Shown: piece after piece, positions 1 through 64,000 of the stretch
Layout: every line of letters starts with the position of its first letter
Numbering within the stretch: position 1 is the first letter of the stretch
Assembly: GCA_937863685.1 (NCBI GenBank)
Contig: CALMGM010000012.1
Span: 65,816 to 129,815 of the forward strand
Direction: 5' to 3'
Length of the DNA: 64,000 bases
From: an uncultured bacterium
Lineage (GTDB): Bacteria; Edwardsbacteria; AC1; EtOH8
The notes under the pieces: model-generated
The model's database searches: none
Told to the model about the DNA's origin: nothing
What the model saw: only the letters and a program-made list of their open reading frames with translations
Translations under genes and position numbers: made by a program

Positions 1-291
1 TATCTGGCGCACCTTGTTCCACACCTCCCGTTCGAAAGGAGTGGCCCCCCTCAGATCCAGCTGGTAATTGAAATCCACCTGAAGCCCTGCGAAATACCCG
101 GCCAGATCAACATATATATCCTGGAATTTTTCGGGATCCTCCCGGAAACGGCACCGGTATCGGGACCCCAGCTCCTGGAGATGTGATCCCAGGTCGTGCT
201 CCCCCAGCACCACCGAAAACAGCCCGGCCCGGGTGGATGACAGCATCACCTTTCCCAGCGGCAGATCGTATTGGCAGTAGTATATATCCAT
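1..291 (-). CDS. ogt: Methylated-DNA--protein-cysteine methyltransferase, 3' part outside the window
   Basis: Repairs O6-alkylguanine (and O4-alkylthymine) by irreversible transfer of the alkyl group to its own cysteine. The visible N-terminal 97 residues begin MDIYYCQYDLPLGKVMLS and reach the family-typical block LRGATPFEREVWNKVRQI, which precedes the active-site PCHR motif in this family. That motif lies left of the window, so catalytic competence cannot be judged. The ATG at 291 directly abuts the uvrC stop codon with no spacer, so the gene is translationally coupled to uvrC. It forms the tail of a DNA-repair run on the minus strand. Confidence 0.9.
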   Translation of the reverse strand, partial: MDIYYCQYDLPLGKVMLSSTRAGLFSVVLGEHDLGSHLQELGSRYRCRFREDPEKFQDIYVDLAGYFAGLQVDFNYQLDLRGATPFEREVWNKVRQI

Positions 292-2082
292 CTATTTCCT
301 TTTAAGCTCCCGGCGGATCAGAGCAGCAGTTTTGGCGCCGACCACCGCGGCCAGCTCCTCCCGGCCGGCCTGGGAGATGCGCTTTACCGAACCGAATCTT
401 TTAAGCAGTTTCCCGGCAGTGGCCGGGCCGATCCCCTTGACGGCATTCAGTCTGCCGCTTCCGATGCGCCTGGATCTGAGGGCGTGATGGTATCTCTGGG
501 CAAAGCGGTGGGCTTCGTCGCGCAGCTGCTGCATAAGATGCAGACCGGATGAGTTCCTGGGAAGGCTGGTCACGCTTCCGTCCTCCAGGTACAACTCCTC
601 CATTCTTTTGGCCAGCCCGGCCATGATCATATTATAGCCTTTTTCCCGTTTCAATTGCAAGACGGCGTTCAGCTGGGGCAGCCCGCCATCAACCAGGATC
701 AGATCGGGCAGGTCCGATTTATTCTCCCGGATATGTTCCAAGTACCGTTCCACCGTCTCCCGGATCATGGCCGGATCGTCGGGCCCGGGGCTGCGCATTT
801 TAAAATGGCGATAACCCGATTTAAGGGGCCGTCCGTCCTTGAAACAGACAGCCGAACCCACGCTGTCGGTCCCGGAGATGTGTGAGATGTCGAAGGCCGC
901 CACCAATCGGGGAAGTTTTTCCAGGGCCAGGGCCTGCTGGACCTCAATAAGCGGCTTGGCCGTTCGGGTGTTCAATTTTTCCCGGCCGGCCGCCAGCTCT
1001 TCCATCTTGCTTTGAAGCTGCTTCCGCGCGAAGGACAGCAACTTCCTTTCCGTGTGGTTCGAAGGCTGCTTGAGGGACACCCCGGTGCCTTTGAAATTGC
1101 GCATTACGGCTTCCAGGAGTGCCCGGTCCCGGGGAATGGTCTCCATAATCATATTGTCGGGAATGGTGAGTGAGCTCAGATAATGCTGGGAAATGAATGA
1201 CGACAAAAGTTCGGGATCGCTTGCCGCCAAGGGATCTTCAATCGCCCGGTCATATCTGGCCACCAGCCTTCCGTCCCGGAAAGACAGCACCGTGAAGATC
1301 GCCTGTCTTTTTGATCTGGCCAAGGCGATGAAATCGGCATCGATCTCCCCGGGGATGATAATCTTCTGTCTGGCAGTGACCCTCTCCAGGTTTTGCAGCT
1401 GGTCCCGCCAGTGGGCAGCCTGCTCGAAATCAAGATCTCGGGCTGCGGCATCACGCAAGGTTTCCAGCTCGCGGACCAGCTCCCGGTTCCGCCCCGAAAC
1501 AAACTTGACGATGGCTTCCACCATCGTCCGGTATTCCCCGGGGCTTACCTTGCCCTGGCAGGGGGCCAGGCAGCGCCCTATCTGGTGGTTAAGACAGGGC
1601 CGGAAGGGTTTTTTGCCGGGAAGCTGATGATGGCAGGTCCTGACGGGAAATATCTGTTTGACCAAAGCCAAGGTCCTGTTCAGGGCTGTGCCGTCGGTGT
1701 ATGGGCCAAAGAGCCGCGAGCCGTCCTGGTCTAAATTACGGGTGGAGAAGATCCTGGGGTATGGCTCATCGGTTATCTTTATCCAGGGAAATTTCTTGTC
1801 ATCCTTCAAAAGAATGTTGTACTTGGGCTGCCGCTTCTTGACCAGCTCAGCCTCAAGGATGAGCGCCTCCGGTTCGGAATCGGTGACAATGTACTCGATA
1901 TCGTTCGATTGTGCCAGCAGCTTTTTCTCTTTGATATCTTCGGTGCTCCGGAAATGCCCCAGGACCCGGTCCCTGATATTCTTGGCCTTGCCAATGTACA
2001 GGTCCTCCCCGGCGAAGCCCTTGAAAATGTACACTCCGGGCTGTTCCGGGAGTTTGCCGGTTATTTCCTGCGGGTTCATCAT
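292..2082 (-). CDS. uvrC: UvrABC system protein C
   Basis: Dual-incision endonuclease subunit of nucleotide excision repair, acting with UvrA and UvrB. About 596 residues, close to the usual 600. The N-terminus carries the GIY-YIG domain (GVYIFKG...LYIGKAKNIRDRV, about residues 15-45), which makes the 3' incision. A UVR motif (DFEQAAHWRDQL, about 215) should contact UvrB. A UvrC RNase H-like domain follows (FDISHISGTDSVGS), then helix-hairpin-helix motifs near the end (VKGIGPATAGKLLKRFGS). I chose ATG 2082 (MMNPQEITGKLP) because an upstream in-frame ATG at 2157 lies inside the preceding SRAP gene. Five bases separate it from that gene, suggesting co-transcription. Confidence 0.96.
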   Translation of the reverse strand: MMNPQEITGKLPEQPGVYIFKGFAGEDLYIGKAKNIRDRVLGHFRSTEDIKEKKLLAQSNDIEYIVTDSEPEALILEAELVKKRQPKYNILLKDDKKFPWIKITDEPYPRIFSTRNLDQDGSRLFGPYTDGTALNRTLALVKQIFPVRTCHHQLPGKKPFRPCLNHQIGRCLAPCQGKVSPGEYRTMVEAIVKFVSGRNRELVRELETLRDAAARDLDFEQAAHWRDQLQNLERVTARQKIIIPGEIDADFIALARSKRQAIFTVLSFRDGRLVARYDRAIEDPLAASDPELLSSFISQHYLSSLTIPDNMIMETIPRDRALLEAVMRNFKGTGVSLKQPSNHTERKLLSFARKQLQSKMEELAAGREKLNTRTAKPLIEVQQALALEKLPRLVAAFDISHISGTDSVGSAVCFKDGRPLKSGYRHFKMRSPGPDDPAMIRETVERYLEHIRENKSDLPDLILVDGGLPQLNAVLQLKREKGYNMIMAGLAKRMEELYLEDGSVTSLPRNSSGLHLMQQLRDEAHRFAQRYHHALRSRRIGSGRLNAVKGIGPATAGKLLKRFGSVKRISQAGREELAAVVGAKTAALIRRELKRK

Positions 2083-2087
2083 AAAAC

Positions 2088-2750
2088 TCAAACAGGTTGA
2101 ATGCATTGGATGGAATCGTTCCGGGGAAAATTGACCAGGGGGGCCACCGGATGGCATTCCAGATCCCCCGAAGGATAGGGCCGGAGCAGGGCGCCGAGGG
2201 CTTTTCCGTCGAAAACCCCGCTGTCCAGCCAGAGACCGTAGTCCTTTCGGGCGACAATGACCGGCATCCGGTCATGGATGGGACGCATCAGGGAATTGGC
2301 CCCGGTGGTGACGATGGTGCAGCTGCTGATCAGGCGGCCGTCCGGTCCCCGCCATGATTCGTACAAGCCGGCCAGGCCCATCGGCAAGCGGTTCCCCAAA
2401 TAGAAATAATGGGGAATTTTTTCCGCTCGGCTCCACTCATAAAAACCGTCGGCAATGACCAGGCAGCGTTTGCTCCGGAAGGGATTTTTAAAACTGGGTT
2501 TTTCGGCCAGGGTCTCGGCCCGGGCGTTGATCGTCATGTACCCTGTTTTTTCATCCTTGGCCCAGGGCGGGATCAGGCCCCAGCGGAATGCCTCTACTGT
2601 TCTCCGGTCTCTCATGACCACCGCAGCTATCTGGTCCCCCGGGGCGATATTATAACTGGGCTCCAGCAGAAAGGATATGTCTGCCAGCCCGCAATCGAAT
2701 TCCCCGGCGATCTCCTCCCCGCCGCTTTTTCTCACAAATCTTCCGCACAT
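2088..2750 (-). CDS. SRAP/YedK (HMCES) family abasic-site processing protein
   Basis: SOS-response-associated peptidase family; known members form a thiazolidine crosslink to abasic sites in single-stranded DNA through Cys2 and protect the replication fork. Seen here: 220 residues starting MCGRFVRKS with the required Cys2 exposed after Met removal, the conserved NARAETLAEKPSFKNPF block (about residue 72 on), the IADGFYEWS motif carrying the conserved glutamate, and the RPIHDRMPVI motif carrying the conserved histidine. It lies upstream of uvrC with a 5-base gap, and umuDC lies further upstream, consistent with a damage-response function. Confidence 0.95.
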   Translation of the reverse strand: MCGRFVRKSGGEEIAGEFDCGLADISFLLEPSYNIAPGDQIAAVVMRDRRTVEAFRWGLIPPWAKDEKTGYMTINARAETLAEKPSFKNPFRSKRCLVIADGFYEWSRAEKIPHYFYLGNRLPMGLAGLYESWRGPDGRLISSCTIVTTGANSLMRPIHDRMPVIVARKDYGLWLDSGVFDGKALGALLRPYPSGDLECHPVAPLVNFPRNDSIQCIQPV

Positions 2751-2824
2751 AATTTTCGGAAATATATCATTGGGGTTCTGTGACAGTGTTCTCCCGGTAC
2801 CGTTTGATTCTATACTAAAGAGCC

Positions 2825-3913
2825 CTATAGATCGTTTCGTCGCGCCCGGATCTCGGTCATGATCTCCAAAGATTTACGCTCCGCTTTGAGATCGCCGATC
2901 TGCCTAGAGATTTCCAGGCTACGAAGGGCATATTTCTCGGCCCGCTCAAAATCCTGCATCTTAAGCAGTACCTCGGCAATGTTTGTCAGATCGGCCTGCA
3001 GGCCCGCCTTATCTCCCAACTGGTTGTCGATCTCCAGGCCTTTTTCAAAATATGTCAGGGCCGTTGCAAGATCGCCTTTATCCTGATGAATGGTCCCGAT
3101 ATTGAAGATCGCCAGTCCGGCGGTTCTGATGTCGCCAAGTTTTCCGGCCATGTCCAGCTGCTTTTGATAATATTCAAGGGCCTGGTCATAATCCTTGTAT
3201 TCGCAGTAGACATTGCCGATATTGCCCAGGGCGACGGCAACGCTTTGCTTATCTCCCAGCTTTTCCGATATCTCCCAATGTTGTTGATAAAATTTAAGCG
3301 CCCGGTCATGAAAACCCTGGCTGTAGTATACGTTACCGAGGTTGCCCGCGCAGGCCCCCACCTGCCAAAGGCTATTATTTGTGTTCGATCGGCCCATCTG
3401 TATCAGATATATTTCTTCCGCTTCGGGATAGCGTCCCCAATTCCAGAGGACCACCCCGATGTTGTTCAAAGCGCGGAAAATCAAATTCGGGTCGGCTGCT
3501 TCCTCGGCGGCCGGCAGTGACATCCTGTAAAATTCCATGGCCTTTTCGAACTGGCCCTTGGACCAGTAAACCGTGCCCAAATTGCTGAGTATCCCGGCCA
3601 AAAGGCTCCAATCCCCGATCTCCTTAATTATGGCAAGAGATCTTTCCCTCAATTCCAGGGCTTCCTCATACTGCCCGCGCTTGGTCAGGATGGTTGCCAA
3701 GCCGTCCCTGGCTTGTGCGGAAATGCGCTGATCGGAATTCGCATCTCCCCAAACCAGGCACTTTCTGTATATTGCTTCAGCCGGGCCCCATTGGCCGGTC
3801 AGGCTGTATATCTCGGCCTTGCGCTTAAAAAGCGGAAACGGGAAATATCTTGTTTGAGCATTTTCCCCAGAGCCTTCATGCCACAATAAACCGATTTTAT
3901 ACTTACGATCCAA
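2825..3913 (-). CDS. Free-standing tetratricopeptide-repeat protein
   Basis: About 362 residues made almost wholly of TPR units with a period near 40 residues, repeated as GNIGNVYxxxxDYDQALEYYQKxLxxxxxLGD. No enzymatic domain, signal peptide or membrane segment is visible. The unit type is that of Rap/LGN-like TPRs, often attached to kinases or cyclases, so this may be a detached scaffold or a relic of a larger signalling protein. The start is TTG at 3913, preceded by a CGGAG ribosome-binding site at a good distance; no in-frame ATG gives a better N-terminus. It lies about 95 bases downstream of a 45-residue peptide gene and resembles the TPR protein at 52375-53841. Function unknown. Confidence 0.8.
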   Translation of the reverse strand: MDRKYKIGLLWHEGSGENAQTRYFPFPLFKRKAEIYSLTGQWGPAEAIYRKCLVWGDANSDQRISAQARDGLATILTKRGQYEEALELRERSLAIIKEIGDWSLLAGILSNLGTVYWSKGQFEKAMEFYRMSLPAAEEAADPNLIFRALNNIGVVLWNWGRYPEAEEIYLIQMGRSNTNNSLWQVGACAGNLGNVYYSQGFHDRALKFYQQHWEISEKLGDKQSVAVALGNIGNVYCEYKDYDQALEYYQKQLDMAGKLGDIRTAGLAIFNIGTIHQDKGDLATALTYFEKGLEIDNQLGDKAGLQADLTNIAEVLLKMQDFERAEKYALRSLEISRQIGDLKAERKSLEIMTEIRARRNDL

Positions 3914-3958
3914 TTAAACTCCGATTTTGTGCTAAGGTATTTTAGGGATTGCAAAACG

Positions 3959-3992
3959 GAAAGCGGTGATTACAAGAATAATCACCGCTTTC
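3959..3992 (-). terminator. Hairpin terminator after the 45-residue peptide gene
   Basis: A perfect 14-bp inverted repeat (GAAAGCGGTGATTA arm, 6-base loop) lies 17 bases downstream of the small peptide stop. On the minus strand it is followed by CGTTTTGC, a short T run. It separates the peptide transcript from the TPR gene and may be only partly efficient. Confidence 0.75.
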
Positions 3993-4008
3993 AATGAAAC
4001 CATTCACA

Positions 4009-4146
4009 TTATAAATTAGAATACTTAATCCGGCCGGGTCTTAAGGGATCATCCGAGTTACCGTAGCCTAACTCGTAGTCGTATTGATATCCTTCCCCAT
4101 CCTGGCCAACAATCTCTTTCAATTCATTCAGCCCCAGTATTTTCAT
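4009..4146 (-). CDS. 45-residue acidic, tyrosine-rich peptide; possible RiPP precursor or signalling peptide
   Basis: Encodes a 45-residue peptide that begins MKILGLNELKEIVGQ and continues into a Gly/Tyr/Asp-rich half (GYQYDYELGYG), ending in RIKYSNL. No signal peptide or membrane helix is visible. The first 14 residues resemble double-glycine-type leaders of bacteriocins and other secreted peptides (pattern LxxxELxxIxG), except that Q rather than G/A/S follows the glycine. Reality as a gene is supported by an excellent ribosome-binding site (AAGGAGGTG, about 6 bases before ATG), a near-consensus promoter 40 bases upstream and a strong hairpin after the stop. No modification enzyme or peptide exporter lies next to it. 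I do not recognise a family; the function is open. Confidence 0.75.
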   Translation of the reverse strand: MKILGLNELKEIVGQDGEGYQYDYELGYGNSDDPLRPGRIKYSNL

Positions 4147-4185
4147 AATACACACCTCCTTCCGAACGATCTATGAATTGGCTGT

Positions 4186-4214
4186 ATGATAGCAAAAATC
4201 ATAATGTTTGTCAA
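4186..4214 (-). promoter_or_regulatory. Near-consensus sigma-70-type promoter for the 45-residue peptide gene
   Basis: On the minus strand, TTGACA (4214-4209) is separated by exactly 17 bases from TATCAT (4191-4186). This is the best promoter match I noticed in the window. It lies 39 bases upstream of the peptide start codon, in the AT-rich gap behind umuC. Confidence 0.8.
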
Positions 4215-4299
4215 CGGTTATTCGGTATCGCAGATTACGGATCTTTCATATTTTATTCCTTTGATTTCAATGACCCCGCAGGGAGCCAACCGGATATTA

Positions 4300-5583
4300 T
4301 CACCGATCAGGTTCTTGGGCCTGGGCCACCGGCAGGTCGGCCCAGCTGGTGGTGTATCTGGGCGACAATTTCAACTGGCGCATCTTCCACGGCCGGTCCG
4401 CCCCCTGGGCCGCATAAAAGACGGTGTTCCGGCCCCGAGACCGGTTGATCCTGTCCACCGCCCGCATGACAGCCTGCTTTTGCTCCGTGCCTTCCCGGCC
4501 GCCCTCCATATCCAGCTGCACCTGATTGTCCGGCACCAGCCCGCTGAACATGACCCCGGCCCGCTTAAAATTGTATCCTGGTTTGAAGATCTTGTCCAGC
4601 GCGCCAGCGGCGCATTTTATCAGGTCGGGAGTATAGCTGGAGGCCGCCGGCAGCCCCTGGGTGAAAAAGTTATTGTATTGGGGTTCGTCGCGGAAACTGC
4701 TGGTTTCGATGAACACATGGACGTAGGCGGCAGCCGATCCCTGTCGTCTGAGTTTTTCGGCCGAGGCCGCGGTGAAGGAGGCCACCGCCTGGCCCAGCTC
4801 GATCCGGTCCCGGATCGGCTTGCCGAATGACCGGGATGTCAACAGGGACTTTCTGGGGCGGGTAAAATGCTCCAGTCCTATGCAGGGCTCCCCCTTCAGT
4901 TCGGTGACGGTCCGCAATCCGGTCACCGTCATGTTCTGCTTGATCCAGCGGTCGCTTTTTCCCGCCAACTGCCGGGCGTTATGAATGCCATGCCGGTTGA
5001 GTAATTTGGCGTACCGGAACCCCACCCCCCAGATATCCTTGACCGCCAGCCTCTCCAGGCAATCATTCAGAGCGGGATCCCGGAAAAGATTGAGCACCCC
5101 TTTGGAGTCGGGCATCCTTTTGGCGAGCTTGTTGGCGGCCTTGGCCAGGGTCTTGGTCGGCCCCAGGCCGACCGTCACCGGTATCCCGGTCCATTGCCGG
5201 ACGGTGCGGCGGATCTCCCGGGCACAGTTTTCTATCTGCCCCGCCGTTCCGGACAGGGACAGAAAGGCCTCGTCTATGGAATATATCTCCATCTGCGGAG
5301 AGAACTGCTTCAGGGTCTCCATCACCCGGTTGGACATGTCGCCGTACAGGGTGAAATTGGCCGAGAACACCTGAATGCCGTGCCGGTCTATCAGTTCCTG
5401 CTGCTCAAAAAAGGGCTCTCCCATCCTGATCCCGGCGACCTTGGCCTCTTCGGAGCGGGCGATGATGCAACCGTCGTTGTTGGAGAGCACCACCACCGGA
5501 AGTTTGGCCAGGCGGGGATCGAACACCCTTTCGCAGGAGGCGTAGAAGTTGTTGCAGTCCACCAGGGCAAAGGCCGTCTCCAT
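4300..5583 (-). CDS. umuC: DNA polymerase V catalytic subunit (Y-family translesion polymerase)
   Basis: Error-prone polymerase that copies past DNA lesions once activated by processed UmuD and RecA. The 427 residues match full-length UmuC. Catalytic acidic residues are visible: Asp9 in ALVDCNNFYASCERVF, and Asp104 and Glu105 in YSIDEAFLSL. The thumb/HhH region (KDIWGVGFRYAKLLNRHGI) and the little-finger domain follow. A C-terminal DUF4113-type block (WKMRQLKLSPRYTTSWADLP) marks it as UmuC rather than DinB. It lies 5 bases after umuD, as in classical umuDC operons. Confidence 0.96.
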   Translation of the reverse strand: METAFALVDCNNFYASCERVFDPRLAKLPVVVLSNNDGCIIARSEEAKVAGIRMGEPFFEQQELIDRHGIQVFSANFTLYGDMSNRVMETLKQFSPQMEIYSIDEAFLSLSGTAGQIENCAREIRRTVRQWTGIPVTVGLGPTKTLAKAANKLAKRMPDSKGVLNLFRDPALNDCLERLAVKDIWGVGFRYAKLLNRHGIHNARQLAGKSDRWIKQNMTVTGLRTVTELKGEPCIGLEHFTRPRKSLLTSRSFGKPIRDRIELGQAVASFTAASAEKLRRQGSAAAYVHVFIETSSFRDEPQYNNFFTQGLPAASSYTPDLIKCAAGALDKIFKPGYNFKRAGVMFSGLVPDNQVQLDMEGGREGTEQKQAVMRAVDRINRSRGRNTVFYAAQGADRPWKMRQLKLSPRYTTSWADLPVAQAQEPDR

Positions 5584-5588
5584 ATGGG

Positions 5589-6053
5589 CTACACCGAATG
5601 GATCACATGCACCACCACCCCCCAGATGTCGAAATCCATCTCCGGGGTGATCTCCAGGTCCCGATATTCCGGGTTCTCGGCGGCCAGAAAGGTCCGGTCC
5701 TTTTTCCGGCGCAGGCGTTTGACTGTCAGTTCGCCGTTGACCACCGCCACCACGATCTTCCGGTCGGCCGGCTCCAGGGCCCGGTCCACGATCAGCACGT
5801 CGCCGGAATGGATCCCGGCCTGGATCATGGAATTGCCCTGGACCCTGACGAAGAAAGTGGCTGCCGGGTGCCGGATCAGGTGCTCGTTGAGGTCCAGCTT
5901 CTTGTCCAGGAAATCATCGGCCGGCGATGGAAAGCCGGCCGCGATGCTGGCCAGGTACAGCGGCAGTTTCAGCCTGTCCCGGGATTGAAAGCCGAACAGC
6001 TTCACTTGGGGCTGGTGGCGTTTGGTCTTGGTTCTCATCAAATGACTCATCAT
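5589..6053 (-). CDS. umuD: UmuD-like S24 autopeptidase, DNA polymerase V subunit
   Basis: LexA-fold self-cleaving protein whose processed form combines with UmuC. It has 154 residues from the first ATG, with alternative starts at codons 2 and 6. The cleavage site Ala39-Gly40 (SIAAGFPSP), the nucleophile Ser75 (VQGNSMIQAGI) and the general base Lys112 (VNGELTVKRL) are all in place. The upstream gap of about 160 bases separates it from the divergent tldD operon. I could not identify a convincing LexA box there, although SOS-type induction would be expected for this pair. Confidence 0.95.
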   Translation of the reverse strand: MMSHLMRTKTKRHQPQVKLFGFQSRDRLKLPLYLASIAAGFPSPADDFLDKKLDLNEHLIRHPAATFFVRVQGNSMIQAGIHSGDVLIVDRALEPADRKIVVAVVNGELTVKRLRRKKDRTFLAAENPEYRDLEITPEMDFDIWGVVVHVIHSV

Positions 6054-6159
6054 GGGTTCATACGATCGATTTAGAATATATCATTTATCCGGCCGGCTTT
6101 CAAGAGGAATTATACCGGCGGAGGTTTGCCGCTTCCCTAAGAAATAAATCAGGTTATTA

Positions 6160-6189
6160 TTGATAAAATCATGCGTTTTATGTTATATT
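6160..6189 (+). promoter_or_regulatory. Putative sigma-70 promoter for the tldD-pyr operon
   Basis: TTGATA (6160-6165) and TATATT (6184-6189) with an 18-base spacer lie about 30 bases before the tldD start, in the AT-rich gap between divergent umuD and tldD. It is the only good match in this gap for the rightward genes, which then run without clear gaps to pyrE. Confidence 0.55.
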
Positions 6190-6220
6190 TATTGTTCAAG
6201 AGAATTTTGTGGAGAAGATA

Positions 6221-7660
6221 ATGAAGTCATTCGCCCAAAAGGTGATCGCCGGCCTGCCCTCCAAGGGAATAGAATACGCCGATGTCCGGGTGCTGCGCTC
6301 CCGGCAGCAGAATATATCCACCAAGAACGGAACGGTGGAATCGGCCACCAATTCCGCCGAACAGGGCTTCGGGCTCCGGGTGCTGATCGGCGGGGCCTGG
6401 GGATTTGCCTCCAGTTCCAAGCTGGAGACGCCGGAGATAAACAAGGTGATCCGGCTGGCAGTGAAGATCGCCCGGGCTTCCGCCCTGGCTTCCGGCCAGC
6501 CCGCGGAGCTGTCCCCTTTGAAAAGACAACGGGGCAGTTATAAGACCAAGGTCCTGCAGGATCCCTTCAAGGTGCCCCTGGAACAGAAGATCTCCCTGCT
6601 GCTGGAGGCCGACACGATCCTGCGCCGGAATCCCGATATAAAAGTGGCCCGGGGCAGTCTGTGGTTCTACCAGGAGGACAAGGTGTTTGCTTCCACCGAA
6701 GGCAGCCTGCTGTCCCAGGAGACCACCGAATCCGGAGGAGAGATCAGCGCTCTGGCGGTGGACGGCCCGGAGGTCCAGATCAGGACCTACCCCAACATGG
6801 GCGGCGACACCGGCCAGGCTGGATACGAGTTCATCGAAAAGATGGACCTGGCAGGCAACGCCGGGAAGATATCCCGCGAAGCTTCATTGCTTCTCAAGGC
6901 TCCTTCCTGCCCGGCCAGGAAAAGCACCATCATCATCGCCACCAACCAACTGGCCCTCCAGGTGCACGAATCGATCGGGCACCCCATCGAACTGGACCGG
7001 GTCTACGGCACCGAGGCGGCCTACGCCGGCACCAGTTTTTTGACCACCGAAAAGCTGAACCGTCTGCGGTACGGATCACAAATCGTCAACGTCAATGCCG
7101 ACGCCACGGTTCCCGGGGGGCTGGGGACCTTCGGCTGGGATGACGAGGGTGTTCCGGCCCAGAAAGTGCCCATCATAAGCAGCGGACTGTTCACCGGATA
7201 CCTCAGCTCCCGGGAGACGGCCTCCCGGCTGGGGCTGGCATCGGGCGGCGCCATGCGGGCCGACGGCTGGAATCGGATCCCCCTGATCCGGATGACCAAC
7301 ATCAATCTAGAGCCGGGAAGCTGGGATTACGATGCATTGCTGGCCGACACCGACGACGGAGTGCTGTTCGACACCACCAAGACCTGGAGTATTGACGACA
7401 AGCGGCTTAATTTCCAATTCACCACCGAGATTGCCTGGCAGATCAAGGGCGGCAGGCTGACCGGACTGATATACAAAAATCCCACCTATACCGGGATGAC
7501 GCCGGAGTTCTGGAATTCCTGCGACGCCGTCTGCAACCGCAGCTCCTGGCATTTGTGGGGTATTCCCAACTGCGGCAAGGGCCAGCCCGGGCAGACCGCC
7601 CATGTCGGGCACGGAGTATCTCCCGCCAGGTTCCGCAATGTAAGGATAGGAGTGTCTTGA
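6221..7660 (+). CDS. tldD: TldD/PmbA-family metalloprotease, TldD type
   Basis: TldD forms a heterodimer with TldE/PmbA that degrades or matures small peptides such as microcin B17 and the CcdA antitoxin. The N-terminal region (YADVRVLRSRQQNISTKNG) is typical. The zinc motif is visible as HESIGHPIELDRVYG at about residues 249-263 (HExxxH), which distinguishes TldD from TldE. 479 residues from the ATG at 6221, chosen over an upstream GTG because GGAG lies 6 bases before it. No TldE partner is in the window. It is the first gene of a rightward run into the pyr genes. Confidence 0.93.
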   Translation: MKSFAQKVIAGLPSKGIEYADVRVLRSRQQNISTKNGTVESATNSAEQGFGLRVLIGGAWGFASSSKLETPEINKVIRLAVKIARASALASGQPAELSPLKRQRGSYKTKVLQDPFKVPLEQKISLLLEADTILRRNPDIKVARGSLWFYQEDKVFASTEGSLLSQETTESGGEISALAVDGPEVQIRTYPNMGGDTGQAGYEFIEKMDLAGNAGKISREASLLLKAPSCPARKSTIIIATNQLALQVHESIGHPIELDRVYGTEAAYAGTSFLTTEKLNRLRYGSQIVNVNADATVPGGLGTFGWDDEGVPAQKVPIISSGLFTGYLSSRETASRLGLASGGAMRADGWNRIPLIRMTNINLEPGSWDYDALLADTDDGVLFDTTKTWSIDDKRLNFQFTTEIAWQIKGGRLTGLIYKNPTYTGMTPEFWNSCDAVCNRSSWHLWGIPNCGKGQPGQTAHVGHGVSPARFRNVRIGVS

Positions 7661-9240
7661 GCCAAACCATGTCAAACCAGCGGCACATAACGTTTATTGC
7701 CAGGGCGACCGGCCATCTTTTGATGCTGACCTTGGTGGCCGCCGTTTCCGGCTGCGCCTATTTTAATACCTATTACAATGCCCAGAAACTTTACAATTCG
7801 GCCGCCAAGAAGCACCGGCATTTCCCGGACACCACCGCCGCCACCGGCCAGGAAAAGGAAACCCTTAAAAAAGCCATCGATAAATACGCCGATCTGGCTC
7901 TGAAATATCCCAACAGCCGGTGGGTGATCCCCAGCCTTTATAATATGGGCAACTCCTACTATCTGAGTGGAGAATACGACAAGGCTGCCCGCAAATACCA
8001 GGAGATATGGCAATATTACCCCGAGAGCCGGTATTCGGCCTGGTCCCAACTGAACAATGCCCTGATCTCCTTCAACCTGAAGCAATGGGATAAGGCCCTG
8101 TGGGAATTGTCCCAGATCAAGACCGAGGACAAGGACATCGCCCAGCGGACTGCCTACCTGGAGGCCCTGGTGCTACAGTCCGTTCCTGATTATCCCCGGG
8201 CCGTCATCTCCTGGGAGAGGTTTCTTTTTAAACACTACAAAAGCAGCCTGGCCGTTCAGGCCCGTTACAACTACGCCCGGTGCCTGTTCTCCCTGAAGGA
8301 ATTCACCAATGCCATCAGGGAACTGGAGACCGTCCTTGATTCCAGGATCAAAAGCAACTTCCGGTACCAGGCGGCCATGCTGTTGGGCAAAGCCTATCAG
8401 GGGAACGGCCGTTACGACGAGGCCCTGAAACTGTACCAGAGCTTGTTGAAACGGGAGTCCGGCCAGGAACGGACATCGGCCATCGAGCTGGAGATTGTGA
8501 ACTGCCTGGCGCAAAATGCTCCGGCCAGAAATGCGATAAGGGAATACCAGGAGCTGTCCAAAAAGTATGCCCGGACGCCGGTCTCCTCCAGTGCTCTGTT
8601 CCGGGTCGGGCAGATATTTGAGGACCAGCAGGAGCTGGACAGCGCCTTGTCCTACTACAACAAGGCCCGCAATGAAAACCCCGACCCTCTGATCCGCGAT
8701 GCGGCCCTTAAAAAGAGCGCCGATATCTCCCTGTTGCTGACCTACCGGCAGCAATCCGACCAGCAGGCGGCCGAGCAAAGCGCCAAACTCCAGTTCCTGA
8801 TGGCGGAGCACTATCTGTTCGGACTGCGCCAGGCCGATTCGGCCCTGGCCACTTACACCCGGGTAGCCAGCGGTTTTGCCGACCAGCCGCTGGCCCCCAA
8901 AGCCTGGTATGCCGCAGCCTGGACCGCCCGAAATTATCTATCGGACACCCTGCGGTCGGACAGTCTTTTCTCGGTCCTGATAGGCCGGTATCCCCAAACC
9001 AGATATGCCAACGGCGCCCGGCTGATGCTGGGCCTGCCGGTGGACACCACCATCTCCGACCGGGAGCCGGATATCGAGATGAACCTGCATCCGGCGGAGA
9101 CCAAGAAGGACACCATTCTTCCGGCGGCGGCCGATTCCGCCAGAACCGCATCCCCGGATGACGCCGTACCGGAATCACCGGAACAGCCCAAACCCCTGAT
9201 CCCCGGCCCAGGCATGAATCGTGACCGGTCAACCAGATGA
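7657..9240 (+). CDS. Outer-membrane lipoprotein with TPR repeats
   Basis: About 527 residues. A lipoprotein signal (LLMLTLVAAVSGC, lipidated Cys33) is followed by YFNTYYNAQKLYNSA and then a series of BamD/YbgF-like TPR units (for example YNMGNSYYLSGEYDKAARKYQEI and YNYARCLFSLKEFTNAIREL). It probably acts as a periplasmic scaffold anchored to the outer membrane; the exact partner is unknown. The start is most likely TTG at 7657, overlapping the tldD stop and preceded 4 bases upstream by AGGAG. ATG 7669 is the alternative. The last 60 residues are Pro/Ala/Asp-rich. It sits between tldD and pyrK in one transcription unit. Confidence 0.85.
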   Translation: MSQTMSNQRHITFIARATGHLLMLTLVAAVSGCAYFNTYYNAQKLYNSAAKKHRHFPDTTAATGQEKETLKKAIDKYADLALKYPNSRWVIPSLYNMGNSYYLSGEYDKAARKYQEIWQYYPESRYSAWSQLNNALISFNLKQWDKALWELSQIKTEDKDIAQRTAYLEALVLQSVPDYPRAVISWERFLFKHYKSSLAVQARYNYARCLFSLKEFTNAIRELETVLDSRIKSNFRYQAAMLLGKAYQGNGRYDEALKLYQSLLKRESGQERTSAIELEIVNCLAQNAPARNAIREYQELSKKYARTPVSSSALFRVGQIFEDQQELDSALSYYNKARNENPDPLIRDAALKKSADISLLLTYRQQSDQQAAEQSAKLQFLMAEHYLFGLRQADSALATYTRVASGFADQPLAPKAWYAAAWTARNYLSDTLRSDSLFSVLIGRYPQTRYANGARLMLGLPVDTTISDREPDIEMNLHPAETKKDTILPAAADSARTASPDDAVPESPEQPKPLIPGPGMNRDRSTR

Positions 9241-10025
9241 TGAAAAAAATCCTGCAGATAAAGAACGCCCCGATTCTCTTCCATCGGAAGGTCTCGTCCT
9301 GCGCCCGGCACATCTCCCTTTCCCTTCCGGCGATAGCCGGTACCGCCGAGCCCGGCCAGTTTCTGCACCTTCGGATTTCGTCCGGATCACCCTCTCCTTT
9401 GCTGCGCAGACCTTTCAGCATCAATGATGTTCAGGGCGACAGAGTGTCCATCCTCTACGAGGTCAAGGGTGCTGGCACCAAACTGCTTTCCAAGATGCTG
9501 CCCGGGGAGACCCTGGACGTCATCGGGCCACTGGGGATGGGTTTTGATATAGATCCCCAAAAACGGGAGCACCTCCTGGTGGCCGGGGGCATGGGCCTGG
9601 CGCCGATGGGCCTGCTGGCCCGCAGTCTAAAAGGGATGAAGCTCAAGCCGGAGCTTTTATACGGCTGCCGGTCCTCCGCCGAGTTGGTAAAACCCGGCAT
9701 CACAGGCTGCCAGATCTCCAGCGAGGACGGCAGCTGCGGCAAAAAAGGACTGGTCACCTCACTGCTACTGGACAGACTGCGGATATGCCGCGATCCGGCG
9801 GTCTACGCCTGCGGCCCCTGGCCCATGCTCAAGGCGGTGGCCGGGATCTGTCATAAGAACAACATCCCCTGCCAGGTGTCTTTGGAATCCTTCATGGCCT
9901 GCGGAGTGGGGGCCTGCCAGGGCTGTGTGGTCAAAAACAGCGACGGAAATTATGTTTCAGTCTGCGACAAGGGCCCGGTGTTCAACAGCCGGCAGATAGA
10001 CTGGGACCAGGATTGCGTCATATGA
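9237..10025 (+). CDS. pyrK: Dihydroorotate dehydrogenase B electron-transfer subunit
   Basis: FAD and [2Fe-2S] subunit passing electrons from dihydroorotate oxidation by PyrD to NAD+. 262 residues: a ferredoxin-reductase-type FAD domain (RRPFSIND motif near residue 58), an NAD-binding part (VAGGMGLAPMGLLA), and the C-terminal cluster ligands Cys222, Cys227, Cys230 and Cys243 (ACGVGACQGC...SVC). Its ATG overlaps the preceding stop as ATGA, and its own stop overlaps the pyrD start the same way, so it is strongly coupled to pyrD. Confidence 0.95.
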   Translation: MMKKILQIKNAPILFHRKVSSCARHISLSLPAIAGTAEPGQFLHLRISSGSPSPLLRRPFSINDVQGDRVSILYEVKGAGTKLLSKMLPGETLDVIGPLGMGFDIDPQKREHLLVAGGMGLAPMGLLARSLKGMKLKPELLYGCRSSAELVKPGITGCQISSEDGSCGKKGLVTSLLLDRLRICRDPAVYACGPWPMLKAVAGICHKNNIPCQVSLESFMACGVGACQGCVVKNSDGNYVSVCDKGPVFNSRQIDWDQDCVI

Positions 10026-10948
10026 AGAAAGTAAAAACAATAGATCTACGGGTCAGCATCGCCGGATTGGAATTAAAAAATCCCGTCATCGCCGCCTCCG
10101 GTACTTTCGGCTACGGTGCCGAATATTCCGGACTGGCGGAACCCGGCGATTTCGGAGCTATAATAACCAAGACTGTCACCCTTGAGCCCCGGCCCGGCAA
10201 TCGGCCTCCCCGGATCTGCGAGACCTCCTGCGGGATGCTCAATTCCATCGGCCTGGCCAATGTGGGGTTTGCTGTTTTCAGGGAAGACAAGCTCCCCGCC
10301 CTGATCAAAAAAAATACGGTGATCATCGCCAACATCGCCGGAAACACCATCGAAGAGTATGTCGAGCTGGCCGCAAGACTGAATAAGATATCCGACATCC
10401 CGGCCCTGGAATTGAACATCTCCTGCCCCAACGTCAAGCTGGGCGGGATAGCCTTCGGCACCGATCCCGCCAGTGCCGCGGCCCTGACCAAAGCGGTCCG
10501 CCGGGCCTATAAAAAGACCCTGATAGTCAAGCTCAGCCCCAATGTCAGCGATATCGCCGGCATAGCCCGGGCGGTCGAAAGCTCCGGGGCCGACGCCCTG
10601 TCCCTGATAAACACTCTCTACGGCATGGCAGTGGACATCAAAAAACAAAGGCCGGTGCTGGGAAACATCACCGGAGGGCTTTCCGGACCGGCCATCAAAC
10701 CGGTGGCCCTGTACAATCTCTACAAGGTCCATCATTCGGTCAAGATCCCGCTGATCGGGCTGGGCGGCATCATGGATCACCGGGATGCCCTGGAGTTCAT
10801 GATCACCGGAGCCGCGGCGGTGCAGATCGGGACCGCCAATTTTGTCAATCCCTCGGCGGTGAAGGACATCCTCTCGGGCCTGGCCGGTTACTGCCGGGAA
10901 AACGATATCACCAGAATTAAGAATCTTACCGGGATATTGAAATGTTAG
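10022..10948 (+). CDS. pyrD: Dihydroorotate dehydrogenase, class 1B catalytic subunit
   Basis: Oxidises dihydroorotate to orotate, the fourth step of pyrimidine synthesis, with FMN. 308 residues in a TIM barrel. ASGTFGYG (residues 25-32) and the active-site loop [12 protein letters not shown] with the catalytic base Cys135 identify class 1B, which fits the adjacent pyrK. The C-terminal FMN phosphate site [19 protein letters not shown] is intact. The start at 10022 is set by overlap with the pyrK stop (ATGA) and by AGGA upstream. Confidence 0.96.
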
Positions 10949-11409
10949 CGTTGAATCATAAAGGCAGGCTGATATCCTTCTCCGCCCTGCTGGCCGTGCT
11001 GGGCTGCGCCCCGGCTCCCGTCTACCGCGAAGGTCCTGGCAGGGAGACGGTTGCCGCTTCTCCGAAAAACGTCCCCGCCAAGGGAAATGAGAAACCGGCC
11101 GCCGAATGGCCGCTGACCACCGTCATCGGCATCGCCAGCTATTACGGGAAGGAATTCCATGGCCGGAAGACCGCCAACGGAGAGACCTTCGACATGAACG
11201 CCATGACCGCCGCCCACCGCACCCTGCCCTTCGGCACCATGGTCCGGGTCACCAATCTGGCCAACGACCAGAGCGTCACCGTCCGGATCAATGACCGGGG
11301 GCCGTTCATCAAGGGACGGATCATTGACCTGTCCTACGGCGCCGCCAAATCCATAGACCTGCTGTCCATCGGACAGGTCAGGCTGGATATAATAAAATAT
11401 CCCCAGTAA
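10942..11409 (+). CDS. rlpA: RlpA-like lipoprotein (double-psi beta-barrel, septal/peptidoglycan-binding)
   Basis: 155 residues with a lipoprotein signal (SALLAVLGC, Cys22), a short linker and an RlpA double-psi beta-barrel: [44 protein letters not shown] and [11 protein letters not shown]. In characterised homologues this domain cleaves denuded glycan strands at the septum; others only bind them. There is no SPOR domain. It overlaps pyrD by 7 bases, so it is co-expressed with the pyrimidine genes, which is not an arrangement that function would predict. Confidence 0.9.
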
Positions 11410-11423
11410 ACGAAAGGACTTTG

Positions 11424-12158
11424 ATGAGCATCTCTGCCCGTGACCGGCTGATAGCGGCCCTGGATGTGCCGGACCTGAAGAAAGCAAAGGAATTGCTGGA
11501 TCGGTTAGACCCCTCGGTGAACTTTTACAAGGTGGGCAATCAGTTGTTCACCTCCTGCGGCCCCCAGATAGTCGAATTGATAAAAGAACGTGGGCACAAG
11601 GTCTTTCTGGACCTGAAATACCACGATATCCCAAACACCGTGGCCAAGGCCGCCCAGGCGGCCTACGAGCTGGGAGTGGACATGTTCAACATGCACGCCA
11701 TGGGCGGGTTTTCCATGATGGAGACGGCCGCCGCCGCGGTCACTAGCTCCGCCTCCAGCGATAAAAGGCCCAAGCCGGTGATGCTGGGAGTGACTGTTCT
11801 TACCAGCATGGACGAGGCCACCTTCCAGGATGTGCTGGGCATTCCGGGACGGTCCATAGACGAACAGGTGCTTCACCTGGCCCGCTTAAGCCAGAGCGCC
11901 GGTCTGGACGGCGTGGTGGCCTCGCCCCACGAGATAGCCATGCTTCGCAAGAACCTGGGAAAAGAATTCGTGATCTTGACGCCCGGCATCAGACCGGCCG
12001 ACAGTTCCAGCGACGACCAGAAACGATTTCTGACCCCCGGCCAGGCCATCAAGACCGGAGCCGACTACCTGGTGGTGGGTCGGCCTATCACCGCCGCACC
12101 TGACCCGGCGTCGGCGGCCCAAAAGATAATCAAGGAGATCGAAGATGCCATCAAATGA
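11424..12158 (+). CDS. pyrF: Orotidine 5'-phosphate decarboxylase
   Basis: Decarboxylates OMP to UMP, the last de novo pyrimidine step. The 244 residues from ATG 11424 (AAAGG ribosome-binding site) form a TIM barrel with the catalytic charged network Lys36 and Asp63-x-Lys65-x-x-Asp68 (FLDLKYHDIPNT). The phosphate-binding end shows LTPGIRP and YLVVGRPIT. The gene overlaps pyrE by 14 bases, completing a pyrK-pyrD-rlpA-pyrF-pyrE operon. Earlier pathway genes (carAB, pyrB, pyrC) are not in the window. Confidence 0.96.
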   Translation: MSISARDRLIAALDVPDLKKAKELLDRLDPSVNFYKVGNQLFTSCGPQIVELIKERGHKVFLDLKYHDIPNTVAKAAQAAYELGVDMFNMHAMGGFSMMETAAAAVTSSASSDKRPKPVMLGVTVLTSMDEATFQDVLGIPGRSIDEQVLHLARLSQSAGLDGVVASPHEIAMLRKNLGKEFVILTPGIRPADSSSDDQKRFLTPGQAIKTGADYLVVGRPITAAPDPASAAQKIIKEIEDAIK

Positions 12159-12723
12159 CGAGATCAAACAGATCCTTATTAAAAATCAGGTTTTATTGGA
12201 CGGCCATTTCCTGCTGACCTCAGGGAAACACAGCCGGTTCTATTTCGAAAAATTCCGGGTCCTCCAGCAGCCGGCCGACGCCGCCCTGTTCTGCAAGACC
12301 ATAGCCGAACATTTTCAGGGGATCGATATCGACACCGTAGCCGGGCCGACCACCGGCGGGATAATCATCGCCTTCGAAGTGGCCCGGGAGATGGGCAAAA
12401 AGGCCATCTATGCCGAGCGTAGCTCCGACGGCCGGGGATTCTTGCGTGGCATGTCGTTGGCCAAGGGTGAAAAAGTGCTGGTGGTGGACGATGTGATGAC
12501 CACCGGAGGCTCGGTGCTGGAGACCATAGAGGCGGTGAAGAAGGCCGGGGCCGAGCTGATGGGTGTGGCGGTGTTCATAGATCGCAGTGCCGAGAAGCCG
12601 GATTTCGGGGCCCCCTTCTTCTCCCTCTACCACGAGAAGGTGGAGACCTTCGATCCCGAGAATTGTCCGCTGTGCAAAGAAGGGATTCCGCTGGCCAAGC
12701 ACGGCAGCAGCCCCAATAAATAG
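12145..12723 (+). CDS. pyrE: Orotate phosphoribosyltransferase
   Basis: Joins orotate with PRPP to make OMP, the substrate of PyrF. 192 residues with the PRPP-binding signature VLVVDDVMTTGGSVLE (about residues 112-127), the catalytic flexible-loop region after YAER, and the substrate-proximal TSGKHSRFYFEKF near the N-terminus. The C-terminal 30 residues (ENCPLCKEGIPLAKHG) match the long bacterial/archaeal-type PyrE. It is the last gene of the operon, followed by a bidirectional terminator. Confidence 0.96.
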   Translation: MPSNDEIKQILIKNQVLLDGHFLLTSGKHSRFYFEKFRVLQQPADAALFCKTIAEHFQGIDIDTVAGPTTGGIIIAFEVAREMGKKAIYAERSSDGRGFLRGMSLAKGEKVLVVDDVMTTGGSVLETIEAVKKAGAELMGVAVFIDRSAEKPDFGAPFFSLYHEKVETFDPENCPLCKEGIPLAKHGSSPNK

Positions 12724-12735
12724 CCAAGTGTATCT

Positions 12736-12763
12736 GTCATTCCCGGCTTAAACGGAATCCACG
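12736..12763. repeat. Dispersed palindromic repeat, degenerate copy
   Basis: A GTCATTCCCGG...GGAATCCA palindrome of the family that recurs at 48849, 56758, 57123, 61586 and 61852. This copy has an imperfect stem and lies between the pyrE stop and the terminator. Confidence 0.65.
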
Positions 12764-12773
12764 TAAAAAAAAC

Positions 12774-12800
12774 AAAGCCCCTTCGCAAGAAGGGGCTTTT
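12774..12800. terminator. Bidirectional terminator between pyrE and the SBP-TonB gene
   Basis: An 11-bp stem (AAAGCCCCTTC / GAAGGGGCTTT) with a GCAA tetraloop, T-rich on one side and A-rich on the other. It serves convergent transcripts from pyrE (plus) and the fusion gene ending at 12815 (minus). Confidence 0.9.
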
Positions 12801-12814
12801 AAAATATCGCTGGT

Positions 12815-14977
12815 CTATTTCATGAACGGATAGGGAATGGTGATATAGGTGTCTGCCGGTTGGCCGTTCTTGGTGCCCGGCTTGAACTGGGCCTTCATGG
12901 CGGCGCCCACCGCGGCCTCGTCGCAGCCGTACCCGATCCCCCGGATAACCTGGGCGTCCTTTACCTTGCCGTCGGGTCCCACCAGTATCTTCACGAACAC
13001 CCTCCCGGTGATCCCGGCCTTGCGGGCGGTCTCGGGATAGGCCGGAGAGACGATCTTGACCGCCTCGGGCTCGGTGGGCGGGATCTCAGGCTCCTTGGGC
13101 TCTTCAACCACAGGCGCGACCGCCACCGGGGTCGGCGTGGCCTCGGCCACCAACAGATCCTGGGGGTTCACCGCCGCCGGTTTGGGCGGTGTGACCGGGG
13201 CGGCGGCTACCGGCCGAGACGGCGCTGGCTGCTCGGTCCTGGTGGCTACGGGCTGAGGCTTGGCGGCGGCCGGTGCCGGTTTTTCGGGCTGGTTCCTTTC
13301 CGGGACCGCGGTCTCCACCGGCTGGGATGGCGGCGGAACCACGGCGGCCGGGGAAACTGAGGCCGAGGCCATGGCTTCTCCCCTTCTCTGGGCGGCCGGG
13401 ATCCACCATTCGTCCAGCGAAGCCATCGGCCCCCGGGCATCCTGGGCCGGGCCGGTGACCCCCTTGTAGATGATGGTTACTACGTCCGGAACATAGAGAT
13501 AGGTGGCCGGCATCTCGGTATTGATCACCTGCTGGAACTTGACCCAGATGTCCTTGGCCTTGCGGCGGCTCAAGGTCGCCAGGCCCATGTCGATCAGGCT
13601 ATCGACCGAGGGGTTGGAATATTTGAGAATGAAATTATAGATGCCCTTTTCAGGGGCCGAATGCCACACCGCGGTGGGATCCACCTTGAAATCGTTCTTC
13701 CAGGAGAACATCATGGCGTCGTACTGTCCGCCCCTGATTCTCTGGATAAAGGTCCGGGCGTCCACCACCGCCAGGTTGACCTTGACCCCGATGCCTTTCA
13801 ACTGCTCCCTGATCAGTACGGCGGTGGCCTCCTGCACCGGCTGTCCCTGGGCCAGCAAAAGATTGAGCTCCAGCACCTGTTTGGGCCCCTTGGCCAAAAA
13901 TCCTTCACGGTTCCGCTCCTTCCAGCCCAGTTCTGCCAGCAGGGCCTTGGCCTGTTCCGGATCGTAGGGCTGGGGTTTGAGATCCTGATCGTAGGCCCAG
14001 CTGGTGGGCAGGAACGGCCCGTTGGCCTGCTTGCCCTTGCCCATCAGTACGTCGTTGATCAAGGCCGTTTGATCGATGCTCAGGGCGAATGCCTTGCGCA
14101 GGTTGACATCGGAAAACAGCGGACTCTTGAGATTCCACCCGATGAAGGTAAAACTGCGGCCGGGATATTCTATGGAGGCCAGGTTGGGATCTCCCTGTAC
14201 CTTGAGGGCGTACTGGGGAGACAGATCGTTGGTCATGTCCACCGTGCCGTTCTGCAGGGCCGCCATCAGGCTGGCCTCGTCCCCGAAGAACTTGAAGATT
14301 ATCCGGTCCAGGGCCGGTTTGCCCTTGTAGAAATCCGGATTGGCGGCCAGCACCAGGCGGTCGCCACGCACCCATTCCTCCACCCTATACGGTCCGTCGC
14401 TGACCGGATCGGCGTCGAAGTCGGCGGAGTTGGCGGCCGACAGTTTCTCCATGATATGCTTGGGCAGGACCATGATCCCGGTGTCGAAAAGCTCGTCGGA
14501 GTACACCCGGTTGAAGACGAATTTCACCGCCAGGGGGCCCACCACCTCCACCTTCTCCACAAACTGCAATCCGCCGGACCGGGCATACTTGATCCCGGGA
14601 TCGCGCATCATGTCGAAGGAGAACTTGACGTCCTCGGCGGTCACCGGCTGGCCGTCGCTCCACTTGACGCCCTTGCGCAGGACATAGGTGACCTCCTTGA
14701 AATCCTCAGAAAACTTCCAGGAGCGGGCCAGTCCGGCCACGATATTCATGTCCTTGTCAAAACGGTGCAGGGTCAGGAAGAGTTTTTCGTGGATGTCGGT
14801 TGATGCCGTGAATGACAGCCGCAACGGATTCAGGGAGGCCGGCTCGTTAAGAGTGCCGATGGTCAGGGTCCCGCCGGATTCTCCCAGCGGATATTTCTCG
14901 GTTTTGGAACATCCGGAAAGCACCAGGAAGAATCCGGCGATCATCAAAAATATGCCGCGAAAGACCCATGACTTCAT
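12815..14977 (-). CDS. Lipoprotein fusing a peptide-binding SBP_bac_5 domain to a TonB C-terminal domain
   Basis: 720 residues in three parts. A lipoprotein signal (GFFLVLSGC, Cys23) leads into a family 5 extracellular solute-binding domain (about 33-535; GGTLTIGTLNEPASLNPL, RKGVKWSDGQPVTAEDVKFSF, SDGPYRVEEW), the type that binds oligopeptides or nickel. A Pro/Ala-rich linker follows (about 536-635, with PKP, PTP and EEPKEPE tracts like TonB linkers). The end is a TonB C-terminal domain (636-720; SPAYPETARKAGITGRVFVKI). Known TonB is anchored by an N-terminal helix and reaches the outer membrane receptor; here the anchor is a lipid. There are no permease or ATPase genes beside it. It is monocistronic between two terminator/promoter regions. 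The joined architecture is unusual; the substrate is unknown. Confidence 0.9.
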   Translation of the reverse strand: MKSWVFRGIFLMIAGFFLVLSGCSKTEKYPLGESGGTLTIGTLNEPASLNPLRLSFTASTDIHEKLFLTLHRFDKDMNIVAGLARSWKFSEDFKEVTYVLRKGVKWSDGQPVTAEDVKFSFDMMRDPGIKYARSGGLQFVEKVEVVGPLAVKFVFNRVYSDELFDTGIMVLPKHIMEKLSAANSADFDADPVSDGPYRVEEWVRGDRLVLAANPDFYKGKPALDRIIFKFFGDEASLMAALQNGTVDMTNDLSPQYALKVQGDPNLASIEYPGRSFTFIGWNLKSPLFSDVNLRKAFALSIDQTALINDVLMGKGKQANGPFLPTSWAYDQDLKPQPYDPEQAKALLAELGWKERNREGFLAKGPKQVLELNLLLAQGQPVQEATAVLIREQLKGIGVKVNLAVVDARTFIQRIRGGQYDAMMFSWKNDFKVDPTAVWHSAPEKGIYNFILKYSNPSVDSLIDMGLATLSRRKAKDIWVKFQQVINTEMPATYLYVPDVVTIIYKGVTGPAQDARGPMASLDEWWIPAAQRRGEAMASASVSPAAVVPPPSQPVETAVPERNQPEKPAPAAAKPQPVATRTEQPAPSRPVAAAPVTPPKPAAVNPQDLLVAEATPTPVAVAPVVEEPKEPEIPPTEPEAVKIVSPAYPETARKAGITGRVFVKILVGPDGKVKDAQVIRGIGYGCDEAAVGAAMKAQFKPGTKNGQPADTYITIPYPFMK

Positions 14978-15033
14978 GGTTGGCTCCTTTATTAACGTTC
15001 TATTGAAGGCTTCTCTGACTATAATATATATAA

Positions 15034-15060
15034 ATTATAACAAGTTAAGCGATTTGTCAA
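15034..15060 (-). promoter_or_regulatory. Putative promoter of the SBP-TonB fusion gene
   Basis: On the minus strand, TTGACA (15060-15055) lies upstream of TATAAT (15039-15034). The spacer of 15 bases is shorter than ideal; alternative -10 hexamers occur in the adjacent AT-rich tract. The gap to the start codon at 14977 is about 57 bases. Confidence 0.45.
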
Positions 15061-15070
15061 GTAAAATTTA

Positions 15071-15099
15071 TTGATTTGTCGGCATTTCTGTAGTATATT
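15071..15099 (+). promoter_or_regulatory. Putative promoter of the dipeptidase gene
   Basis: TTGATT (15071-15076) and TATATT (15094-15099), spaced by exactly 17 bases, are followed by AGGAGG at 15107-15112 and the ATG at 15118. It is divergent to the promoter of the SBP-TonB gene. The implied leader is very short. Confidence 0.55.
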
Positions 15100-15117
15100 A
15101 TCCGGCAGGAGGATCTT

Positions 15118-16152
15118 ATGAAGCCCCGTCCTTTTCTGAAAGCGCTGATGATCCTGATCGTTTCAGCAAATATTTTATGGGGAGCCGGCGAAAATATGCC
15201 CAAAAAAACCATCTGCGACCTTCATTGCGATACCGCCATCAATCTGGCCGACGGCCGGGGGATCGGCGGAGCCGCGAAAAAAAGCCAGGTAACCCTGGAA
15301 AAACTCAAATCCGGCGGGATCGATCTGCAGGTCTTCGCCTGTTGGGTATCCCCCAAATACCGGCACCGCAAGGCCTGGGAACGTTCCCGGCAGCTGATCT
15401 CCGCCGTAAAAAAAGAGATGTCGGATCATCCGGATGAAATGATGCTGGTCAGAGATAGAAAAAGTTGGCAGGAATGCCGCGGCACCGGTAAAATCGGCAT
15501 TCTGCTGGCAGTCGAGGGCGGACACGTGCTGGACGGGGACATCTCCCTGCTGGATTCCCTTTATGAGCAAGGGGTGAGGATCCTGACCCTTACCTGGAAC
15601 AACTCCAACCGGTTTGCCTGCTCGGCCTACAGTGTTCATAAGACCGGGATCGATAAGGGCCTAACCCCGCTGGGACGCAAATTAATCGCCCGGGCCGACA
15701 GACTGGGCATGCATATAGACCTATCACATTCCTCGGAAAAGACCTTTTGGGACGTGCTGGAGATCAGCCGCCGTCCTCCCCTGCTGTCCCATTCCTGCGT
15801 CAATTTTCTAAACGGGCATTTTAGGAATGCCTCGGACAAGCAGATCAAGGCGATGGCAGATAAAAAGGGACTGATGGGAATAAATTTCTGTCCGGCCTTT
15901 CTGGGGGACAAATATAAACCCAAATCGGCAGAGAGTGTGGCCGATCAGTTCGAATATATCAAGGAGCTGGCCGGGACCAACATTCTGGCCATAGGTTCTG
16001 ATTTCGACGGCATCCGGGAGACGCCGGAGGGGCTGGACGGTCCGGATAAATTGCCCCATCTGGTACAGATGCTCAGATCCAGGGGCTTCAGCCAAAAGGA
16101 GCTGGATGATATCAGCCTTAACAATGCCTTGAGATATTTTGGCTGGCAGTGA
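15118..16152 (+). CDS. Exported membrane dipeptidase (peptidase family M19, renal dipeptidase type)
   Basis: Zinc-dependent hydrolase of dipeptides, often including D-residues. 344 residues with an N-terminal signal-like segment (ALMILIVSANILWGAG), so it is probably periplasmic. Zinc ligands are visible in DLHCDT (His36, Asp38), AVEGGHVLDGD (bridging Glu), IDLSHSS and SHSCVNF, with the downstream IGSDFDGI motif. AGGAGG stands 5 bases before the ATG. It diverges from the peptide-binding TonB fusion, so the two may share a peptide-scavenging role; this is inference from position. Confidence 0.93.
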   Translation: MKPRPFLKALMILIVSANILWGAGENMPKKTICDLHCDTAINLADGRGIGGAAKKSQVTLEKLKSGGIDLQVFACWVSPKYRHRKAWERSRQLISAVKKEMSDHPDEMMLVRDRKSWQECRGTGKIGILLAVEGGHVLDGDISLLDSLYEQGVRILTLTWNNSNRFACSAYSVHKTGIDKGLTPLGRKLIARADRLGMHIDLSHSSEKTFWDVLEISRRPPLLSHSCVNFLNGHFRNASDKQIKAMADKKGLMGINFCPAFLGDKYKPKSAESVADQFEYIKELAGTNILAIGSDFDGIRETPEGLDGPDKLPHLVQMLRSRGFSQKELDDISLNNALRYFGWQ

Positions 16153-16184
16153 TAGGTTTTTGACCTCTCCCTGCCTATCGGTTT

Positions 16185-16210
16185 CCCTCTCCTAAAGCAT
16201 TAGGAGAGGG
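16185..16210. repeat. Palindrome of the CCCTCTCC...GGAGAGGG repeat family
   Basis: A 10-bp inverted repeat with a 6-base centre just after the dipeptidase gene. Related CCTCTCC/GGAGAGG palindromes occur at about 31262-31296 (inside an RHS remnant), 47817-47856 and 61441-61479. Confidence 0.6.
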
Positions 16211-16247
16211 TTAAGGGTGAGGTCCTCGGGTCAGAATTAACCATTTA

Positions 16248-16277
16248 AAAAAGCCCGGATGAAAATCCGGGCTTTTT
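16248..16277. terminator. Bidirectional terminator between the dipeptidase gene and mlaF
   Basis: A 13-bp stem (AAAAAGCCCGGAT / ATCCGGGCTTTTT) with a 4-base loop, overlapping the mlaF stop codon. A and T tails on both sides fit convergent termination. Confidence 0.9.
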
Positions 16278-17004
16278 AGTCGGCCTCGCCTTTGATGAAC
16301 CGCTGAACCCTTTCGTCTGGTGATCTTTTTATCTCCTCCGGCGTTCCGCAGAAGATGATCTTCCCCTGGTGCAGCATGGCGATCCGGTCGGCGATCTTGG
16401 CGGCGCTGACCATGTCGTGGGTGACCGCGATGGAGGTCAGTGCCATTCGGCTGCGCAGGGCTATGATCAGGTCGTTGATCTTGTCGGCCATGATGGGATC
16501 CAGCCCGGTGGTGGGCTCGTCGTAAAGAATGTATTCCGGATCCATGGCGATGGCCCGGGCCAGGCCAACCCGCTTCTTCATCCCGCCGGAGAGCTCGGCT
16601 GGCATCAAACCTCCGGTGCCGGACATGCCCACCATCTCCAGTTTTTTATTCACGATATCCGATATCTGCTCCGCCGAATATTCCGAATGCTCCCTGAGGC
16701 CCAGGCCCACGTTCTCGGCCACCGTCAGCGAATCGAACAGGGCCGCCCCCTGAAACAGCATGCCCAGGCGCTTCCGCAGGGCAAAAAGTTCCTTGCGATT
16801 GATACGGGACACATCAGTACCATCTATTTTAACGGAGCCCCGGTCCGGCTGCATCAAGCCGATGATATGGCGCAAAAGGACGCTTTTGCCGCAACCCGAC
16901 CCGCCGATGATCACCATGGTCTCCCCGGTGTTGATGCTGAGGTCCACCCCGGCCAGCACCTGCTTGGAGTTGAAGGATTTGTATATGTTGGAGATATCAA
17001 TCAT
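16276..17004 (-). CDS. mlaF: ABC transporter ATP-binding protein of the Mla (lipid asymmetry) family
   Basis: Cytoplasmic ATPase that drives MlaE for phospholipid traffic between the membranes. 242 residues: Walker A GGSGCGKS (34-41), Q-loop MLFQGAALFDSLTVAENV, signature LSGGMKKRVGLARAI and Walker B YILYDEPTTGLDP. The Q-loop and GGMKKR signature are characteristic of the MlaF/Ttg2A subgroup. It follows mlaE after about 190 bases holding a dispersed repeat. No MCE-domain MlaD gene follows; a terminator overlaps the stop. Confidence 0.93.
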   Translation of the reverse strand: MIDISNIYKSFNSKQVLAGVDLSINTGETMVIIGGSGCGKSVLLRHIIGLMQPDRGSVKIDGTDVSRINRKELFALRKRLGMLFQGAALFDSLTVAENVGLGLREHSEYSAEQISDIVNKKLEMVGMSGTGGLMPAELSGGMKKRVGLARAIAMDPEYILYDEPTTGLDPIMADKINDLIIALRSRMALTSIAVTHDMVSAAKIADRIAMLHQGKIIFCGTPEEIKRSPDERVQRFIKGEAD

Positions 17005-17080
17005 TATCTTTTAATGGCGTATTTGTCAATTAAAACTAAAAAACCATTTAGATCTCAGTACCTCTGGTGAGATAAAAAGT

Positions 17081-17130
17081 CTGGATTCCTGCCGGAGTTT
17101 ATACTGAATGCAATGAAGTGCAGGAATGAC
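17081..17130. repeat. Dispersed repeat between mlaE and mlaF, diverged copy
   Basis: CTGGATTCCTGCC and GCAGGAATGAC form the ends of a split palindrome of the GTCATTCC/GGAATCCAG family, with about 27 bases between the arms. It sits in the mlaE-mlaF gap. Confidence 0.55.
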
Positions 17131-17190
17131 ACAGAGGTCGATATAAAACCCCTCCGTGCCTTTGTGTCTTTGTGACTGAACCTGGGATTT

Positions 17191-17991
17191 TTATCTGAAT
17201 ATCCAGGCCGAGATGATGTAATCGAATATCAGTATCAGCACCGCCGAGGTGACCACCGAGTTGGTGGTGGCCTTGCCCACCCCCTCGGCCCCGCCCTCGG
17301 TGGCCGAGCCGTGGAAACACCCCGAGGTGGCGATGATGATCCCGAAGAACACCGATTTGACGATCCCGCCCACCAGGTCCCTTGTATGAAAGTGAAAACG
17401 CAGGCCGTCCATATACATCTGGCTGGAGATGCCCACCGACAGCACCGCCACCAGCCAGCCGCCCACCAGGGCCACGAAATTGGCGAACACCGTCAGCACT
17501 GGGGCCATCACCGCCCCGGCCACGAAACGCGGCATGTACAGGTAGGCCACCGGGTCGATGGCCATGGTCTCCAGGGCATCGATCTGCTCGGTGACCTTCA
17601 TGGTGCCCAGCTCGGCGGCTATCCCGGCCCCCACCCGTCCGGCCACCACCAGGGCGGTCAGCACCGGCCCCAGCTCTATCAGCACCGCCCGTGAGATCCC
17701 GGCCCCCAGCCAGATCGGCGGCACCAGTCCCTGCATCTGGTAGGCGGCCTGGACCCCGGCCACCATCCCGGTGAACACGGCCGAGAACAGCACCACCGGC
17801 AGAGAGCTCACCCCGAAGAACATCATCTGGGTGAGGATCTGGGAGAAATTCCGGAAAATATGCCTCAACGACAGGGAGATCTTTCCCAATAGGATAAAAG
17901 CCGCTCCCCATTCCTGAAAAAGGTCTATGGTCGAGCGGCCGATATTTTCCAAAATGCTTCTCTGGAAAAGAATGTTCAGTTTTAAAGGCAT
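17191..17991 (-). CDS. mlaE: MlaE-family lipid ABC transporter permease
   Basis: Inner-membrane permease partner of MlaF. 266 residues with an amphipathic N-terminus and about five hydrophobic segments. Family hallmarks are VVLFSAVFTGMVAGVQAAYQM, ELGPVLTALVVAGRVGAGIAAELGTMKVTEQIDAL (diagnostic block, about residues 110-145) and PRFVAGAVMAPVLTVF. It is the first gene of a two-gene mlaE-mlaF unit on the minus strand. The missing MlaD and MlaB/C proteins would have to be encoded elsewhere. Confidence 0.93.
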   Translation of the reverse strand: MPLKLNILFQRSILENIGRSTIDLFQEWGAAFILLGKISLSLRHIFRNFSQILTQMMFFGVSSLPVVLFSAVFTGMVAGVQAAYQMQGLVPPIWLGAGISRAVLIELGPVLTALVVAGRVGAGIAAELGTMKVTEQIDALETMAIDPVAYLYMPRFVAGAVMAPVLTVFANFVALVGGWLVAVLSVGISSQMYMDGLRFHFHTRDLVGGIVKSVFFGIIIATSGCFHGSATEGGAEGVGKATTNSVVTSAVLILIFDYIISAWIFR

Positions 17992-18204
17992 ATCATTTAA
18001 ATATACTTAGTTCAAGTAAGGCCTTATAGATTATAGAAAATTACTTTCCCGCTTTCTCTTATAACTAAGAGAAAGCTCCAAAGAGAAGTTTTAGGGGGCG
18101 GCAAACTAACGTGCTCAATAATAATATGTCTTCACCCCGCTGTTTTATTATCACCAAGACTATTATGCCAGTAACGCCGGCCGTAGCCGTCCCCTAAGAC
18201 CCGG

Positions 18205-18232
18205 CTTAACCTGTAAATACTTACAGGTTAAG
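18205..18232. other. Perfect 12-bp hairpin in a non-coding gap
   Basis: CTTAACCTGTAA and its exact complement TTACAGGTTAAG enclose a 4-base loop in the 444-base gene-free gap between mlaE and dnaB. No T tail follows on either strand, so it is not a clear terminator. It could be part of a structured RNA or a mobile-element end. Confidence 0.6.
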
Positions 18233-18260
18233 TTAAGCGGACCAAGTGTTCCAATGGGGT

Positions 18261-18391
18261 CCGGGGGCACAGTGCGAATAACTGCGGAAAACAATACAAA
18301 AACGATCACTGCCTCGCAACGTGTGCTCTTTTCACCAAATAATGGTTGTTTATATAAGTGTCTCATGAATCGTTAAGCCCTGTGCCCCCGG
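18261..18391. other. 131-base segment closed by a 12-bp perfect inverted repeat; possible structured RNA or small mobile remnant
   Basis: CCGGGGGCACAG (18261-18272) and CTGTGCCCCCGG (18380-18391) are exact complements closing an internal region of about 107 bases with no convincing reading frame. It lies downstream of dnaB on the minus strand. It matches no RNA family I can recognise: I see none of the SRP, tmRNA or RNase P hallmarks. Short spurious frames cross it without a ribosome-binding site. Confidence 0.45.
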
Positions 18392-18401
18392 CGGGTCTTT
18401 C

Positions 18402-18427
18402 GCCCTTTCTGCCCGGTCAGAAAGGGC
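18402..18427 (-). terminator. Hairpin downstream of dnaB
   Basis: A 10-bp stem (GCCCTTTCTG / CAGAAAGGGC) with a 6-base loop starts 9 bases after the dnaB stop codon. The T tail is absent, so it may be a weak terminator or an mRNA-end stabiliser. Confidence 0.5.
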
Positions 18428-18435
18428 AGAGAAAT

Positions 18436-19824
18436 TTAGAACGGCTCGGTCCTCTGCTCCTGGGTCTGGTTCTCGAACCGGGTGTATTCCTTAAGGAAGG
18501 TCAGGTTGAACTTTCCGGTGGGGCCGTTGCGCTGCTTGGCGATTATCAGCTCGGCGCTGTCAGCGTCCGTCTGCTCGGATTGGCTCCAATCCTCTTTGTC
18601 CTTGTAAGCGCCCTTTTGGCGGTGCAGGAACAGCACCACGTCGGCGTCCTGTTCGATGGCCCCCGACTCCCGCAGGTCGGACAGGATGGGACGGGAATCC
18701 TGGCCCCGCTGTTCGGAGATGCGGGACAGCTGGGACAGGGCCATCACCGGGACGTCCAGCTCCTTGGCCAGGGCCTTGAGCGAGCGGGAGATCTCGGAGA
18801 TCTCCTGCTGGCGGTTCTCGGAGCGGTAGCTGGAGCCCCGCATCAGCTGCAGGTAATCCACGATGATCAGCCCCAGGTCCACCTCGGACTTCAGGCGCCG
18901 GGCCTTGGCCCGGATCTCCAGGGGGCTGGAGCCGGAGCTGTCGTCTATGAAGACCGGGGCCTCGTGCAGCAGGCCGGCGGCCGAGATCAGCTTGGAGAAA
19001 TCCTGCTGGGACAGGTAGCCGCTGCGCACCTTGTGGCCGGGCACCCGGGCCTCGGAGCACAGCAGGCGTATCACCAGCTGCTCCTTGGACATCTCCAGGC
19101 TGAACACCGCCACCGGGATCTTGTTGGTGATGGCGGCATGTTGGGCGATGTTCAGGGCGAAGGCGGTCTTGCCCACCGAGGGCCGGGCCCCCACGATCAC
19201 CAGGTCCCCCTTCTGCATCCCGGAGGTCATCTCGTCCAGGTCGGCAAAGCCGGTCTCCACCCCGGTGATGTGGCGCTTCTCCTTGTACATCTTCTCCACC
19301 ATCTCGAAGCTGTCCTTCATGAAGGAGCCCAGCGGCAGCAGATGCTTGCGGAGGCGTTTTTCCTTGATGGAGAATATCAGTTGTTCGGAGCGGTCCAGCA
19401 GCTCCTCGGCGGTCTCGCTGGCCTCGTAGCAGGAGGTCACGATCTGGGTGGCGGTGTTTATCAGCCGCCGCAGCACCGCCTTCTCCAGCACGATCCGGGC
19501 GTAATAATCGATGTTGGCGGCGGTAGCCACGCTCTCCACCAGCCGGGTGAGGTAGACCGGGCCCCCGGCCTCGTCCAGCCACTTAAGCCGCCTCAGCTCG
19601 TCGGCCACCGTCACCAAGTCGGCCGGCCGGTTGCCCTCGTAGAGGTTGATGATGGCCCGGAATATCTTGCGGTGGCCCGAGGAATAGAAATTCTCCTCCT
19701 CCCGGATGATCTCCACCGAGCGGGAGATGGCCTCCGGGGCCAGCAGCATCGAACCCAGCACCGCCATCTCGGCGTCCTGTGACTGGGGCGGCAGCCTTTC
19801 GATCATGTTGTTGTTGTCAGCCAT
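18436..19824 (-). CDS. dnaB: Replicative DNA helicase DnaB
   Basis: Hexameric 5'-3' helicase of the replication fork. 462 residues: N-terminal DnaB domain (PPQSQDAEMAVLGSMLL, about 12-115), linker, then the RecA-like ATPase with Walker A GARPSVGKT (212-220), FSLEMSKEQL and Walker B LIIVDYLQLM. No intein is present. The start codon lies 8 bases inside the preceding uracil-DNA glycosylase gene, so the two are translationally coupled. Confidence 0.97.
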   Translation of the reverse strand: MADNNNMIERLPPQSQDAEMAVLGSMLLAPEAISRSVEIIREEENFYSSGHRKIFRAIINLYEGNRPADLVTVADELRRLKWLDEAGGPVYLTRLVESVATAANIDYYARIVLEKAVLRRLINTATQIVTSCYEASETAEELLDRSEQLIFSIKEKRLRKHLLPLGSFMKDSFEMVEKMYKEKRHITGVETGFADLDEMTSGMQKGDLVIVGARPSVGKTAFALNIAQHAAITNKIPVAVFSLEMSKEQLVIRLLCSEARVPGHKVRSGYLSQQDFSKLISAAGLLHEAPVFIDDSSGSSPLEIRAKARRLKSEVDLGLIIVDYLQLMRGSSYRSENRQQEISEISRSLKALAKELDVPVMALSQLSRISEQRGQDSRPILSDLRESGAIEQDADVVLFLHRQKGAYKDKEDWSQSEQTDADSAELIIAKQRNGPTGKFNLTFLKEYTRFENQTQEQRTEPF

Positions 19825-20494
19825 CGGCCCTTTCCTGATCGTAGATCTTTCTCACCAATTGGACGTCCTCCCAGGTCTGCCTTTTCCAGGCGGGATTCCG
19901 CAGCAGGGCCGCCGGATGGAAGGTCGGAACCAGTTTTATATCGTGGTAGTAATGGACCTGGCCCCGCAGTTTGGAGATCGGGGTGGCACTTTTTAACAGG
20001 GTCTGGGCGGCGAAGGTGCCCAGAGCGCAGATCACCTTGGGTTTTATCAGCTCCAGTTGTCTGATCAGATAAGGCTCGCACAACTCGATCTCCCGGGGCT
20101 CGGGGTTGCGGTTGCCCGGAGGACGGCACTTGAGGATGTTGCAGATGTACACCTGGGAACGGTCCAGCTTGATGGCCTCGATGATCTTGGTCAGCAGTTG
20201 GCCGGCGGCCCCCACGAAGGGTTTGCCCTGCAGGTCCTCTTCATGTCCCGGGGCCTCGCCCACGAAGACCATATCGGCCCTGGGATCACCGTCGCCGAAC
20301 ACGAAGTTGGTGCGGGTCTTGGACAGCGGGCATTTGGTGCAGCCGGAGATCTGCTTCTGGTATCTGGCCAGCGCTCCGTTCCTGCCGGGATTTGCTATCA
20401 CGGGCTTCCGGCCCAGCACCAGCTCGCTGACGCCCAGCTCCTGTTCCTGCAGGAAGTATCTCCTGAGCTGGCTGATGGCCGCGGTGGATGCCAT
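19817..20494 (-). CDS. Family 4 uracil-DNA glycosylase, [4Fe-4S]
   Basis: Removes uracil from DNA to start base excision repair. 225 residues. An N-terminal extension precedes the iron-sulfur ligands Cys52 and Cys55 (SGCTKCPLSKTRTN) and Cys139 and Cys156. Catalytic motif 1 is GEAPGHEED (79-87), with the uracil-specificity motif KPFVGAAGQLL and motif 2 PTFHPAALLRN. Members often resemble phage SPO1 polymerase N-termini. It overlaps coaBC by one base (TAATG) and dnaB by 8 bases. Confidence 0.95.
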   Translation of the reverse strand: MASTAAISQLRRYFLQEQELGVSELVLGRKPVIANPGRNGALARYQKQISGCTKCPLSKTRTNFVFGDGDPRADMVFVGEAPGHEEDLQGKPFVGAAGQLLTKIIEAIKLDRSQVYICNILKCRPPGNRNPEPREIELCEPYLIRQLELIKPKVICALGTFAAQTLLKSATPISKLRGQVHYYHDIKLVPTFHPAALLRNPAWKRQTWEDVQLVRKIYDQERADG

Positions 20495-21687
20495 TATGCG
20501 GCTCCGGTCAATTTTGCCACCCGGTCCAGTATCAGGTCCGCCAGCTTGGGTTTCGGCATGGCGGGCAATTTTATGGTCCCCCCCCTTTTATCGATGATCA
20601 CGGCTTGGATGTTTTCGCCGGACAGGGTTTTTGCCGGGTTGGCCACGATCAGGTCCAGATCTTTGGCGATGAGTTTTTCCCTGGCATTGGCTACCAGGTT
20701 GTCCGTCTCCAGGGCAAAGCCCACCAGCAACGTTCCGGGTTTTCGTTTGGCAGAGGCCAGTTGAATGATATCGGGGTTCCTTTTAAGGGTCAAGGTTATA
20801 TCGCCGTCATTTTTTTTCTTGATTTTGCCGGAGGCAATATTTTTTGGGGCGTAATCCGCCACTGCCGCCGCCATTATCAGGGCTTTGTTCCGGGGCAGTT
20901 CCCGCTGTACCGCCTGATGCATCTGGGCGGCGGTCAAGACCGGGATGTGTTTGAAAACCTCCGGGGCCGGAACATCGCCCGGGCCGGATATCAGTGTAAC
21001 CTTGGCACCCCGCCGAGCGGCCGCGGAAGCCAGGGCCATCCCCATGCGCCCCGAAGAGCGGTTGGAGATGTATCTCACCGGATCCCAAGGCTCCTCGGTC
21101 CGTCCGGCGGTGATCAACAGGGGCAGGCCCTTGAGGTCGTCCCTCCAGCCCAGCGACACCAATATTTCCGATTCTATCCTATCCAGGGAGGCCAGCCGGC
21201 CGCTGCCGGTGGTCCCGCAGGCCAGCCGGCCGGTTTCCGGCTCCACCATCTTCCAGCCCAGCGCGGTCATTTGTTTGACGTTCCGCCGTACTACCGGATT
21301 CTCCCACATATCCACATTCATGGCCGGGGCGAACAGCACCGGGGCCTTGACGGCCAGAGCCACCGTGGTCAGCAGGTCGTCGGCCAGGCCGGCGGCGGCC
21401 TTGGCGATGAAATTGGCCGAGGCCGGCACTATCGCCAGCACATCGGCCAGCTGGGCCAGCGAGATGTGCTCGATGTTCTGCGGTTTGGAATCAGGGAAAA
21501 GTTCCAGGGCCACCGGGTTGCCCGACAGGGCCTCGAACGAGGCCGGGCCGATCAGTTTACAGGCATTGGCGGTCATGATCACCGTCACCTTGCAGCCTTT
21601 TCTCCTCAGGCGGCCGACCAGTTCCAGTGACTTGTAGGCGGCGATACTGCCGGTCACTCCCAGCACTATGCTGGGGGTTTCAGTCAT
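20494..21687 (-). CDS. coaBC: Bifunctional phosphopantothenoylcysteine decarboxylase / phosphopantothenate--cysteine ligase
   Basis: Carries out two consecutive coenzyme A steps. 397 residues: the N-terminal flavoprotein CoaC with GVTGSIAAYK, active His74 (NIEHISLAQL), the PAMN motif (121-124) and Cys157 in the ACGTTGSGRL lid. The C-terminal CoaB part has ITAGRTEEPWDPVRYISN and the NSSG-like SSGRMG. It also has KRNPDIIQLASAKRKPGTLL, with the conserved lysine. It overlaps rpoZ by 8 bases upstream and the glycosylase by 1 base downstream. The rpoZ-coaBC pairing is a common bacterial arrangement. Confidence 0.96.
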   Translation of the reverse strand: MTETPSIVLGVTGSIAAYKSLELVGRLRRKGCKVTVIMTANACKLIGPASFEALSGNPVALELFPDSKPQNIEHISLAQLADVLAIVPASANFIAKAAAGLADDLLTTVALAVKAPVLFAPAMNVDMWENPVVRRNVKQMTALGWKMVEPETGRLACGTTGSGRLASLDRIESEILVSLGWRDDLKGLPLLITAGRTEEPWDPVRYISNRSSGRMGMALASAAARRGAKVTLISGPGDVPAPEVFKHIPVLTAAQMHQAVQRELPRNKALIMAAAVADYAPKNIASGKIKKKNDGDITLTLKRNPDIIQLASAKRKPGTLLVGFALETDNLVANAREKLIAKDLDLIVANPAKTLSGENIQAVIIDKRGGTIKLPAMPKPKLADLILDRVAKLTGAA

Positions 21688-21874
21688 GGCTGTGGAATTC
21701 CACCTTGTGGTCCCGCAGACGCTCCAGGGCCAGCGAGATGGGCTTGAGAGCCATGTCCATCCGGCCCAGCCGCCGCTTGTCGTTAAGGCGCCTGGCCTCC
21801 TTGGCGGCCACCAGGACCGCCATGTACTTATTCTCCATGCCCTCGCTCAGCTCTTCGATGGGGATGAACGCCAT
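21680..21874 (-). CDS. rpoZ: RNA polymerase omega subunit
   Basis: Small assembly subunit that supports beta-prime folding. 64 residues with the family core NKYMAVLVAAKEARRLND and a following helix ALKPISLALERL. Its position between gmk and coaBC is the classical gmk-rpoZ-coaBC order and confirms the identification despite its short length. AAGGAGACTT stands just before the ATG. Confidence 0.93.
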   Translation of the reverse strand: MAFIPIEELSEGMENKYMAVLVAAKEARRLNDKRRLGRMDMALKPISLALERLRDHKVEFHSHD

Positions 21875-21894
21875 TGTAAGTCTCCTTAAAGATT

Positions 21895-22509
21895 TTATAT
21901 TATTTTTATGATCTCGTCCTTGTTGTAGCGGGAAAGACGGCGGCGCTCGGCCTGAATGATGGCCGCCACGGTGTCGATGGCCTGGTTCAGATCGTCGTTG
22001 ACCAGCCAGTAGTCAAAATCGCCGATCTGCTCCATCTCCAGCCGGGCCTTGTTTAGCCGCTTGCTGATCACCTCGTCGCTGTCGGTGGCACGGCTCATCA
22101 GCCTCTGCTTGAGGGCCTCGATGGAGGGCGGGATCACGAAAATGCTGACCGCCTGGGGATATATTTTCTTCACCGACCGGGCACCTACTGTGTCGATGTC
22201 CATGATCACGTCCCGTCCCTGCACCAGCTGTCCCGAGATGTCCTTGCGGGGGGTGCCGTAGTAGTTGTCGTGGACCATGGCCCATTCAACCAGGGCGTCG
22301 CTCTCAAGCATCTTCTCGAAATCGGCCGCCGAGACGAAATGGTAGTCCTGCCCGTCCTTCTCGTTGGGGCGGGGCGGCCGGGAGGTAACCGATATTGAGT
22401 AGACGATCTCGGGGTATCTCTCCACCACTTTGCGGCACAAGCTGGTCTTCCCTGCCCCGGACGGGGCAGAGAGTATTATGGGAAAACCCTGGCGTGTCAG
22501 GTTATGCAT
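21895..22509 (-). CDS. gmk: Guanylate kinase
   Basis: Phosphorylates GMP/dGMP to GDP/dGDP. 204 residues: P-loop LSAPSGAGKTSLCRKV, GMP-binding SVTSRPPRPNEKDGQDYHFVS, and the lid region RLMSRATDSDEVISKRL. The length is typical. It lies 20 bases before rpoZ, in the conserved yicC-(outer-membrane protein)-gmk-rpoZ-coaBC string. Confidence 0.97.
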   Translation of the reverse strand: MHNLTRQGFPIILSAPSGAGKTSLCRKVVERYPEIVYSISVTSRPPRPNEKDGQDYHFVSAADFEKMLESDALVEWAMVHDNYYGTPRKDISGQLVQGRDVIMDIDTVGARSVKKIYPQAVSIFVIPPSIEALKQRLMSRATDSDEVISKRLNKARLEMEQIGDFDYWLVNDDLNQAIDTVAAIIQAERRRLSRYNKDEIIKII

Positions 22510-22527
22510 ATATATCCGTCATTGATT

Positions 22528-24048
22528 TCAGATCGATACCCTGATCCCGGCATTGAGGGCGATGGTCTCCCAGGGCTTGAAATCCTCCATCTTCTCCATG
22601 TTGGAGGTGCTTAAGATCCCGTTGGCCAGGTTGATCCGGGAGCCCAGCATCAGCTCGCCCTTGGGAAAGGGAATGCCCACCCCGGCGCCCAGAATGATCA
22701 TAGGAGCTGATTTATATGATTTATCATCCTCTATGACCAGATATTGCCAGCGGCTGGCCAGTCCCAGCCGGAGGCTGGTGCGCTTGATGGACAGCGAGGT
22801 GCCCAGCGAGGCGTAGGCGTTGCCGATCATGGGCCATTCCCCGGTCATCATGTCCATTCCGCCCGTTGCCCCGATTCGCAGTCCCCAAAGTTTAAAGCCC
22901 AAAGAGGCCTTCAAGCTGGTCATCCCGGGAAGCTCGATCTCGCCGGTGTCGGCGGCCGATTTGCGGGTGTACTCCACACCGCCCAAGTTCAGTTTGACAT
23001 CTCCGGTGAAGGTCTGGGTCAGGGTATCGAATTGCAGGTTGCTGACGCTGATGCTGTCCAGCATCGGCTGTCCCTGGGGCAGTCCGGAGTTGTTGAAGTA
23101 ATATCCGGAAAGCTTATAGGGCATCCCCATTTCCAGGGACATCCCCAGCTTGACAATGGGCAGTTCCATGTGCCCGCCCAGCACCAGGCTGTACTGGGTG
23201 CCTTTGAGGTCGCTGGAGAATTTGCTGTAGAAGATGGAATCCCCGAACGGGGCATAGATGTCAACGTTGTCAAAGATCACGCTGGGGCCGCCGGTGTTGG
23301 TAGAGTCCAGTTCCCCTCTTAAACTGTCAATACTGCCGGTTAATTTGAGGCTGGTGTTGGCCACCGCCTCGATCCTGGTCACCTTGACCCCCATCCCCAT
23401 GTTAAAGGGACCGTATTTGGTGCCGGCCCCCACGAATATCGGCTGGTTGGAGATCCGGGCCTCTCCGCTGCCCTTTAAACGGACGTTGGTGACGGCCGAT
23501 ACGTTAAAGGTAACCGGGACCTGGATCCCGCCAGGCAGGGTTCCGTTGGCATCGCGGGTAAGCATGTAATCATAGGCATAATTGAACTTCTGGGAGATGT
23601 CCAGATCGGCCTTGTCCAGGCCGGCCTCCACGGCAAAGCTCCGCTGGTAGGCCAGGCCCACCCCGAACGGCCCCATCTTGCCGGCCACCCCCACATAATC
23701 AAATCCGCCCTGGTCGGTCATGGTGAAATAGGAAGGGATCTTGATCTCCCCGGTCACCTTGGTGCTGTCCATCAGCTTGATGTCAGTATTCATACTGACG
23801 TCCTTGGACAGGCTGCCGGCCACGGTGATGTCCATGATCCCAGTCAGCCCCAGGCCCCCGGGGTTGTTCATCATGCCCACGCTGCCGTGGGCCAGGTTGA
23901 GGTCCAGGAATCCCAGGTCCAGGAAATAAAGATTGAGCTCCGGGGTGGACATGGCGATATGGGCCTCCATCTGGGTGGAGACGGTCTGGGCCTTGAGCCC
24001 TGCGGCCAGCGACAGGCAAATGGCTAACGACAGAATGATCTTTTTCAT
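22528..24048 (-). CDS. Predicted outer-membrane beta-barrel protein
   Basis: 506 residues with a signal peptide (ILSLAICLSLAAGLKAQ) followed by alternating short hydrophobic strands with many Gly, Tyr and aromatic ends (GVAGKMGPFGVGLAYQRSF, LSIKRTSLRLGLASRWQYL), typical of FadL/PorV-like barrels. It ends in the aromatic-poor strand IALNAGIRVSI. No family name can be assigned. It is inserted between yicC and gmk, so it is co-transcribed with housekeeping genes. GGAAGGAACC precedes the ATG. Confidence 0.75.
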   Translation of the reverse strand: MKKIILSLAICLSLAAGLKAQTVSTQMEAHIAMSTPELNLYFLDLGFLDLNLAHGSVGMMNNPGGLGLTGIMDITVAGSLSKDVSMNTDIKLMDSTKVTGEIKIPSYFTMTDQGGFDYVGVAGKMGPFGVGLAYQRSFAVEAGLDKADLDISQKFNYAYDYMLTRDANGTLPGGIQVPVTFNVSAVTNVRLKGSGEARISNQPIFVGAGTKYGPFNMGMGVKVTRIEAVANTSLKLTGSIDSLRGELDSTNTGGPSVIFDNVDIYAPFGDSIFYSKFSSDLKGTQYSLVLGGHMELPIVKLGMSLEMGMPYKLSGYYFNNSGLPQGQPMLDSISVSNLQFDTLTQTFTGDVKLNLGGVEYTRKSAADTGEIELPGMTSLKASLGFKLWGLRIGATGGMDMMTGEWPMIGNAYASLGTSLSIKRTSLRLGLASRWQYLVIEDDKSYKSAPMIILGAGVGIPFPKGELMLGSRINLANGILSTSNMEKMEDFKPWETIALNAGIRVSI

Positions 24049-24069
24049 GACAGGTTCCTTCCGTAAATA

Positions 24070-24945
24070 TTATTCCACGTTCTGGGCTTGTTCCCTCATT
24101 TTCTCCAGATTCTCTTTGATCCTGACCACCAGCTGTGAGATGCGGTCGTCATTTGCCTTGGAGCCAATGGTATTGGCCTCGCGATTGATCTCCTGCAGCA
24201 GAAAATCCAGCCTCCGGCCAACCGGCTGAGGGGTGTCCAGATATCCCTCAAAGGCCTTTATATGGCTGGCAAAGCGGACGCACTCCTCACTGATGTCGCA
24301 TTTGTCGGCATAGACCGCCGCTTCCTGCATCAAGCGCTGGGGGTCCAGGGGCGTTCCCTGGGAGATCTTTTTGATGCGCTGGGTGAACTTGTCGCGGAAC
24401 TGCTGGATCCTTAAGGGGGCCAGTTTTTCGATGGCGGTGATGCTCTTTTTCAGTTCGGCGATGTTCTTCCGGAGATCGGCCGCCAGGACCTCGCCCTCGC
24501 GCAGTTTCATGTGGTCGAAATCGTCCAAGGCTTTTTTAAGACAGGTCTGCAGGCCGGACCAGGCTTTCCCTTGGGACAGTGGAACCTGCCGGCTTTTGAA
24601 TATCTCGGAAAAATGATAGATGTCCTCCAGCTCCACCGGCTCCTTTAGGCGATAGCGCTTGCGCAGGGTGTTCAGCAGCCGGTAAAAATGGTCGGCGCTG
24701 CGGAGGTCCAGCTCCGGCAGGTCGGGGGCTTCGCCCCCGTTATAGGTGGCGGTCAGGCTGACCGAGCCGCGGGCGATGCGCTTCTGCAGAAGTTTTTTGA
24801 CCTCCGGCTCCAGGCTGGCGAAGGCCCGGGGCAGCCTGATGCCGAAATCGGTGAAACGGTTGTTCACCGAGCGTATCTCCACGGACAGGCGGGAGCCGTT
24901 AAGGGTGGACTCCGCCCGGCCGTATCCGGTCATGCTTTTTATCAT
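24070..24945 (-). CDS. yicC: YicC/YloC-family endoribonuclease
   Basis: 291 residues. The start MIKSMTGYGRAES and the block VEIRSVNNRFTDFGIRLPRAFASLE are the family signature. The C-terminal DUF1732 block has DKCDISEECVRFASHIKAF and GRRLDFLLQEINREANTIGSKAND. Characterised members are RNA endonucleases affecting small-RNA and mRNA turnover. It is the first gene of the gmk/rpoZ/coaBC/dnaB cluster. The 230 bases upstream hold a terminator and half of a dispersed palindrome (near 25089). Confidence 0.95.
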   Translation of the reverse strand: MIKSMTGYGRAESTLNGSRLSVEIRSVNNRFTDFGIRLPRAFASLEPEVKKLLQKRIARGSVSLTATYNGGEAPDLPELDLRSADHFYRLLNTLRKRYRLKEPVELEDIYHFSEIFKSRQVPLSQGKAWSGLQTCLKKALDDFDHMKLREGEVLAADLRKNIAELKKSITAIEKLAPLRIQQFRDKFTQRIKKISQGTPLDPQRLMQEAAVYADKCDISEECVRFASHIKAFEGYLDTPQPVGRRLDFLLQEINREANTIGSKANDDRISQLVVRIKENLEKMREQAQNVE

Positions 24946-25009
24946 AGCTTTATCAGATTAAGTTGTTATTATATCATATATTGCGGGTATGTCAACCTAA
25001 AATACAAGA

Positions 25010-25029
25010 GGCGGCCATTCAAGGCCGCC
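25010..25029 (-). terminator. Hairpin after the pseudopilin operon
   Basis: A 7-bp GC-only stem (GGCGGCC / GGCCGCC) with a 6-base loop. On the minus strand it is followed by TCTTGTATTTTAG. It lies about 145 bases beyond the pseudopilin stop and before the yicC promoter region. Confidence 0.65.
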
Positions 25030-25175
25030 GATGGTGGCTGAATAGGTCATTATTTGTGTGTAATATAACGAACTTGTCAGCCCGCCGTGTCATTCCCGCA
25101 CCGGAGGGGATCTATAAAATCAGATTTGTGCTATTTATGTTTCAGGGTCCTCGGCGCTCTGCGGCAGGAAGCCCC

Positions 25176-25748
25176 TCACTTCCCGATCTCGATATCCACT
25201 ATGGCCGGCGGGATCCGGGGAAAGGTCGATCCCGCATAGCTTTCCCGGGCACGGGTGACCGTCAGCCTTAATTCCACCGAAGCCACCTTCGATATCTCCT
25301 CCCCCCGTATGATCCCGTCCCGGTCGGTATCGGCTGCAACAAAGCACTGCGCGGGGGTCATGGCCATTGCGCTGTCGCACATCGGTTTGTACCTGATCCT
25401 GAATTCCGCCGTTCTTATTCCGACCGCCAGTACCGGCCTTTGATTCATATACAGAAGGCTGTCCTGGTCATCGCGGTATATCGAGACGGTATCGCCGCTC
25501 TGGGCCACTATCAACATCCTCAGTGAATCCCCCTCCAGCCAGCCGAATGATCCGGAAATTTCCCTGTCTAGAGTTTTCAGCGCCTGCTCGGTCTGCAGGT
25601 GCAGTTCATGCTGGACCTGGTTTTTATTGAAAGCCTTGATCATCGGCACCAGCACCCCGAAGATGACCGCCATCACGATCGCAAAAATGGTCAGAGCTAT
25701 TATCGTTTCCAGCAGTGACCAGCCTGGACTATTCTTTCGCATGCTCAT
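25176..25748 (-). CDS. Type IV pilin-like (pseudopilin) protein with an EF-hand-like loop
   Basis: 190 residues. The N-terminus has a prepilin-peptidase site, SPG|WSLLETIIALTIFAIVMAV, with Glu at +5 and a long hydrophobic helix, as in minor pseudopilins (GspH/I/J) of type II secretion or type IV pili. The globular part contains DTDRDGIIRGEEI, a calcium-binding EF-hand/dockerin-like loop. No pilus assembly genes are near, so its machine must be elsewhere. It overlaps the upstream gene by 4 bases (ATGA). Confidence 0.8.
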   Translation of the reverse strand: MSMRKNSPGWSLLETIIALTIFAIVMAVIFGVLVPMIKAFNKNQVQHELHLQTEQALKTLDREISGSFGWLEGDSLRMLIVAQSGDTVSIYRDDQDSLLYMNQRPVLAVGIRTAEFRIRYKPMCDSAMAMTPAQCFVAADTDRDGIIRGEEISKVASVELRLTVTRARESYAGSTFPRIPPAIVDIEIGK

Positions 25749-26368
25749 TCCTTCTTGATTATAAAGCCGCTGTCATTGATGTACAGCCCGTAGGTCTCAT
25801 CTGCGGGATACTGGAAAGCGGCGATCCCGTATGCGGCGTCTATCACCGGCAGTTTGCTGCCGTGTTTCAGCAGGTATCTCCACAGCCCGCGATGGGTACC
25901 GTCGATGACATATCTGCCGGGCCGGATCGAACAAGTGTCCGATTCGTAGCGTCCCGTGAACCGGTCTATCTTGTAATAGGCTCCGGCTCCCAGCCATCTC
26001 AACAGCGGGTTCCAGCGGACGATATAGCCCTCGACCATCCATTGGTCGCCGTTCAGCTCGAAATGGTGTTCCCGGTTTGTTTTGATATCCGAAAAATCCA
26101 TAACTATCGCTTGCTCCTCCTGGCGGGCGATGACGGTCCCGATCCGCTGGTCGTGCAGGTAGCGGTTCAGGGTCTGAACGAACAGCGACAGGAATATAAA
26201 GGCCGCCGAAATTACGGCCAGCACCGCTGAATTTACCAGCAGGTTGAAGGTCCGGCCGGCCCGGGCCTTTCGTTTGACCAGAAGCCTTATCAGATAGATA
26301 AACACCAGCATGGCCAACAGGCCGATCACCAGGCCGATCGAACCGGTGGAAAGGGCGAACTTGTCCAT
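25745..26368 (-). CDS. Uncharacterised inner-membrane protein with two helices
   Basis: 207 residues. Helices at about 10-30 (GLVIGLLAMLVFIYLIRLLV) and 42-64 (LVNSAVLAVISAAFIFLSLF) are followed by a soluble domain (about 75-207) with many aromatic residues (LNGDQWMVEGYIVRW, GAYYKIDRFTGRY) and a C-terminal YGLYINDSGFIIKKE. I do not recognise a function. It is coupled to the neighbours by a 1-base gap upstream and a 4-base overlap downstream. Confidence 0.7.
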   Translation of the reverse strand: MDKFALSTGSIGLVIGLLAMLVFIYLIRLLVKRKARAGRTFNLLVNSAVLAVISAAFIFLSLFVQTLNRYLHDQRIGTVIARQEEQAIVMDFSDIKTNREHHFELNGDQWMVEGYIVRWNPLLRWLGAGAYYKIDRFTGRYESDTCSIRPGRYVIDGTHRGLWRYLLKHGSKLPVIDAAYGIAAFQYPADETYGLYINDSGFIIKKE

Positions 26369-26369
26369 T

Positions 26370-27359
26370 TCATCTCCTCCTTATCAGATAGATCAACAAC
26401 AGGGCCACCAATCCCAGGCAGGCCGCCAGCACCCCCAGGACGGTATATTCCCTGGAGGGATAGACATCAAACCTGCCGGATGGCACTTTATCCAATTTCA
26501 AGCTGTCGGGGCGTTTTGGATTTATCGATAGATAGTATCTCTCTTTATTGTCCTGATAATCGGCAAAATAATCAAACTTATCCTTGCTCTCATAGCCGAT
26601 CAAAACATCGTCATGCCTGACGGGATTGCGCCCGGATATCTGGAAATAGATCCTTCCCTGCCTGTCATGCCTGAACACTTCCCGGGGATAGGTCCCGAAC
26701 AGCTGCGATGATAAAAGCCCTCCTTTCAGGCTGATCTGCAATTCGGTCTCCTGCAGCGATCCATCCCAGGCCCGGGCCTGCTCCAGCAGAAATCCCAAAA
26801 AGAAAGATCGGCGGACGTTGCCTCCCCGGGCCAGTTCCGCCGGGCCGGTCCTCACCGCATATGACAGTCTTAGGGTGTCCAGGCTGTGCGGCGGAACATC
26901 CAACGTCCAAACATACCATTGACTGACAGAATCACGGTACGATTCCGGCAGCGAAAGATATCCGCCATTTGCCCGGAGATCGGCTTCGATGTTTTGTGCC
27001 GGCAGCTCCCGCCCTTTCCAGGATATTTTCAGGTCGAACAGAGAATCCAGCCTGACCACCGAGATCTCATCGTGAGAAAAGCTTCCGCTTTTGGGAAGGC
27101 CCAAAGATATTGCCAGGGGTTTCCCGTTACCGTTCCCGAGGATTATCACCGATTTGACCACCGCCAAGCCGGGATAGAGATCGACCAGTATTGCCTGCCT
27201 TTCCATGGAGGCCAAACCGTATCCGGCACCGCCCTGAGCCGGGACGGGGACAACGGTCCGGCCTATTCCGGCCCCCCGCAGTACCGGGGTGATGGCAAAC
27301 AATTGGTTTGACGATAAAATGGCCAGGGTCAATAAAATGATATTTTTATACCGCTTCAT
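26370..27359 (-). CDS. Uncharacterised exported protein with C-terminal membrane anchor
   Basis: About 329 residues from the ATG at 27359, where a signal peptide begins (MKRYKNIILLTLAILSSNQL). The body is predicted beta-rich and exported, and one helix near the C-terminus (VLGVLAACLGLVALLLIYLI) with an RRR tail would hold it in the inner membrane. An in-frame start at 27437 would overlap the upstream gene but adds a basic stretch with no fit to a signal. No family is recognised. It is co-directional and tightly packed with the gene at 25745, which suggests the two work together. Confidence 0.65.
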   Translation of the reverse strand: MKRYKNIILLTLAILSSNQLFAITPVLRGAGIGRTVVPVPAQGGAGYGLASMERQAILVDLYPGLAVVKSVIILGNGNGKPLAISLGLPKSGSFSHDEISVVRLDSLFDLKISWKGRELPAQNIEADLRANGGYLSLPESYRDSVSQWYVWTLDVPPHSLDTLRLSYAVRTGPAELARGGNVRRSFFLGFLLEQARAWDGSLQETELQISLKGGLLSSQLFGTYPREVFRHDRQGRIYFQISGRNPVRHDDVLIGYESKDKFDYFADYQDNKERYYLSINPKRPDSLKLDKVPSGRFDVYPSREYTVLGVLAACLGLVALLLIYLIRRR

Positions 27360-27433
27360 TGGTTTGATATCCGCATCATTAGAATAATTTCTCCGGATCC
27401 TCCGGGATCTTCGCCTTAAAACTATTGCCGAGA

Positions 27434-29569
27434 TCAAGCCTGCCAGAAATGATCCTCAAAATCCCGGCCCGGCACCTTGACGGCCAGTGGCGCTCCGTCG
27501 GGATGCTTCTCCAGTTCAGCGCCCTCCTGCTCCAGGGTCAGCAGCAGGCTGATGGTCTCCCCGGCCTTGGACCCGGTCAGTTCAAAGGGTATTTTCAGTT
27601 CCACGATCCGGTCCACCGCCATCAGGCAGCCCTCCGGCCCCTGCTGCTCCTTTAGGCTGAAGACCATGGTTCTGCGAACCGGGCTGAGCAGCTCCACGTT
27701 CAATTGGGCATTCCCCAGCGACCTCAGCGATGATCCGGGCGAAGGGTCCAGCCGCAGGTAAAAATTCCCGGCATCGAAACCGAAGTGGACCGATTGGAAA
27801 AAACTCTGGCTGCGGCGCATGGCTCCGCCGTTGATATGGACATCATATCTGCCGCTGCCCGACCATTCGTAGAAGTCGGTGACCCTTCCATCGATGCGGG
27901 GCGACAGGAAAGAAATGGGATCGGTTACCGGATAGCGGCCCGTTCTGGCCTTGGTTATGGGCAGGAATAACTGTTGCGGGACCTCCACTTCCAGCAGTTT
28001 ATACACCTCACGAAGATGCCCCCGGAAAAGTTCGTCGAATTCCTCCAGGTTCTCGCTGGAGAAGTTGCCGCCGTACCACCAGCACCAGTCGCTGCCCTCG
28101 GCGGTGTAGATCTGCTCCATCACTGCGTCATATCTTTCGCGGTTGCCATCCAAAAATTGCTTGCTCGACCGGACCGCCTGGCGGGCCTTGAGCAATTGTT
28201 CCCAGGCGGCATTGTCCTCCTCGGCCCCGATCCATATCCGAAAATCGCTGTTTATCCAGGAGCCGGGAAATAGTTTTGTCAGGACCGGTCCATCCTGCTG
28301 TTGGTCCAAGTACTGACTGAAGGTGCAGCAGGTCAGTTTTTTGCTTGAAGAAAGGCGGCCATACAATTGGTTGAGAAATTCATGCCCGTCATCCGGAAAG
28401 AACTCCCAGACATTCTCCCCGTCCAGTATTATCGGAGCGATATACAGGCCGGCCTCGGTCCCCAGTTTGTCGGCCGAATGCTCCAGCCTGGCCACCAGGT
28501 CGCCCGCCGCCTCGGCCGGGTCCCAGTTGTAGTAATCAAAGCCCAGCTTGTCGGAGATCACCCGGTCCCGGAAGAACAGGCGGCAGTTGCCGAGGCCGTA
28601 AGGACGATAAAGGATCTCGGGATGCACCAGCTCGTGGCCCCGCCTGAGCTGCTGGCCCAGCGACCTTTCCAGAATACCTTCGTCGCTGGCCAGCCAGCGG
28701 ACCCCGGCCCGCTCCATCAGCTCCACCGTCTCCCGGCTGACGCTGCCCTCGGAGGGCCACATCCCGGCCGGCCTCCGGCCGAACACTTTTTCCATGTAGT
28801 CCAGCCCCTTGGTGATCTGGGCGGCGGCGTCCTCCGGAAAAACAAAGGCCGGCGGCAGAGGGGCTCCCGGCATGGATTCCCGGGCGATATTGCTGTCGCA
28901 TAACAAAGGTAATATCGGATGATAATAAGGGGTGGTGGATATCTCTATCTGCCCCGAACCCCAGGCCTTTTCATACAGGGGGATGATGGAGGCCAGAATG
29001 GCCTGCTGGCCTTGCCACAACAAGATTTTGTCGTCCTCGGTATATCCGGAGCCCTTGGCCTTCAAGCGGGCCAGGCGGGGATCGTTTAGGATATGAAGCG
29101 GATCGGTCCAGCAAAGGTTGAACCACACCTGCAGGTCGCGCAGGTCCTGGGCGCTAAAACGCCTGGCAATATCGGCCAGGTCCCCTGGCTTGGGATCCCG
29201 GCCCCGTTTGTTAAGAAGCTCGCGATATCTGGGATGAGGCTCCACCATTGTGGCCCAGTTGGCCATGAAAAAATCCCGCAGCACAAAGACCTTCTCCTCG
29301 TTGCTTAGGTCGGCGGCCGGCTTTTTGCTGACCTCCAGATGCTGGTCGCTGCAGCGCCCCGAGACATAATCCTGCAGCTGTTCCAGCAGCACCGGCACCA
29401 GATTAAAGCTCAGCTTGATATCCGGGTACTGCCGGACGACGGAGAGCATGTCGTAATAGTCCTTCAGGGCATGCAGCCTTACCCACGGTAGGCGAAAAAC
29501 CCTGTTATCCGGCTCCCGGTAACAGGGTTGGTGCATGTGCCACAGAAATGCCACTTTCAGGGGAGGCAT
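27434..29569 (-). CDS. Glycoside hydrolase family 57 protein (amylase/amylopullulanase type)
   Basis: About 711 residues without a signal peptide. The N-terminus MPPLKVAFLWHMHQPCY is the GH57 signature. The nucleophile region is visible in GMWPSEGSVSRETVELM (about residue 270) and the acid/base region in ILDGENVWEFFPDDG (about 381). The C-terminal 200 residues form a beta-sandwich-like part (SGRYDVHINGGAMRRSQSF). Family members act on alpha-glucans, so storage polysaccharide use in the cytoplasm is plausible. I chose 29569 because an upstream extension would run through the coding sequence of the preceding gene; the chosen start leaves a 10-base gap. Confidence 0.9.
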   Translation of the reverse strand: MPPLKVAFLWHMHQPCYREPDNRVFRLPWVRLHALKDYYDMLSVVRQYPDIKLSFNLVPVLLEQLQDYVSGRCSDQHLEVSKKPAADLSNEEKVFVLRDFFMANWATMVEPHPRYRELLNKRGRDPKPGDLADIARRFSAQDLRDLQVWFNLCWTDPLHILNDPRLARLKAKGSGYTEDDKILLWQGQQAILASIIPLYEKAWGSGQIEISTTPYYHPILPLLCDSNIARESMPGAPLPPAFVFPEDAAAQITKGLDYMEKVFGRRPAGMWPSEGSVSRETVELMERAGVRWLASDEGILERSLGQQLRRGHELVHPEILYRPYGLGNCRLFFRDRVISDKLGFDYYNWDPAEAAGDLVARLEHSADKLGTEAGLYIAPIILDGENVWEFFPDDGHEFLNQLYGRLSSSKKLTCCTFSQYLDQQQDGPVLTKLFPGSWINSDFRIWIGAEEDNAAWEQLLKARQAVRSSKQFLDGNRERYDAVMEQIYTAEGSDWCWWYGGNFSSENLEEFDELFRGHLREVYKLLEVEVPQQLFLPITKARTGRYPVTDPISFLSPRIDGRVTDFYEWSGSGRYDVHINGGAMRRSQSFFQSVHFGFDAGNFYLRLDPSPGSSLRSLGNAQLNVELLSPVRRTMVFSLKEQQGPEGCLMAVDRIVELKIPFELTGSKAGETISLLLTLEQEGAELEKHPDGAPLAVKVPGRDFEDHFWQA

Positions 29570-29579
29570 CTTTCCTATC

Positions 29580-30254
29580 TCATCCCGCCGGCGGAAGCAT
29601 GGCCAGGGCCGCCTTGGCTTTCGGAATGTTCTGATCGTCGGGATATTTGCTGATGATGTCCTGATAAACCTCCCGGGCCCGGCTGTAGTTCCCGGCCGCC
29701 CGGTGGCACCGGCCGGAGGCCAGCAGGGCCTGGACCGAAACATAGCTCTGCTTGGGATAGCGCAGGGCTATCTGCAGGTATTCCTCGGCGGCCTTGTTCA
29801 TGTCGCCTGTTTGTTCGTAGCAGGCGGCCACCCCGCTGATGGCGGCTGACATCAAAAGATAACTTTTGGGCTTGGCCTTGACCGCCCGCTGATAATCCTT
29901 GAGAGCCTCCTCCTGGTTCCTGGTCTGGAAATTAAGGTTGCCCAGGTACACCATGGCCTCCTTGGCCGATTCGGTGCTGCCGAAACGCTTGATGATATCC
30001 TCATAGCCCTGACGGGACTGCTGGGCTTCGCCGCTGAACATGGCGGCATGGGCCGATCCCAACAGCAGATTGGCCTCCCGTTCGTTCTTGACCCGGTTCT
30101 GGGCCACGAAGAACAGTCCTATCACGATGATCAGGGCCCCCACCAGGACGGCCAGTATCTCGGTGCTGTAACGCCGGAACAGGTTTATGGTCTTGGCCAT
30201 GTCTTCGGCGAACTCATCATGTTTCAGCCGGTGCTTGCTGATATTGTGCGACAC
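29580..30254 (-). CDS. Single-pass TPR protein, YfgM-like
   Basis: 224 residues: a cytoplasmic N-terminus, one transmembrane helix (TEILAVLVGALIIVIGLFFV, about 31-50) and periplasmic TPR units (AKEAMVYLGNLNFQTRNQEEAL, AAEEYLQIALRYPKQ). This is the layout of YfgM, a periplasmic chaperone-network protein linked to the Sec translocon. Its location in front of a GH57 enzyme gives no more specific clue. Confidence 0.8.
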   Translation of the reverse strand: MSHNISKHRLKHDEFAEDMAKTINLFRRYSTEILAVLVGALIIVIGLFFVAQNRVKNEREANLLLGSAHAAMFSGEAQQSRQGYEDIIKRFGSTESAKEAMVYLGNLNFQTRNQEEALKDYQRAVKAKPKSYLLMSAAISGVAACYEQTGDMNKAAEEYLQIALRYPKQSYVSVQALLASGRCHRAAGNYSRAREVYQDIISKYPDDQNIPKAKAALAMLPPAG

Positions 30255-30370
30255 TTTTAAATTCTCCCTTAAGTTCTATAATGTTTTTATTCCGTCAATG
30301 TATGATTATATATGAATTGACCGGGGACTGTCAAGCCGAATGAATGGAAATGTCCATTGCGATTAAATGC

Positions 30371-30394
30371 AAAAAACCCAGCATAAAGCGGGTT
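30371..30394 (-). terminator. Rho-independent terminator at the end of the RHS remnant locus
   Basis: On the minus strand, AACCCGC, a short loop and GCTGGGTT (one-base bulge) are followed by a TTTTTT run. It lies downstream of the low-GC membrane-protein gene and the second RHS fragment. Confidence 0.65.
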
Positions 30395-30420
30395 AAATAA
30401 TTTAGAGGTTCTGTCTCAGT

Positions 30421-30600
30421 AAAGCCAGTTGCCAAAATCATCAAATAGCATGGCAGTGGTAACTTCGGGAGTGTTGTTGCTAAGGTCTGATATACTGCCC
30501 AATCTGTCAAGGTGGCAATACACTTACCATTGCTACATCATTAATGGTTAAAAGCATGCCGTCCACGTATAGATATTGCACCTTAAGTTCATACCGGAGA
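30421..30600 (-). pseudogene. RHS core fragment, displaced and frameshifted
   Basis: Reading the minus strand, a frame encoding QYLYVDGMLLTINDV is followed, after a one-base frameshift, by YCHLDRLGSISDLSN and then TPEVTTAMLFDDFGNWLY before a stop. This is the HLDRLGS...DDFGN block of RHS/YD-repeat cores. It is a diverged duplicate of the fragment at 31310-31400: about 50 bases match closely at DNA level. It lies downstream of the low-GC membrane protein, as displaced RHS tips often do. Confidence 0.75.
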
Positions 30601-30619
30601 TGAACACCAGCGATCCTTT

Positions 30620-31051
30620 TTATTTAGTTCTAAATATTTTAAGATATATAAATGGCACTACTAACATTACATTACACATTAAAATCACAAATGATTGTTT
30701 AATAAATAATAAGAATTCGGGTTTATTAAATATTGTCCTTTCCTTATTATAACTATTATAAAATTGAGATACTACAATGAGTAATATAATATTTATAAAA
30801 TTAATTGCTACCAATAGTGCTGTTTTTGAATTAGACCCTTTTAGTAATAATATACTCGCTATCAATAATAATAAAGGTATCGAGAAAAGACCTAAAGTTA
30901 AATATAATAACATTATTTTTGAAAGCATACCCGGTATTTTGGGAATTAATAATAACATCATAAATGAACTGGTTCCTAAAATTAGATAATATGCACTTAT
31001 AAGTGCAACCAGAAGTCCGATTACCTTTTCTAAAATGGATAATTTAAACAT
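30620..31051 (-). CDS. Low-GC four-helix membrane protein, possible RHS-associated immunity protein
   Basis: 143 residues, very hydrophobic, with about four membrane helices (VIGLLVALISAYYLIL, LLYLTLGLFSIPLLLLIASILLL, ALLVAINFINIILLIVV, FVILMCNVMLVVPFIYL). Base composition is far more AT-rich than its neighbours, indicating transfer. It starts 8 bases inside the end of the RHS C-terminal fragment, the usual place for an immunity gene. The cognate toxin part is only about 26 residues, so any pair is probably decayed. No homologue is recognised. Confidence 0.6.
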   Translation of the reverse strand: MFKLSILEKVIGLLVALISAYYLILGTSSFMMLLLIPKIPGMLSKIMLLYLTLGLFSIPLLLLIASILLLKGSNSKTALLVAINFINIILLIVVSQFYNSYNKERTIFNKPEFLLFIKQSFVILMCNVMLVVPFIYLKIFRTK

Positions 31052-31400
31052 TAGTTTTCTCCAAATAATATTTTACCAAACTCCGCCCAGCTTTAAAACA
31101 GTTGTAGCCCAAGGTAACAGCCAAATACCAGTACAGGCTCCCGCCCCTGTCCCCTATCGGGTCATTCTGCATAAATCTTCCGAGCTTGGGGTAATACTCC
31201 CTTGCTCTTAGATTGTAAGCATACGCAGGCTTTCCGTCGTACTCCTGCCCGGTAAAGCGACCCCTCTCCCACCTCTCCCCCAATGGGAGAGAGGTTCTTT
31301 AAAGATATACCCAGTACAACCAATTCCCAAAGTCATCAAATAGCATGGCGGTGGTAACTTCGGGGGTGCTATTGCTCATACCCACTATCGTCCCCAGGCC
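31044..31400 (-). pseudogene. RHS repeat-associated core with C-terminal tip, broken by an inserted repeat
   Basis: The minus strand reads LGTIVGMSNSTPEVTTAM, then FDDFGNWLYWVYL, a TAA stop, and in the same frame GRFTGQEYDGKPAYAYNLRA, then YYPKLGRFMQNDPIGD, the hallmark RHS core end. The stop falls in a CCTCTCC/GGAGAGG palindromic repeat (about 31262-31300) that appears to be inserted in the gene. The tip after the core is only about 26 residues (CFKAGRSLVKYYLEKTNV). No upstream YD-repeat shell remains, so this is a remnant. Confidence 0.8.
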
Positions 31401-31410
31401 GTTATACAAG

Positions 31411-31430
31411 GCCCCGCCAAACGGCGGGGC
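31411..31430. terminator. GC-rich hairpin between the ABC ATPase gene and the RHS remnant
   Basis: An 8-bp stem (GCCCCGCC / GGCGGGGC) with an AAAC loop, 30 bases beyond the ATPase stop codon. The T-rich side (GTTTTA) faces the plus strand. It may end the long minus-strand transcript but lacks a U tract in that direction. Confidence 0.6.
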
Positions 31431-31460
31431 GTTTTACTTGAACCGGCTATGATAATAAAA

Positions 31461-32534
31461 CTATCGTATCCTTTGCCCGTCGGACTCCCTGAAGATATGG
31501 GCCTCCTCGGCTTTGAAGTCCAGGTTTATATTGCTGTTCTGGTCCAGCTTCAAATTGCCGTTGATCCGGGCGATGACCTTGTACCCGCCGTCCGATGAAG
31601 CATAAAGCAGCGACTCCCCGCCCAGCTGTTCCACCAGGTCCACCGTGGTTTTTATCCCGTCCTGGGCGACAAAAACGTTCTCCGGACGGATCCCCAGCAT
31701 CACCGGCGTTCCATTCTCTGCGCCGGCGGATAGATGCGGCAGGGGTTTTTCCATCTCCTTGTTTTTAAAAGTGAATTTTCCGCCAACCGACATCAGGCTT
31801 CCGGGGATCAGGTTTATACCCGGGGTGCCGATGAAATTGGCCACGAACAAGTTGGCCGGGTCGTTGTAGATGGCCAGGGGCTCACCAACCTGGTGCAGCC
31901 GGCCGTCCTTGATCACCGCTATCCGGTCCCCCAGGGTCATGGCTTCGGTCCGGTCATGGGTGACGTAGATGGCGGTGGTGTTAAGCTGCTGCTGGAGCCT
32001 TTTAAGCTCGGCCCGGGTCTGGGTCCTGAGCTGGGCATCCAGGTTGGAAAGCGGCTCGTCGAACAAAAATACCTTGGGCGATTTGACGATGGCCCGGGCC
32101 AAAGCCACCCTCTGCCGCTGGCCGCCGGACAGGGCTTTGGGCTTGCGGTCCAGGTATTTTTCCATATCCAGCATCGCGGCAGTCTGAGCCACCTTTTGCT
32201 TGATCAGAGCCTTGTCCATCTTGGCCATCTTGAGCCCAAAGGCGATGTTGTCGAACACCGTCATGTGGGGATATAAAGCATAGTTCTGAAAGACCATGGC
32301 CACATTGCGGTCCTTGGGAGCCACATCATTCACTACGGTATTGTCTATGGACACCTTGCCTTCGGTGATCTCCTCCAGTCCGGCGATCATCCTCAGGATA
32401 GTGGTCTTACCGCAGCCGGACGGGCCCACCAGAACCAGAAATTCTCCGTTACGTATATGCAGGTCCACCCGGCTCACTGCCGTGACCTTTTTGTCATACA
32501 CTTTTGTCAGATTCTCAAGCAATACTTCAGCCAT
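31461..32534 (-). CDS. Carbohydrate/glycerol-3-phosphate-type ABC transporter ATPase (MalK/UgpC family)
   Basis: 357 residues. Walker A GPSGCGKT (37-44), Q-loop MVFQNYALYPHMTVFDNI, signature ALSGGQRQRVALARAI, Walker B VFLFDEPLSNLDAQLR and H-loop YVTHDRTEAMTL. The C-terminal 120 residues form the TOBE/OB regulatory domain typical of the MalK group (VMLGIRPENVFV). It should energise the permeases at 47858-50005, 15 kb upstream, since no other partner is present. It is the last gene of the long minus-strand run. Confidence 0.93.
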   Translation of the reverse strand: MAEVLLENLTKVYDKKVTAVSRVDLHIRNGEFLVLVGPSGCGKTTILRMIAGLEEITEGKVSIDNTVVNDVAPKDRNVAMVFQNYALYPHMTVFDNIAFGLKMAKMDKALIKQKVAQTAAMLDMEKYLDRKPKALSGGQRQRVALARAIVKSPKVFLFDEPLSNLDAQLRTQTRAELKRLQQQLNTTAIYVTHDRTEAMTLGDRIAVIKDGRLHQVGEPLAIYNDPANLFVANFIGTPGINLIPGSLMSVGGKFTFKNKEMEKPLPHLSAGAENGTPVMLGIRPENVFVAQDGIKTTVDLVEQLGGESLLYASSDGGYKVIARINGNLKLDQNSNINLDFKAEEAHIFRESDGQRIR

Positions 32535-32554
32535 GTCACCTATCCTGTTATTTA

Positions 32555-34054
32555 TTAATTAATTGCATTGACACTCAAAAGGTCCAAATAAAAATTTCCC
32601 TTATGGGTCACGTCCAGGGTGCAGCGGCATTTACAATTGACAAAATCCTGATTCTTCTGGCTGGCCATAAGATATTTCAACCAGTATCGATCGCCTGTCC
32701 GGCTGTATCTGGGTAAAAGCAGATTTTCAAAATTGCAGATCTTGGGCTTGTGGTCCGGACCGAAAGGCGCCAGCGAAAGTATATCCGGCAGGATCGGATC
32801 GATCTCATCCAGCCGGGCAAACCTGTGATCTATCCTCTCCGATGGTTTTGATCTTAGGATCAGGCTCTGGTTTTTGATCCCATATTTTTTCAGGGCCTCG
32901 ATCAGTTCCTTCTCCCGGCCCTCCAGGACAGTGAAGCCGGCCGCCGGCTTGTGGCCCCCATGCTGGAGAAAAAAACCTTGCATGACGTTAAGCATGGCAA
33001 CGAAATCGAACGGCTCGAATCCCCGGCATTCCCCGACGGTCAGGCCGTTCTTGCGGCCCAGGATGACCACCGGGTGCCCGGTCCGATCCCTGACCCCGCC
33101 GGCCACCGCTCCCACCAGGCTCCAGGACAGCTGGTCATCGGCCAGCACTTTCAGGGGATTGGGATCGGCCAGGGCCTCATCGGTCTTGGCCGTCACCTCA
33201 TCCTCCATCCGGTTCAGCCAAAGCTGCTCGGCCGAATAAAGCTCCTTCCAACACCCGGGGTCAAAATCACCCCGCAGCAGCTCCAGGGTCTGGTGGCGAA
33301 ATCCCTGGGAATTGCAGGAGGAAAGCAGTCCCACATAGGTCTGGGAGATTATCCTGGGAGACAGGCCCTGGTCGCAGGATATCCCCAGCAGGTCATTCAG
33401 CCGGCCGATGACCGGGTTTGCCTCGATAAAACCCAGTCCAGCCCTGACGATGTGCCAGTTCTCGCCAGTCATCGGCACCCGGTCGGTGATGGTGGCCAAT
33501 GCCGCCCAGGCTGTACGGTGGTGGGGATATTCATTCAGCCAGTCTTCCGACGATCCACCGTCCACTGCGGCCGCCAGATACAGGGCCACCCCGGCCCCGG
33601 CCAAATGGGGAGTGGGCCGGCCCTCCTCCGGGATCTTGGGGTTGAGCAGGCAGGCAGCCTTGGGCAAGCGGGAAGGAAGTTCGTGGTGGTCGGTTATGAT
33701 AAGTTCCAGCCCTTTTGAGGCGGCATATTCCGCCTCATCCATGCTGGAAATGCCGGAATCCACCGTGATCAGCAGAGATACTCCCCGTTCCAGAAGCTGG
33801 TCGATCACTTCCCGGTTCAGGCCGTAATGGGTGGTGGACTTGGGAGGGATGAAATAAATCGCCTCCGCCTTGCCCCGCAGGGCATCCAGCATGATTGCGG
33901 TGCTGGCAATTCCATCGATGTCATCATGGCCCCAGACGGCGATCAGCCGTTTCTCCAGGCAGGCTTGATCTATCGCCCGGGCAGTTTTTTGCAAAGAGGC
34001 CCAGCCGGAGGGATTTGCCGGCTTACCAGAAATATCGAAGATTTCCTCCGGCAT
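32555..34054 (-). CDS. DHH-family single-strand exonuclease / phosphoesterase, RecJ-like
   Basis: About 499 residues. The DHH domain shows the metal-binding motifs WGHDDIDGIAS (Asp44, Asp45, Asp47), LLITVDSGISS and IITDHHELPS. A DHHA1-type motif GGHKPAAGFTV lies near residue 375. RecJ digests single-stranded DNA 5' to 3'; relatives cleave oligonucleotides or cyclic dinucleotides, so the substrate is uncertain. The chosen ATG 34054 lies 1 base after the stop of the upstream barrel gene, and GGAGG is inside the coding start. A longer start at 34102 would overlap that gene. No signal peptide, so it is cytoplasmic. Confidence 0.88.
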   Translation of the reverse strand: MPEEIFDISGKPANPSGWASLQKTARAIDQACLEKRLIAVWGHDDIDGIASTAIMLDALRGKAEAIYFIPPKSTTHYGLNREVIDQLLERGVSLLITVDSGISSMDEAEYAASKGLELIITDHHELPSRLPKAACLLNPKIPEEGRPTPHLAGAGVALYLAAAVDGGSSEDWLNEYPHHRTAWAALATITDRVPMTGENWHIVRAGLGFIEANPVIGRLNDLLGISCDQGLSPRIISQTYVGLLSSCNSQGFRHQTLELLRGDFDPGCWKELYSAEQLWLNRMEDEVTAKTDEALADPNPLKVLADDQLSWSLVGAVAGGVRDRTGHPVVILGRKNGLTVGECRGFEPFDFVAMLNVMQGFFLQHGGHKPAAGFTVLEGREKELIEALKKYGIKNQSLILRSKPSERIDHRFARLDEIDPILPDILSLAPFGPDHKPKICNFENLLLPRYSRTGDRYWLKYLMASQKNQDFVNCKCRCTLDVTHKGNFYLDLLSVNAIN

Positions 34055-34055
34055 G

Positions 34056-34940
34056 CTAGAAGCTGATCCCCATGGACAAGGCTTGGATGTTTCCCAGGTC
34101 ACCGTACGACCGGTAGCCGTAGGCCACGCTGAGATCCCTCCGGCCCAGTTTTTTCAGCTCCATCCCCAAACCCAAGGGGGACCGGTCCGCCAGCTCGGGG
34201 ATCTTTTCGTATCCTATTTTAAGGGATAGACTGGTCAGCGGATATGATTCCAGGGAAAGGCTGGGATATCCGCCCTCCTCCTTTCTGATATTATACTGCA
34301 CCGAGCCGCTGACCTTGCCGGCAAGATATTCGGCCCGGACTCCGGCCACATATGCCGTGTTCTGGGGATAGCGGATATCGTTGTTCCTGGGATAATCCGG
34401 CCCCAGGTCCTTGACCATCAGGCTGCCGGAAAGCAGGCCCCTTTTATACATCAGGGCAATGTCCGAGCTCCAGCCCCAGTCATAGCGGTCCGGCAGGTTC
34501 AAACGCGAGGCCTTCAAATTGAGGCCCAGGCCCCAGGCATCGGCCATCACCAGACCATAGCCCAGGCCCAGGTTCGACGCTTGAGACTGGAGGGTCCCCA
34601 TCGGCTGGCCGTCCTCGGTGTATCCGGAAACGGTCCCCAGCGACCAATACCCCAGGCTGAATGACGCTGTGCCATATCTTCTGACCGGCAGCGCGGCGCT
34701 GGCCGAGCCCCCGTATACCTCCTGCCACCATTGGATCCCCGAGGCGGAAAGCGTCCGGTATTTTATGAAACCCAGGGATGACGGGTTCTGCAGCAGGCCC
34801 TGGGGTTCCCGGGATTGCAGGAGACATCCCTCTCCGAACACCACCTGCTCCGCCGTGGTGGGCATATCCCAGTACAGCAGCTGGGCCTGGACCGTCTGGG
34901 CCAGCATCACCGCCCAGGAGATGATAATGATTTTTTTCAT
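34056..34940 (-). CDS. PorV/PorQ-like outer-membrane barrel protein
   Basis: 294 residues with a signal peptide (IIISWAVMLAQTVQAQ) and a beta-strand-rich body (LGYGLVMADAWGLGLNLKAS, YVAGVRAEYLAGKVSGSVQY) ending in the strand IQALSMGISF with a terminal Phe, as outer-membrane barrels do. The N-terminal LLQNPSSLGFIKYRTLS resembles the NPA(S/G)L motif of PorV/UPF0164-type proteins, which in type IX secretion shuttle substrates to the attachment complex. It overlaps the PHP gene upstream by 4 bases. Confidence 0.75.
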   Translation of the reverse strand: MKKIIIISWAVMLAQTVQAQLLYWDMPTTAEQVVFGEGCLLQSREPQGLLQNPSSLGFIKYRTLSASGIQWWQEVYGGSASAALPVRRYGTASFSLGYWSLGTVSGYTEDGQPMGTLQSQASNLGLGYGLVMADAWGLGLNLKASRLNLPDRYDWGWSSDIALMYKRGLLSGSLMVKDLGPDYPRNNDIRYPQNTAYVAGVRAEYLAGKVSGSVQYNIRKEEGGYPSLSLESYPLTSLSLKIGYEKIPELADRSPLGLGMELKKLGRRDLSVAYGYRSYGDLGNIQALSMGISF

Positions 34941-36283
34941 CGGGACACCATGGTTTTCCCCAGAGAGACCCTGGTTTCGGTTGCGGATTTCTGTTCCAGC
35001 CGGATGAAATACACTCCGTTGAGAACCTGCCTCCCTTTGGCATCCTTCCCGTTCCAGCCGATGGGCTGGTCCGGCTGGCTTCCTATTATCTCTTTTACCA
35101 GCTTGCCGGAAAGATCGTAGATGACGGCCTTGACCGAAACGGCCGCCGGAAGCGGAGTGAAAACGATCCGGGCGTAGTTCTTGATGGGGGTGGGCCAGGT
35201 GACCACCGGATTCTTTTCGGACACCCCGTCGATGTGGACCGGACTGGTCCAGGCCCGGTCGCCGTCGCTCTGCAGGGCCTTGGCATGATAATAGACCGTG
35301 CCCAATCCAATGTTCTTTTCAAGCTCCCAAGTAACCATGGGCGAAGCCTGGACCACTTTAAAAGTATCTTCAGGAATGCCGTTGGTGTACAGGTACAGGC
35401 TGGCAAAATCGCTTCCGGCCGAAGCCTGGATCATTATTTTGACCGTACCCTCCTGTCGGATGAAATGCTCGCCCTGATAGCGGTCGTCCACGGACAATAA
35501 AAGATTTATCCGGTCGGAGGCCGGGCTGACCTCCATGGCGGTGGTGCGCCGGGACTGCAGGGCCTCCAGGACCGCCGGTTTGGTCAGGGTGTCGGCCCAG
35601 ATCCCGGTCAGCGGGATGTTGCCGTAAGAATTCACCCGGTTTCCCCAGTCCCGACGGTGGTTATCCTGGTTGGCCGACGCCCCCACGTGCCAGCCCCGTT
35701 CCAGGGCCCGGAGATAGGCGTCTTCGTAAAGGGTGCTGCTGTTGATGATCTCGATCAGGTCCATGGCCCGGTCGTAATCCTGGTAGTAGTACAGATCGTT
35801 GAAATTGCTGTTCCAGGAAGAGTCGGGATGGCAATACATGGCCGGACAGCCTTGGTCCAGAATCCAGGAATAACAACCCAGCAAATCGCTATTGTTGTAG
35901 GGCCACAATCCGGGAGCCTCCCAGACGTTGATGTGCCCGAAGCCGGAGCTGCCGATGCTGCCCACCTCCTGCCCGGCCAGGGCCACGAACCTGCCCGGGG
36001 CAGTGATGGTGTCGGCGATCAGCCTCAGATTCTGGTAATGCTCCGGAGTGATGGAATAGCTCACTCCGGAAAAACTGCCTCCGTTGTTATGTTCGGTCAG
36101 GGCCTGGATATCCACTCCGGCCACATCCCGGGCGTAAGCGAAGGCGGTGTCCGGGGTGCTTTCTCCGTCGGAATAGCTGGTGTGGGCATGCAGATTGCCG
36201 TAAAAACATTTGTATTCAGCATTGATCTTTCCGGCCCCCAGCAAAAAAAGGCACAGCGCCGTTGTTTGTATCATCATCTTCAT
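34937..36283 (-). CDS. Exported PHP-domain phosphoesterase with C-terminal sorting-type domain
   Basis: 448 residues: a signal peptide (MIQTTALCLFLLGAGKINA), a PHP metallophosphoesterase domain with YGNLHAHTSYSDGES (His32, His34, Asp39) and ALTEHNNGGS, then a C-terminal FlgD/Por-type tail of about 80 residues (IYDLSGKLVKEIIG and GVYFIRLEQ). The tail implies surface export by a type IX-like route. Surface PHP proteins may hydrolyse phosphate esters, but the substrate is unknown. It overlaps the nucleotidase gene by 4 bases, so the two phosphoesterases are made together. Confidence 0.85.
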   Translation of the reverse strand: MKMMIQTTALCLFLLGAGKINAEYKCFYGNLHAHTSYSDGESTPDTAFAYARDVAGVDIQALTEHNNGGSFSGVSYSITPEHYQNLRLIADTITAPGRFVALAGQEVGSIGSSGFGHINVWEAPGLWPYNNSDLLGCYSWILDQGCPAMYCHPDSSWNSNFNDLYYYQDYDRAMDLIEIINSSTLYEDAYLRALERGWHVGASANQDNHRRDWGNRVNSYGNIPLTGIWADTLTKPAVLEALQSRRTTAMEVSPASDRINLLLSVDDRYQGEHFIRQEGTVKIMIQASAGSDFASLYLYTNGIPEDTFKVVQASPMVTWELEKNIGLGTVYYHAKALQSDGDRAWTSPVHIDGVSEKNPVVTWPTPIKNYARIVFTPLPAAVSVKAVIYDLSGKLVKEIIGSQPDQPIGWNGKDAKGRQVLNGVYFIRLEQKSATETRVSLGKTMVSR

Positions 36284-37827
36284 TTCAGCAGTTCCCCTCC
36301 TCCGGCCTTTTTGATCCGTCCCTCGATCCGGACATCTATCGGCGAATTTTTCCGGACATAGTCGGTCATGGCCTGTCTCAGCTGGATATAGGTGTCGGAA
36401 CGATCGGCGCCTTCTTGAAATATCTTGTAGTTGCCTCCGCCGGCCCCCAGGAAATTGTTGGTGACCACTTTGTAGACTTTGGCGGGGTCGATGGGCTGGC
36501 CGTTCACGGTGACGCCGACCACCCTTTTCCAGACCGGTTTTTTGGCATCGTAGGTCATCTGCAGACCTCCCACCTGGAATATGGCATGATAGCCCAGCAC
36601 GCTGGTCTCGCAGGCTTTTATCACCTGGCTGCCGGTCAGGTCCATGGTCACCAGATAATTGCCGAAGGCGTCTACCTTATAGATGCTGCGGTAGGTTATC
36701 TCGCCCTTGACGATGTCCGCCTTGATGCCGGCCGAATTCTGAAAGGCTATATCCGCTCCGGTGGCGTCCATCATGGCATTGCACACGAAGTTACCAATGG
36801 AACTTTCCTTGTCACCCCCGCCGCGCTTCATGTCCACCAAGGCCACCCCCAGTGATTCGTCAAATCCTTTTTCGGCCAGAGTATTTCCCTCGGATACTAT
36901 CCGGTCGACCATGGTATCCCGGGGTACTGCTTCGGTAAACAATTCCTTCAGTTCACTGTTGTATCCCACAATCTGTTTGGTCTCCGGATCTATCAGCAGG
37001 TCCAGCTTGCCGATGGTGGTCAGGTTCCCGAAGGTCTGGACGATGATGGTGTGGTGTTTGGGATCCTCGTAAGCCTGGCGCAGTCCGGTATGGCTGTGGG
37101 CTCCGATTATCACATCGATGCCGGGAACACTATCGGCAATGGCCTTGTCGTGGCGGTAACCGGTATGCAGCAGGCCGAAGATCAGGTCGACATTTTGGGC
37201 CTTGAGCGAATCCACCATCTGCCTGGCGGTGGCCGATTCCTTGGCGATATCCAGGCCCTGAATATGCTCCGGGGTGGCCATGCCCCGCAGATAATGAGTG
37301 ATCAAGCCGAAGAGTCCGATCTTCAGTCCGGCCCGTTCCAGAACGATGTATGGTTTGAGATAGTCGACCGTCTTCCCGCTGACGGAGTCTATTAGATTGG
37401 ACCCCAGGGTCGGGAAATTGGCCTCGGTTATCAGGGTCTTGATCACCTCCTGCCCCTTGTCGTAATCGTGATTGCCTAAAGTCATGGCGTCATAGCCCAT
37501 CAGGTTCATGAAATCTATCACCGCCCGGCCTTGGGTAAATTCACCCAGCGGCGTCCCCTGGAAGATGTCCCCGCCCTCCAGCAGCAGGAAACCCCAGCCG
37601 TTCTGCTCGGCCTTCTGCCGTTCCTCTTTGATGATAGTAGCCACCGCCGCGGCGTTTCCGATGGGAGGCGGGAAATTCGGATTGATCCACCAGGCCTCCT
37701 CCTGGGGCAGATGGCCGTGAATGTCATTGGTGTGCAGGATGACCAGGTGCTGCCACTCCTTGGCCAGCGCGGTCCCGCCCGTCAAAATGACCAGGGACGC
37801 GATTATGATTTTGATGTTCTTGAACAT
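36280..37827 (-). CDS. Periplasmic 5'-nucleotidase / UshA-like metallophosphatase
   Basis: Hydrolyses nucleoside 5'-phosphates (and UDP-sugars in UshA). 515 residues: signal peptide (IIIASLVILTGGTALA), metallophosphatase domain with HTNDIHGHL (Asp35, His37), GGDIFQGTPLGEF, ALTLGNHDYDKGQ-like NHD motif (MTLGNHDYDKG) and IGAHSHTGL. The C-terminal 5'-nucleotidase substrate domain follows (GNYLVTMDLTGSQVI, VTNNFLGAGGGNYKIF). It lies between two barrel genes and a secreted PHP protein, pointing to extracellular nucleotide salvage. Confidence 0.93.
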   Translation of the reverse strand: MFKNIKIIIASLVILTGGTALAKEWQHLVILHTNDIHGHLPQEEAWWINPNFPPPIGNAAAVATIIKEERQKAEQNGWGFLLLEGGDIFQGTPLGEFTQGRAVIDFMNLMGYDAMTLGNHDYDKGQEVIKTLITEANFPTLGSNLIDSVSGKTVDYLKPYIVLERAGLKIGLFGLITHYLRGMATPEHIQGLDIAKESATARQMVDSLKAQNVDLIFGLLHTGYRHDKAIADSVPGIDVIIGAHSHTGLRQAYEDPKHHTIIVQTFGNLTTIGKLDLLIDPETKQIVGYNSELKELFTEAVPRDTMVDRIVSEGNTLAEKGFDESLGVALVDMKRGGGDKESSIGNFVCNAMMDATGADIAFQNSAGIKADIVKGEITYRSIYKVDAFGNYLVTMDLTGSQVIKACETSVLGYHAIFQVGGLQMTYDAKKPVWKRVVGVTVNGQPIDPAKVYKVVTNNFLGAGGGNYKIFQEGADRSDTYIQLRQAMTDYVRKNSPIDVRIEGRIKKAGGGELLK

Positions 37828-37828
37828 A

Positions 37829-39052
37829 CTATTTCTTCAGCGAAATGGTTAACATCAGATCGGCCATGGTCTCGGATACCGTTGTCCGGCTGGAGGTGCC
37901 GAAGGCCTGCCCGTAATTGAAGGTCCTCCGCCCCATCCCGGCCGAGATGCCGGCGTTCACCCAGGGGAGCGATATCTCGGTGCCGAAACCGGCCCTGGCC
38001 AATCCGATGGATGACGAAAGATAGGAATTGGTGAAAGACACGCCGAAATACAGGGGCCGGTTGTTTTTCATCCGGTGCGATATTCCAAAACTGTACCGGC
38101 TGACCGGGGACAGAAGGTCATCATAGGAGAAAAGATTGTCCGTCAGATTCTGCCAGGGGCTGTATTCATATTCCAGGCTGACGGTGGCCGGAAATTCATT
38201 GGACGGCCGGTAGTTCACCCCTATAGTGTAACTGCTGGGCAGCCCTACCTTCTGTTGGTCGTTGATGGTCGTGTCGTTATAGCTGTAGGAGAACGGCCCT
38301 TCCATCCTGGCGCTGCTTTTCCAGCTTATACCCAGATTGAGACGCGGAGTTATCTGCCCGAAAGCCCCGGCCGAATAACGATATCCCTTGTAATTGAACC
38401 GATAGTCTATCTTGACATCAGGATAGGTGGGATCGGCATAGTCCTCGGTGATGGCGATCTTGGGATCCCCCGACAGTCTGGTCAGCCCCAGTCCGGCCGA
38501 CAGGAAAGAGAACGGTTTGACGGCCAGCGCTCCGCTGTATCCGTAGATCGCCCCTTCCTCGTTCTGCTGGTATATACGGGTCACGTAGTAGAAGGCATCC
38601 CGCTCCTCGGTTTTTAACCGGTAGCTGAAATCGTATTCCCGGCTGATGCCGAATCCCAGGGCCGTCCGCGGCAGGCCCCACCGCCGAAAGGAATATGATG
38701 CCTGGGCGCCGTGGAGGTTGTAGTCGGTCTGGTCGTTGATGGACATTGTCAGAAGGCCCACCGAATTGGCATAGGTGTCAAAAGCCTCGATAGAGCGGTA
38801 TTCCCGGCGCCAGTTGATCCCGGCGGCCAGCTGGGCCTCCAGGCCTTCCGTTTCGGTCATCAACGCCGGATTGACCAGCAATCCCTGGCCGGGCAGGGCC
38901 ACCCCCTTTATGTTCAGAGCCAGGCCAACGGCACTGTAGGCTGACGCCGGCGATCCGTAGGGGGTGTACTCCAAAAGTCCGGCCTGGGCGCTGCCGAGAA
39001 CGGTAATGAAACTTACTGCCAAAAGCAGCGCGATTTTTTCTTTGATCTTCAT
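37829..39052 (-). CDS. Outer-membrane barrel protein (FadL/PorV-like)
   Basis: 407 residues with a signal peptide (IALLLAVSFITVLGSAQA). The body is a regular run of amphipathic strands (FGISREYDFSYRLKTEERD, SFGISHRMKNNRPLYFGVSF) ending ADLMLTISLKK. The N-terminal part has VNPALMTETEGLEAQLAAG, reminiscent of the NPA motif of FadL/PorV-like barrels. It sits 1 base from the nucleotidase gene; a role as its channel or as an export component is plausible but unproven. Confidence 0.75.
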   Translation of the reverse strand: MKIKEKIALLLAVSFITVLGSAQAGLLEYTPYGSPASAYSAVGLALNIKGVALPGQGLLVNPALMTETEGLEAQLAAGINWRREYRSIEAFDTYANSVGLLTMSINDQTDYNLHGAQASYSFRRWGLPRTALGFGISREYDFSYRLKTEERDAFYYVTRIYQQNEEGAIYGYSGALAVKPFSFLSAGLGLTRLSGDPKIAITEDYADPTYPDVKIDYRFNYKGYRYSAGAFGQITPRLNLGISWKSSARMEGPFSYSYNDTTINDQQKVGLPSSYTIGVNYRPSNEFPATVSLEYEYSPWQNLTDNLFSYDDLLSPVSRYSFGISHRMKNNRPLYFGVSFTNSYLSSSIGLARAGFGTEISLPWVNAGISAGMGRRTFNYGQAFGTSSRTTVSETMADLMLTISLKK

Positions 39053-39089
39053 TTATATCTCCTTTGGATGATTTCTTGATAAAAGGCCG

Positions 39090-41624
39090 TTACCATCTGA
39101 GATCCAACTGCAGGTCCACCTTCCACAGATCGCGCCGATCGGTGAAATCCCGTACCACCTCCGCCGGCAGTTCTGCAAAATAATAATTATAGTCCGGACC
39201 GTAGATGTTGTTGTAGTTATACCGGGTATCCTTTCCCCGGATCCTCAGCCGGGCCTGCAGATTGTCCGACAATCTGTCGGATATCGTCACAAAATATTTC
39301 ATGCCGTCGTTGTCCAGGAAATCTATCCCGGCGTCCTCGAAAATCCACTGGGACATGGCATCGGTCCGCCAGCTGGAGATCCCGGCCTTCATATCCCAGT
39401 TGGGGGAAAAATTATGCTGCCAGTTGGAGGCCAGGTAGACCCCGCTCATCAGGGTGTTGCTGCCGTAGGCCGTGGACGGGGTCAGCCGGACCTCGCCGTA
39501 ACGCAACTCCACATTAAAATAATCCCGGTCGGTCAGGGTGCAGAAGGTCCTGAGGGTGGTCTCCCGGGTGTTGGACCTGGAGGCCTCGGCGGGCTTGGGC
39601 AGATATTTGGTCTGGAACTTTTGCTTGACCCTGAATCGCAGGGGAAAGACCGGGCGGTATTCCAGCTCGCCCTGGAACCGGACGTTGTCCAGGCCGTAGG
39701 CCAGGTTTCTCCAGAAATCTATATAGGCCCTGGTTAGGGTCAGCTGGCGGTTGATCTGCCACCGGGTCTCGATATAGGTGCCGTCCTCGGACTTGGGCGC
39801 CGGGTAGTTGACCAGCTGCTTGTAGCTGGGGTCTATCAGGCGGTACTCCTTCTCCAAAAGGGTGTCATCGAACTTGGTCTGTTCGGAGAAACCGCGGGAA
39901 TAGGGATTGTCGTAATCAACGTCGTAATGCCGGCGCAAAAGAAGGAGATACACGGTTTCATACTGGAGGCGCGACGTCCATAAGTAAGCCCAACCGCCTC
40001 CGTTGAGGTGCGCCAGCTCCCCTTCCACCGAAAGGTTGTCCACCACCGTCCGGAAATTTCCGGATTTGATGCCCCGGATGTTTCCCGACCACAGCTGGGT
40101 GAAATTGGGATCCGACAGTTCGTTCACATCCCCCGGCAGGTCCAGTTCGCCGGGATCGGGGCGGAAAGCCTTGTCGTATTTGCATTCGAAGGCCGTAAAT
40201 CCGAGCTGGGTGCCCACCGGCAGCGACATCATGCCCGAAAGGTCCCAGTTGACGTTCATCCCGTAGGTCTTTTCGTTGAATACGTCCCGGTACCAGGGAT
40301 ACCGGGGGGCCGATATGAAATAGGTATTGACCGTGCCGTCCCGGTTCAGTATCCCGTCCTTCTGGTCGGATGAAAAGAAAAATGTCGGTTTGATGTTCCC
40401 GAAGCCCGACTGCAGAGCGGCACCCCTCAGGGCGAACTCTTCGTTGGAGGTAATGTCCCCGAAGACCCCCGCCCCGCGGGTGAAGCGCCGCACCAGGGAT
40501 TCGTCGGCGGACCAGCGGTTATCCATGGCCAGCCCCTGGCCGAAGGTCAGGCGGTAGTTGCCTATAAAAAGTTTGTCGATGGGATCCATGTCATACAGGG
40601 CCACATAGGCCTTGGTGAAGCCCTGGTCCTCGTAGGGCTCCTTCTGATTGTAATAGCCCAGCTTGATATCTCCCCCCAGGTCCATCCGCAGGCGGTGCTG
40701 GACGGCCAGGCCGTTCCGGGCATTTCTCAGCTGTTCATATTCGGACTGCAGCCGTTCTTTCAACTGGTCGATCTCGGACTGGCTCCAGCCGTGCTGACTG
40801 AGGATCTTGTCGGTGGTCACGGTGTCGTAAACGGCAGAGCCGGGAATGAAGGCCAGCAGGGCGGAATTGAGCGAGGCAGCCTGATACCTGAAATCGTCCT
40901 CGTCGCCCGGATCGATCCGGTCATCGGAGGTCAGCCTTACCCGGTAATTCCCGTCAAAATAAAATCTCTCCTCCCTGGGATCGATGGTGACGTAGTTTCT
41001 CATGTTGGTGAAGCCGTAATGGGATAGGCCGTCGATGTTTCGCTGCAGGGTCCGCCAGTCCTTTATGGGGCCGGAGTATTTTATATGCCGGGCCACTGCC
41101 GCCGCATCGATGGGCGATACATTCTGCAGGGTCAACAGCTGGTCGATGGAAGTGCGGTTTATGTCCATGGGGTGCAGCAGCAGCTCCTCCCATTCGTTGA
41201 CGGCACCGTAACCCGGCGATTCCTCGGCCGCCAGCCGGTCCTGAAGTTCGGCGATGTACCTGGTGACATTCGAGGTGTCTGATGAGGGGAAGACCGCCAC
41301 CTGGGGCCGCAGTATTTTCAGGGACTGGGGATTCATCCCGGGCACCTCCATCAGCTGGTAGAAACTGGCGAAGGCCCCGCGTTCATAGCGGTAGGTATAA
41401 ATGTTCTCGGCCAGCTTTGGGGGAATGTCCTGAAGACCATAAATCTCTTCTTTGGTGGCCAGGTTGAGGTCAAGCTGGATGCCGGAACCGACGGTCAGGG
41501 TATCATCCGGGTATGCATTGACCTGGGTTTCCTGATAAAATTCCGACTGCTGGGCCGGTGCCGGACCTGCCGCATAAAGCGCCGCCAGCAGAATGAAGAT
41601 CATCGATTTATAATTCAACTTCAT
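39090..41624 (-). CDS. Large outer-membrane barrel with N-terminal ComEA-like helix-hairpin-helix motifs
   Basis: About 844 residues. After a signal peptide (FILLAALYAAGPAPAQ), two helix-hairpin-helix segments are visible: LNLATKEEIYGLQDIPPKLA with YRYERGAFASFYQLMEVPGM, and MDINRTSIDQLLTLQNVSP with GPIKDWRTLQRNIDGLSHYG. This layout matches ComEA-type DNA-binding modules. The remaining 650 residues look like a large beta-barrel, ending VDLQLDLRW with a terminal aromatic. Such proteins occur in FCB-group genomes without known function; DNA binding is inferred from the HhH motifs. Start ATG 41624 has GGTGA before it, inside the end of the upstream gene. Confidence 0.8.
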   Translation of the reverse strand: MKLNYKSMIFILLAALYAAGPAPAQQSEFYQETQVNAYPDDTLTVGSGIQLDLNLATKEEIYGLQDIPPKLAENIYTYRYERGAFASFYQLMEVPGMNPQSLKILRPQVAVFPSSDTSNVTRYIAELQDRLAAEESPGYGAVNEWEELLLHPMDINRTSIDQLLTLQNVSPIDAAAVARHIKYSGPIKDWRTLQRNIDGLSHYGFTNMRNYVTIDPREERFYFDGNYRVRLTSDDRIDPGDEDDFRYQAASLNSALLAFIPGSAVYDTVTTDKILSQHGWSQSEIDQLKERLQSEYEQLRNARNGLAVQHRLRMDLGGDIKLGYYNQKEPYEDQGFTKAYVALYDMDPIDKLFIGNYRLTFGQGLAMDNRWSADESLVRRFTRGAGVFGDITSNEEFALRGAALQSGFGNIKPTFFFSSDQKDGILNRDGTVNTYFISAPRYPWYRDVFNEKTYGMNVNWDLSGMMSLPVGTQLGFTAFECKYDKAFRPDPGELDLPGDVNELSDPNFTQLWSGNIRGIKSGNFRTVVDNLSVEGELAHLNGGGWAYLWTSRLQYETVYLLLLRRHYDVDYDNPYSRGFSEQTKFDDTLLEKEYRLIDPSYKQLVNYPAPKSEDGTYIETRWQINRQLTLTRAYIDFWRNLAYGLDNVRFQGELEYRPVFPLRFRVKQKFQTKYLPKPAEASRSNTRETTLRTFCTLTDRDYFNVELRYGEVRLTPSTAYGSNTLMSGVYLASNWQHNFSPNWDMKAGISSWRTDAMSQWIFEDAGIDFLDNDGMKYFVTISDRLSDNLQARLRIRGKDTRYNYNNIYGPDYNYYFAELPAEVVRDFTDRRDLWKVDLQLDLRW

Positions 41625-41629
41625 CGGGG

Positions 41630-42460
41630 TCACCATTTGTAACCCAGGCCGAACTGGTGGGTCCCGGACAGGGCCTGGTGCCCTCCCTCGAAGGCATAGC
41701 CCACCAGTATTCCCCTGGTCCTTACTCCCATCCCTACGGAATAAAGGGTCAACTGGCCTTCGTTCATGATCCCGGCTCTCAACGCCAGCTTTCCCTGTAA
41801 AAGTTCGTATTCGGAGCCGATTTTATACCTGGTTATCCTGCCGGCGTCCTTTCCGGCCTCGATTGATGCCAGTACCCCGCTGAATGGGATGTAGGACACC
41901 CCGATGTTAACCCCGCTGGGCAGATCGTATTGGTAAAGCGTACCCAGGCTGGGGTGATTCATATTGTGGCCGAAACAGCCGATCCTCCAGCTGCGGTACA
42001 CTTTGGCCAACAGGCCGATGTCGATACCGGTGGTCATGGCCGAACCAAAGCCTTCCTGCCACAGCCGGTAGAAATTGAAATTATAGCCGAAGGCCAGCTG
42101 GCTGTTGAGGTCGAATCCGTGGGACAGGGTCACCGCCTGGTCGGTCTCCAGGTCGCATCCCACCTGCTGGGCCGATATCGCCACCCCGCCCCACTTGACG
42201 AACCTGCGGCCGATGGTGGCCGTCTGGTTGGTGAGGCCGGCCACCCCCCACAGCCGTTTGGCAAAGACCGTGGCCTGCCAGGAATCTATCTGGGACAGTC
42301 CGGCCGGGTTCCACCTTACGGCGTCGATATCGTCGGCCACCGCGGTATAGGCCCCCGACATTCCGACGGGCCGGATGCCCACCTGCCAGTCCTCGAAGGC
42401 CGCCCGGGCCGTTCCCAGGGGCAGGGACAGAATAAACACGATCGAAAGTATCTTTTTCAT
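41630..42460 (-). CDS. PorV/PorQ-like outer-membrane protein
   Basis: 276 residues: signal peptide (ILSIVFILSLPLGTARA), then the family-typical IRPVGMSGAYTAVADDIDAVRWNPAGLSQI start, split here as GMSGAYTAVADD and WNPAGL, and barrel strands ending in HQFGLGYKW. Relatives (PorV, PorQ, UPF0164) help deliver proteins with C-terminal sorting domains in type IX secretion. It sits directly after the large secreted protein that carries such a domain, consistent with a delivery role. Confidence 0.82.
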   Translation of the reverse strand: MKKILSIVFILSLPLGTARAAFEDWQVGIRPVGMSGAYTAVADDIDAVRWNPAGLSQIDSWQATVFAKRLWGVAGLTNQTATIGRRFVKWGGVAISAQQVGCDLETDQAVTLSHGFDLNSQLAFGYNFNFYRLWQEGFGSAMTTGIDIGLLAKVYRSWRIGCFGHNMNHPSLGTLYQYDLPSGVNIGVSYIPFSGVLASIEAGKDAGRITRYKIGSEYELLQGKLALRAGIMNEGQLTLYSVGMGVRTRGILVGYAFEGGHQALSGTHQFGLGYKW

Positions 42461-42471
42461 ATCTGCATCCT

Positions 42472-45400
42472 TTATTTCAATGGCGTGCCCAGCACGACTA
42501 TCTTGGTTTTGTCGGAGATGGCCCCCTTGTCGGTGACACTCCTGAGGTGGGCGATGTACATCCCGATATTGGCCCGTCGGTACATGTCGTCCTTTCCGGT
42601 CCAGTAGTAGTACTGATGACCTCCCGGGACGTTGTTCAGGCAGGTCTTGACCAGCCGCCCCTTCAGGTCGTAGATCCGCAGAGTAAGGCGTTGGTCGGCC
42701 GGGGCGTTGATCTCAATGACGGCCACCTGGCCCAATTCCGGGGAGAAGGGGTTGGGCTTAATGGAAACGAATTCGGCCGAGGCCGAGGCCGCGATGGAAT
42801 CAACCAGGACCTCGATATCGGGCGGATACAGGACGCCGTTGTAGAAATAATCCTGGGCGAACCTGGGAACCAGCTGGTATCCGCTGTTGTAGAGGGGATC
42901 CTTGTCATACTGCGATGCGATGCCGGTCACCCGGATCTTGGTGCCGTAGGTCAGAGGGCTCAGGTCGAAGCCGCTGACCTCGACGATCCTGACAGCGATC
43001 GGAGCGTTTCCGTTGCGGATCACCATGTTATATCCGCCTCCGGCATAGGCCGGGGTGCCGCTGATGATGCCCTCCACCGAGACCAGCTGGCCCTCGATGC
43101 TTTCGCCCAGCAGCTGGTCATAGATCATGGCCCGGGGGGCCACCGGCTGGCCGGCCCAGTCCCACAGAGCGATCTGGGCGGCGCTGCTGGCCACCTCGGT
43201 GACGCCGTTGTATTCGGTCACCCGGCCGGTGACCACCGCCCGGCGGCCCAGCACGAACTGGCCCTTGGTGCCGCCGTAGACGTTGACCCCTCCGGTGCCG
43301 TCGTCCAGGTACCAGCTGGCAGTGCTGGCGGTGGAGCTGGTGAAATACTGGTCCGGGCCGCTGACGATGCCCTCCACCGTGACCGTCAGCCCCTCCATCA
43401 ACGAGGTGAACCCGTCCGGGCCGGGTTTCTGTACCTCGGAGATCCGGGTGGGATTCAGCAGGGTGACAAAACTGAATCGTACGTCGTCCAGGCTGTCGTT
43501 GGAGCCGACCCCGTTCTTGTTCCCGTCCAAATAATAGCCCAGGGTGTCGCGCAGGGAATGCGATACCCAGACCGAGACCGTCTCCCCGGGGGTAAAGGCG
43601 GCCGACGGAACCAGCCGGACCGAGCAGTCAATACTGTCGTAATCCAGGGACAGGCTGTGGCCGGCCGAACAGCTGCCGGTCACCGAAAAGTTGTCGGATA
43701 TTATGGTGGACTGGTCCAGCGGCTTGTCGAAATCCAGGCCGATGCCCACCTGGGTGGGGACATTGACATTTCCCATTGCCGGCAGGGATGACAGCAGTTT
43801 CACCGGTTTGAACTGGACGATATCCCGGGGGAACCGGGGCTCTATCTTCCAGCCGAAGGAGGCGTGCAATATGCCCTGGACCCGGATCAGGCTGTCGCCT
43901 ATCACCGGGGTATAACCCATGTGGGAAAGGGAATCCAGAAAGTCATCCATAGTGCAGGGACCGCTGCCGTCATTGACGTCCCATTCATAATAGCTGTTGG
44001 GCAGGCTGGTGACGCTCACCTTGTTGGTGGCCACCAGCACACCCTCATAAGCTTCGGCGTTGGGATTGGCGGTGTACATGCTGTCGGTGGGCAGGATCAC
44101 GGGATCAGGCACCCGGGCCCCCTTCTTGAGCAGCTGATAACCGCTGACCGGGGATATCTCGGTCAGGCCGAAATATTCGATGACCGTTCCGCTGACCAGC
44201 ACCGAATCCCCCTCGTCGGGGAAACGGTCGCGATCGTAGCAGTAAACCCCGTTCCAGGGTCCGGTGCCGTCCTGGATGAAATACATTCCCTTGCTGTTGC
44301 CCACCCGGACCACACCGGTCACCACTCCGCTGACGGTGATGTTCTGTCCGCTGTAGGGCGAATTGCCGGAAGGATCGGTGGTGTATTGAATGTCGAAAAT
44401 TGACAGGTTGGGATTCCTTCTGGTCTGAAAGGAGAAGGTGTCGCCGACGGCCGGGTTGCCGGAGGAATCCGTCAGGCTGTTCCGGACCTCCACCGTCACC
44501 GTATCCCCGTAGGCAAAACTGTCGGCCGGCAGTATGGTGATCCGGGTATTGCCGCTGGAAAGCAGCGGGGTTTTTATCCGGTAGCTGGGGATACGGCTTC
44601 CCGTCAGCCTGAATGCTGCGGTGTCAACGGTGGATGGCAGCAAGGCCTCGCTGAAGTTCACCTCCACCGAAGATGCGACCTGAACATTGATCTGGCCGTC
44701 AGCCGGCACGGTGGTCAGCACCCGGGGCGGCGTGGTGTCGGGCACAAGGGTATGGAACTGCCAGCCGTACTGGACCGCCAGGTTCTCTCCCGAGGTATCA
44801 ACTATGGCGGTGGTCAGGATGGCGGCGACCGTATCGGCCAAAAGCAGGCTGTCCCGGATATAATAGGTGTAGCTGGTGCTGTTGGCCGCCGGGCGGATGG
44901 AGTCGGCCGGATAGTAGGCCTGGCGTTTCCCGTTGACCACAAAGCTGGCGGTGTCCATGGTGGCCCAGTTTATCATCCGGTCGAAGGTCACCGAGACCGC
45001 GGAATGGGTCGGAACCCCTGAGGCTCCGTTGGCCGGGATCACCCCGGTAACATTGGGGCCGGTGGGATTGGACCCGGTGACATCCGCCCAGCTGGTGCCT
45101 ACCCTGATGCCGTCGATGTCAGCATTGGGGGTGGCCAGGGTTGGCGGACCTGCAGTATATCCCTGCCGGATGGCCACCCGGGCGATATCGGTGACTGTGG
45201 CTGCGGCAGCCTGTTCGATGTCGGCCGCCGGCTGGGAGCCGGTCAATACGGGATTCAGCCAAAGCCAGCAATAATCCGGGTTCAACTGGTAAGCGATGAC
45301 GATCAGATAGGTGACCCCGGGCGTCAGATCGCTTGCCCGCCAGACGGCTTCGGTATTGGTGGAAGTGGCCCGGACCCCCAACTGAAAGGTATTGGCTGCG

Positions 45401-45873
45401 GAGCCCAACCGGATGGTGATCCGGCCCACATAGGTGGTGGTAGAGGAACTGGGCAGCAGCGACAAAAAGTAGTCGCCGGTGGTGCTGCCGTTGGCCGCCA
45501 GCCCGTCGGTGTTGGCCAGATTCAGCAGAAACCCGACATAGGTTGTGGAGCCGGACGGCTGGGTGGCAAACTGGCGGTAGACGTCCTCGGACGAGGTCGT
45601 TGCGTACTTTATCGCTATCTTGTTCCCGATGCCCGAGGAAAAGTAACCGCTGTAGGTCAATCCCGGACTGGCCACCTGGATGTAATTCCCGGTCCCGGAG
45701 AAGTCGACCCAGTTGCCGCCGCTGACATTGGCCCCTCCCCCGTTGTCGGTCAGCTGCCCGACGGCATAATCGAAATTCTCCTCCATCAGCAAAGTAGCTC
45801 CCGATCCTGCGGCCAGCAACAGCAGCATAGGAACGATCAGCAGCACTTTTTGCCAGGTCTTAGTTAAGGCCAT
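42472..45873 (-). CDS. Large secreted protein: jelly-roll, Ig-like and OB-fold repeats with sorting tail
   Basis: 1133 residues: signal peptide (LLIVPMLLLLAAGSGA), a concanavalin-like sandwich (about 30-270), two Big_5/SbsA-type Ig-like domains (VIPANGASGVPTHSAVSVTF; VPADGQINVQVASSVEVNF), and an OB-fold pair (ITVSGVVTGVV; VLVSGTVIEYFGLTEIS). These are followed by a third Ig-like domain and more OB-type units (TVEGIVSGPDQYF; VTGRVTEYNGVTEV). The FlgD/Por-type tail begins at KPNPFSPELGQVAVIEI and has LRIYDLKGRLVKTCLN. The OB units resemble those accompanying secreted nucleases of YhcR type, but no nuclease catalytic motif is seen. It is probably displayed on the cell surface and is the first gene of the downstream barrel/phosphoesterase run. 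Confidence 0.8.
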   Translation of the reverse strand: MALTKTWQKVLLIVPMLLLLAAGSGATLLMEENFDYAVGQLTDNGGGANVSGGNWVDFSGTGNYIQVASPGLTYSGYFSSGIGNKIAIKYATTSSEDVYRQFATQPSGSTTYVGFLLNLANTDGLAANGSTTGDYFLSLLPSSSTTTYVGRITIRLGSAANTFQLGVRATSTNTEAVWRASDLTPGVTYLIVIAYQLNPDYCWLWLNPVLTGSQPAADIEQAAAATVTDIARVAIRQGYTAGPPTLATPNADIDGIRVGTSWADVTGSNPTGPNVTGVIPANGASGVPTHSAVSVTFDRMINWATMDTASFVVNGKRQAYYPADSIRPAANSTSYTYYIRDSLLLADTVAAILTTAIVDTSGENLAVQYGWQFHTLVPDTTPPRVLTTVPADGQINVQVASSVEVNFSEALLPSTVDTAAFRLTGSRIPSYRIKTPLLSSGNTRITILPADSFAYGDTVTVEVRNSLTDSSGNPAVGDTFSFQTRRNPNLSIFDIQYTTDPSGNSPYSGQNITVSGVVTGVVRVGNSKGMYFIQDGTGPWNGVYCYDRDRFPDEGDSVLVSGTVIEYFGLTEISPVSGYQLLKKGARVPDPVILPTDSMYTANPNAEAYEGVLVATNKVSVTSLPNSYYEWDVNDGSGPCTMDDFLDSLSHMGYTPVIGDSLIRVQGILHASFGWKIEPRFPRDIVQFKPVKLLSSLPAMGNVNVPTQVGIGLDFDKPLDQSTIISDNFSVTGSCSAGHSLSLDYDSIDCSVRLVPSAAFTPGETVSVWVSHSLRDTLGYYLDGNKNGVGSNDSLDDVRFSFVTLLNPTRISEVQKPGPDGFTSLMEGLTVTVEGIVSGPDQYFTSSTASTASWYLDDGTGGVNVYGGTKGQFVLGRRAVVTGRVTEYNGVTEVASSAAQIALWDWAGQPVAPRAMIYDQLLGESIEGQLVSVEGIISGTPAYAGGGYNMVIRNGNAPIAVRIVEVSGFDLSPLTYGTKIRVTGIASQYDKDPLYNSGYQLVPRFAQDYFYNGVLYPPDIEVLVDSIAASASAEFVSIKPNPFSPELGQVAVIEINAPADQRLTLRIYDLKGRLVKTCLNNVPGGHQYYYWTGKDDMYRRANIGMYIAHLRSVTDKGAISDKTKIVVLGTPLK

Positions 45874-46006
45874 GTTGTTTCCCTTCCTGATTTATAATAT
45901 TATTTTTTTCAATTTTATGGACAGTAAAGCTTCCGTATCAAAACCAGCGAAACCAATCAACGGTGAATTATTGGCCCCAATAGCCAAACGATAGCGGCCG
46001 AAACCG

Positions 46007-46435
46007 CTAAAATAAATACCGATACAAATAACCCATTACCTTGTATTCTGTCCGCTGCTGTATCCTTATTATTTCAAAACTCCGAAAACCTATATATAAT
46101 GCAGCTCCTGAACCCAAAAGAAAGAACAACATTGGCACCGAGGTGTTATAATCATAAATATAATTGATGCCGATTGGGGTCAGCCTGCTGGAAAAAAGAA
46201 CTGACCAGGCAGCCATGAAAACAATCAAATACAGAGCGATATAATTGCCGTAAGAAATTTTATTAACATTCCTTCTGAATGCAATCGCACAGGCAAAGAT
46301 CAGAATAATCGAGATTGCGTTAATGGCTATCTTGATGATGTACCTGTAATGATGCGGATGTATGACTTTTCCCAACAAAAACAATACCAGACACAAAAAT
46401 AGCGCGCCTGCATATAATGATATGCTTTTATTCAT
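46007..46435 (-). CDS. Small four-helix membrane protein of unknown function
   Basis: 142 residues with about four hydrophobic helices (LYAGALFLCLVLFLLGKV, IAINAISIILIFACAIAF, IALYLIVFMAAWSVLF, VPMLFFLLGSGAALYIGF) and a basic tail. It begins 8 bases inside the end of the solute-binding-protein gene, so it is translationally coupled to the ABC transporter. I recognise no family; it may be an accessory membrane subunit or simply a passenger. Composition is somewhat more AT-rich than its neighbours. Confidence 0.65.
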   Translation of the reverse strand: MNKSISLYAGALFLCLVLFLLGKVIHPHHYRYIIKIAINAISIILIFACAIAFRRNVNKISYGNYIALYLIVFMAAWSVLFSSRLTPIGINYIYDYNTSVPMLFFLLGSGAALYIGFRSFEIIRIQQRTEYKVMGYLYRYLF

Positions 46436-47789
46436 GTTTGGGTTTGTGTAATTTCCAAAACAAACCCAGCGCCGACAAGGTTAAAATAGCGATCAACAGT
46501 ATCAGCGCCACCCAGGGACTGCCCGTTTCCTCCCCCTGCTGCTGATTTATTTTTTTGGCAGCCTTATGGAGAGCCTCGGCCGGGGTTTTGAATCCCTTCA
46601 GGGCCGGCTGCAGGCCGTCCTCGTCCATTATGGAGCGGCCTATGTTCCAGATGACCTCGTTTGGTTCGGGATAGGCATATTCCAATTGGCTATAGGCGCT
46701 CTCTAATCCGGGGTATCTGACAAACTTTTCCTTCAAGATCTTTTCATTCAAGGCGGATCTTCTGACCGGCAGATAGCTGGTCTCGGCCGACCAACGGGCG
46801 GTGTTGGCAGGCTCCATCATCCATTTGACCAATCCCCATCCCCGCGACATCAGATCTTCCTTGGGTTTGCGGAACATGATTATATTGGTGCCGGACAATA
46901 CCACGGCCCTTCTTTTTTTCATCGGCAATGGTGCAATGCCCATATTAAAGGGGATCTTCTGCAATGACATATAAGCCAATGAAGCCGAAGAACTTTGGAT
47001 CATAGCCACCCGACCGGACAAAAAGTCGTTCTGATGTTCAAACCCGGTTGTCAGGAACGCCACCTTGTGCTTGTATATCAGGTCTACCAAATACTGCAAA
47101 GCCTCAATTCCCTCCGGGCTGTCGAACACCACTTCCCTGCCGTCGGCGGAGAATATCTCCCCGCCATTCTGCAGCACCAAACACTGGAACATCCAGGCCG
47201 CTCCTGTGGGAAAAGCGGTACCCCACTGTTCCGGGGTGCCGTCATGGTTGCTGTCCAGGGTGAGTTTTTTGGCGGCCTCTATGAATTGGTCCCAGGTTGC
47301 CGGGAATCTCTCCGGGTCCAGCCCGGCTTTGACAAAAAGATCCTTGTTGTAATAATACACCGGCACGCTTTTGTTGAATGGCATACTGGTCAGTTTGCCC
47401 TTCCGGGAACATTCGGCCAGCATCACCGGGAAAAAATCCGACAGATAATTGGTGTCGTCCATCTGGGCGATATAATCACCGAAAGGTTTTACGGCATCCT
47501 TTTCCAGCAGCTGACTGGTCCAGGCCTCGTATGACTGGGCCAGCAGCGGCTCGTTTCCTGCCGCCACCGAGGCCATCAGCTTCTGGGACAGGGCCGTATA
47601 ACTACCCATGCTGATGGGGTCTATCTTCTGGCCGGGATCCTCTTTTGAGAAATCGGCCACCATCGAATCCAGGGTCTTGCCCAGCGGTCCGCCCATCACA
47701 TGCCAAAAGACCACCTCATCTTTGGCCCGGGGTTGGCACCCGGCCAGGGCCAGGATCAGCAATAAAACCGGAAATATCTGCTTTCTCAT
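46428..47789 (-). CDS. Family 1 solute-binding lipoprotein of a sugar-type ABC transporter, with C-terminal membrane helix
   Basis: 453 residues. A lipoprotein signal (LLLILALAGC, Cys18) precedes a SBP_bac_1 fold (EVVFWHVMGGPLGKTLDSM, SMPFNKSVPVYYYNKDLF, WGLVKWMMEPANTARWSAETSYLP split as VKWMMEPANTARWSAE and SYLPVRR). It resembles UgpB/MalE proteins. Unusually, a second membrane segment stands at the C-terminus (WVALILLIAILTLSALGLFW, about 426-445) followed by a basic KLHKPKHE tail, so both ends would be membrane-bound. It is in a run with the two permease genes. Confidence 0.9.
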   Translation of the reverse strand: MRKQIFPVLLLILALAGCQPRAKDEVVFWHVMGGPLGKTLDSMVADFSKEDPGQKIDPISMGSYTALSQKLMASVAAGNEPLLAQSYEAWTSQLLEKDAVKPFGDYIAQMDDTNYLSDFFPVMLAECSRKGKLTSMPFNKSVPVYYYNKDLFVKAGLDPERFPATWDQFIEAAKKLTLDSNHDGTPEQWGTAFPTGAAWMFQCLVLQNGGEIFSADGREVVFDSPEGIEALQYLVDLIYKHKVAFLTTGFEHQNDFLSGRVAMIQSSSASLAYMSLQKIPFNMGIAPLPMKKRRAVVLSGTNIIMFRKPKEDLMSRGWGLVKWMMEPANTARWSAETSYLPVRRSALNEKILKEKFVRYPGLESAYSQLEYAYPEPNEVIWNIGRSIMDEDGLQPALKGFKTPAEALHKAAKKINQQQGEETGSPWVALILLIAILTLSALGLFWKLHKPKHE

Positions 47790-47816
47790 ATCGTCGGTAG
47801 TTATAAATTAATACCA

Positions 47817-47856
47817 CCCCTTTCCCCTCCTTGATCAAGGAGGGGATTAAGGAGAG
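47817..47856. repeat. CCTCC/GGAGG palindromic repeat between permease and binding-protein genes
   Basis: CCCCTCCTTGATCAAGGAGGGG is at the centre (arms CCCCTCCTTGA and TCAAGGAGGGG), flanked by CCCCTTTCC and GGAGAGGTT. It belongs to the same loose family as the copies at 16185, 31262 and 61441, and lies just upstream of the binding-protein start on one side and at the permease stop on the other. Confidence 0.6.
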
Positions 47857-47857
47857 G

Positions 47858-48679
47858 TTACTCCTTAAGTCCGCTGGAGACGAAGCTTTGGTTGATCTGC
47901 TTCTGGGCGAAAATGTAGAAGATCACCAGCGGCAGGATTATCATGGTGGAGGCGGCCATCAGCAGGGGCCACATCGACCCCTGTTCCTGTGAGAAATAGG
48001 CCAGCCCCACCTGCAGGGGCCTCATGCTTTCGCTGTTGGTCACGATCAGCGGCCATAAAAAGCTGTTCCAGCTGCCGATGATGGAGAACAGGCTGATGGT
48101 CACCAGCACCGGCTTGGATACCGGCAGCAGAATGTGCCAGATGAATTTAAGATCATTGGCCCCGTCCATCTTGGAGGCCTCATAAAGGCTCCAGGGCACG
48201 GTCTTGAAATGCTGTCGCACCAGAAAGATGGAAAATATATTCACTGTCCAGGGAACGATCAGGGCGTAAAAAGTATCCAGCCACCTCAGCTTGGCCAATA
48301 TAACATAGGCCGGCACCAGGTAGACCGGCTGAGGTATCATCATCATCCCCAGCATGGCCAGAAAGGTCAGGTCGCGTCCCTTGAAATTCTTGAATGAGAA
48401 GGAAAAGGCTGCCAGGGTGGAAGTGGCCAGCACTCCGGCCAGGGTCAGCACCGTCATGATGGCGGTGTTCAGGAAATACCTCAGCAGCGGGATCTGGCGC
48501 CACACTTCCAGGTAATTCACCAGCTGGGGCCGGGCCGGGAATATCCGCGGCGGTATCAGCAATGATTCCGGCTGGGTCTTGAGCGAGGTCAGGATCATCC
48601 AGCCGAACGGGAAGATCATCACCAGCGAGATGGTCGTCAGCAGGATATAGACGATCAATTTAGTTCCGGTTCTTTTCAC
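47858..48679 (-). CDS. Sugar-type ABC transporter permease (MalG/UgpE family)
   Basis: 273 residues with six hydrophobic helices. The EAA loop that contacts the ATPase is visible as LYEASKMDGANDLKFIWHILLP (seen in two parts, LYEASKMDGAND and LKFIWHILLPVSKP). It pairs with the permease at 49052-50005 and the ATPase at 31461-32534. The 372-base gap to the upstream permease gene is unusually large for a permease pair and holds dispersed repeats, which suggests repeat insertion into the operon. Confidence 0.93.
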   Translation of the reverse strand: MKRTGTKLIVYILLTTISLVMIFPFGWMILTSLKTQPESLLIPPRIFPARPQLVNYLEVWRQIPLLRYFLNTAIMTVLTLAGVLATSTLAAFSFSFKNFKGRDLTFLAMLGMMMIPQPVYLVPAYVILAKLRWLDTFYALIVPWTVNIFSIFLVRQHFKTVPWSLYEASKMDGANDLKFIWHILLPVSKPVLVTISLFSIIGSWNSFLWPLIVTNSESMRPLQVGLAYFSQEQGSMWPLLMAASTMIILPLVIFYIFAQKQINQSFVSSGLKE

Positions 48680-48787
48680 TTTTTATATATTTCCAATTTT
48701 ATACTTTATGTATTTAATCTGACACGTATCGTCATTACTTCGTGTGGCACAAACCATTCACAGTCAGCACGGCGTCTTATCCGGGCA

Positions 48788-48996
48788 GCCTGCCGAACTG
48801 ACCGAAGAATCTCAAACCATACACGACGATATAAGTCTTAGGCAGATTGTCATTCCGGGCTTGACCCGGAATCCAGCATTTTCTGGATTCCCGCTTTTGC
48901 GGGAATGACGCCTCAGGGCACGATTTATGACGCTGTGTATACTTGGCGCAGATCCTTCATATGCCTGAAATGACCGTCTTCTCAGGATGACGTGCC
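48788..48996. repeat. Composite dispersed repeat with a palindromic pair nested in it
   Basis: The outer part (CCGAAGAATCTC at its left, GCGCAGATCCTTC and CAGGATGACG at its right) matches the repeat copies at 57217-57320 and 61984-62086. Here it is split by about 150 bases that hold the GTCATTCC palindrome pair. It explains most of the 372-base gap between the two permease genes; no gene is seen in it. Confidence 0.65.
48849..48909. repeat. Two GTCATTCC palindromes in head-to-head arrangement
   Basis: GTCATTCCGGG...CCCGGAATCCAG is followed by CTGGATTCCCGC...GCGGGAATGAC, so two repeat units face each other as in BIME-type REP pairs. Confidence 0.75.
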
Positions 48997-49051
48997 TCAT
49001 ATACTGTCTCCTGTATACTGTATACAATATACGCATACCGGCTGGAAGGCT

Positions 49052-50005
49052 TTATTGATAGTGTACCTTCGATTCCAGCACTTTCCTCTGAATGATTGTC
49101 AGGGCCAGGATGATCAGGAACAGAACAAAGGCCACCGCATTAGCGTAGCCCATCTGCCAGTCGGAGAAGCCCTTTTCGTAAAGATAATAGACCAATGTAC
49201 GGGTGGTGCCCAGAGGGTTACCCCCCACCGGCCCCTGCATGGCGTATATCTGAATGAATACTTGAAAGGAGGTGATGGTGCTCATCAGCAGCACGTAGAA
49301 AGTGGTGGGCGACAGCATCGGCCAGGTGACATTGCGGAACGAGGCCCACTTCCCCGCCCCGTCCAGCGAGGCCGCCTCGTAATAGTGCTCGGGAATGGAC
49401 TGCAGCCCGGCCAGGAAGATGATCACGTTGTATCCCAGTGAATGCCAGATGCTCATAATTATTATGGCAAACATGGCCAAACTTGGTCCGGCCAATACGC
49501 CCGGAAGGTGCAGGCCCAAGGGCGCCAGTAAAATATTCATGATCCCCGCCGGCTCCTCCAGCCACAGGGAAGGTTTGATCCCTAGGGCAGATAGCGCCTG
49601 GTTGGCCAGGCCCAGCCGGGGGTTGAAGATCCATTTCCAGACCAGGGAGATGGCCACGGTGGAGGTGATGACCGGCAGGAACAGAGCCGTACGGTACAGG
49701 GCGGTGGCCCGGATCTTCTGGTTTATCAGAACCGCTATCAGCAGGGCTATGAACAGGCTGGCCGGGACCACCCCTAGCACGTAATATACGGTGTTGAGCA
49801 GGCTCTGGCCGAAACGGCTGTCGCTTAAAAGGTAGCTGTAGTTTCCCAGGCCCAGGAACCGTCTGGCCCCGGCCAAACCCCAGTCGAACAGGCTCATCCA
49901 CAGGGCGTACAGCATGGGAGCCATCCGGAAGGTCAAAACGATCACCAGGGCCGGCAGCAGGAACAGCCAGGGAGAAAGACGGGATTTATTTTTATACGCT
50001 TTGGT
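49052..50005 (-). CDS. Sugar-type ABC transporter permease (MalF/UgpA family)
   Basis: About 317 residues from ATG 50005 (MTKAYKNKSRLSPWLF), with six helices and a C-terminal EAA loop (YYEAASLDGAGKWASFRNV, then TWPMLSPTTF). The nearby ending SDWQMGYANAVAFVLFLI is typical of UgpA. An in-frame start 18 codons earlier exists but gives an extra hydrophobic stretch without a ribosome-binding site. First of the permease/binding-protein run; substrate class sugar, polyol or glycerol phosphate. Confidence 0.93.
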   Translation of the reverse strand, partial: TKAYKNKSRLSPWLFLLPALVIVLTFRMAPMLYALWMSLFDWGLAGARRFLGLGNYSYLLSDSRFGQSLLNTVYYVLGVVPASLFIALLIAVLINQKIRATALYRTALFLPVITSTVAISLVWKWIFNPRLGLANQALSALGIKPSLWLEEPAGIMNILLAPLGLHLPGVLAGPSLAMFAIIIMSIWHSLGYNVIIFLAGLQSIPEHYYEAASLDGAGKWASFRNVTWPMLSPTTFYVLLMSTITSFQVFIQIYAMQGPVGGNPLGTTRTLVYYLYEKGFSDWQMGYANAVAFVLFLIILALTIIQRKVLESKVHYQ

Positions 50006-50060
50006 CATATATAATTTATAGATGATAACCCATAAAAGCACCTGAGTCAATATGCACAAA

Positions 50061-50093
50061 AAAGAGGAGAGTAAATCGAATTCTCTCCTCTTT
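50061..50093 (-). terminator. Terminator after the lamin-tail-domain gene
   Basis: An 11-bp stem (AAAGAGGAGAG / CTCTCCTCTTT) with an 11-base loop lies 17 bases past the stop. On the minus strand it runs straight into TTTGTG, giving a T tract. It separates this gene's transcript from the transporter operon. Confidence 0.8.
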
Positions 50094-50110
50094 ATTTTAT
50101 GGCCGTTCCC

Positions 50111-51592
50111 TTATTTCAGGATCAGAAGTCTGCGGGTGGAACTGCGGCTTCCGTCAGTCAGATTGTAGAAATAGACCCCGTTGGGAAGCGGCTGGTCTTT
50201 CTGTCCTTTAAGATCCCAGTTGATACTGTGCTGCCCGGCCGCCATCTGTCCGCTGTATACGGTGGCCACCTTCTGCCCCAGCATGTTGAACACCGACAGT
50301 TCCATCTTTCCTTCCCGGGCCAGGCTGAACGAGAACCTGGCGTCACGACTGGCCGGGTTGGGCGAGCAGGGCATCAGGCTGAATGCCGGTTTGGTAATCG
50401 TCGGCTGTCCGGTCACCCCGGTGGGATTTATCAACACATCGCCCGAGTCGCGGGGCATCAGCTTGAAATGGTTGTAGCTGTATGTCATTACTCCGGTGAC
50501 GATGACGCTGTCCACCCCGAAATTAGGTTTGGCATAATAGATCCCGTTGGGATTGCTCGAATTGTCGATCCGCAGGGTGTCGGGACCGATGCAAACGGCC
50601 CACTCGCCGTAAGTGGGGCTCATCCAGGTGGTATCGCAGGCCAGCGCCTTGGGAATGCGCACCAGCGTGCCTTCGTAGGATTCCGCCGTGGGCGAACCGG
50701 TCTTGACATCAGCCAGTGTCACGTTGGTAATCGCCGGCACGGTTCCAGTGCCGAGAACTGTCACCTGTGAAGCGGAAAGTTCCGTAAGCCCGTTATATTC
50801 AGTTACCGTGCCGGTGATAGCGACCGAGTCGCCGACCACCACATTGGTGTTTGAGTAAACTACTATGCCGTGCCAGGGGCCGGAGGCTTCGGCCAGCATG
50901 AAACCGTCGAAATCAACATAGTTTTTGGATGTGACGATGCCCACCACACTCACGGCCGAATCGGTCAGGCCTCCTCCGTTCTGGATCTCATAGATGGTAT
51001 GCGGTGTGTAGACCACCGCCCCGCCGTTGGAGGCTCCCGGGGTGGGCGAGGCCATGTCGGCCCAGTCGCTTGATTGATTGCTGTCGAATCCGTTGGGGCT
51101 CCGGCCGATGGAATGTCCGGCCGCCGCATCGATAGCGCCGGGGTTCCAGCCGCCGAATTTGATCCAGCTTGCCCAGGTCAAAGTGGGCGTCCCCCAGTTC
51201 ATCTGATCGATAACACTGTCGGCGGCATTCAATATGATCAGCATGTCGGCGCCGTTGGCCAGCCCCGCGCCGAAGCTGCTATCCGGCCACTGCATGGCAG
51301 GGACCGCTGGGAAGTTCAGGTGGAAGCTGTCTACCACAGCCGCCAGCACCAGATATTCTCCGGCCGCCAGTACCGTGCTGGGAAACGGCTCGCCAATGCT
51401 GTCGGTATTGTCGCACAATAACCAGCCGGAAAGGTCCACGTCGTCGCCGGTGGGGTTGTAAAGTTCGATCCATTCGGTCTTGGTGTCGGTGCCGCCGCCG
51501 ATGGGGTCGTATTGCACCTCGTTAATCAGGACCTGGGCGTGGACTGTGACCGCGGCCAGCAGCAAGACCCAAGCGAACAATGTTCTTTTCAT
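50111..51592 (-). CDS. Secreted lamin-tail-domain protein with OB-type repeats and sorting tail
   Basis: About 493 residues: signal peptide (LFAWVLLLAAVTVHAQ), an LTD domain (VLINEVQYDPIG, TEWIELYNPTGDDVDLSGWLL, about 20-190), then two OB-type units (VSVVGIVTSKNYVDF; VAITGTVTEYNGLTELSAS) and a Por secretion tail (SLMPCSPNPASRDARFSF, LSVFNMLGQKVATVYSG, ending RRLLILK). LTD domains often accompany secreted nucleases and phosphatases, and the OB units match those of the protein at 42472-45873. Start ATG 51592 is supported by GGAG at a good distance; an upstream in-frame ATG at 51634 adds a non-signal stretch. It forms its own transcript. Confidence 0.85.
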   Translation of the reverse strand: MKRTLFAWVLLLAAVTVHAQVLINEVQYDPIGGGTDTKTEWIELYNPTGDDVDLSGWLLCDNTDSIGEPFPSTVLAAGEYLVLAAVVDSFHLNFPAVPAMQWPDSSFGAGLANGADMLIILNAADSVIDQMNWGTPTLTWASWIKFGGWNPGAIDAAAGHSIGRSPNGFDSNQSSDWADMASPTPGASNGGAVVYTPHTIYEIQNGGGLTDSAVSVVGIVTSKNYVDFDGFMLAEASGPWHGIVVYSNTNVVVGDSVAITGTVTEYNGLTELSASQVTVLGTGTVPAITNVTLADVKTGSPTAESYEGTLVRIPKALACDTTWMSPTYGEWAVCIGPDTLRIDNSSNPNGIYYAKPNFGVDSVIVTGVMTYSYNHFKLMPRDSGDVLINPTGVTGQPTITKPAFSLMPCSPNPASRDARFSFSLAREGKMELSVFNMLGQKVATVYSGQMAAGQHSINWDLKGQKDQPLPNGVYFYNLTDGSRSSTRRLLILK

Positions 51593-52020
51593 TTCCGAAA
51601 CTCCTTTATTATTATTAAAATATTTGATTATCATTCAGGATTCATTATGCCACTTTTTTTGAGGTTTGTCAAGCTAAGAATCGGGAAATTTTATCATTGT
51701 CTTTCCTGTAGGAAATACCAAATGTTGTGGTAAGTAAGACAAAGGAATACCGTATAAGGTATCACTTGCATTGAGTGGTTATAGGCACCAAGCCCACGAG
51801 TGTTTTCCGCCAGAGGCTGACATCCGTGGTCACAACCCTTAAACATTTTCGTGTCTTTTCGTGTGTTTCCCGGCATTGTCCCGTAGTACATATAGCCCGC
51901 CACAGCAGGTAAGTTCATATAGGCGGGTCTGCCTTTGGCACGAGCGGGCAGGAGTGGACACAACTCCTAAAACCCATTTCGATCCGTTTCGTGTGTTTCG
52001 TGGGCAAAACCATTGGCAAA

Positions 52021-52207
52021 AAAATGGTACCCCTGGGCCGATTCCCCGCCGGCAGCATAAATTCCCCATAATCTGACAATGGTCCGCCGCCGCTTGATAT
52101 GTCTTTTGACTACAGGTGGAGAACGCCGACACCCCCGATTTATCGGGGTGCTCTATCCATCAAGCTAACTGAGCAACGGGAATAAAATGGTACCCCTGGG
52201 CCGATTC
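52021..52207. repeat. 24-bp direct repeat of the tRNA-Arg 3' end (att-like pair)
   Basis: AAAATGGTACCCCTGGGCCG plus ATTC occurs identically at 52021-52044 and 52184-52207. The right copy contains the CCA end, acceptor arm and part of the T arm of tRNA-Arg. The left copy lies 163 bases away, as left by an element that integrated at a tRNA 3' end and was later lost. The gene-free stretch from 51635 to 52020 shows no other recognisable feature. Confidence 0.75.
52096..52175 (-). pseudogene. Degenerate tRNA-like sequence between the att-like repeats
   Basis: On the minus strand, TAGCTTGATGGATAGAGCA resembles a D arm and CCCCGATAAATCGGGG an anticodon arm with a six-base rather than seven-base loop; GGCGTTCTCC resembles a damaged T arm. 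A full cloverleaf cannot be drawn. It may be a decayed tRNA brought or left by an integrating element. Confidence 0.4.
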
Positions 52208-52264
52208 GAACGGCCGACACACGGTTTAGGAAACCGTTGCTCTATCCATCTGAGCTACAGGGGC
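52188..52264 (-). tRNA. tRNA-Arg (anticodon CCU)
   Basis: A 77-base cloverleaf on the minus strand. The acceptor arm is GCCCCTG/CAGGGGT (first pair G-U) and the D arm is GCTCAGATGGATAGAGC. The anticodon arm ACGGT-TTCCTAA-ACCGT reads CCU, for AGG arginine codons, and the T arm GGCCG-TTCGAAT-CGGCC is perfect. CCA is encoded. Confidence 0.95.
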
Positions 52265-52374
52265 ACATAATATCAGTTTGTTTTTCCAAATTTCGCCATA
52301 TTATAGCAAAACCAGAGGCGTAATTCAAGCCTGTGTACCAATGACCCTGCGTTTTCTCCTGGTCTTATGAATCA

Positions 52375-53841
52375 TTATCGAGTATTATTCAAATGATCGA
52401 CCCTGTCTACCCAGCTCTTTATGCCCAGCTTAAGGAAAATATCCCGGGCTTCCCTTACCCTGTCGGGCTTTTCCATGACCTGCCCATGATAAAAACAGGC
52501 CCTGGCGGTTTCCATCGGTTGGTTCAATTCCTGGAATATAGCAACGGATTCTTTGAACTTATCTTCCGATCTCTCGATCCGGGCCTGCAAAAGCAAGGCC
52601 TCGGCCCTGCCGGTCCGGGAGTTCAACTCCCCGGCCAAGCGTAATGATTCATTTGCATATTCAGCGGCCTTGAGATGATCGGCTTCGGCTAATTCCAATT
52701 CCCCAAATGATAGGCAGACCCTCCTGATAATATCCTTGGCCTTTAACTCCCTGGTCGCTTTTTCACATTGGGCAAAATAATCTCTAGCCTTGTCATATTT
52801 GCTCTCATCAAGATAAACCCGGCCGATATTATTAAGCACTATGGCCTCGCCTTTACGGTCTTTGATTTCCACCCGAATATTGAGAGACTTTTCGTAATTA
52901 TCCAATGCCTGGTCGCACCGGCCGAGCTTATCCAGCACCGTTCCCATGTTATTAAGACTGACAGCCTGGCCCTGCAAATCCCCGATTTCCTTCCTTATTT
53001 TAAACGCCTCTGAATGATATTCAAAGGCGTTGGCATAGTCTCCCCGGACATAATGTATGGATCCGATATTATTAAAGCAACGGCTTTGCCCCACCCGATC
53101 TCCGATCTCCCCCTGGATCTTAACCGATTTGGCGTAAAATTCAAGCGCTTCGCGATAATTGCCAAGTCTGTCATTTGTGACCCCAAGGTTATTCAAACTC
53201 AATGCCTGGCCTTTACGGTCGCCTATCCTTTCCTTTATTTTCAGAGATTGGGAGTGACATTCCAGGGCATTGCTAAAATCCCCCTTTTCAAAATGAACAA
53301 ACCCAATGTTATTAAGGCTATTGGACTGCCATTTCAAGTCGCCCATTTCCTGACGTATTTTCAAGGATTCGGCATGGCAGTCCAGGGCCCGGTCATAGTT
53401 GCCCATCTTGGCATAAAGAGTGCCAATATTATTAAGGCTGTTGGCTTGTCCTTCCAGGTCCCCGATCTTCTTCTGTTTTTCTATAGATTGGTTATAATAT
53501 TCCAATCCTTTGGCATAATCTCCTCTAGAATTGTAGACATGCCCGATATTGTTAAGGCTCTCCGCCAGGCCCTTCTCATCGTCTATCGCCCGGTATAAGG
53601 CCAGGGACTTTCCCGCCGAGTCCAGCATATCTTCGTATCTGTTTACCGAACCATAGATATCGCTTGCCTGCAAACAACAATCCGCCTGATGTTTTTTACT
53701 CTGAATTACTTCGGATATCAGCAAACCCCTCTTGAAATCATTCAGCGCCCGTTCATTCCGGCCGACCAGGGACAAAACCTGGCCGCGGTTTAGCAGGATG
53801 TAGACCACTCTGGCATATTCGAAATGGTATTTAGAATTCAT
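52375..53841 (-). CDS. Free-standing TPR protein of about twelve repeats
   Basis: 488 residues built from 40-residue TPR units with the recurring core SLNNIGxxYxxxGDYxxALEYYxxSLxIxxxIGD. The nucleotide sequence shows the matching 120-base periodicity. No signal peptide, helix or catalytic domain is visible. Close in style to the protein at 2825-3913. It lies upstream of two receiver proteins and a histidine kinase, so a signalling scaffold is possible, but it is separated from them by a terminator. The start has only a weak ribosome-binding site, so the exact N-terminus is uncertain. Confidence 0.8.
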   Translation of the reverse strand: MNSKYHFEYARVVYILLNRGQVLSLVGRNERALNDFKRGLLISEVIQSKKHQADCCLQASDIYGSVNRYEDMLDSAGKSLALYRAIDDEKGLAESLNNIGHVYNSRGDYAKGLEYYNQSIEKQKKIGDLEGQANSLNNIGTLYAKMGNYDRALDCHAESLKIRQEMGDLKWQSNSLNNIGFVHFEKGDFSNALECHSQSLKIKERIGDRKGQALSLNNLGVTNDRLGNYREALEFYAKSVKIQGEIGDRVGQSRCFNNIGSIHYVRGDYANAFEYHSEAFKIRKEIGDLQGQAVSLNNMGTVLDKLGRCDQALDNYEKSLNIRVEIKDRKGEAIVLNNIGRVYLDESKYDKARDYFAQCEKATRELKAKDIIRRVCLSFGELELAEADHLKAAEYANESLRLAGELNSRTGRAEALLLQARIERSEDKFKESVAIFQELNQPMETARACFYHGQVMEKPDRVREARDIFLKLGIKSWVDRVDHLNNTR

Positions 53842-53928
53842 CCGTCAGTATTTAATTATTTGCTGTTGTTCATTACATTTTCTGATCTTAAGGATACCAA
53901 TTCCGTCACTGAATATCAAGACAAATAA

Positions 53929-53960
53929 CAAAAGGCCGGTCGGCAAAGCCCGGCCTTTTG
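53929..53960 (-). terminator. Terminator downstream of the receiver-protein gene
   Basis: An 11-bp stem (CAAAAGGCCGG / CCGGCCTTTTG) with a 10-base loop, followed on the minus strand by TTATTTG. It ends the kinase/receiver operon before the TPR gene. Confidence 0.85.
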
Positions 53961-54013
53961 TCTTCCCTTCCACCAATAGTGACATCGATTATTTGGAGTG
54001 AGATTTCAAAATA

Positions 54014-54394
54014 TCAGGATTGGCCGATAAGCTTCATTATCTTTTCAGTCAACTCGTTGATCTTGAATGGTTTGGTCAGGTAATGGTCGGCCCCAGCCGC
54101 CATTCCGGCTTCGATGTCCCGCCCGCTGGCCTTGGCGGTCAGCATAATGATCTTGATGTCCTTGGTCCCGGGCGAGGCCTTGATGCGGCGGCAGACCTCT
54201 ATGCCGTCTATCCCCGGCATCATTATGTCCAGCACCATCAGGTCGGGATGCAGCGACCCGGCCTCCCGGAGGGCCTGGTCGCCGTTGACGGCCTGAAAAA
54301 CCTGGTAGTTATGGCGGGCCAGTAATTCCGAGATCAGGAACAGGACGTTGTTATCGTCATCTGCCACCAGTATCTTTTTCGTGATATCCATAGG
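54014..54394 (-). CDS. Stand-alone response-regulator receiver protein
   Basis: 126 residues: a single REC domain with the acidic pocket DDD (11-13), phospho-acceptor Asp55 in LMVLDIMMPGIDG, Thr in IIMLTAK and Lys in YLTKPFKI. There is no output domain, so it acts as a phosphorelay carrier or protein-binding switch. ATG 54394 is preceded by AAGAG; an in-frame ATG at 54418 lacks a good site. Downstream of the receiver at 54478 and the kinase at 54878. Confidence 0.9.
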   Translation of the reverse strand, partial: PMDITKKILVADDDNNVLFLISELLARHNYQVFQAVNGDQALREAGSLHPDLMVLDIMMPGIDGIEVCRRIKASPGTKDIKIIMLTAKASGRDIEAGMAAGADHYLTKPFKINELTEKIMKLIGQS

Positions 54395-54477
54395 TCTCTT
54401 TTCAATGATGGTTTTCAAGTACCGTCGATTTAAGTAATAAAAGGAACCGACGTTTCAAGGCAAGGTCCCGTTGCCCG

Positions 54478-54855
54478 TTATTTATCAGTTTTGTCTCCAC
54501 TCTCCAGGGCGGATCTGACCTTTTCCTTAAATTCGGCCAGGTTCACCGGCTTGGTAACGTAGGCGGTTATGCTGGAGGTGCCCACTACGTAATCATCCTG
54601 CAGGTGTTTGTAGGCCGAGCAGATGATAACCGGAGTATCCTTCTTGAGCTCCCGGATCTTCTCCACCACCTCCAGGCCGTTCATCTCCGGCATCTTGATG
54701 TCGAAGATCAGCAGATCGTACTGCTCCTTGAGTATCTTGCGCAGGGCCTCCCGGCCGGTGGCCGCGGTGGTCACCTGGTAGCCCTCCTCGGTCAATACCT
54801 CCTCCAACAGCAGCCGGATATTGGCCTCGTCGTCCGCCACTAAGATCTTTTTCAT
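54478..54855 (-). CDS. Stand-alone response-regulator receiver protein
   Basis: 125 residues of REC domain only: ADDE (7-10), Asp52 in LLIFDIKMPEMNG, Ser-like switch region IICSAYKH and Lys in YVTKPVNL. It lies 22 bases after the histidine kinase stop with GGAGG before its ATG. It is the likely direct phosphorylation partner of that kinase, with the second receiver gene further downstream. Confidence 0.9.
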   Translation of the reverse strand: MKKILVADDEANIRLLLEEVLTEEGYQVTTAATGREALRKILKEQYDLLIFDIKMPEMNGLEVVEKIRELKKDTPVIICSAYKHLQDDYVVGTSSITAYVTKPVNLAEFKEKVRSALESGDKTDK

Positions 54856-54877
54856 GTCCCCTCCTTATATGATTTTA

Positions 54878-56641
54878 CTATGCTGATTGTCTGGCTGTTT
54901 CTTGAGCCGCATCCGGCGGCTTGTTAAGAGGCAGGAATAAAGTGAACTTGGTGCCCTGGCCGCTTTGGCTCTCCACGCCTACTTGTCCCTGATGTTCCTC
55001 GATGATCTTCTGGATGATGGCCATGCCCAGTCCGGTGCCGGCCTGCTTAGTGGTGAAGAAGGGCTTGAATATGGCCCCGATATTTTCCGGAGGGATGCCG
55101 CAGCCATTGTCGGATACGGTAAGTTCCACGCCCGGACCCTGGGACCCGATCTTTTGGGTGGCCGCTATCTCTATCCGGCCCCCGTCCTCAATGGCCTCGA
55201 TGGCGTTATTGGTCAGATTGAGGACCACCCTTTCCAGCCTGACTGCATCCCCTTGAATGGCCGGCAGGGATCCGGCAATATTTTTATGCAGTTCTATGTT
55301 CTTTTCAACCGCTTTGGCTCTTTTGGCGTCGATCACCTTGTCGATCAGGCTTTCCAGGCGCACCTCCGACCAGATGGTCTTTTTCTGGTGGGCAAAATCC
55401 AGGATGTCCGAGATCAGGGTGTCCACCCGGAAGGCTTCGTTGACTATGATATCCACGTATTTGCGGTTCCTGTCCGATTCCTCCACCCGCGACTGCAGCA
55501 GCTGGGAGAACCCGGCGATGGAGTTCAGGGGGTTCCTTATCTCGTGGGCCATCACCGCCGCCATCTCCCCCAGAATGGCCAGCTTCTCGGAATGCTTGAC
55601 CCTTTCCTCCAGCGATTTGGTCCTGGTCAGATCGCTGAAGATGGCGATGGCACCGTTGGTCCTGGCTGTCTGGCTGTGCAGCAACGAGGTGGAGATCCCG
55701 ATGGTGATCTGCTGGTCGCTGAAAGTAGTTATCGTCATTTCGTTGCGGTGGACGCTTTTCCCGGTCTCCATGGTCCTTTGCAGCAGCTCGCTTATTGTCT
55801 TGAAGCGGAGGAATTCATCAAGGGGTTTCCCCATCACCGCCGCCGATATAACATGAAAGATGTCGGTAGCCCCGCGGTTGAAGGTGGTTACAACCCCATC
55901 CACATCCACCACGATCACCCCGCTGTTGATGCTGGCCATGATGTTCTCGTTGTATTCCTTGTAATACCTCAGGCTCTGGTTGGTCTTCACGATCTCATCG
56001 GTGGCCAGCTCTATCTCTCTTTTCAGGCGTTGATTGAGTTTCTCCTCCTCCTCCTTTTTCTTCCTTTCCACCGCCGCCTGGCTGGCCCAGTAACTGCTGA
56101 ACAGGGCCACCAGGAAGAAGAACGGCAGGCGGATCCAGAACGAAGGACTGGAGAACACCTCGGGGCCGGAGTTGTGATACACCAGCCAGCCGTAAAAAAG
56201 AGAGGCTACAAAAGCCACCGGGATGGTGCCCTTGACATTCTGCCCCACGCTGGACATGAAGATGCTGAGAAAATAGATCAGGTAAAAATCGGTGTTGATG
56301 CCTTCGGCAAAGTATACCGAGGCCGAGACTAAACATATATCCGACAGGAAGATCACGTAATTGAGCCATTGCTTATCGAACAGCCGGGCCGGGACGAAGG
56401 TCAGGATCATGTTTGATACGAAGAAGAATATGGCCAGCAGATAATTCTTGCTGCCGAAATCCAGCCCCCCTTCGCTGAACCCGGCCAGCAGGATCACCAG
56501 CAGGACGATCAGCCAGCGCATTATAAGGATGGTGGTCTTGTGGTCCATGTACTGAACCCGGTTCTTGATCTTGACAGGTTTTATCCGGCTTAATGCATTT
56601 TTTATGACGTTTTTCATTTTAAGCTGCTTAAAATTTATCAT
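54878..56641 (-). CDS. Membrane histidine kinase with PAS domain (NtrB/AtoS type)
   Basis: 587 residues: about six N-terminal helices (35-190), a coiled-coil (AAVERKKKEEEEKLNQRLKR), one PAS domain (NIMASINSGVIVVDVDGVV, about 235-345), a HisKA with phospho-acceptor His in AVMAHEIRNPLNSIAG (about 364) and a HATPase_c with NLTNNAIEAIEDGG, SDNGCGIP and GTGLGMAI. It contains no receiver. Two receiver-only proteins follow in the same direction, an arrangement of split phosphorelays. An alternative start lies 8 codons downstream. Confidence 0.95.
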   Translation of the reverse strand: MINFKQLKMKNVIKNALSRIKPVKIKNRVQYMDHKTTILIMRWLIVLLVILLAGFSEGGLDFGSKNYLLAIFFFVSNMILTFVPARLFDKQWLNYVIFLSDICLVSASVYFAEGINTDFYLIYFLSIFMSSVGQNVKGTIPVAFVASLFYGWLVYHNSGPEVFSSPSFWIRLPFFFLVALFSSYWASQAAVERKKKEEEEKLNQRLKREIELATDEIVKTNQSLRYYKEYNENIMASINSGVIVVDVDGVVTTFNRGATDIFHVISAAVMGKPLDEFLRFKTISELLQRTMETGKSVHRNEMTITTFSDQQITIGISTSLLHSQTARTNGAIAIFSDLTRTKSLEERVKHSEKLAILGEMAAVMAHEIRNPLNSIAGFSQLLQSRVEESDRNRKYVDIIVNEAFRVDTLISDILDFAHQKKTIWSEVRLESLIDKVIDAKRAKAVEKNIELHKNIAGSLPAIQGDAVRLERVVLNLTNNAIEAIEDGGRIEIAATQKIGSQGPGVELTVSDNGCGIPPENIGAIFKPFFTTKQAGTGLGMAIIQKIIEEHQGQVGVESQSGQGTKFTLFLPLNKPPDAAQETARQSA

Positions 56642-56757
56642 TGGTTTTTCTCACACATAGGCATCCCCGCTTTTTCGGGGTTCACTCATTATATTTTTCA
56701 CCAGTGGTTCTCAAGACATAAAGGCTTTTATTCTTTTTACTTTTAAACTGGCGCACT

Positions 56758-56786
56758 GTCATTCCCGGCTTGACCGGGAATCCAGG
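56758..56786. repeat. GTCATTCCCGG palindrome at the 3' end of the GIY-YIG gene
   Basis: GTCATTCCCGGCTTGACCGG then GAATCCAGG, a near-perfect palindrome ending 1 base before the GIY-YIG stop codon. Confidence 0.8.
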
Positions 56787-56787
56787 T

Positions 56788-57075
56788 CTATAAAAGTCCA
56801 TCGTACAAATCTTTCCATTCAGGATTCTCTTTTTCTATGAGCGCTAATTTCCATTCTCTATTCCATTTTTTCAACTGTTTCTCCCTTTTGATGGCATATT
56901 TGATCTGCCCGTGTCTTTCGACATAAACCAAATCATGTACCTCATACTTCTTGGTAAATCCCTCAATTTTCCCGCTTTTATGTTCGCCTATCCTCTTTAT
57001 CAAATCGTTGGTAACCCCGATATAGAGGGTTCCGTTTCTTTTGCTGGCTAATATATAAATGTAATAATCTTTCAT
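56788..57075 (-). CDS. Small GIY-YIG nuclease-family protein (UPF0213/YhbQ-like)
   Basis: 95 residues forming a lone GIY-YIG domain: YYIYILASKRNGTLYIGVTN (catalytic Tyr and GIY/YIG-like pair), LIKRIGEHKSG with the conserved Arg, YVERHG, and IKREKQLKKWNREWKLALIE with the conserved Glu/Asn. Stand-alone members cleave branched or abasic DNA in a few studied cases. Dispersed palindromes abut it on both sides (56758-56786, 57089-57150), suggesting it travels with that repeat family. Confidence 0.92.
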   Translation of the reverse strand: MKDYYIYILASKRNGTLYIGVTNDLIKRIGEHKSGKIEGFTKKYEVHDLVYVERHGQIKYAIKREKQLKKWNREWKLALIEKENPEWKDLYDGLL

Positions 57076-57088
57076 AGATTTACCTGCT

Positions 57089-57150
57089 GGATGCCCGTCT
57101 GCACGGGCATGACATACACTTTGTCATTCCCGAGCAATCGGGAATCCAGG
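57089..57150. repeat. Two palindromic repeats upstream of the GIY-YIG gene
   Basis: GGATGCCCGTCTGCACGGGC then ATGAC (57089-57113) is the GCCCGT variant; GTCATTCCCGAGCAATCGGG then AATCCAGG (57123-57150) is the standard form. They start 14 bases upstream of the GIY-YIG start codon. Confidence 0.8.
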
Positions 57151-57216
57151 CTTTTCTTGCCCCAAAGGCACTAAGACGCAAAGGTTTTTGCTTTAAGGGC
57201 AGGTTTCATTGCTTTC

Positions 57217-57320
57217 GTCATTCTGAGACCCACACCCTGCACGCCAAGCCGAAGAATCTTTATCTCCCGGCGCAGATCCTTCGCCAGTAAGAATGAATGC
57301 CATCCTCAGGATGACGCGCC
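57217..57320. repeat. About 104-base dispersed repeat, copy A
   Basis: Starts GTCATTCTGAGACCCACA and ends CAGGATGACGCGCC; it matches 61984-62086 over nearly its whole length (internal CCGAAGAATCT, CGCAGATCCTTCG). A split third copy is at 48788-48996. The 334-base gap 57076-57409 holds only these repeats. Confidence 0.8.
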
Positions 57321-57409
57321 ATGTGAATTTTATGCTTTAAGCAGTCCATATATTATCTGCTGTCTCCCGTATACTGAATACCCAAACCGCCTTTTATTCT
57401 TTAAACTGT

Positions 57410-60400
57410 TCAGCTCTTGTCCTGAGCCAAGCCGACGGGTTGGGCTTTGAACTTAATGGTCACTTTGGTCCCGTTTTCGCCGGTTATCCGGATACTGGCA
57501 TCCAGCTGACCCACCAGGGCGTCCACCAATTGAAGCCCCAGGGTGGGCGCATTTTTCAGGTCCAGATCAGCGCTTATCCCGGGACCGTTATCGCTAACTT
57601 CCAGGGTGAAGATGCCGGCGTCATCCTTGGTAAGCGATATGTCTATCCGGCCTTTGTCATTGATATCCTTAAAGGCGTACTTAAAGCTATTGGAGACCAG
57701 CTCGTTTATGATCAGACCGCAAGGGATGGCAATACCTATGGATAGTTTTTCCACCAGAATATTGGTCGATAATTTGATCTCTTCCTGGGTGGTACCATAG
57801 GTAGAATACAGGTCGTTCATCAGACTGCCGACATATTCGGGAAAGTCGATGCCGGCCAGATCCTTGGAATGATAAAGTTTTTCGTGGACCAGGGCCATGG
57901 ATCGCACCCGGTTCTGGCTTTCCAGGAACATCTTTTTATAATGCGGATCCTTCACATAACCGGTCTGCAGATTAAGCAGGCTGGCAATGATCTGCAAGTT
58001 GTTCTTCACCCGGTGGTGGATCTCCTTGAGCATCACCTCTTTTTCTTTGAGGGCGGCCTTGATCTTCTCCTCGTTCTTCAACCGCTGGGTTATGTCCCGG
58101 ATATTGCACTGCACCACATTATGATCGCCCACCGGATAGACATTGCTGATAAATTCCACCTTTATTTCCCGGCCTTCCTTGGTCTGTAGCGGCAAGCCTT
58201 CATGCCGGACATGCACACTATTCTTTAGCACGATGAAGTCCTCTTTGCTGGCCGCGATATCTTTGAACAGACCTATCTCCCACAGTTGCTTTCCGACAAT
58301 CTCATCGGAAGAATATCCCAACATGTTCTTGATGTAAGGGTTGGCGCTTTCAATATCACCTGTTTCAGCGTTCAGAATAAGGATGGATTCCTGGGCCGAT
58401 TCGAACAGCCGGCGGTAACGGGTCTCCGAGGCGGCGATCGTTGCCTCGGCCTGTTTGCGCTCGGTTATATCCCGGATATTGCACTGCACCACATTATGAT
58501 CGCCCACCGGATAAACGTTGCTGACGAATTCCACATCCTTCTTCCAGCCGTCCTTGGATTCCAACGGCAGGTTTTCATAGCGCACGTACCCCTTTTTCTT
58601 CAATTCCATAAAACTGGCTCGGCTGGCCACGATGTCCCCGAACAGGCCGATCTCCCAAAGCTCCTTGCCCATCAGTTCCTCGCGGGGATAACCCAGCAGA
58701 TCCTTGATAAAGGGGTTGGCATCGTCAATGACCCCTGTATCGGCGTTCAATATCAGGATACCGTCCTTGGCCGACTCGAACAGCCGGCGGTAACGGGTTT
58801 CCGAAGATATTATCTTTTTCTCCGCCTGCTTGCGCTCGGTGATGTCCTCGACAGTGCCTTCGTAAAATAAAACCTCCCGGTCCGGTCCCCGGATGCAACG
58901 GGCGTTTTCGCGCATCCAAACCTCCGAACCGTCCTTGCGTTTCCATAGTGACTCGTATCCGATCAGTTGGTCGCCCTGTTCCACCAGACGCTTGAACACG
59001 GCCCGCTCGTAACCCGGCGTATAGTTTTCCTGCTCCAGGTTGCGCCGGACAAGATCTTCTAACGAAGCGTATCCCAGCATGCTGACCAGGGCCGGATTGG
59101 ACATCAGAATGCGGCCGTCGGGCGTGGTGCGATAGATGCCGATGAAGGTGTTATCTATAAAACTGCGTAGCCGTTCCTCGCTCTGCAGTAACGCTTCCTC
59201 CGCCCGCTTGCGGTCGGTAATATTCTCAACCACCGCCAGTATCTTGTTTATTTTTTTATTTTCATCATAAAGCGGTACCGTCCTATATGATTGATACTGA
59301 TTGTTGATGAACAATTCAAATGACGTTTCCTTGCCGGCGAAGGTCTCCAGATAGTGTTCTTTTACATTATCCGCCCTTTCGCCGAAAACCTGTTCCAATG
59401 TCATTCCGACAAAACTGCTGGGATCAAGCCCGTTCTTTTTAAATTCCTGCCCGGAAGTGAATCCCACGGTAAGGTCATTATTGACAATTGATATATAGGA
59501 ATTAGGGTAATTATCCGCCATGGCCCTTAGCAGCTTCTCGTTTTCGACCAGAGCCTGTTCGGCATTCTTCTGCTCGGTCAGATCCTCGTAAATGCTTACC
59601 ACTTCTCCGGTCGGCAGCCGGTAAACATAGTTCTCCCTCCAGCCGGTCAAATGCTGGTCCCGGTAAAAGGATACGGGATGATTCTCCGGCTGGCCGGTCC
59701 GCCACACCCGCTGGAACACTTCGAACAGGCCCATCTTCTTGACGCCGGGGAATACTTCGGAGACCCTTTTACCGATCACTTGGTCTTTGGTCTTTTGCTC
59801 AATACGCTGCCCGGCAGGATTGAAATCCAAAAAGACGAAATCCGCCCCGTCGTCCACCGCCTGATAGACCGCCACCCCGTTGTTGATGCCCTTAAAAAGT
59901 TCGGCAAACCTGGTCTGGCTGATGGACAGCTCCTCCATATTATGCCTCAGCTCCTCGTCGGCGGCTTTCAGTTCTTCCTCCGAGGCCAGCAATTCCTGGT
60001 TGGCCGCTTCCAGCTCTTCGTTGCGTTCCTGGAGATCAAGTTCGTATTGCTTGCGCTCGGAAATGTCCCGGACGATGCTCTGTAAATACTTTTTACCTTC
60101 TACCTCTATGGGCCGGGCGCTGACCTCCACCGGAAAGGTGGAGCCGTCCTTGCGCCGATGCTTCGTTTCGAATACCCTTCCGTCTTTGGATATAATTTCG
60201 TCCATCTGTTTTTTAAAAGAATCTTGCAGGTTTTCGGGCCTTAATTCCATGGCAAGCATGGACACCAATTCATCCCGGCTGTAGCCATATATCTGCACCG
60301 CTTTCTCGTTTGCTTCAACTATGCGATATTTATTGTCGCTCAGAAGAATTATGTCATTGGCGTATTTGGTCAGGTAATCAAAATGCCTGACCAGAGCCTG

Positions 60401-61420
60401 CCGGTCCAGTTCCTGCTGGTACTGTTTCTTGTAAAAGCCGCGCCGTTCGGTCTGCCAAAAGAACCCGATGCTTAGGCCGGCTGCCATCAGCATAAGAATG
60501 ATGCTAATTGCGATGTTCCGTTCCTGCCGGTAAAGCGGGGCATATATCTCATCTTTGTCAATTTTCACTACCATATACCAGGGCGAATCCTTGATATGCC
60601 CGAGCGATGCCAGGACCGGAACATCCCGGTAATCCAAGCCCTCCACCAGGCCCTCCTTGCCCAGGGCCGCCATGGTCGCCGGCAGCAGGGTGTCCGATAT
60701 CGGCAGGCGGAATTTTAAGGCCGCATCCTTATGGTGCCTCAGCTCGTTAAGAAAAACAACCTCATCCCCCTCCCGGCGGACCAGCACCGTTTCCCCGGTC
60801 CGGCTGGTCAGGGGCCAGCTTTGGATGAGTGGATAAAGGAATTTATTGGGATCTATCCGCAGTATCACCGTGGCCGCCAGGCCGTTCCGGTCGAACAGCG
60901 GCGCCACCACGTCCAAATGGACCTCCCGGCACTGGTCGCAATAATAAAAATCGGTAAACATTACCGCTTTGTTTTTAACCGCCTGTTTGACAATGGACAT
61001 GGTTAACGGGCTGATCTTTTCTGTGGTTCCCTTGTCTATGAAAAATTTGATATTCCCGGCAGGATCCACTAGTATCGCGTCCTTGTAGGTTTCGTAGATC
61101 CTGAAAGCGTCTAAGCGGCGGTTAATGTAATTATACAGGTACTTGTCGGCTGGGTCCTTAAGCCAGCGGCGCACCGAGGAAGTGAACATTTCGCTGGAGG
61201 TTATCACAAAGGCATTGCCGAAACGTTCCCTGCGCCAGTCGTAGATCTGGTTGACCTTGTATTCGGCTATGGTCTGCAGGTCGTTCTTGATGTGCTCAAC
61301 GGTTTTGGCGGTCTGATCCTTGTAATAAAAATATCCCCCGGCCAGAATGCCGGCCGCCAGCAATAAAAATATTACCAGCAGCTTAAAGGGTATCTTTCCC
61401 ATGATCTGACGCTTGGTCAT
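57410..61420 (-). CDS. Large multi-PAS sensor histidine kinase (HisKA_2 type)
   Basis: 1336 residues. Helix 1 (LLVIFLLLAAGILAGGYFYY), a periplasmic dCache-like sensor (about 40-295) and helix 2 (about 303-323) are followed by six PAS/PAC units (ending in repeated ISERKQ, ITDRKR, ITERKQ signatures). The last is followed by a HisKA_2 domain with His in EIHHRVKNNLQIIASLLNL (about 1135) and a HATPase (ELVSNSFKYAF, SDNGPGIS). HisKA_2 kinases typically serve general-stress or light-type pathways. PAS units 5 and 6 are a near-identical tandem duplication. AGGAGG stands before the ATG. The gene is alone between repeat-filled gaps. Confidence 0.93.
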   Translation of the reverse strand: MTKRQIMGKIPFKLLVIFLLLAAGILAGGYFYYKDQTAKTVEHIKNDLQTIAEYKVNQIYDWRRERFGNAFVITSSEMFTSSVRRWLKDPADKYLYNYINRRLDAFRIYETYKDAILVDPAGNIKFFIDKGTTEKISPLTMSIVKQAVKNKAVMFTDFYYCDQCREVHLDVVAPLFDRNGLAATVILRIDPNKFLYPLIQSWPLTSRTGETVLVRREGDEVVFLNELRHHKDAALKFRLPISDTLLPATMAALGKEGLVEGLDYRDVPVLASLGHIKDSPWYMVVKIDKDEIYAPLYRQERNIAISIILMLMAAGLSIGFFWQTERRGFYKKQYQQELDRQALVRHFDYLTKYANDIILLSDNKYRIVEANEKAVQIYGYSRDELVSMLAMELRPENLQDSFKKQMDEIISKDGRVFETKHRRKDGSTFPVEVSARPIEVEGKKYLQSIVRDISERKQYELDLQERNEELEAANQELLASEEELKAADEELRHNMEELSISQTRFAELFKGINNGVAVYQAVDDGADFVFLDFNPAGQRIEQKTKDQVIGKRVSEVFPGVKKMGLFEVFQRVWRTGQPENHPVSFYRDQHLTGWRENYVYRLPTGEVVSIYEDLTEQKNAEQALVENEKLLRAMADNYPNSYISIVNNDLTVGFTSGQEFKKNGLDPSSFVGMTLEQVFGERADNVKEHYLETFAGKETSFELFINNQYQSYRTVPLYDENKKINKILAVVENITDRKRAEEALLQSEERLRSFIDNTFIGIYRTTPDGRILMSNPALVSMLGYASLEDLVRRNLEQENYTPGYERAVFKRLVEQGDQLIGYESLWKRKDGSEVWMRENARCIRGPDREVLFYEGTVEDITERKQAEKKIISSETRYRRLFESAKDGILILNADTGVIDDANPFIKDLLGYPREELMGKELWEIGLFGDIVASRASFMELKKKGYVRYENLPLESKDGWKKDVEFVSNVYPVGDHNVVQCNIRDITERKQAEATIAASETRYRRLFESAQESILILNAETGDIESANPYIKNMLGYSSDEIVGKQLWEIGLFKDIAASKEDFIVLKNSVHVRHEGLPLQTKEGREIKVEFISNVYPVGDHNVVQCNIRDITQRLKNEEKIKAALKEKEVMLKEIHHRVKNNLQIIASLLNLQTGYVKDPHYKKMFLESQNRVRSMALVHEKLYHSKDLAGIDFPEYVGSLMNDLYSTYGTTQEEIKLSTNILVEKLSIGIAIPCGLIINELVSNSFKYAFKDINDKGRIDISLTKDDAGIFTLEVSDNGPGISADLDLKNAPTLGLQLVDALVGQLDASIRITGENGTKVTIKFKAQPVGLAQDKS

Positions 61421-61440
61421 CTTGGTTCCTCCTTGGTTTT

Positions 61441-61912
61441 GACCCCTCTCCCGGCCTCTCCCCCATCAGGAGAGAGGTTTTCGTCATTGCGAGGAGACTT
61501 CTTTAATTTCAAACGAAGCAATCCTGGATATTTAACCGCCGAGGCGCAGAGACACAGAGGCTTTTACTAAATACCTGGCTTGCGTGTCATTCCTGCGGAA
61601 GCAGGAATCCAGGTTCTTTCTGGATACCCATTTTCATGGGTATGACACCCCCTTGTCAGTCCCTCGAAGCTTGTCCTCGTGAAAACGGGGAGAGGGAATC
61701 CAGGTTCTTTCTCACACAAAAGCACTGAGACACCGAGGGTTTTACTTTCGTCATTGCGAGGAGACTTTTTTATATTCTAACGAGGGCCTCCGCTAAAGCT
61801 ATGGCCCTTGAAGAAGCTATAAAATTGGCGAAAGCGGAAGCAATCCATCGTGTCATTCCCGCGCAGGCGGGAATCCAGGCCCTTTCTGGATGCCCGTCTT
61901 CACGGGCATGAC
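61441..61912. repeat. Cluster of dispersed palindromes and short repeats
   Basis: In order: a CCTCTCC/GGAGAGG palindrome (61441-61479); a CGTCATTGCGAGGAG...GAAGCAATCC unit (61487-61532); GTCATTCCTGC...GCAGGAATCCAGG (61586-61613); CTGGATACCC...GGGTATGAC (61620-61646). A second CATTGCGAGGAG unit, split by about 55 bases, follows (61751-61848), then GTCATTCCCGC...GCGGGAATCCAGG plus CTGGATGCCC...GGGCATGAC (61852-61912). No gene is seen in 61421-62203. Confidence 0.8.
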
Positions 61913-61983
61913 ATGCTCACTTACTACCATATACTGTATGCGCCCATCGCCTTTTATTCTTTCAACAGCAAACAAACGCTTTT

Positions 61984-62086
61984 GTCATTCTGAGACCCAC
62001 ATCCTGCCTGCCAAACCGAAGAATCTCTATCTCCCGCGCAGATCCTTCGTCAGCCGAAATGAATGCCGCACTCAGGATGACGCGCC
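61984..62086. repeat. About 103-base dispersed repeat, copy B
   Basis: Matches copy A at 57217-57320 (GTCATTCTGAGACCCACA start, CAGGATGACGCGCC end). It follows the same GCCCGT-type palindrome as copy A does, so the two loci share a composite order. Confidence 0.8.
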
Positions 62087-62203
62087 TGTTGCTGTCACCA
62101 CTTCGAAAGTTTGCTTTTTGCCAACCTCAGTGCAGGCCCTGAGAACTCTTCCCGCCCGCCAAGCTGAACGGGTGACAGACTTTTATTCTTTAAACTTTCA
62201 ACT

Positions 62204-64000
62204 TTAAACTGATAGCGCCTGGTTTATCTTCTGGGTCAGCTCCGCCAGCCGGTAGGGCTTCTGCAGAAAATCCTTGACCCCGCTGTTCATGAGGGCCTGG
62301 GCCTCCTCCTCGATGCTGTAGCCGGAAGACAGCAGGGCCTTGATGCCGGGATTTATCTCCTTCATCTTGAGGAAGGCGTCGTGCCCGTTCATCTTGGGCA
62401 TGATCATGTCCAAGATCACAAGATCGATCTTTTTCCAGTGCTCCCGGTAGTATTCCACCGCCTCCAGTCCGTTGGCCAACGATATCATCTTGAATCCCTG
62501 GTCGCCCAGCATCTGGCTGGTGATATCCCGGATGGTCTCCTCGTCGTCCACCAGCAGGATGGTGCCGCTCCCCTTTTGGATCGGGACAGCCGCCGCCTCT
62601 TCGGATATTTCCGGCCCGGTCTCCATCAGCGGCAGATAGATGTTGAAATTGCTGCCGTGCCCTTCCTCGCTGTAGACCTCGATGGAGCCGTTATGGGCCT
62701 TAATGCAGCCATAAACGCTGGCCAGGCCCAGTCCGGTGCCCTGGCCCTGCTCCTTGGTGGTGAAAAACGGTTCGAATATGTGGGTCTGCACCTCCCGGGA
62801 CATGCCCTGCCCGGTGTCGCTGACCGATATCCGGAGATACCGGCCCACCGGGATCTTGTAGGAATGATTCCTGACGTAGGCCTGGTCCAGCTCGCTTACC
62901 TGGCTGGAGATGGTCAGGTTGCCGCCCTGCGGCATGGCATCCCGGGCGTTGATGCAAAGGTTCAATATGGCGTTCTCCAGCATGGCCGGGTCGCCCAGCA
63001 CGGTGCAGGGATTGGCGGACAGCGTTTGCCGGACATTAATGTTCTTGTTAATGGTGTTGGATAGAATGCCGGCCACCTCGGCGATGGTCCGGTGAAGATT
63101 GACCGGCACCTGCTGGTAATTGCCCTTGCGGGCAAAGGTCAGCAGCTGCCTGGTCAACGAGGCGGCGTGTTCCCCGGTGGTCAGTATCTTCTCGGCCAGC
63201 GCCGCCAGCGACGGTTCGTTGATCAGCTTGATCTGCAGCATCTCGGCCTGGCCGATGATCCCGGCCAGCAGGTTGTTGAAGTCGTGGGCTATGCCTCCGG
63301 CCAGCTGGCCGATGGCCTCCATCTTCTGGGCCTGCTGCAGCTGGTTGGCCATCTGTTTGGCCTGGGTGATGTCGGTCAGAGTGCCCATCAATCCTGCGGG
63401 ATCCCCTTTTTCGCCTTTTATAAGGCGGCTGAAACTGCGGACAAAGACGATCGAGCCATTCTTGTCAATGATGCGGTATTCCCACGGTTCCTCGATCTCC
63501 TCGAGGTTTCTTTTGAACGACCTGACAAGGCCAGGCAGGTCATCGGGATGGATGAATTTGGAGAATGGCTGGCCGGTGATATCGTCCGGGGAATACTTGG
63601 TTATCCTCTCTATCACCGGGCTGATATACTGAACGATGCCGTCCGGATCCACCAGGAAGATCACGTCGTTGATCTGCTCCACCAGGGTCCGGTATTTTTC
63701 CTCGCTCAGCTTCAGGGCTTCCTCGGCCTGTTTACGGTTGGTGATGTCCAGCATCACCCCCTGGACAAACAGCGGCCGCCCCTCTCCGTCCTTGACCAGA
63801 CTGAGATATTCATAGGCCCAGATCAACCGGCCTTCCTTGGTGTGGATCCTGTATTCCATCTGGACCGGCCCCTTACCGGCCGCCACCCGCTTGAGGCCGT
63901 CCGAGGCCACCGGCTGGTCATCGGGGTGGACATGGCTGATCCATAGCTTGGGATCTTCCATCCATTCCCGGGGGACGAATCCCAATATCTGTTCTGCCTG
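62204..64000 (-). CDS. Hybrid PAS histidine kinase with receiver domain, 5' end outside the window
   Basis: The frame is open to the right edge; 598 residues are visible. They contain the end of one PAS domain (REWMEDPKLWISHVHPDDQP), PAC ITNRKQAEEA, a second PAS (YRTLVEQINDVIFLVDPDGI), and a HisKA with His in GGIAHDFNNLLAGIIGQAE. A HATPase_c follows (NLCINARDAMPQGG, SDTGQGMS, GTGLGLASVYG), then a C-terminal REC domain with the DDEE pocket, Asp in LVILDMIMPKMNG and Lys in FLQKPYRL. It belongs to the widespread DFNNLL hybrid-kinase class. Further sensor domains are probably encoded beyond the edge. Confidence 0.95.
   Translation of the reverse strand, partial: QAEQILGFVPREWMEDPKLWISHVHPDDQPVASDGLKRVAAGKGPVQMEYRIHTKEGRLIWAYEYLSLVKDGEGRPLFVQGVMLDITNRKQAEEALKLSEEKYRTLVEQINDVIFLVDPDGIVQYISPVIERITKYSPDDITGQPFSKFIHPDDLPGLVRSFKRNLEEIEEPWEYRIIDKNGSIVFVRSFSRLIKGEKGDPAGLMGTLTDITQAKQMANQLQQAQKMEAIGQLAGGIAHDFNNLLAGIIGQAEMLQIKLINEPSLAALAEKILTTGEHAASLTRQLLTFARKGNYQQVPVNLHRTIAEVAGILSNTINKNINVRQTLSANPCTVLGDPAMLENAILNLCINARDAMPQGGNLTISSQVSELDQAYVRNHSYKIPVGRYLRISVSDTGQGMSREVQTHIFEPFFTTKEQGQGTGLGLASVYGCIKAHNGSIEVYSEEGHGSNFNIYLPLMETGPEISEEAAAVPIQKGSGTILLVDDEETIRDITSQMLGDQGFKMISLANGLEAVEYYREHWKKIDLVILDMIMPKMNGHDAFLKMKEINPGIKALLSSGYSIEEEAQALMNSGVKDFLQKPYRLAELTQKINQALSV

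What the first reader, a model, noticed from the sequence alone, without database searches (positions are those of the whole stretch)
4009..4214. Strongly expressed-looking gene for a 45-residue tyrosine-rich peptide
A near-consensus promoter (TTGACA-17-TATCAT), an ideal ribosome-binding site (AAGGAGGTG), a 45-codon frame and a 14-bp hairpin terminator form a complete compact gene. The peptide has a leader-like start (LNELKEIVG) similar to double-glycine leaders and a core rich in Tyr, Gly and Asp. It could be a RiPP precursor, bacteriocin or signalling peptide without an adjacent maturation enzyme. The position behind umuDC raises the possibility of damage-linked release.
Basis: partly seen in the sequence, partly recalled or inferred. 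Interest (0 to 1): 0.7.

Follow-up and report, generated by a model that had tools for sequence, protein, structure and literature searches.

The report
Exported-type leader peptide, Edwardsbacteria secretion family
The 45-residue gene is real and belongs to a previously unlisted family of small secreted-type peptides, scattered through genomes of the uncultured phylum Edwardsbacteria, that occurs only in genomes which also carry a matching peptide-cutting export pump; what the peptides do outside the cell is unknown.

Summary
On the minus strand a TTGACA-17-TATCAT promoter, AAGGAGGTG, a 45-codon ATG frame (4146-4009) and a 15-bp hairpin form a stand-alone gene. It is not isolated: the genome (Candidatus Edwardsbacteria) encodes seven short peptides with the same leader (M-K-x-L-x3-E/Q-L-x2-I/V-x-G), each transcription unit with a near-perfect promoter. 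Three lie beside a C39-peptidase ABC transporter (PCAT) plus HlyD adaptor at another locus. Of ten held genomes of the phylum, the four with this PCAT have 4-12 such peptides each; the six without it have none. Orthologous frames show purifying selection, and core motifs recur between genera. Not supported: SOS-linked release, or a dedicated modification enzyme. Caution: this peptide's leader ends in Gly-Gln, not GG/GA/GS, so cleavage is unproven, and it has no ortholog at the umuDC site in the one congener that keeps umuDC. All cores are acidic and hydrophilic, unlike typical membrane-active bacteriocins. Best reading: divergent member of a new PCAT-exported peptide family, probably for signalling or cell-cell interaction; not filed as a canonical GG peptide.

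The parts
4186..4214 (-). sigma-70-type promoter: TTGACA (4214-4209), 17-bp spacer, TATCAT (4191-4186), TG before the -10
   Evidence: the five transcription units of the paralogs examined (four in this genome, one in G003) carry 12/12 hexamer matches with 17-18-bp spacers
4153..4161 (-). ribosome-binding site AAGGAGGTG
   Evidence: read directly
4102..4146 (-). leader MKILGLNELKEIVGQ: Leu-12, Glu-8, Leu-7, Ile-4 as in C39 substrates, ending in Gly-Gln instead of Gly-Gly
   Evidence: alignments; leave-one-out leader HMM ranks it ahead of all unrelated ORFs, E = 0.011 in 7,025 ORFs; strict leader pattern finds only 7 ORFs in 674 kb of this genome, all of this family, none in Markov nulls
4009..4101 (-). 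core DGEGYQYDYELGYGNSDDPLRPGRIKYSNL (30 aa, net charge -3, 5 Tyr, no Cys) plus stop codon
3959..3992 (-). 15-bp hairpin, likely intrinsic terminator (weak U-tract)

Best explanation
A stand-alone, probably constitutively transcribed gene makes a 45-residue precursor. Its 15-residue amphipathic leader is read by the peptidase domain of the PCAT encoded elsewhere in the genome (G000:C5:311516-313705, followed by a HlyD-type adaptor). The leader is cut off and the roughly 30-residue acidic, Tyr-rich core is pushed through PCAT, HlyD adaptor and an OEP/TolC-type outer-membrane channel. Outside, the core most likely acts in cell-cell signalling or interaction with neighbours rather than as a membrane-active bacteriocin. 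Shown: gene anatomy, leader homology, family, PCAT with intact C39 motifs, co-occurrence. Inferred: cleavage (at a GQ site), export, extracellular role.
For: Seven leader-sharing ORFs in G000, all with RBS; near-perfect promoters on all transcription units examined; three paralogs divergent from a 729-aa PCAT followed by a 407-aa HlyD protein; motifs of the catalytic triad C17/H91/D107 kept in all four PCATs; nearest full-length solved relatives are PCAT1 and ComA. PCAT of this type in G000, G003, G004, G007 only; peptides in the same four (7, 4, 12, 9) and none in the other six at E below 0.5: 4/4 against 0/6. Two paralogs pass curated cut-offs of leader models: TIGR01847 bacteriocin leader and NF033456 CCRG-2 RiPP. 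The leader fits the rules reported for C39 substrates: hydrophobic -4/-7/-12 and Leu(-12)-x3-Glu(-8)-Leu(-7) (PMC10885120, PMC6363468). Paired frames of the family under purifying selection; core motifs recur across genera. OEP channels are present.
Against: Position -1 is Gln. Papers report GG, GA or GS, and a narrow pocket at the cut; of the 20 peptides aligned, 18 end GG, one GS, one GQ. No ortholog of this gene is known: its site in G003 holds other genes, so selection on this very frame cannot be measured. The gene is far from the PCAT. No immunity, receptor or modification gene is identified. Co-occurrence rests on ten related genomes.
Confidence: 0.6

Rival explanations
1. A decaying or repurposed precursor: it descends from the exported family, but loss of the second glycine has stopped cleavage, so it is inert, stays inside, or only occupies the transporter.
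For: Gly14-Gln15 (codon CAG) is at least two base changes from any Gly codon; the gene is absent from the syntenic site of G003; no detectable ortholog in nine other Edwardsbacteria.
Against: Promoter, RBS, frame, leader hydrophobics and hairpin are all intact, unlike a pseudogene; one other family member (G007) also departs from GG, ending in GS.
Confidence: 0.2
2. A RiPP precursor whose tyrosines or other residues are modified (radical SAM crosslinks, or tyrosine sulfation as in RaxX-type sulfatyrotides) before export by the PCAT.
For: Tyr-rich acidic cores with D-Y pairs; SPASM radical-SAM proteins exist in the genome; PCATs serve several RiPP classes including sulfatyrotides (PMC10885120).
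Against: SPASM proteins occur in all ten genomes including the six without peptides; YcaO is absent; no such enzyme was recognised beside the peptide clusters or PCATs (ORF lists, read by eye); a crude sulfotransferase motif scan of the fetched loci found nothing.
Confidence: 0.12
3. A bacteriocin or class II microcin released on DNA damage, linked to the neighbouring umuDC.
For: Class II microcins use leader, PCAT, membrane fusion protein and TolC (PMC9746304); umuDC lies directly upstream on the same strand.
Against: All 30 cores examined are net negative (-2 to -9), 29 of 30 with negative GRAVY; no adjacent small membrane immunity protein recognised; own promoter; none of the paralogs is beside umuDC; G003 keeps umuDC without the peptide.
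Confidence: 0.05
4. A regulatory small RNA, with the frame a chance.
For: Strong promoter and hairpin in a unit of about 250 nt; z = -2.36 for the whole transcript.
Against: The z-score comes from the hairpin; without it z = 0.34. No Rfam family. Leader pattern 7 against 0 in nulls and purifying selection in the family.
Confidence: 0.03

Closest known systems
Double-glycine (GG) peptides exported by peptidase-containing ABC transporters (ComC/ComA, PCAT1 substrates)
   Same: Short amphipathic leader with Leu-12, Glu-8, Leu-7, Ile-4; many precursors with conserved leaders and diverse cores; PCAT with C39 motifs.
   Different: This peptide ends its leader in GQ; several precursors are scattered as stand-alone genes far from the PCAT; no receptor or regulator gene recognised.
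Dirix-type GG leaders of Gram-negative and cyanobacterial precursors, consensus M(R/K)ELX3E(I/L)X2(I/V)XG(G/A) (quoted in PMC3140520)
   Same: MKELNRDELLKV(L/K)GG, the family's main leader, fits the consensus exactly; HlyD plus short-type PCAT present.
   Different: The window peptide departs at position 3 (Ile for Glu) and at the last position (Gln for Gly/Ala); no LanM, YcaO or SurA genes recognised nearby.
NCBIfam TIGR01847 (bacteriocin-type leader) and NF033456 (CCRG-2 family RiPP)
   Same: Two paralogs in the same genome pass the curated cut-offs.
   Different: The window peptide itself has no hit.
Class II microcins (colicin V type)
   Same: Leader, PCAT, HlyD-type adaptor and an outer-membrane channel.
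   Different: Cores short (15-42 aa), acidic, mostly hydrophilic; no immunity gene recognised.
Tyrosine-sulfated RaxX-type peptides (sulfatyrotides)
   Same: PCAT-exported, Tyr in acidic context.
   Different: No sulfotransferase found in the stretches fetched; resemblance only, not tested genome-wide.

Membership tests
PCAT-exported GG peptide | Leader ends in GG, GA or GS | tested here: not met
   Gly14-Gln15; all 19 other aligned members end GG or GS
PCAT-exported GG peptide | Hydrophobic residues at -4, -7, -12 and Glu at -8 | tested here: met
   Ile12, Leu9, Leu4, Glu8 against the rules
PCAT-exported GG peptide | Catalytically plausible PCAT in the same genome | tested here: met
PCAT-exported GG peptide | Cleavage and export observed | not testable with these tools
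   needs biochemistry
Edwardsbacteria leader-peptide family described here | Homologous leader, short frame with RBS, in a PCAT-bearing genome | tested here: met
   leave-one-out E = 0.011; pattern 7 against 0 in nulls
Radical-SAM or YcaO RiPP | Maturase beside the precursor or co-occurring with the family | tested here: not met
Class II microcin/bacteriocin | Adjacent small membrane immunity protein | tested here: inconclusive
   neighbours are umuC and a TPR protein; an unlinked immunity gene cannot be excluded
Class II microcin/bacteriocin | Antimicrobial activity | not testable with these tools
   no activity data
Tyrosine-sulfated peptide (RaxX type) | Linked tyrosylprotein sulfotransferase | tested here: inconclusive
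   crude motif scan of fetched stretches only, about a quarter of the genome
SOS-regulated gene | LexA-type operator shared with umuD | tested here: inconclusive
   upstream regions compared by eye only; the element shared by umuD of G000 and G003 is not seen before the peptide gene

The most novel reading that the evidence does not exclude
Edwardsbacteria run a multi-peptide extracellular language: one PCAT exports 4-12 acidic peptides per genome, several from scattered strong promoters, with a limited set of C-terminal motifs (TGHFxGVDGL; DGKKxNPxEP; MPRRQPVWE; GAHSFHEI; Yx(G/C)RxxSYxxY-like) kept across genera as distinct messages or binding modules, and its C39 domain tolerates at least one non-glycine P1 site.
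Probability: 0.25. Interest if true: 0.7.

Novelty: new variant of a known kind. Interest (0 to 1): 0.45.

Why it matters
Extracellular peptides of uncultured candidate phyla are almost undescribed; the two paper searches combining Edwardsbacteria with bacteriocin or RiPP returned nothing. Here a precursor set, its likely transporter and a clean presence/absence pattern are in hand, so substrate specificity (including the GQ site) can be tested directly with synthetic peptides and one purified domain. The set also shows that orphan small genes with strong promoters can be likely substrates of a distant exporter, which gene-cluster mining would miss.

Tried and rejected
Direct protein search of 98 genomes gave only chance-level hits outside the own genome; the paralogs appeared only through two weak own-genome hits and a profile. 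Pfam and NCBIfam do not recognise the window peptide. Rfam: only a tRNA in the window. Phage and plasmid collections: no match. TPR genes beside two of the G000 peptide loci suggested receptors, but TPR_12 matches number at least 128 in this genome, so adjacency is weak evidence. A second C39 match is a stand-alone 159-aa peptidase next to a 2,431-aa Rhs-like protein, not this system. A leader-pattern scan of genome contigs found close relatives only in Edwardsbacteria/UBP2.

Full report
OBSERVATION. The promoter is one of five 11-12/12 sites in 64 kb, against 0.4 expected. The hairpin has only a short U-tract and was not listed by the terminator scan.

SURROUNDINGS. Upstream on the same strand are umuC (IMS family) and umuD (Peptidase_S24); downstream on the same strand a 362-aa TPR protein, an SRAP protein and UvrC. 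UvrC was not put through a family search; it is named by reading its sequence.

THE PEPTIDE HAS PARALOGS. A search of the own genome gave two weak hits that proved to be short RBS-led genes with the same leader layout: MKILSKNELTSVMGG... (C5:409009) and MKKLGFEELSAIRGG... (C5:177592). A profile and a script then found MKELTLNQLKAICGG... (C5:562050) and three genes at C5:310761-311228. In 674 kb of the genome the pattern M[KR]x[LIVM]x3[EDQ][LIM]x2[IVLM]xG in ATG frames of 25-70 aa finds seven distinct ORFs, all these, all with an RBS; Markov nulls of the same length give none. The pattern was written with the family in view, so this shows specificity, not independent discovery. A leader HMM built without the window peptide gives it E = 0.011 among 7,025 ORFs, ahead of all unrelated ORFs. 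Every transcription unit examined has an 11-12/12 promoter with a 17-18-bp spacer.

THE TRANSPORTER. Three paralogs at C5:311 kb are divergent from a 729-aa Peptidase_C39/ABC_membrane/ABC_tran protein followed by a 407-aa HlyD-type adaptor. Motifs DCG/NHF/ADP (C17, H91, D107) are kept in four genomes; assigning these as the catalytic triad rests on general knowledge of C39 domains and on the statement in PMC9746304 that Cys, His and Asp are required. Full-length PDB relatives are PCAT1 and ComA. The block lies beside two tRNA-Ser genes in G000 but elsewhere in G003, with 88.8% nucleotide identity over 4 kb and no homologous flanks in the stretches compared apart from a short match.

DISTRIBUTION. 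Titles of close relatives name Candidatus Edwardsbacteria / UBP2; that the window's genome belongs there is inferred from its kinship to those genomes. Ten genomes of the phylum are held. A PCAT of this type is in G000, G003, G004 and G007; G006 has a short 187-aa C39 frame and G005 a sub-threshold fragment. Peptides: 7, 4, 12 and 9 in the four, none convincing in the other six. If genomes were independent, 4/4 against 0/6 would have probability 1/210 by chance; they are related, so the true evidence is weaker than that.

CODING AND SELECTION. Eight paired frames (five G004/G007 pairs, three G000/G003 comparisons) give pN/pS 0.17-0.80, pooled pS 0.46 and pN 0.15. Cores recur between genera: TGHFxGVDGL in G000, G004, G007; DGKKxNPxEP in G003, G004, G007; MPRRQPVWE and GAHSFHEI in G004 and G007, the GHF/MPRR/GAHS genes in the same order. 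All 30 cores examined are net negative.

THIS MEMBER. The window peptide keeps Leu-12, Glu-8, Leu-7 and Ile-4, the positions reported to be read by C39 domains, but ends Gly-Gln. Reported sites are GG, GA or GS. I therefore place it in the Edwardsbacteria leader family by homology, say it probably works like a GG peptide, and do not file it as one. G003, the only other held congener with this umuC (79% identity), has a 212-aa ORF and a 483-aa ORF between umuC and the SRAP gene instead.

FUNCTION. Export is the best-supported inference (0.6). Acidic hydrophilic cores, many parallel peptides and conserved cross-genus motifs fit signalling or specific binding better than membrane attack; this step is inference. 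Damage-linked release has no support. Dedicated modification has no support so far: YcaO absent, SPASM everywhere; a sulfotransferase was looked for only crudely and in part of the genome.

LIMITS. Ten related genomes; no ortholog of this exact gene; no expression data; neighbours of other genomes' clusters were mostly judged by eye from ORF lists.

Noticed in passing
L039:2706-10432 (G000:C5 about 242.7-250.4 kb): A stand-alone 159-aa C39 peptidase sits directly before a 2,431-aa FG-GAP/Rhs-like protein whose N-terminal part carries a leader-like motif RRLSDREMEGIVGG.
   Followed up: partly
L062:2319-4159 (G004:C47): Lipoprotein-like ORFs among the peptide genes end in DW(A/S)Y(C/S)R(G/A)ISY(A/S)AYW, resembling the cores DETDWSYGRGTSYGDYY of PCAT-linked peptides in G000/G003.
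   Followed up: partly
L147:4230-4310 (G004:C52:29230-29310): The string WAYCRGISYAAYW also occurs inside a large secreted-type protein frame of G004; origin of the shared string unexplained.
   Followed up: partly
window 2825-3913; L043:9480-10421: TPR proteins lie next to two of the G000 peptide genes; TPR genes are very common in this genome, so this may be chance.
   Followed up: partly
L037:10537-14932; L068:7146-11195: The PCAT/HlyD/peptide block occupies different genomic sites in G000 (beside tRNA-Ser genes) and G003, as a relocated unit of about 4 kb.
   Followed up: partly
L122:3748-5490 (G000:C5 about 81.7-83.5 kb): A second umuDC pair exists in this genome (UmuC 57% identical to the window's).
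   Followed up: no
window 30334 and 24995, minus strand: Two other 12/12 promoters in the window precede ordinary-looking larger genes, not leader peptides.
   Followed up: partly

Follow-up and report, generated by a model that had tools for sequence, protein, structure and literature searches.

The HhH-barrel gene and its neighbours

The window analysed here is a whole stretch of 64,000 nucleotides from the genome of an uncultured bacterium (GTDB lineage Edwardsbacteria). A gene on its minus strand (39090..41636) encodes a protein of 848 aa, the HhH-barrel, which consists of a signal peptide, two helix-hairpin-helix modules of the (HhH)2 type and a C-terminal outer-membrane beta-barrel. There are two candidate starts for this gene, one at 41636 and an in-frame second ATG at 41624 (Met5), and Met5 may well be the true start. 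The stop codon of the upstream PorV-like gene sits between the two ATGs, and thus the two genes overlap or nearly touch with either start. The N-terminus, MKLNYKSMIFILLAALYAAGPAPA, was judged by eye to be a signal peptide. In a Pfam scan to E 0.1, HHH_3 was the sole domain found in the protein, and the plug and barrel profiles of TonB-dependent receptors gave no match. A literature search, with most subscription papers outside its scope, returned no description of the HhH-barrel gene cluster.

The neighbouring genes are all on the minus strand. Directly upstream is the gene of a PorV-like barrel of 276 aa (41630..42460; NF033709 PorV_fam, E 5e-12), whose score of 45.9 bits does not reach the cut-off of that profile, 90 bits. 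It is preceded by the gene of a secreted protein of 1133 aa (42472..45873) with a Big_5 domain, an OB-fold (ExeM-like N-terminal part), DUF5689 and a weak FlgD_ig/T9SS-type tail. Further upstream are genes for a UgpB-type solute-binding protein of an ABC importer (46428..47789), two ABC permeases (47858-48679 and 49052-50059) and a secreted protein with LTD, OB-fold and a T9SS-type tail (50111..51634; PF00932, E 3e-17; PF18962, E 3e-8).

Downstream lies the gene of a second outer-membrane barrel of 407 aa (37829..39052). This protein has no Pfam match of its own and was assigned to the FadL-like class through its relatives, since PF03349 was matched by 16 of the 42 downstream proteins that were scanned. 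A BamG-like role as BAM accessory was rejected for this neighbour, because NF053685 scored far under its cut-off (E 0.0023) in the one relative scanned. Next come genes for a UshA-type 5'-nucleotidase (36280..37827; PF02872, E 3e-38; PF00149, E 1e-8), a CehA/McbA-PHP metallohydrolase with a T9SS-type sorting tail (34937..36283; NF038032, 82.6 bits, above cut-off), a PorV/PorQ-family protein found by profile match (34056..34940), a RecJ/DHH exonuclease-like protein with no signal peptide by eye (32555..34102) and a MalK/UgpC-type ABC ATPase (31461..32534). The RecJ, PorQ-like and MalK genes were not counted as core, because they were seen linked in no genome family other than that of the window. 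We found no secreted nuclease in the window's own cluster. Elsewhere in the window (12815-14977, minus strand), a family-5 solute-binding domain is joined to a TonB_C domain, which is an unusual combination.

Domain structure and relatives of the HhH-barrel

The closest named relative of the HhH-barrel is from Candidatus Edwardsbacteria (locus L007, 87% identical), and full-length relatives are present in WOR-3, Zixibacteria and many further genomes. The architecture is therefore not due to chance, as its full length is conserved over several phyla. In addition to this long type, there is a short type with one HhH module. The window's own genome encodes such a protein, and so do Bacteroidota, in which its RefSeq name is 'helix-hairpin-helix domain-containing protein'. 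In a tree of 84 barrels, the 48 long and 36 short forms were split with support 1.0, and both forms co-occur in 14 genomes. Thus, the two types are old paralogues.

Module 1 (41298..41474, minus strand; residues ~55-113) contains the hairpins DIP and GMN. Pfam HHH_3 matched residues 54-113 with E 7.4e-17 and 61.7 bits (cut-off 27). Module 2 (40986..41168, minus strand; residues ~157-217), with the hairpins NVS and GLS, was overlooked by Pfam and was picked up by a profile seeded with canonical ComEA modules. This profile found two modules in every long-type relative (E 1e-9 to 1e-26), with E-values that are not independent because later iterations absorbed members of the family. Both modules folded well in isolation in a model from six sequences (pLDDT ~75-90, and ~75-87 for module 2). 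The model of module 1 matched ComEA 8dss with Z 10.9 and rmsd 1.6 over 66 aligned residues, followed by Tex and the ComEA-related protein 2duy of T. thermophilus. The matches of module 2 were weaker and within the range of common arrangements, with XcpX, a minor pseudopilin, at Z 5.9 as the best and PsbU next at Z 5.1.

The barrel (39093..40703, minus strand; residues ~312-848) contains the conserved motif RHYDVDYDNPYSRGFSE and ends in LQLDLRW, with a final Trp. A whole-protein model built on a seven-row alignment gave ~23-24 strands between residues 312 and 846, with a mean pLDDT of 53 and values of 70-87 in many C-terminal strands. The top PDB matches were outer-membrane barrels, mostly porins and receptors (Z ~14 over residues 404-848), and the terminal residue is W, F or Y in 46 of the 48 long-type sequences. 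The signal peptide, the modelled antiparallel barrel and the terminal aromatic residue are those of an outer-membrane beta-barrel, whose size is uncertain owing to the low mean confidence. The initial annotation had called the barrel from its strand pattern and terminal residue, and the predicted structure and its PDB matches bear this out. It had also placed signal peptide, two HhH segments and barrel in one polypeptide, an order confirmed by Pfam, profile, folding and PDB matches.

The ComEA likeness of the N-terminal part is likewise real at the level of the fold. The HhH-barrel resembles ComEA of B. subtilis and G. stearothermophilus (8dfk, 8dss) in the (HhH)2 fold, in 36% identity over module 1 and in its position after an N-terminal export signal; on the curated comEA profile TIGR01259 it scored 42 bits and did not reach the cut-off of 152 bits. 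Unlike ComEA, it is fused to a large barrel, has lost the equivalents of K166 and K195 and the GxG hairpins, and carries an invariant Asp in module 2. The side chains with which ComEA touches DNA in the G. stearothermophilus model are K166, K195 and T196 (PMC9747964). Module 1 has L75, Q104 and S105 at the aligned positions, and module 2, for which the same pattern of hairpins was aligned by eye, has D177, Y207 and G208. Asp177, at the position of Lys166, is found in 48 of 48 long-type sequences. The window protein has no GxG among its four hairpins, and the 48 sequences, drawn from 27 genome families (WOR-3 and Zixibacteria among them), have a single one among 192. The situation is different where HhH modules are fused to PorV-like proteins, as 22 of these 23 cases have retained GxG at least once.

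The initial annotation had suggested a one-piece ComEA-like DNA receptor or gate, and had named beforehand the GxG hairpins, needed for contact with the DNA backbone, as the feature on which this depends. These hairpins were looked for and are missing. The architecture thus stands, and DNA binding of the ComEA type by the HhH part is not supported; we rejected it on the loss of GxG together with the invariant Asp at the Lys position. Net charge was dropped as an argument, as canonical PorV-fused modules also average zero; in the barrel, module 2 has a positive charge (+2.8 on average). The altered residues are strongly conserved and thus should have a function, the simplest being contact with the barrel, its partner or another protein. 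PsbU and GspK-type proteins, which have the same HhH fold according to the fold matches above, are not DNA-binding proteins.

Neighbourhood of the long type and its possible role

Neighbourhoods were counted at 47 long-type loci of 27 genome families, with testable loci as denominators. The conserved order is a secreted OB-fold/LTD/DUF5689 protein, a PorV-like protein, the HhH-barrel, a FadL-like protein and a UshA-type 5'-nucleotidase. The PorV-like gene lies directly upstream at 40 of 45 loci, the FadL-like gene directly downstream at 38 of 45, and the nucleotidase gene within 5 kb downstream at 25 of 38. A gene of the secreted class is upstream at 37 of 43 loci; the iterated profiles used to assemble this class have sorting tails in common, and hence the independent Pfam counts carry the weight. 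Among 45 neighbouring, mostly secreted proteins, a few of which are unrelated genes, Pfam found OB-fold in 26, FlgD_ig in 22, LTD in 15 and DUF5689 in 12. Furthermore, a UgpB-type binding protein is encoded upstream of the long-type barrel in eight genome families and ABC permeases are encoded nearby in six (25 testable in each case). Endonuclease I (L115, L097) or ComEC-like MBL domains (L097, L115; weak in L050) are additionally encoded in some relatives. For instance, Endonuclease I, MBL, a second HhH protein of 608 aa and another MBL are encoded in a row downstream of the barrel at L097:1482-7056. In a WOR-3 genome (L010:11320-11928), a PLD-family protein of 203 aa is encoded between the FadL-like and nucleotidase genes. 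As read from their domains, predicted surface proteins of the nucleic-acid-binding type and a nucleotidase are encoded together at the locus.

We tentatively propose, as a reading with somewhat less than even chances, that the HhH-barrel is the outer-membrane part of a locus for scavenging extracellular nucleic acids or nucleotides, with HhH modules that have taken on a new role in the periplasm as plug or dock. The surface OB-fold/LTD/DUF5689 proteins, many with T9SS tails, would bind DNA and, in some relatives, also cut it. The PorV-like barrel, the HhH-barrel and the FadL-like barrel would form an outer-membrane complex. The UshA-type nucleotidase would then remove phosphate from nucleotides, and the ABC importer would take in the product. 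Meanwhile, the ComEA-derived modules, no longer capable of ComEA-style DNA binding, would sit in the periplasm as a plug or a docking platform, either for the barrel or for its PorV-like partner. Complex formation, substrate, transport direction and plug role are what we infer here.

The nucleotidase and the ABC importer favour a nutrient-type locus for the long type, and the plug or dock role is suggested by the absence of GxG, the invariant D177 and the fold shared with PsbU and GspK-type proteins. The scavenging reading is also supported by the conserved operon, the OB/LTD/DUF5689 counts, the UgpB importer and the Endonuclease I and MBL genes of some relatives, as well as by several genes elsewhere in the window's genome. 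Two Endonuclease I proteins are encoded away from the locus; by eye, they have signal-peptide-like starts, and one has a sorting-like tail and one an LTD-like part. ComEC and a stand-alone ComEA are encoded outside the HhH-barrel locus, and deoC lies ~1 kb from comEC (G000:C1:64986-67434), which suggests that imported DNA may be catabolised.

Candidatus Izemoplasmatales is a lineage of Bacilli and has no outer membrane. In its DNA-degradation loci, secreted LTD/nucleic-acid-binding proteins, nucleases, nucleotidases and transporters lie together, as they do in part here, and such proteins mark loci of this kind; unlike our case, no HhH-barrel is reported there (PMC8289736). Several points speak against scavenging. 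The window's own cluster lacks a nuclease gene, 13 of the 38 testable loci have no UshA, and the secreted class is partly defined by common sorting tails. In addition, UshA-type enzymes and CUT1-type importers can also handle other organophosphates or sugars, and OB-folds can bind ligands other than nucleic acids.

A second reading is a general uptake of organophosphates, nucleotide-sugars or glycans, in which the HhH part is purely structural and the substrate is not nucleic acid. The UgpB/CUT1 importer of eight families, the UDP-sugar hydrolases within the UshA family and the near absence of DNA-contact residues from the HhH modules agree with it. Nevertheless, OB-fold, LTD, DUF5689, Endonuclease I and MBL in the neighbouring genes point to nucleic acids, as does the PorV-ComEA fusion of the paralogue described below, and we consider this reading unlikely. 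It stands a little behind the main rival of scavenging, which comes from the short type.

The short-type paralogue and a possible role in DNA uptake

Beside the short barrel, the PorV-like protein is itself fused to ComEA modules in 14 genomes distributed over four genome families, and nearly all of these modules have canonical GxG. In the window's genome (L130, G000:C13), a PorV-like barrel with two canonical GxG ComEA modules (4484-5788) is followed by the short-type HhH-barrel (2616-4556). A cluster at L125:7083-16001 (G103:C44) encodes an MBL-like protein, PorV, a PorV-OB-ComEA fusion, a five-module ComEA with LysM, a small HhH protein and an HhH-barrel, with a PilQ-like secretin close by. 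In L142, the gene directly downstream of the short barrel encodes full ComEC, and in L121 full ComEC is two genes away; by our own estimate, chance would account for ~0.1 such cases, given ~50 loci and one ComEC per ~3000-gene genome. The ComEA fusions and the proximity of ComEC connect the barrel family with the handling of DNA at the outer membrane, though not through the barrel's own HhH. Together with the gene neighbourhood of the long type, this paralogous system, whose PorV-like partner bears canonical ComEA modules, makes a link of the HhH-barrel family to nucleic acids likely. In Bacteroidota, Parabacteroides distasonis WP_121956131.1 is a homologous short-type HhH-barrel of ~690 aa with a PorV-like gene just upstream, and differs from the window protein in having one HhH module instead of two and no UshA cluster in view.

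These observations, the ComEC and stand-alone ComEA of the window's genome among them, raise the main rival explanation, that the PorV-like protein and the HhH-barrel form a DNA-uptake pore for transformation, replacing or assisting the secretin at the outer membrane, with the long type as one version of it. In Riemerella anatipestifer, a DUF5689 surface protein, an outer-membrane barrel and an HhH protein (RA0C_RS04920/04915/02645) are required for transformation (PMC8459023), which also agrees with such a pore. However, the Riemerella genes are likened to ours by description, and their HhH protein is predicted to be periplasmic and separate from the barrel. By the position of its HhH (236-301), it would resemble a stand-alone triple-HhH protein (e.g. 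that of L027) and not the barrel. The Izemoplasmatales loci (PMC8289736) and the needs of Riemerella transformation (PMC8459023) are consistent with both scavenging and a transformation pore. Furthermore, the long type is nearly free of GxG and has nucleotidase and ABC importer genes as neighbours, whereas UshA was found at none of the seven short-type loci checked. As the two types are also split at support 1.0, their functions may differ. We consider a transformation pore rather unlikely.

A further reading is that the PorV-like protein shuttles tailed OB/LTD proteins, the HhH-barrel being an accessory of T9SS secretion or anchoring; the PorV-like neighbour is almost always adjacent, many upstream proteins have T9SS-type tails, the neighbouring barrels resemble the PorV/FadL family and a SprA-like gene is present in the window's genome, but this is improbable, because the neighbours score below curated cut-offs, described T9SS have no HhH partner barrel, and the ComEA fusions, ComEC and the nucleotidase neighbours are left unexplained. 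Directly behind that or another SprA-like gene, of 1893 aa (L129, G000:C9; 6662-12340), is a gene for a ComEA of 147 aa with an N-terminal membrane anchor (6218-6658).

Beyond the scavenging role that we favour for the long type, a wider picture is conceivable but doubtful: a secretin-independent DNA translocator of the outer membrane, made of a PorV-like subunit (ComEA-fused in some) and an HhH-barrel, might extend from Bacteroidota to candidate phyla, and a duplication might have given a competence-linked form and a long form for feeding on nucleic acids. How Bacteroidota and related candidate phyla carry DNA, whole or in fragments, across the outer membrane is so far poorly understood. A conserved two-barrel module, ComEA-fused and near ComEC, nucleases and nucleotidases, provides named genes in cultivable Bacteroidota and makes this question directly testable.
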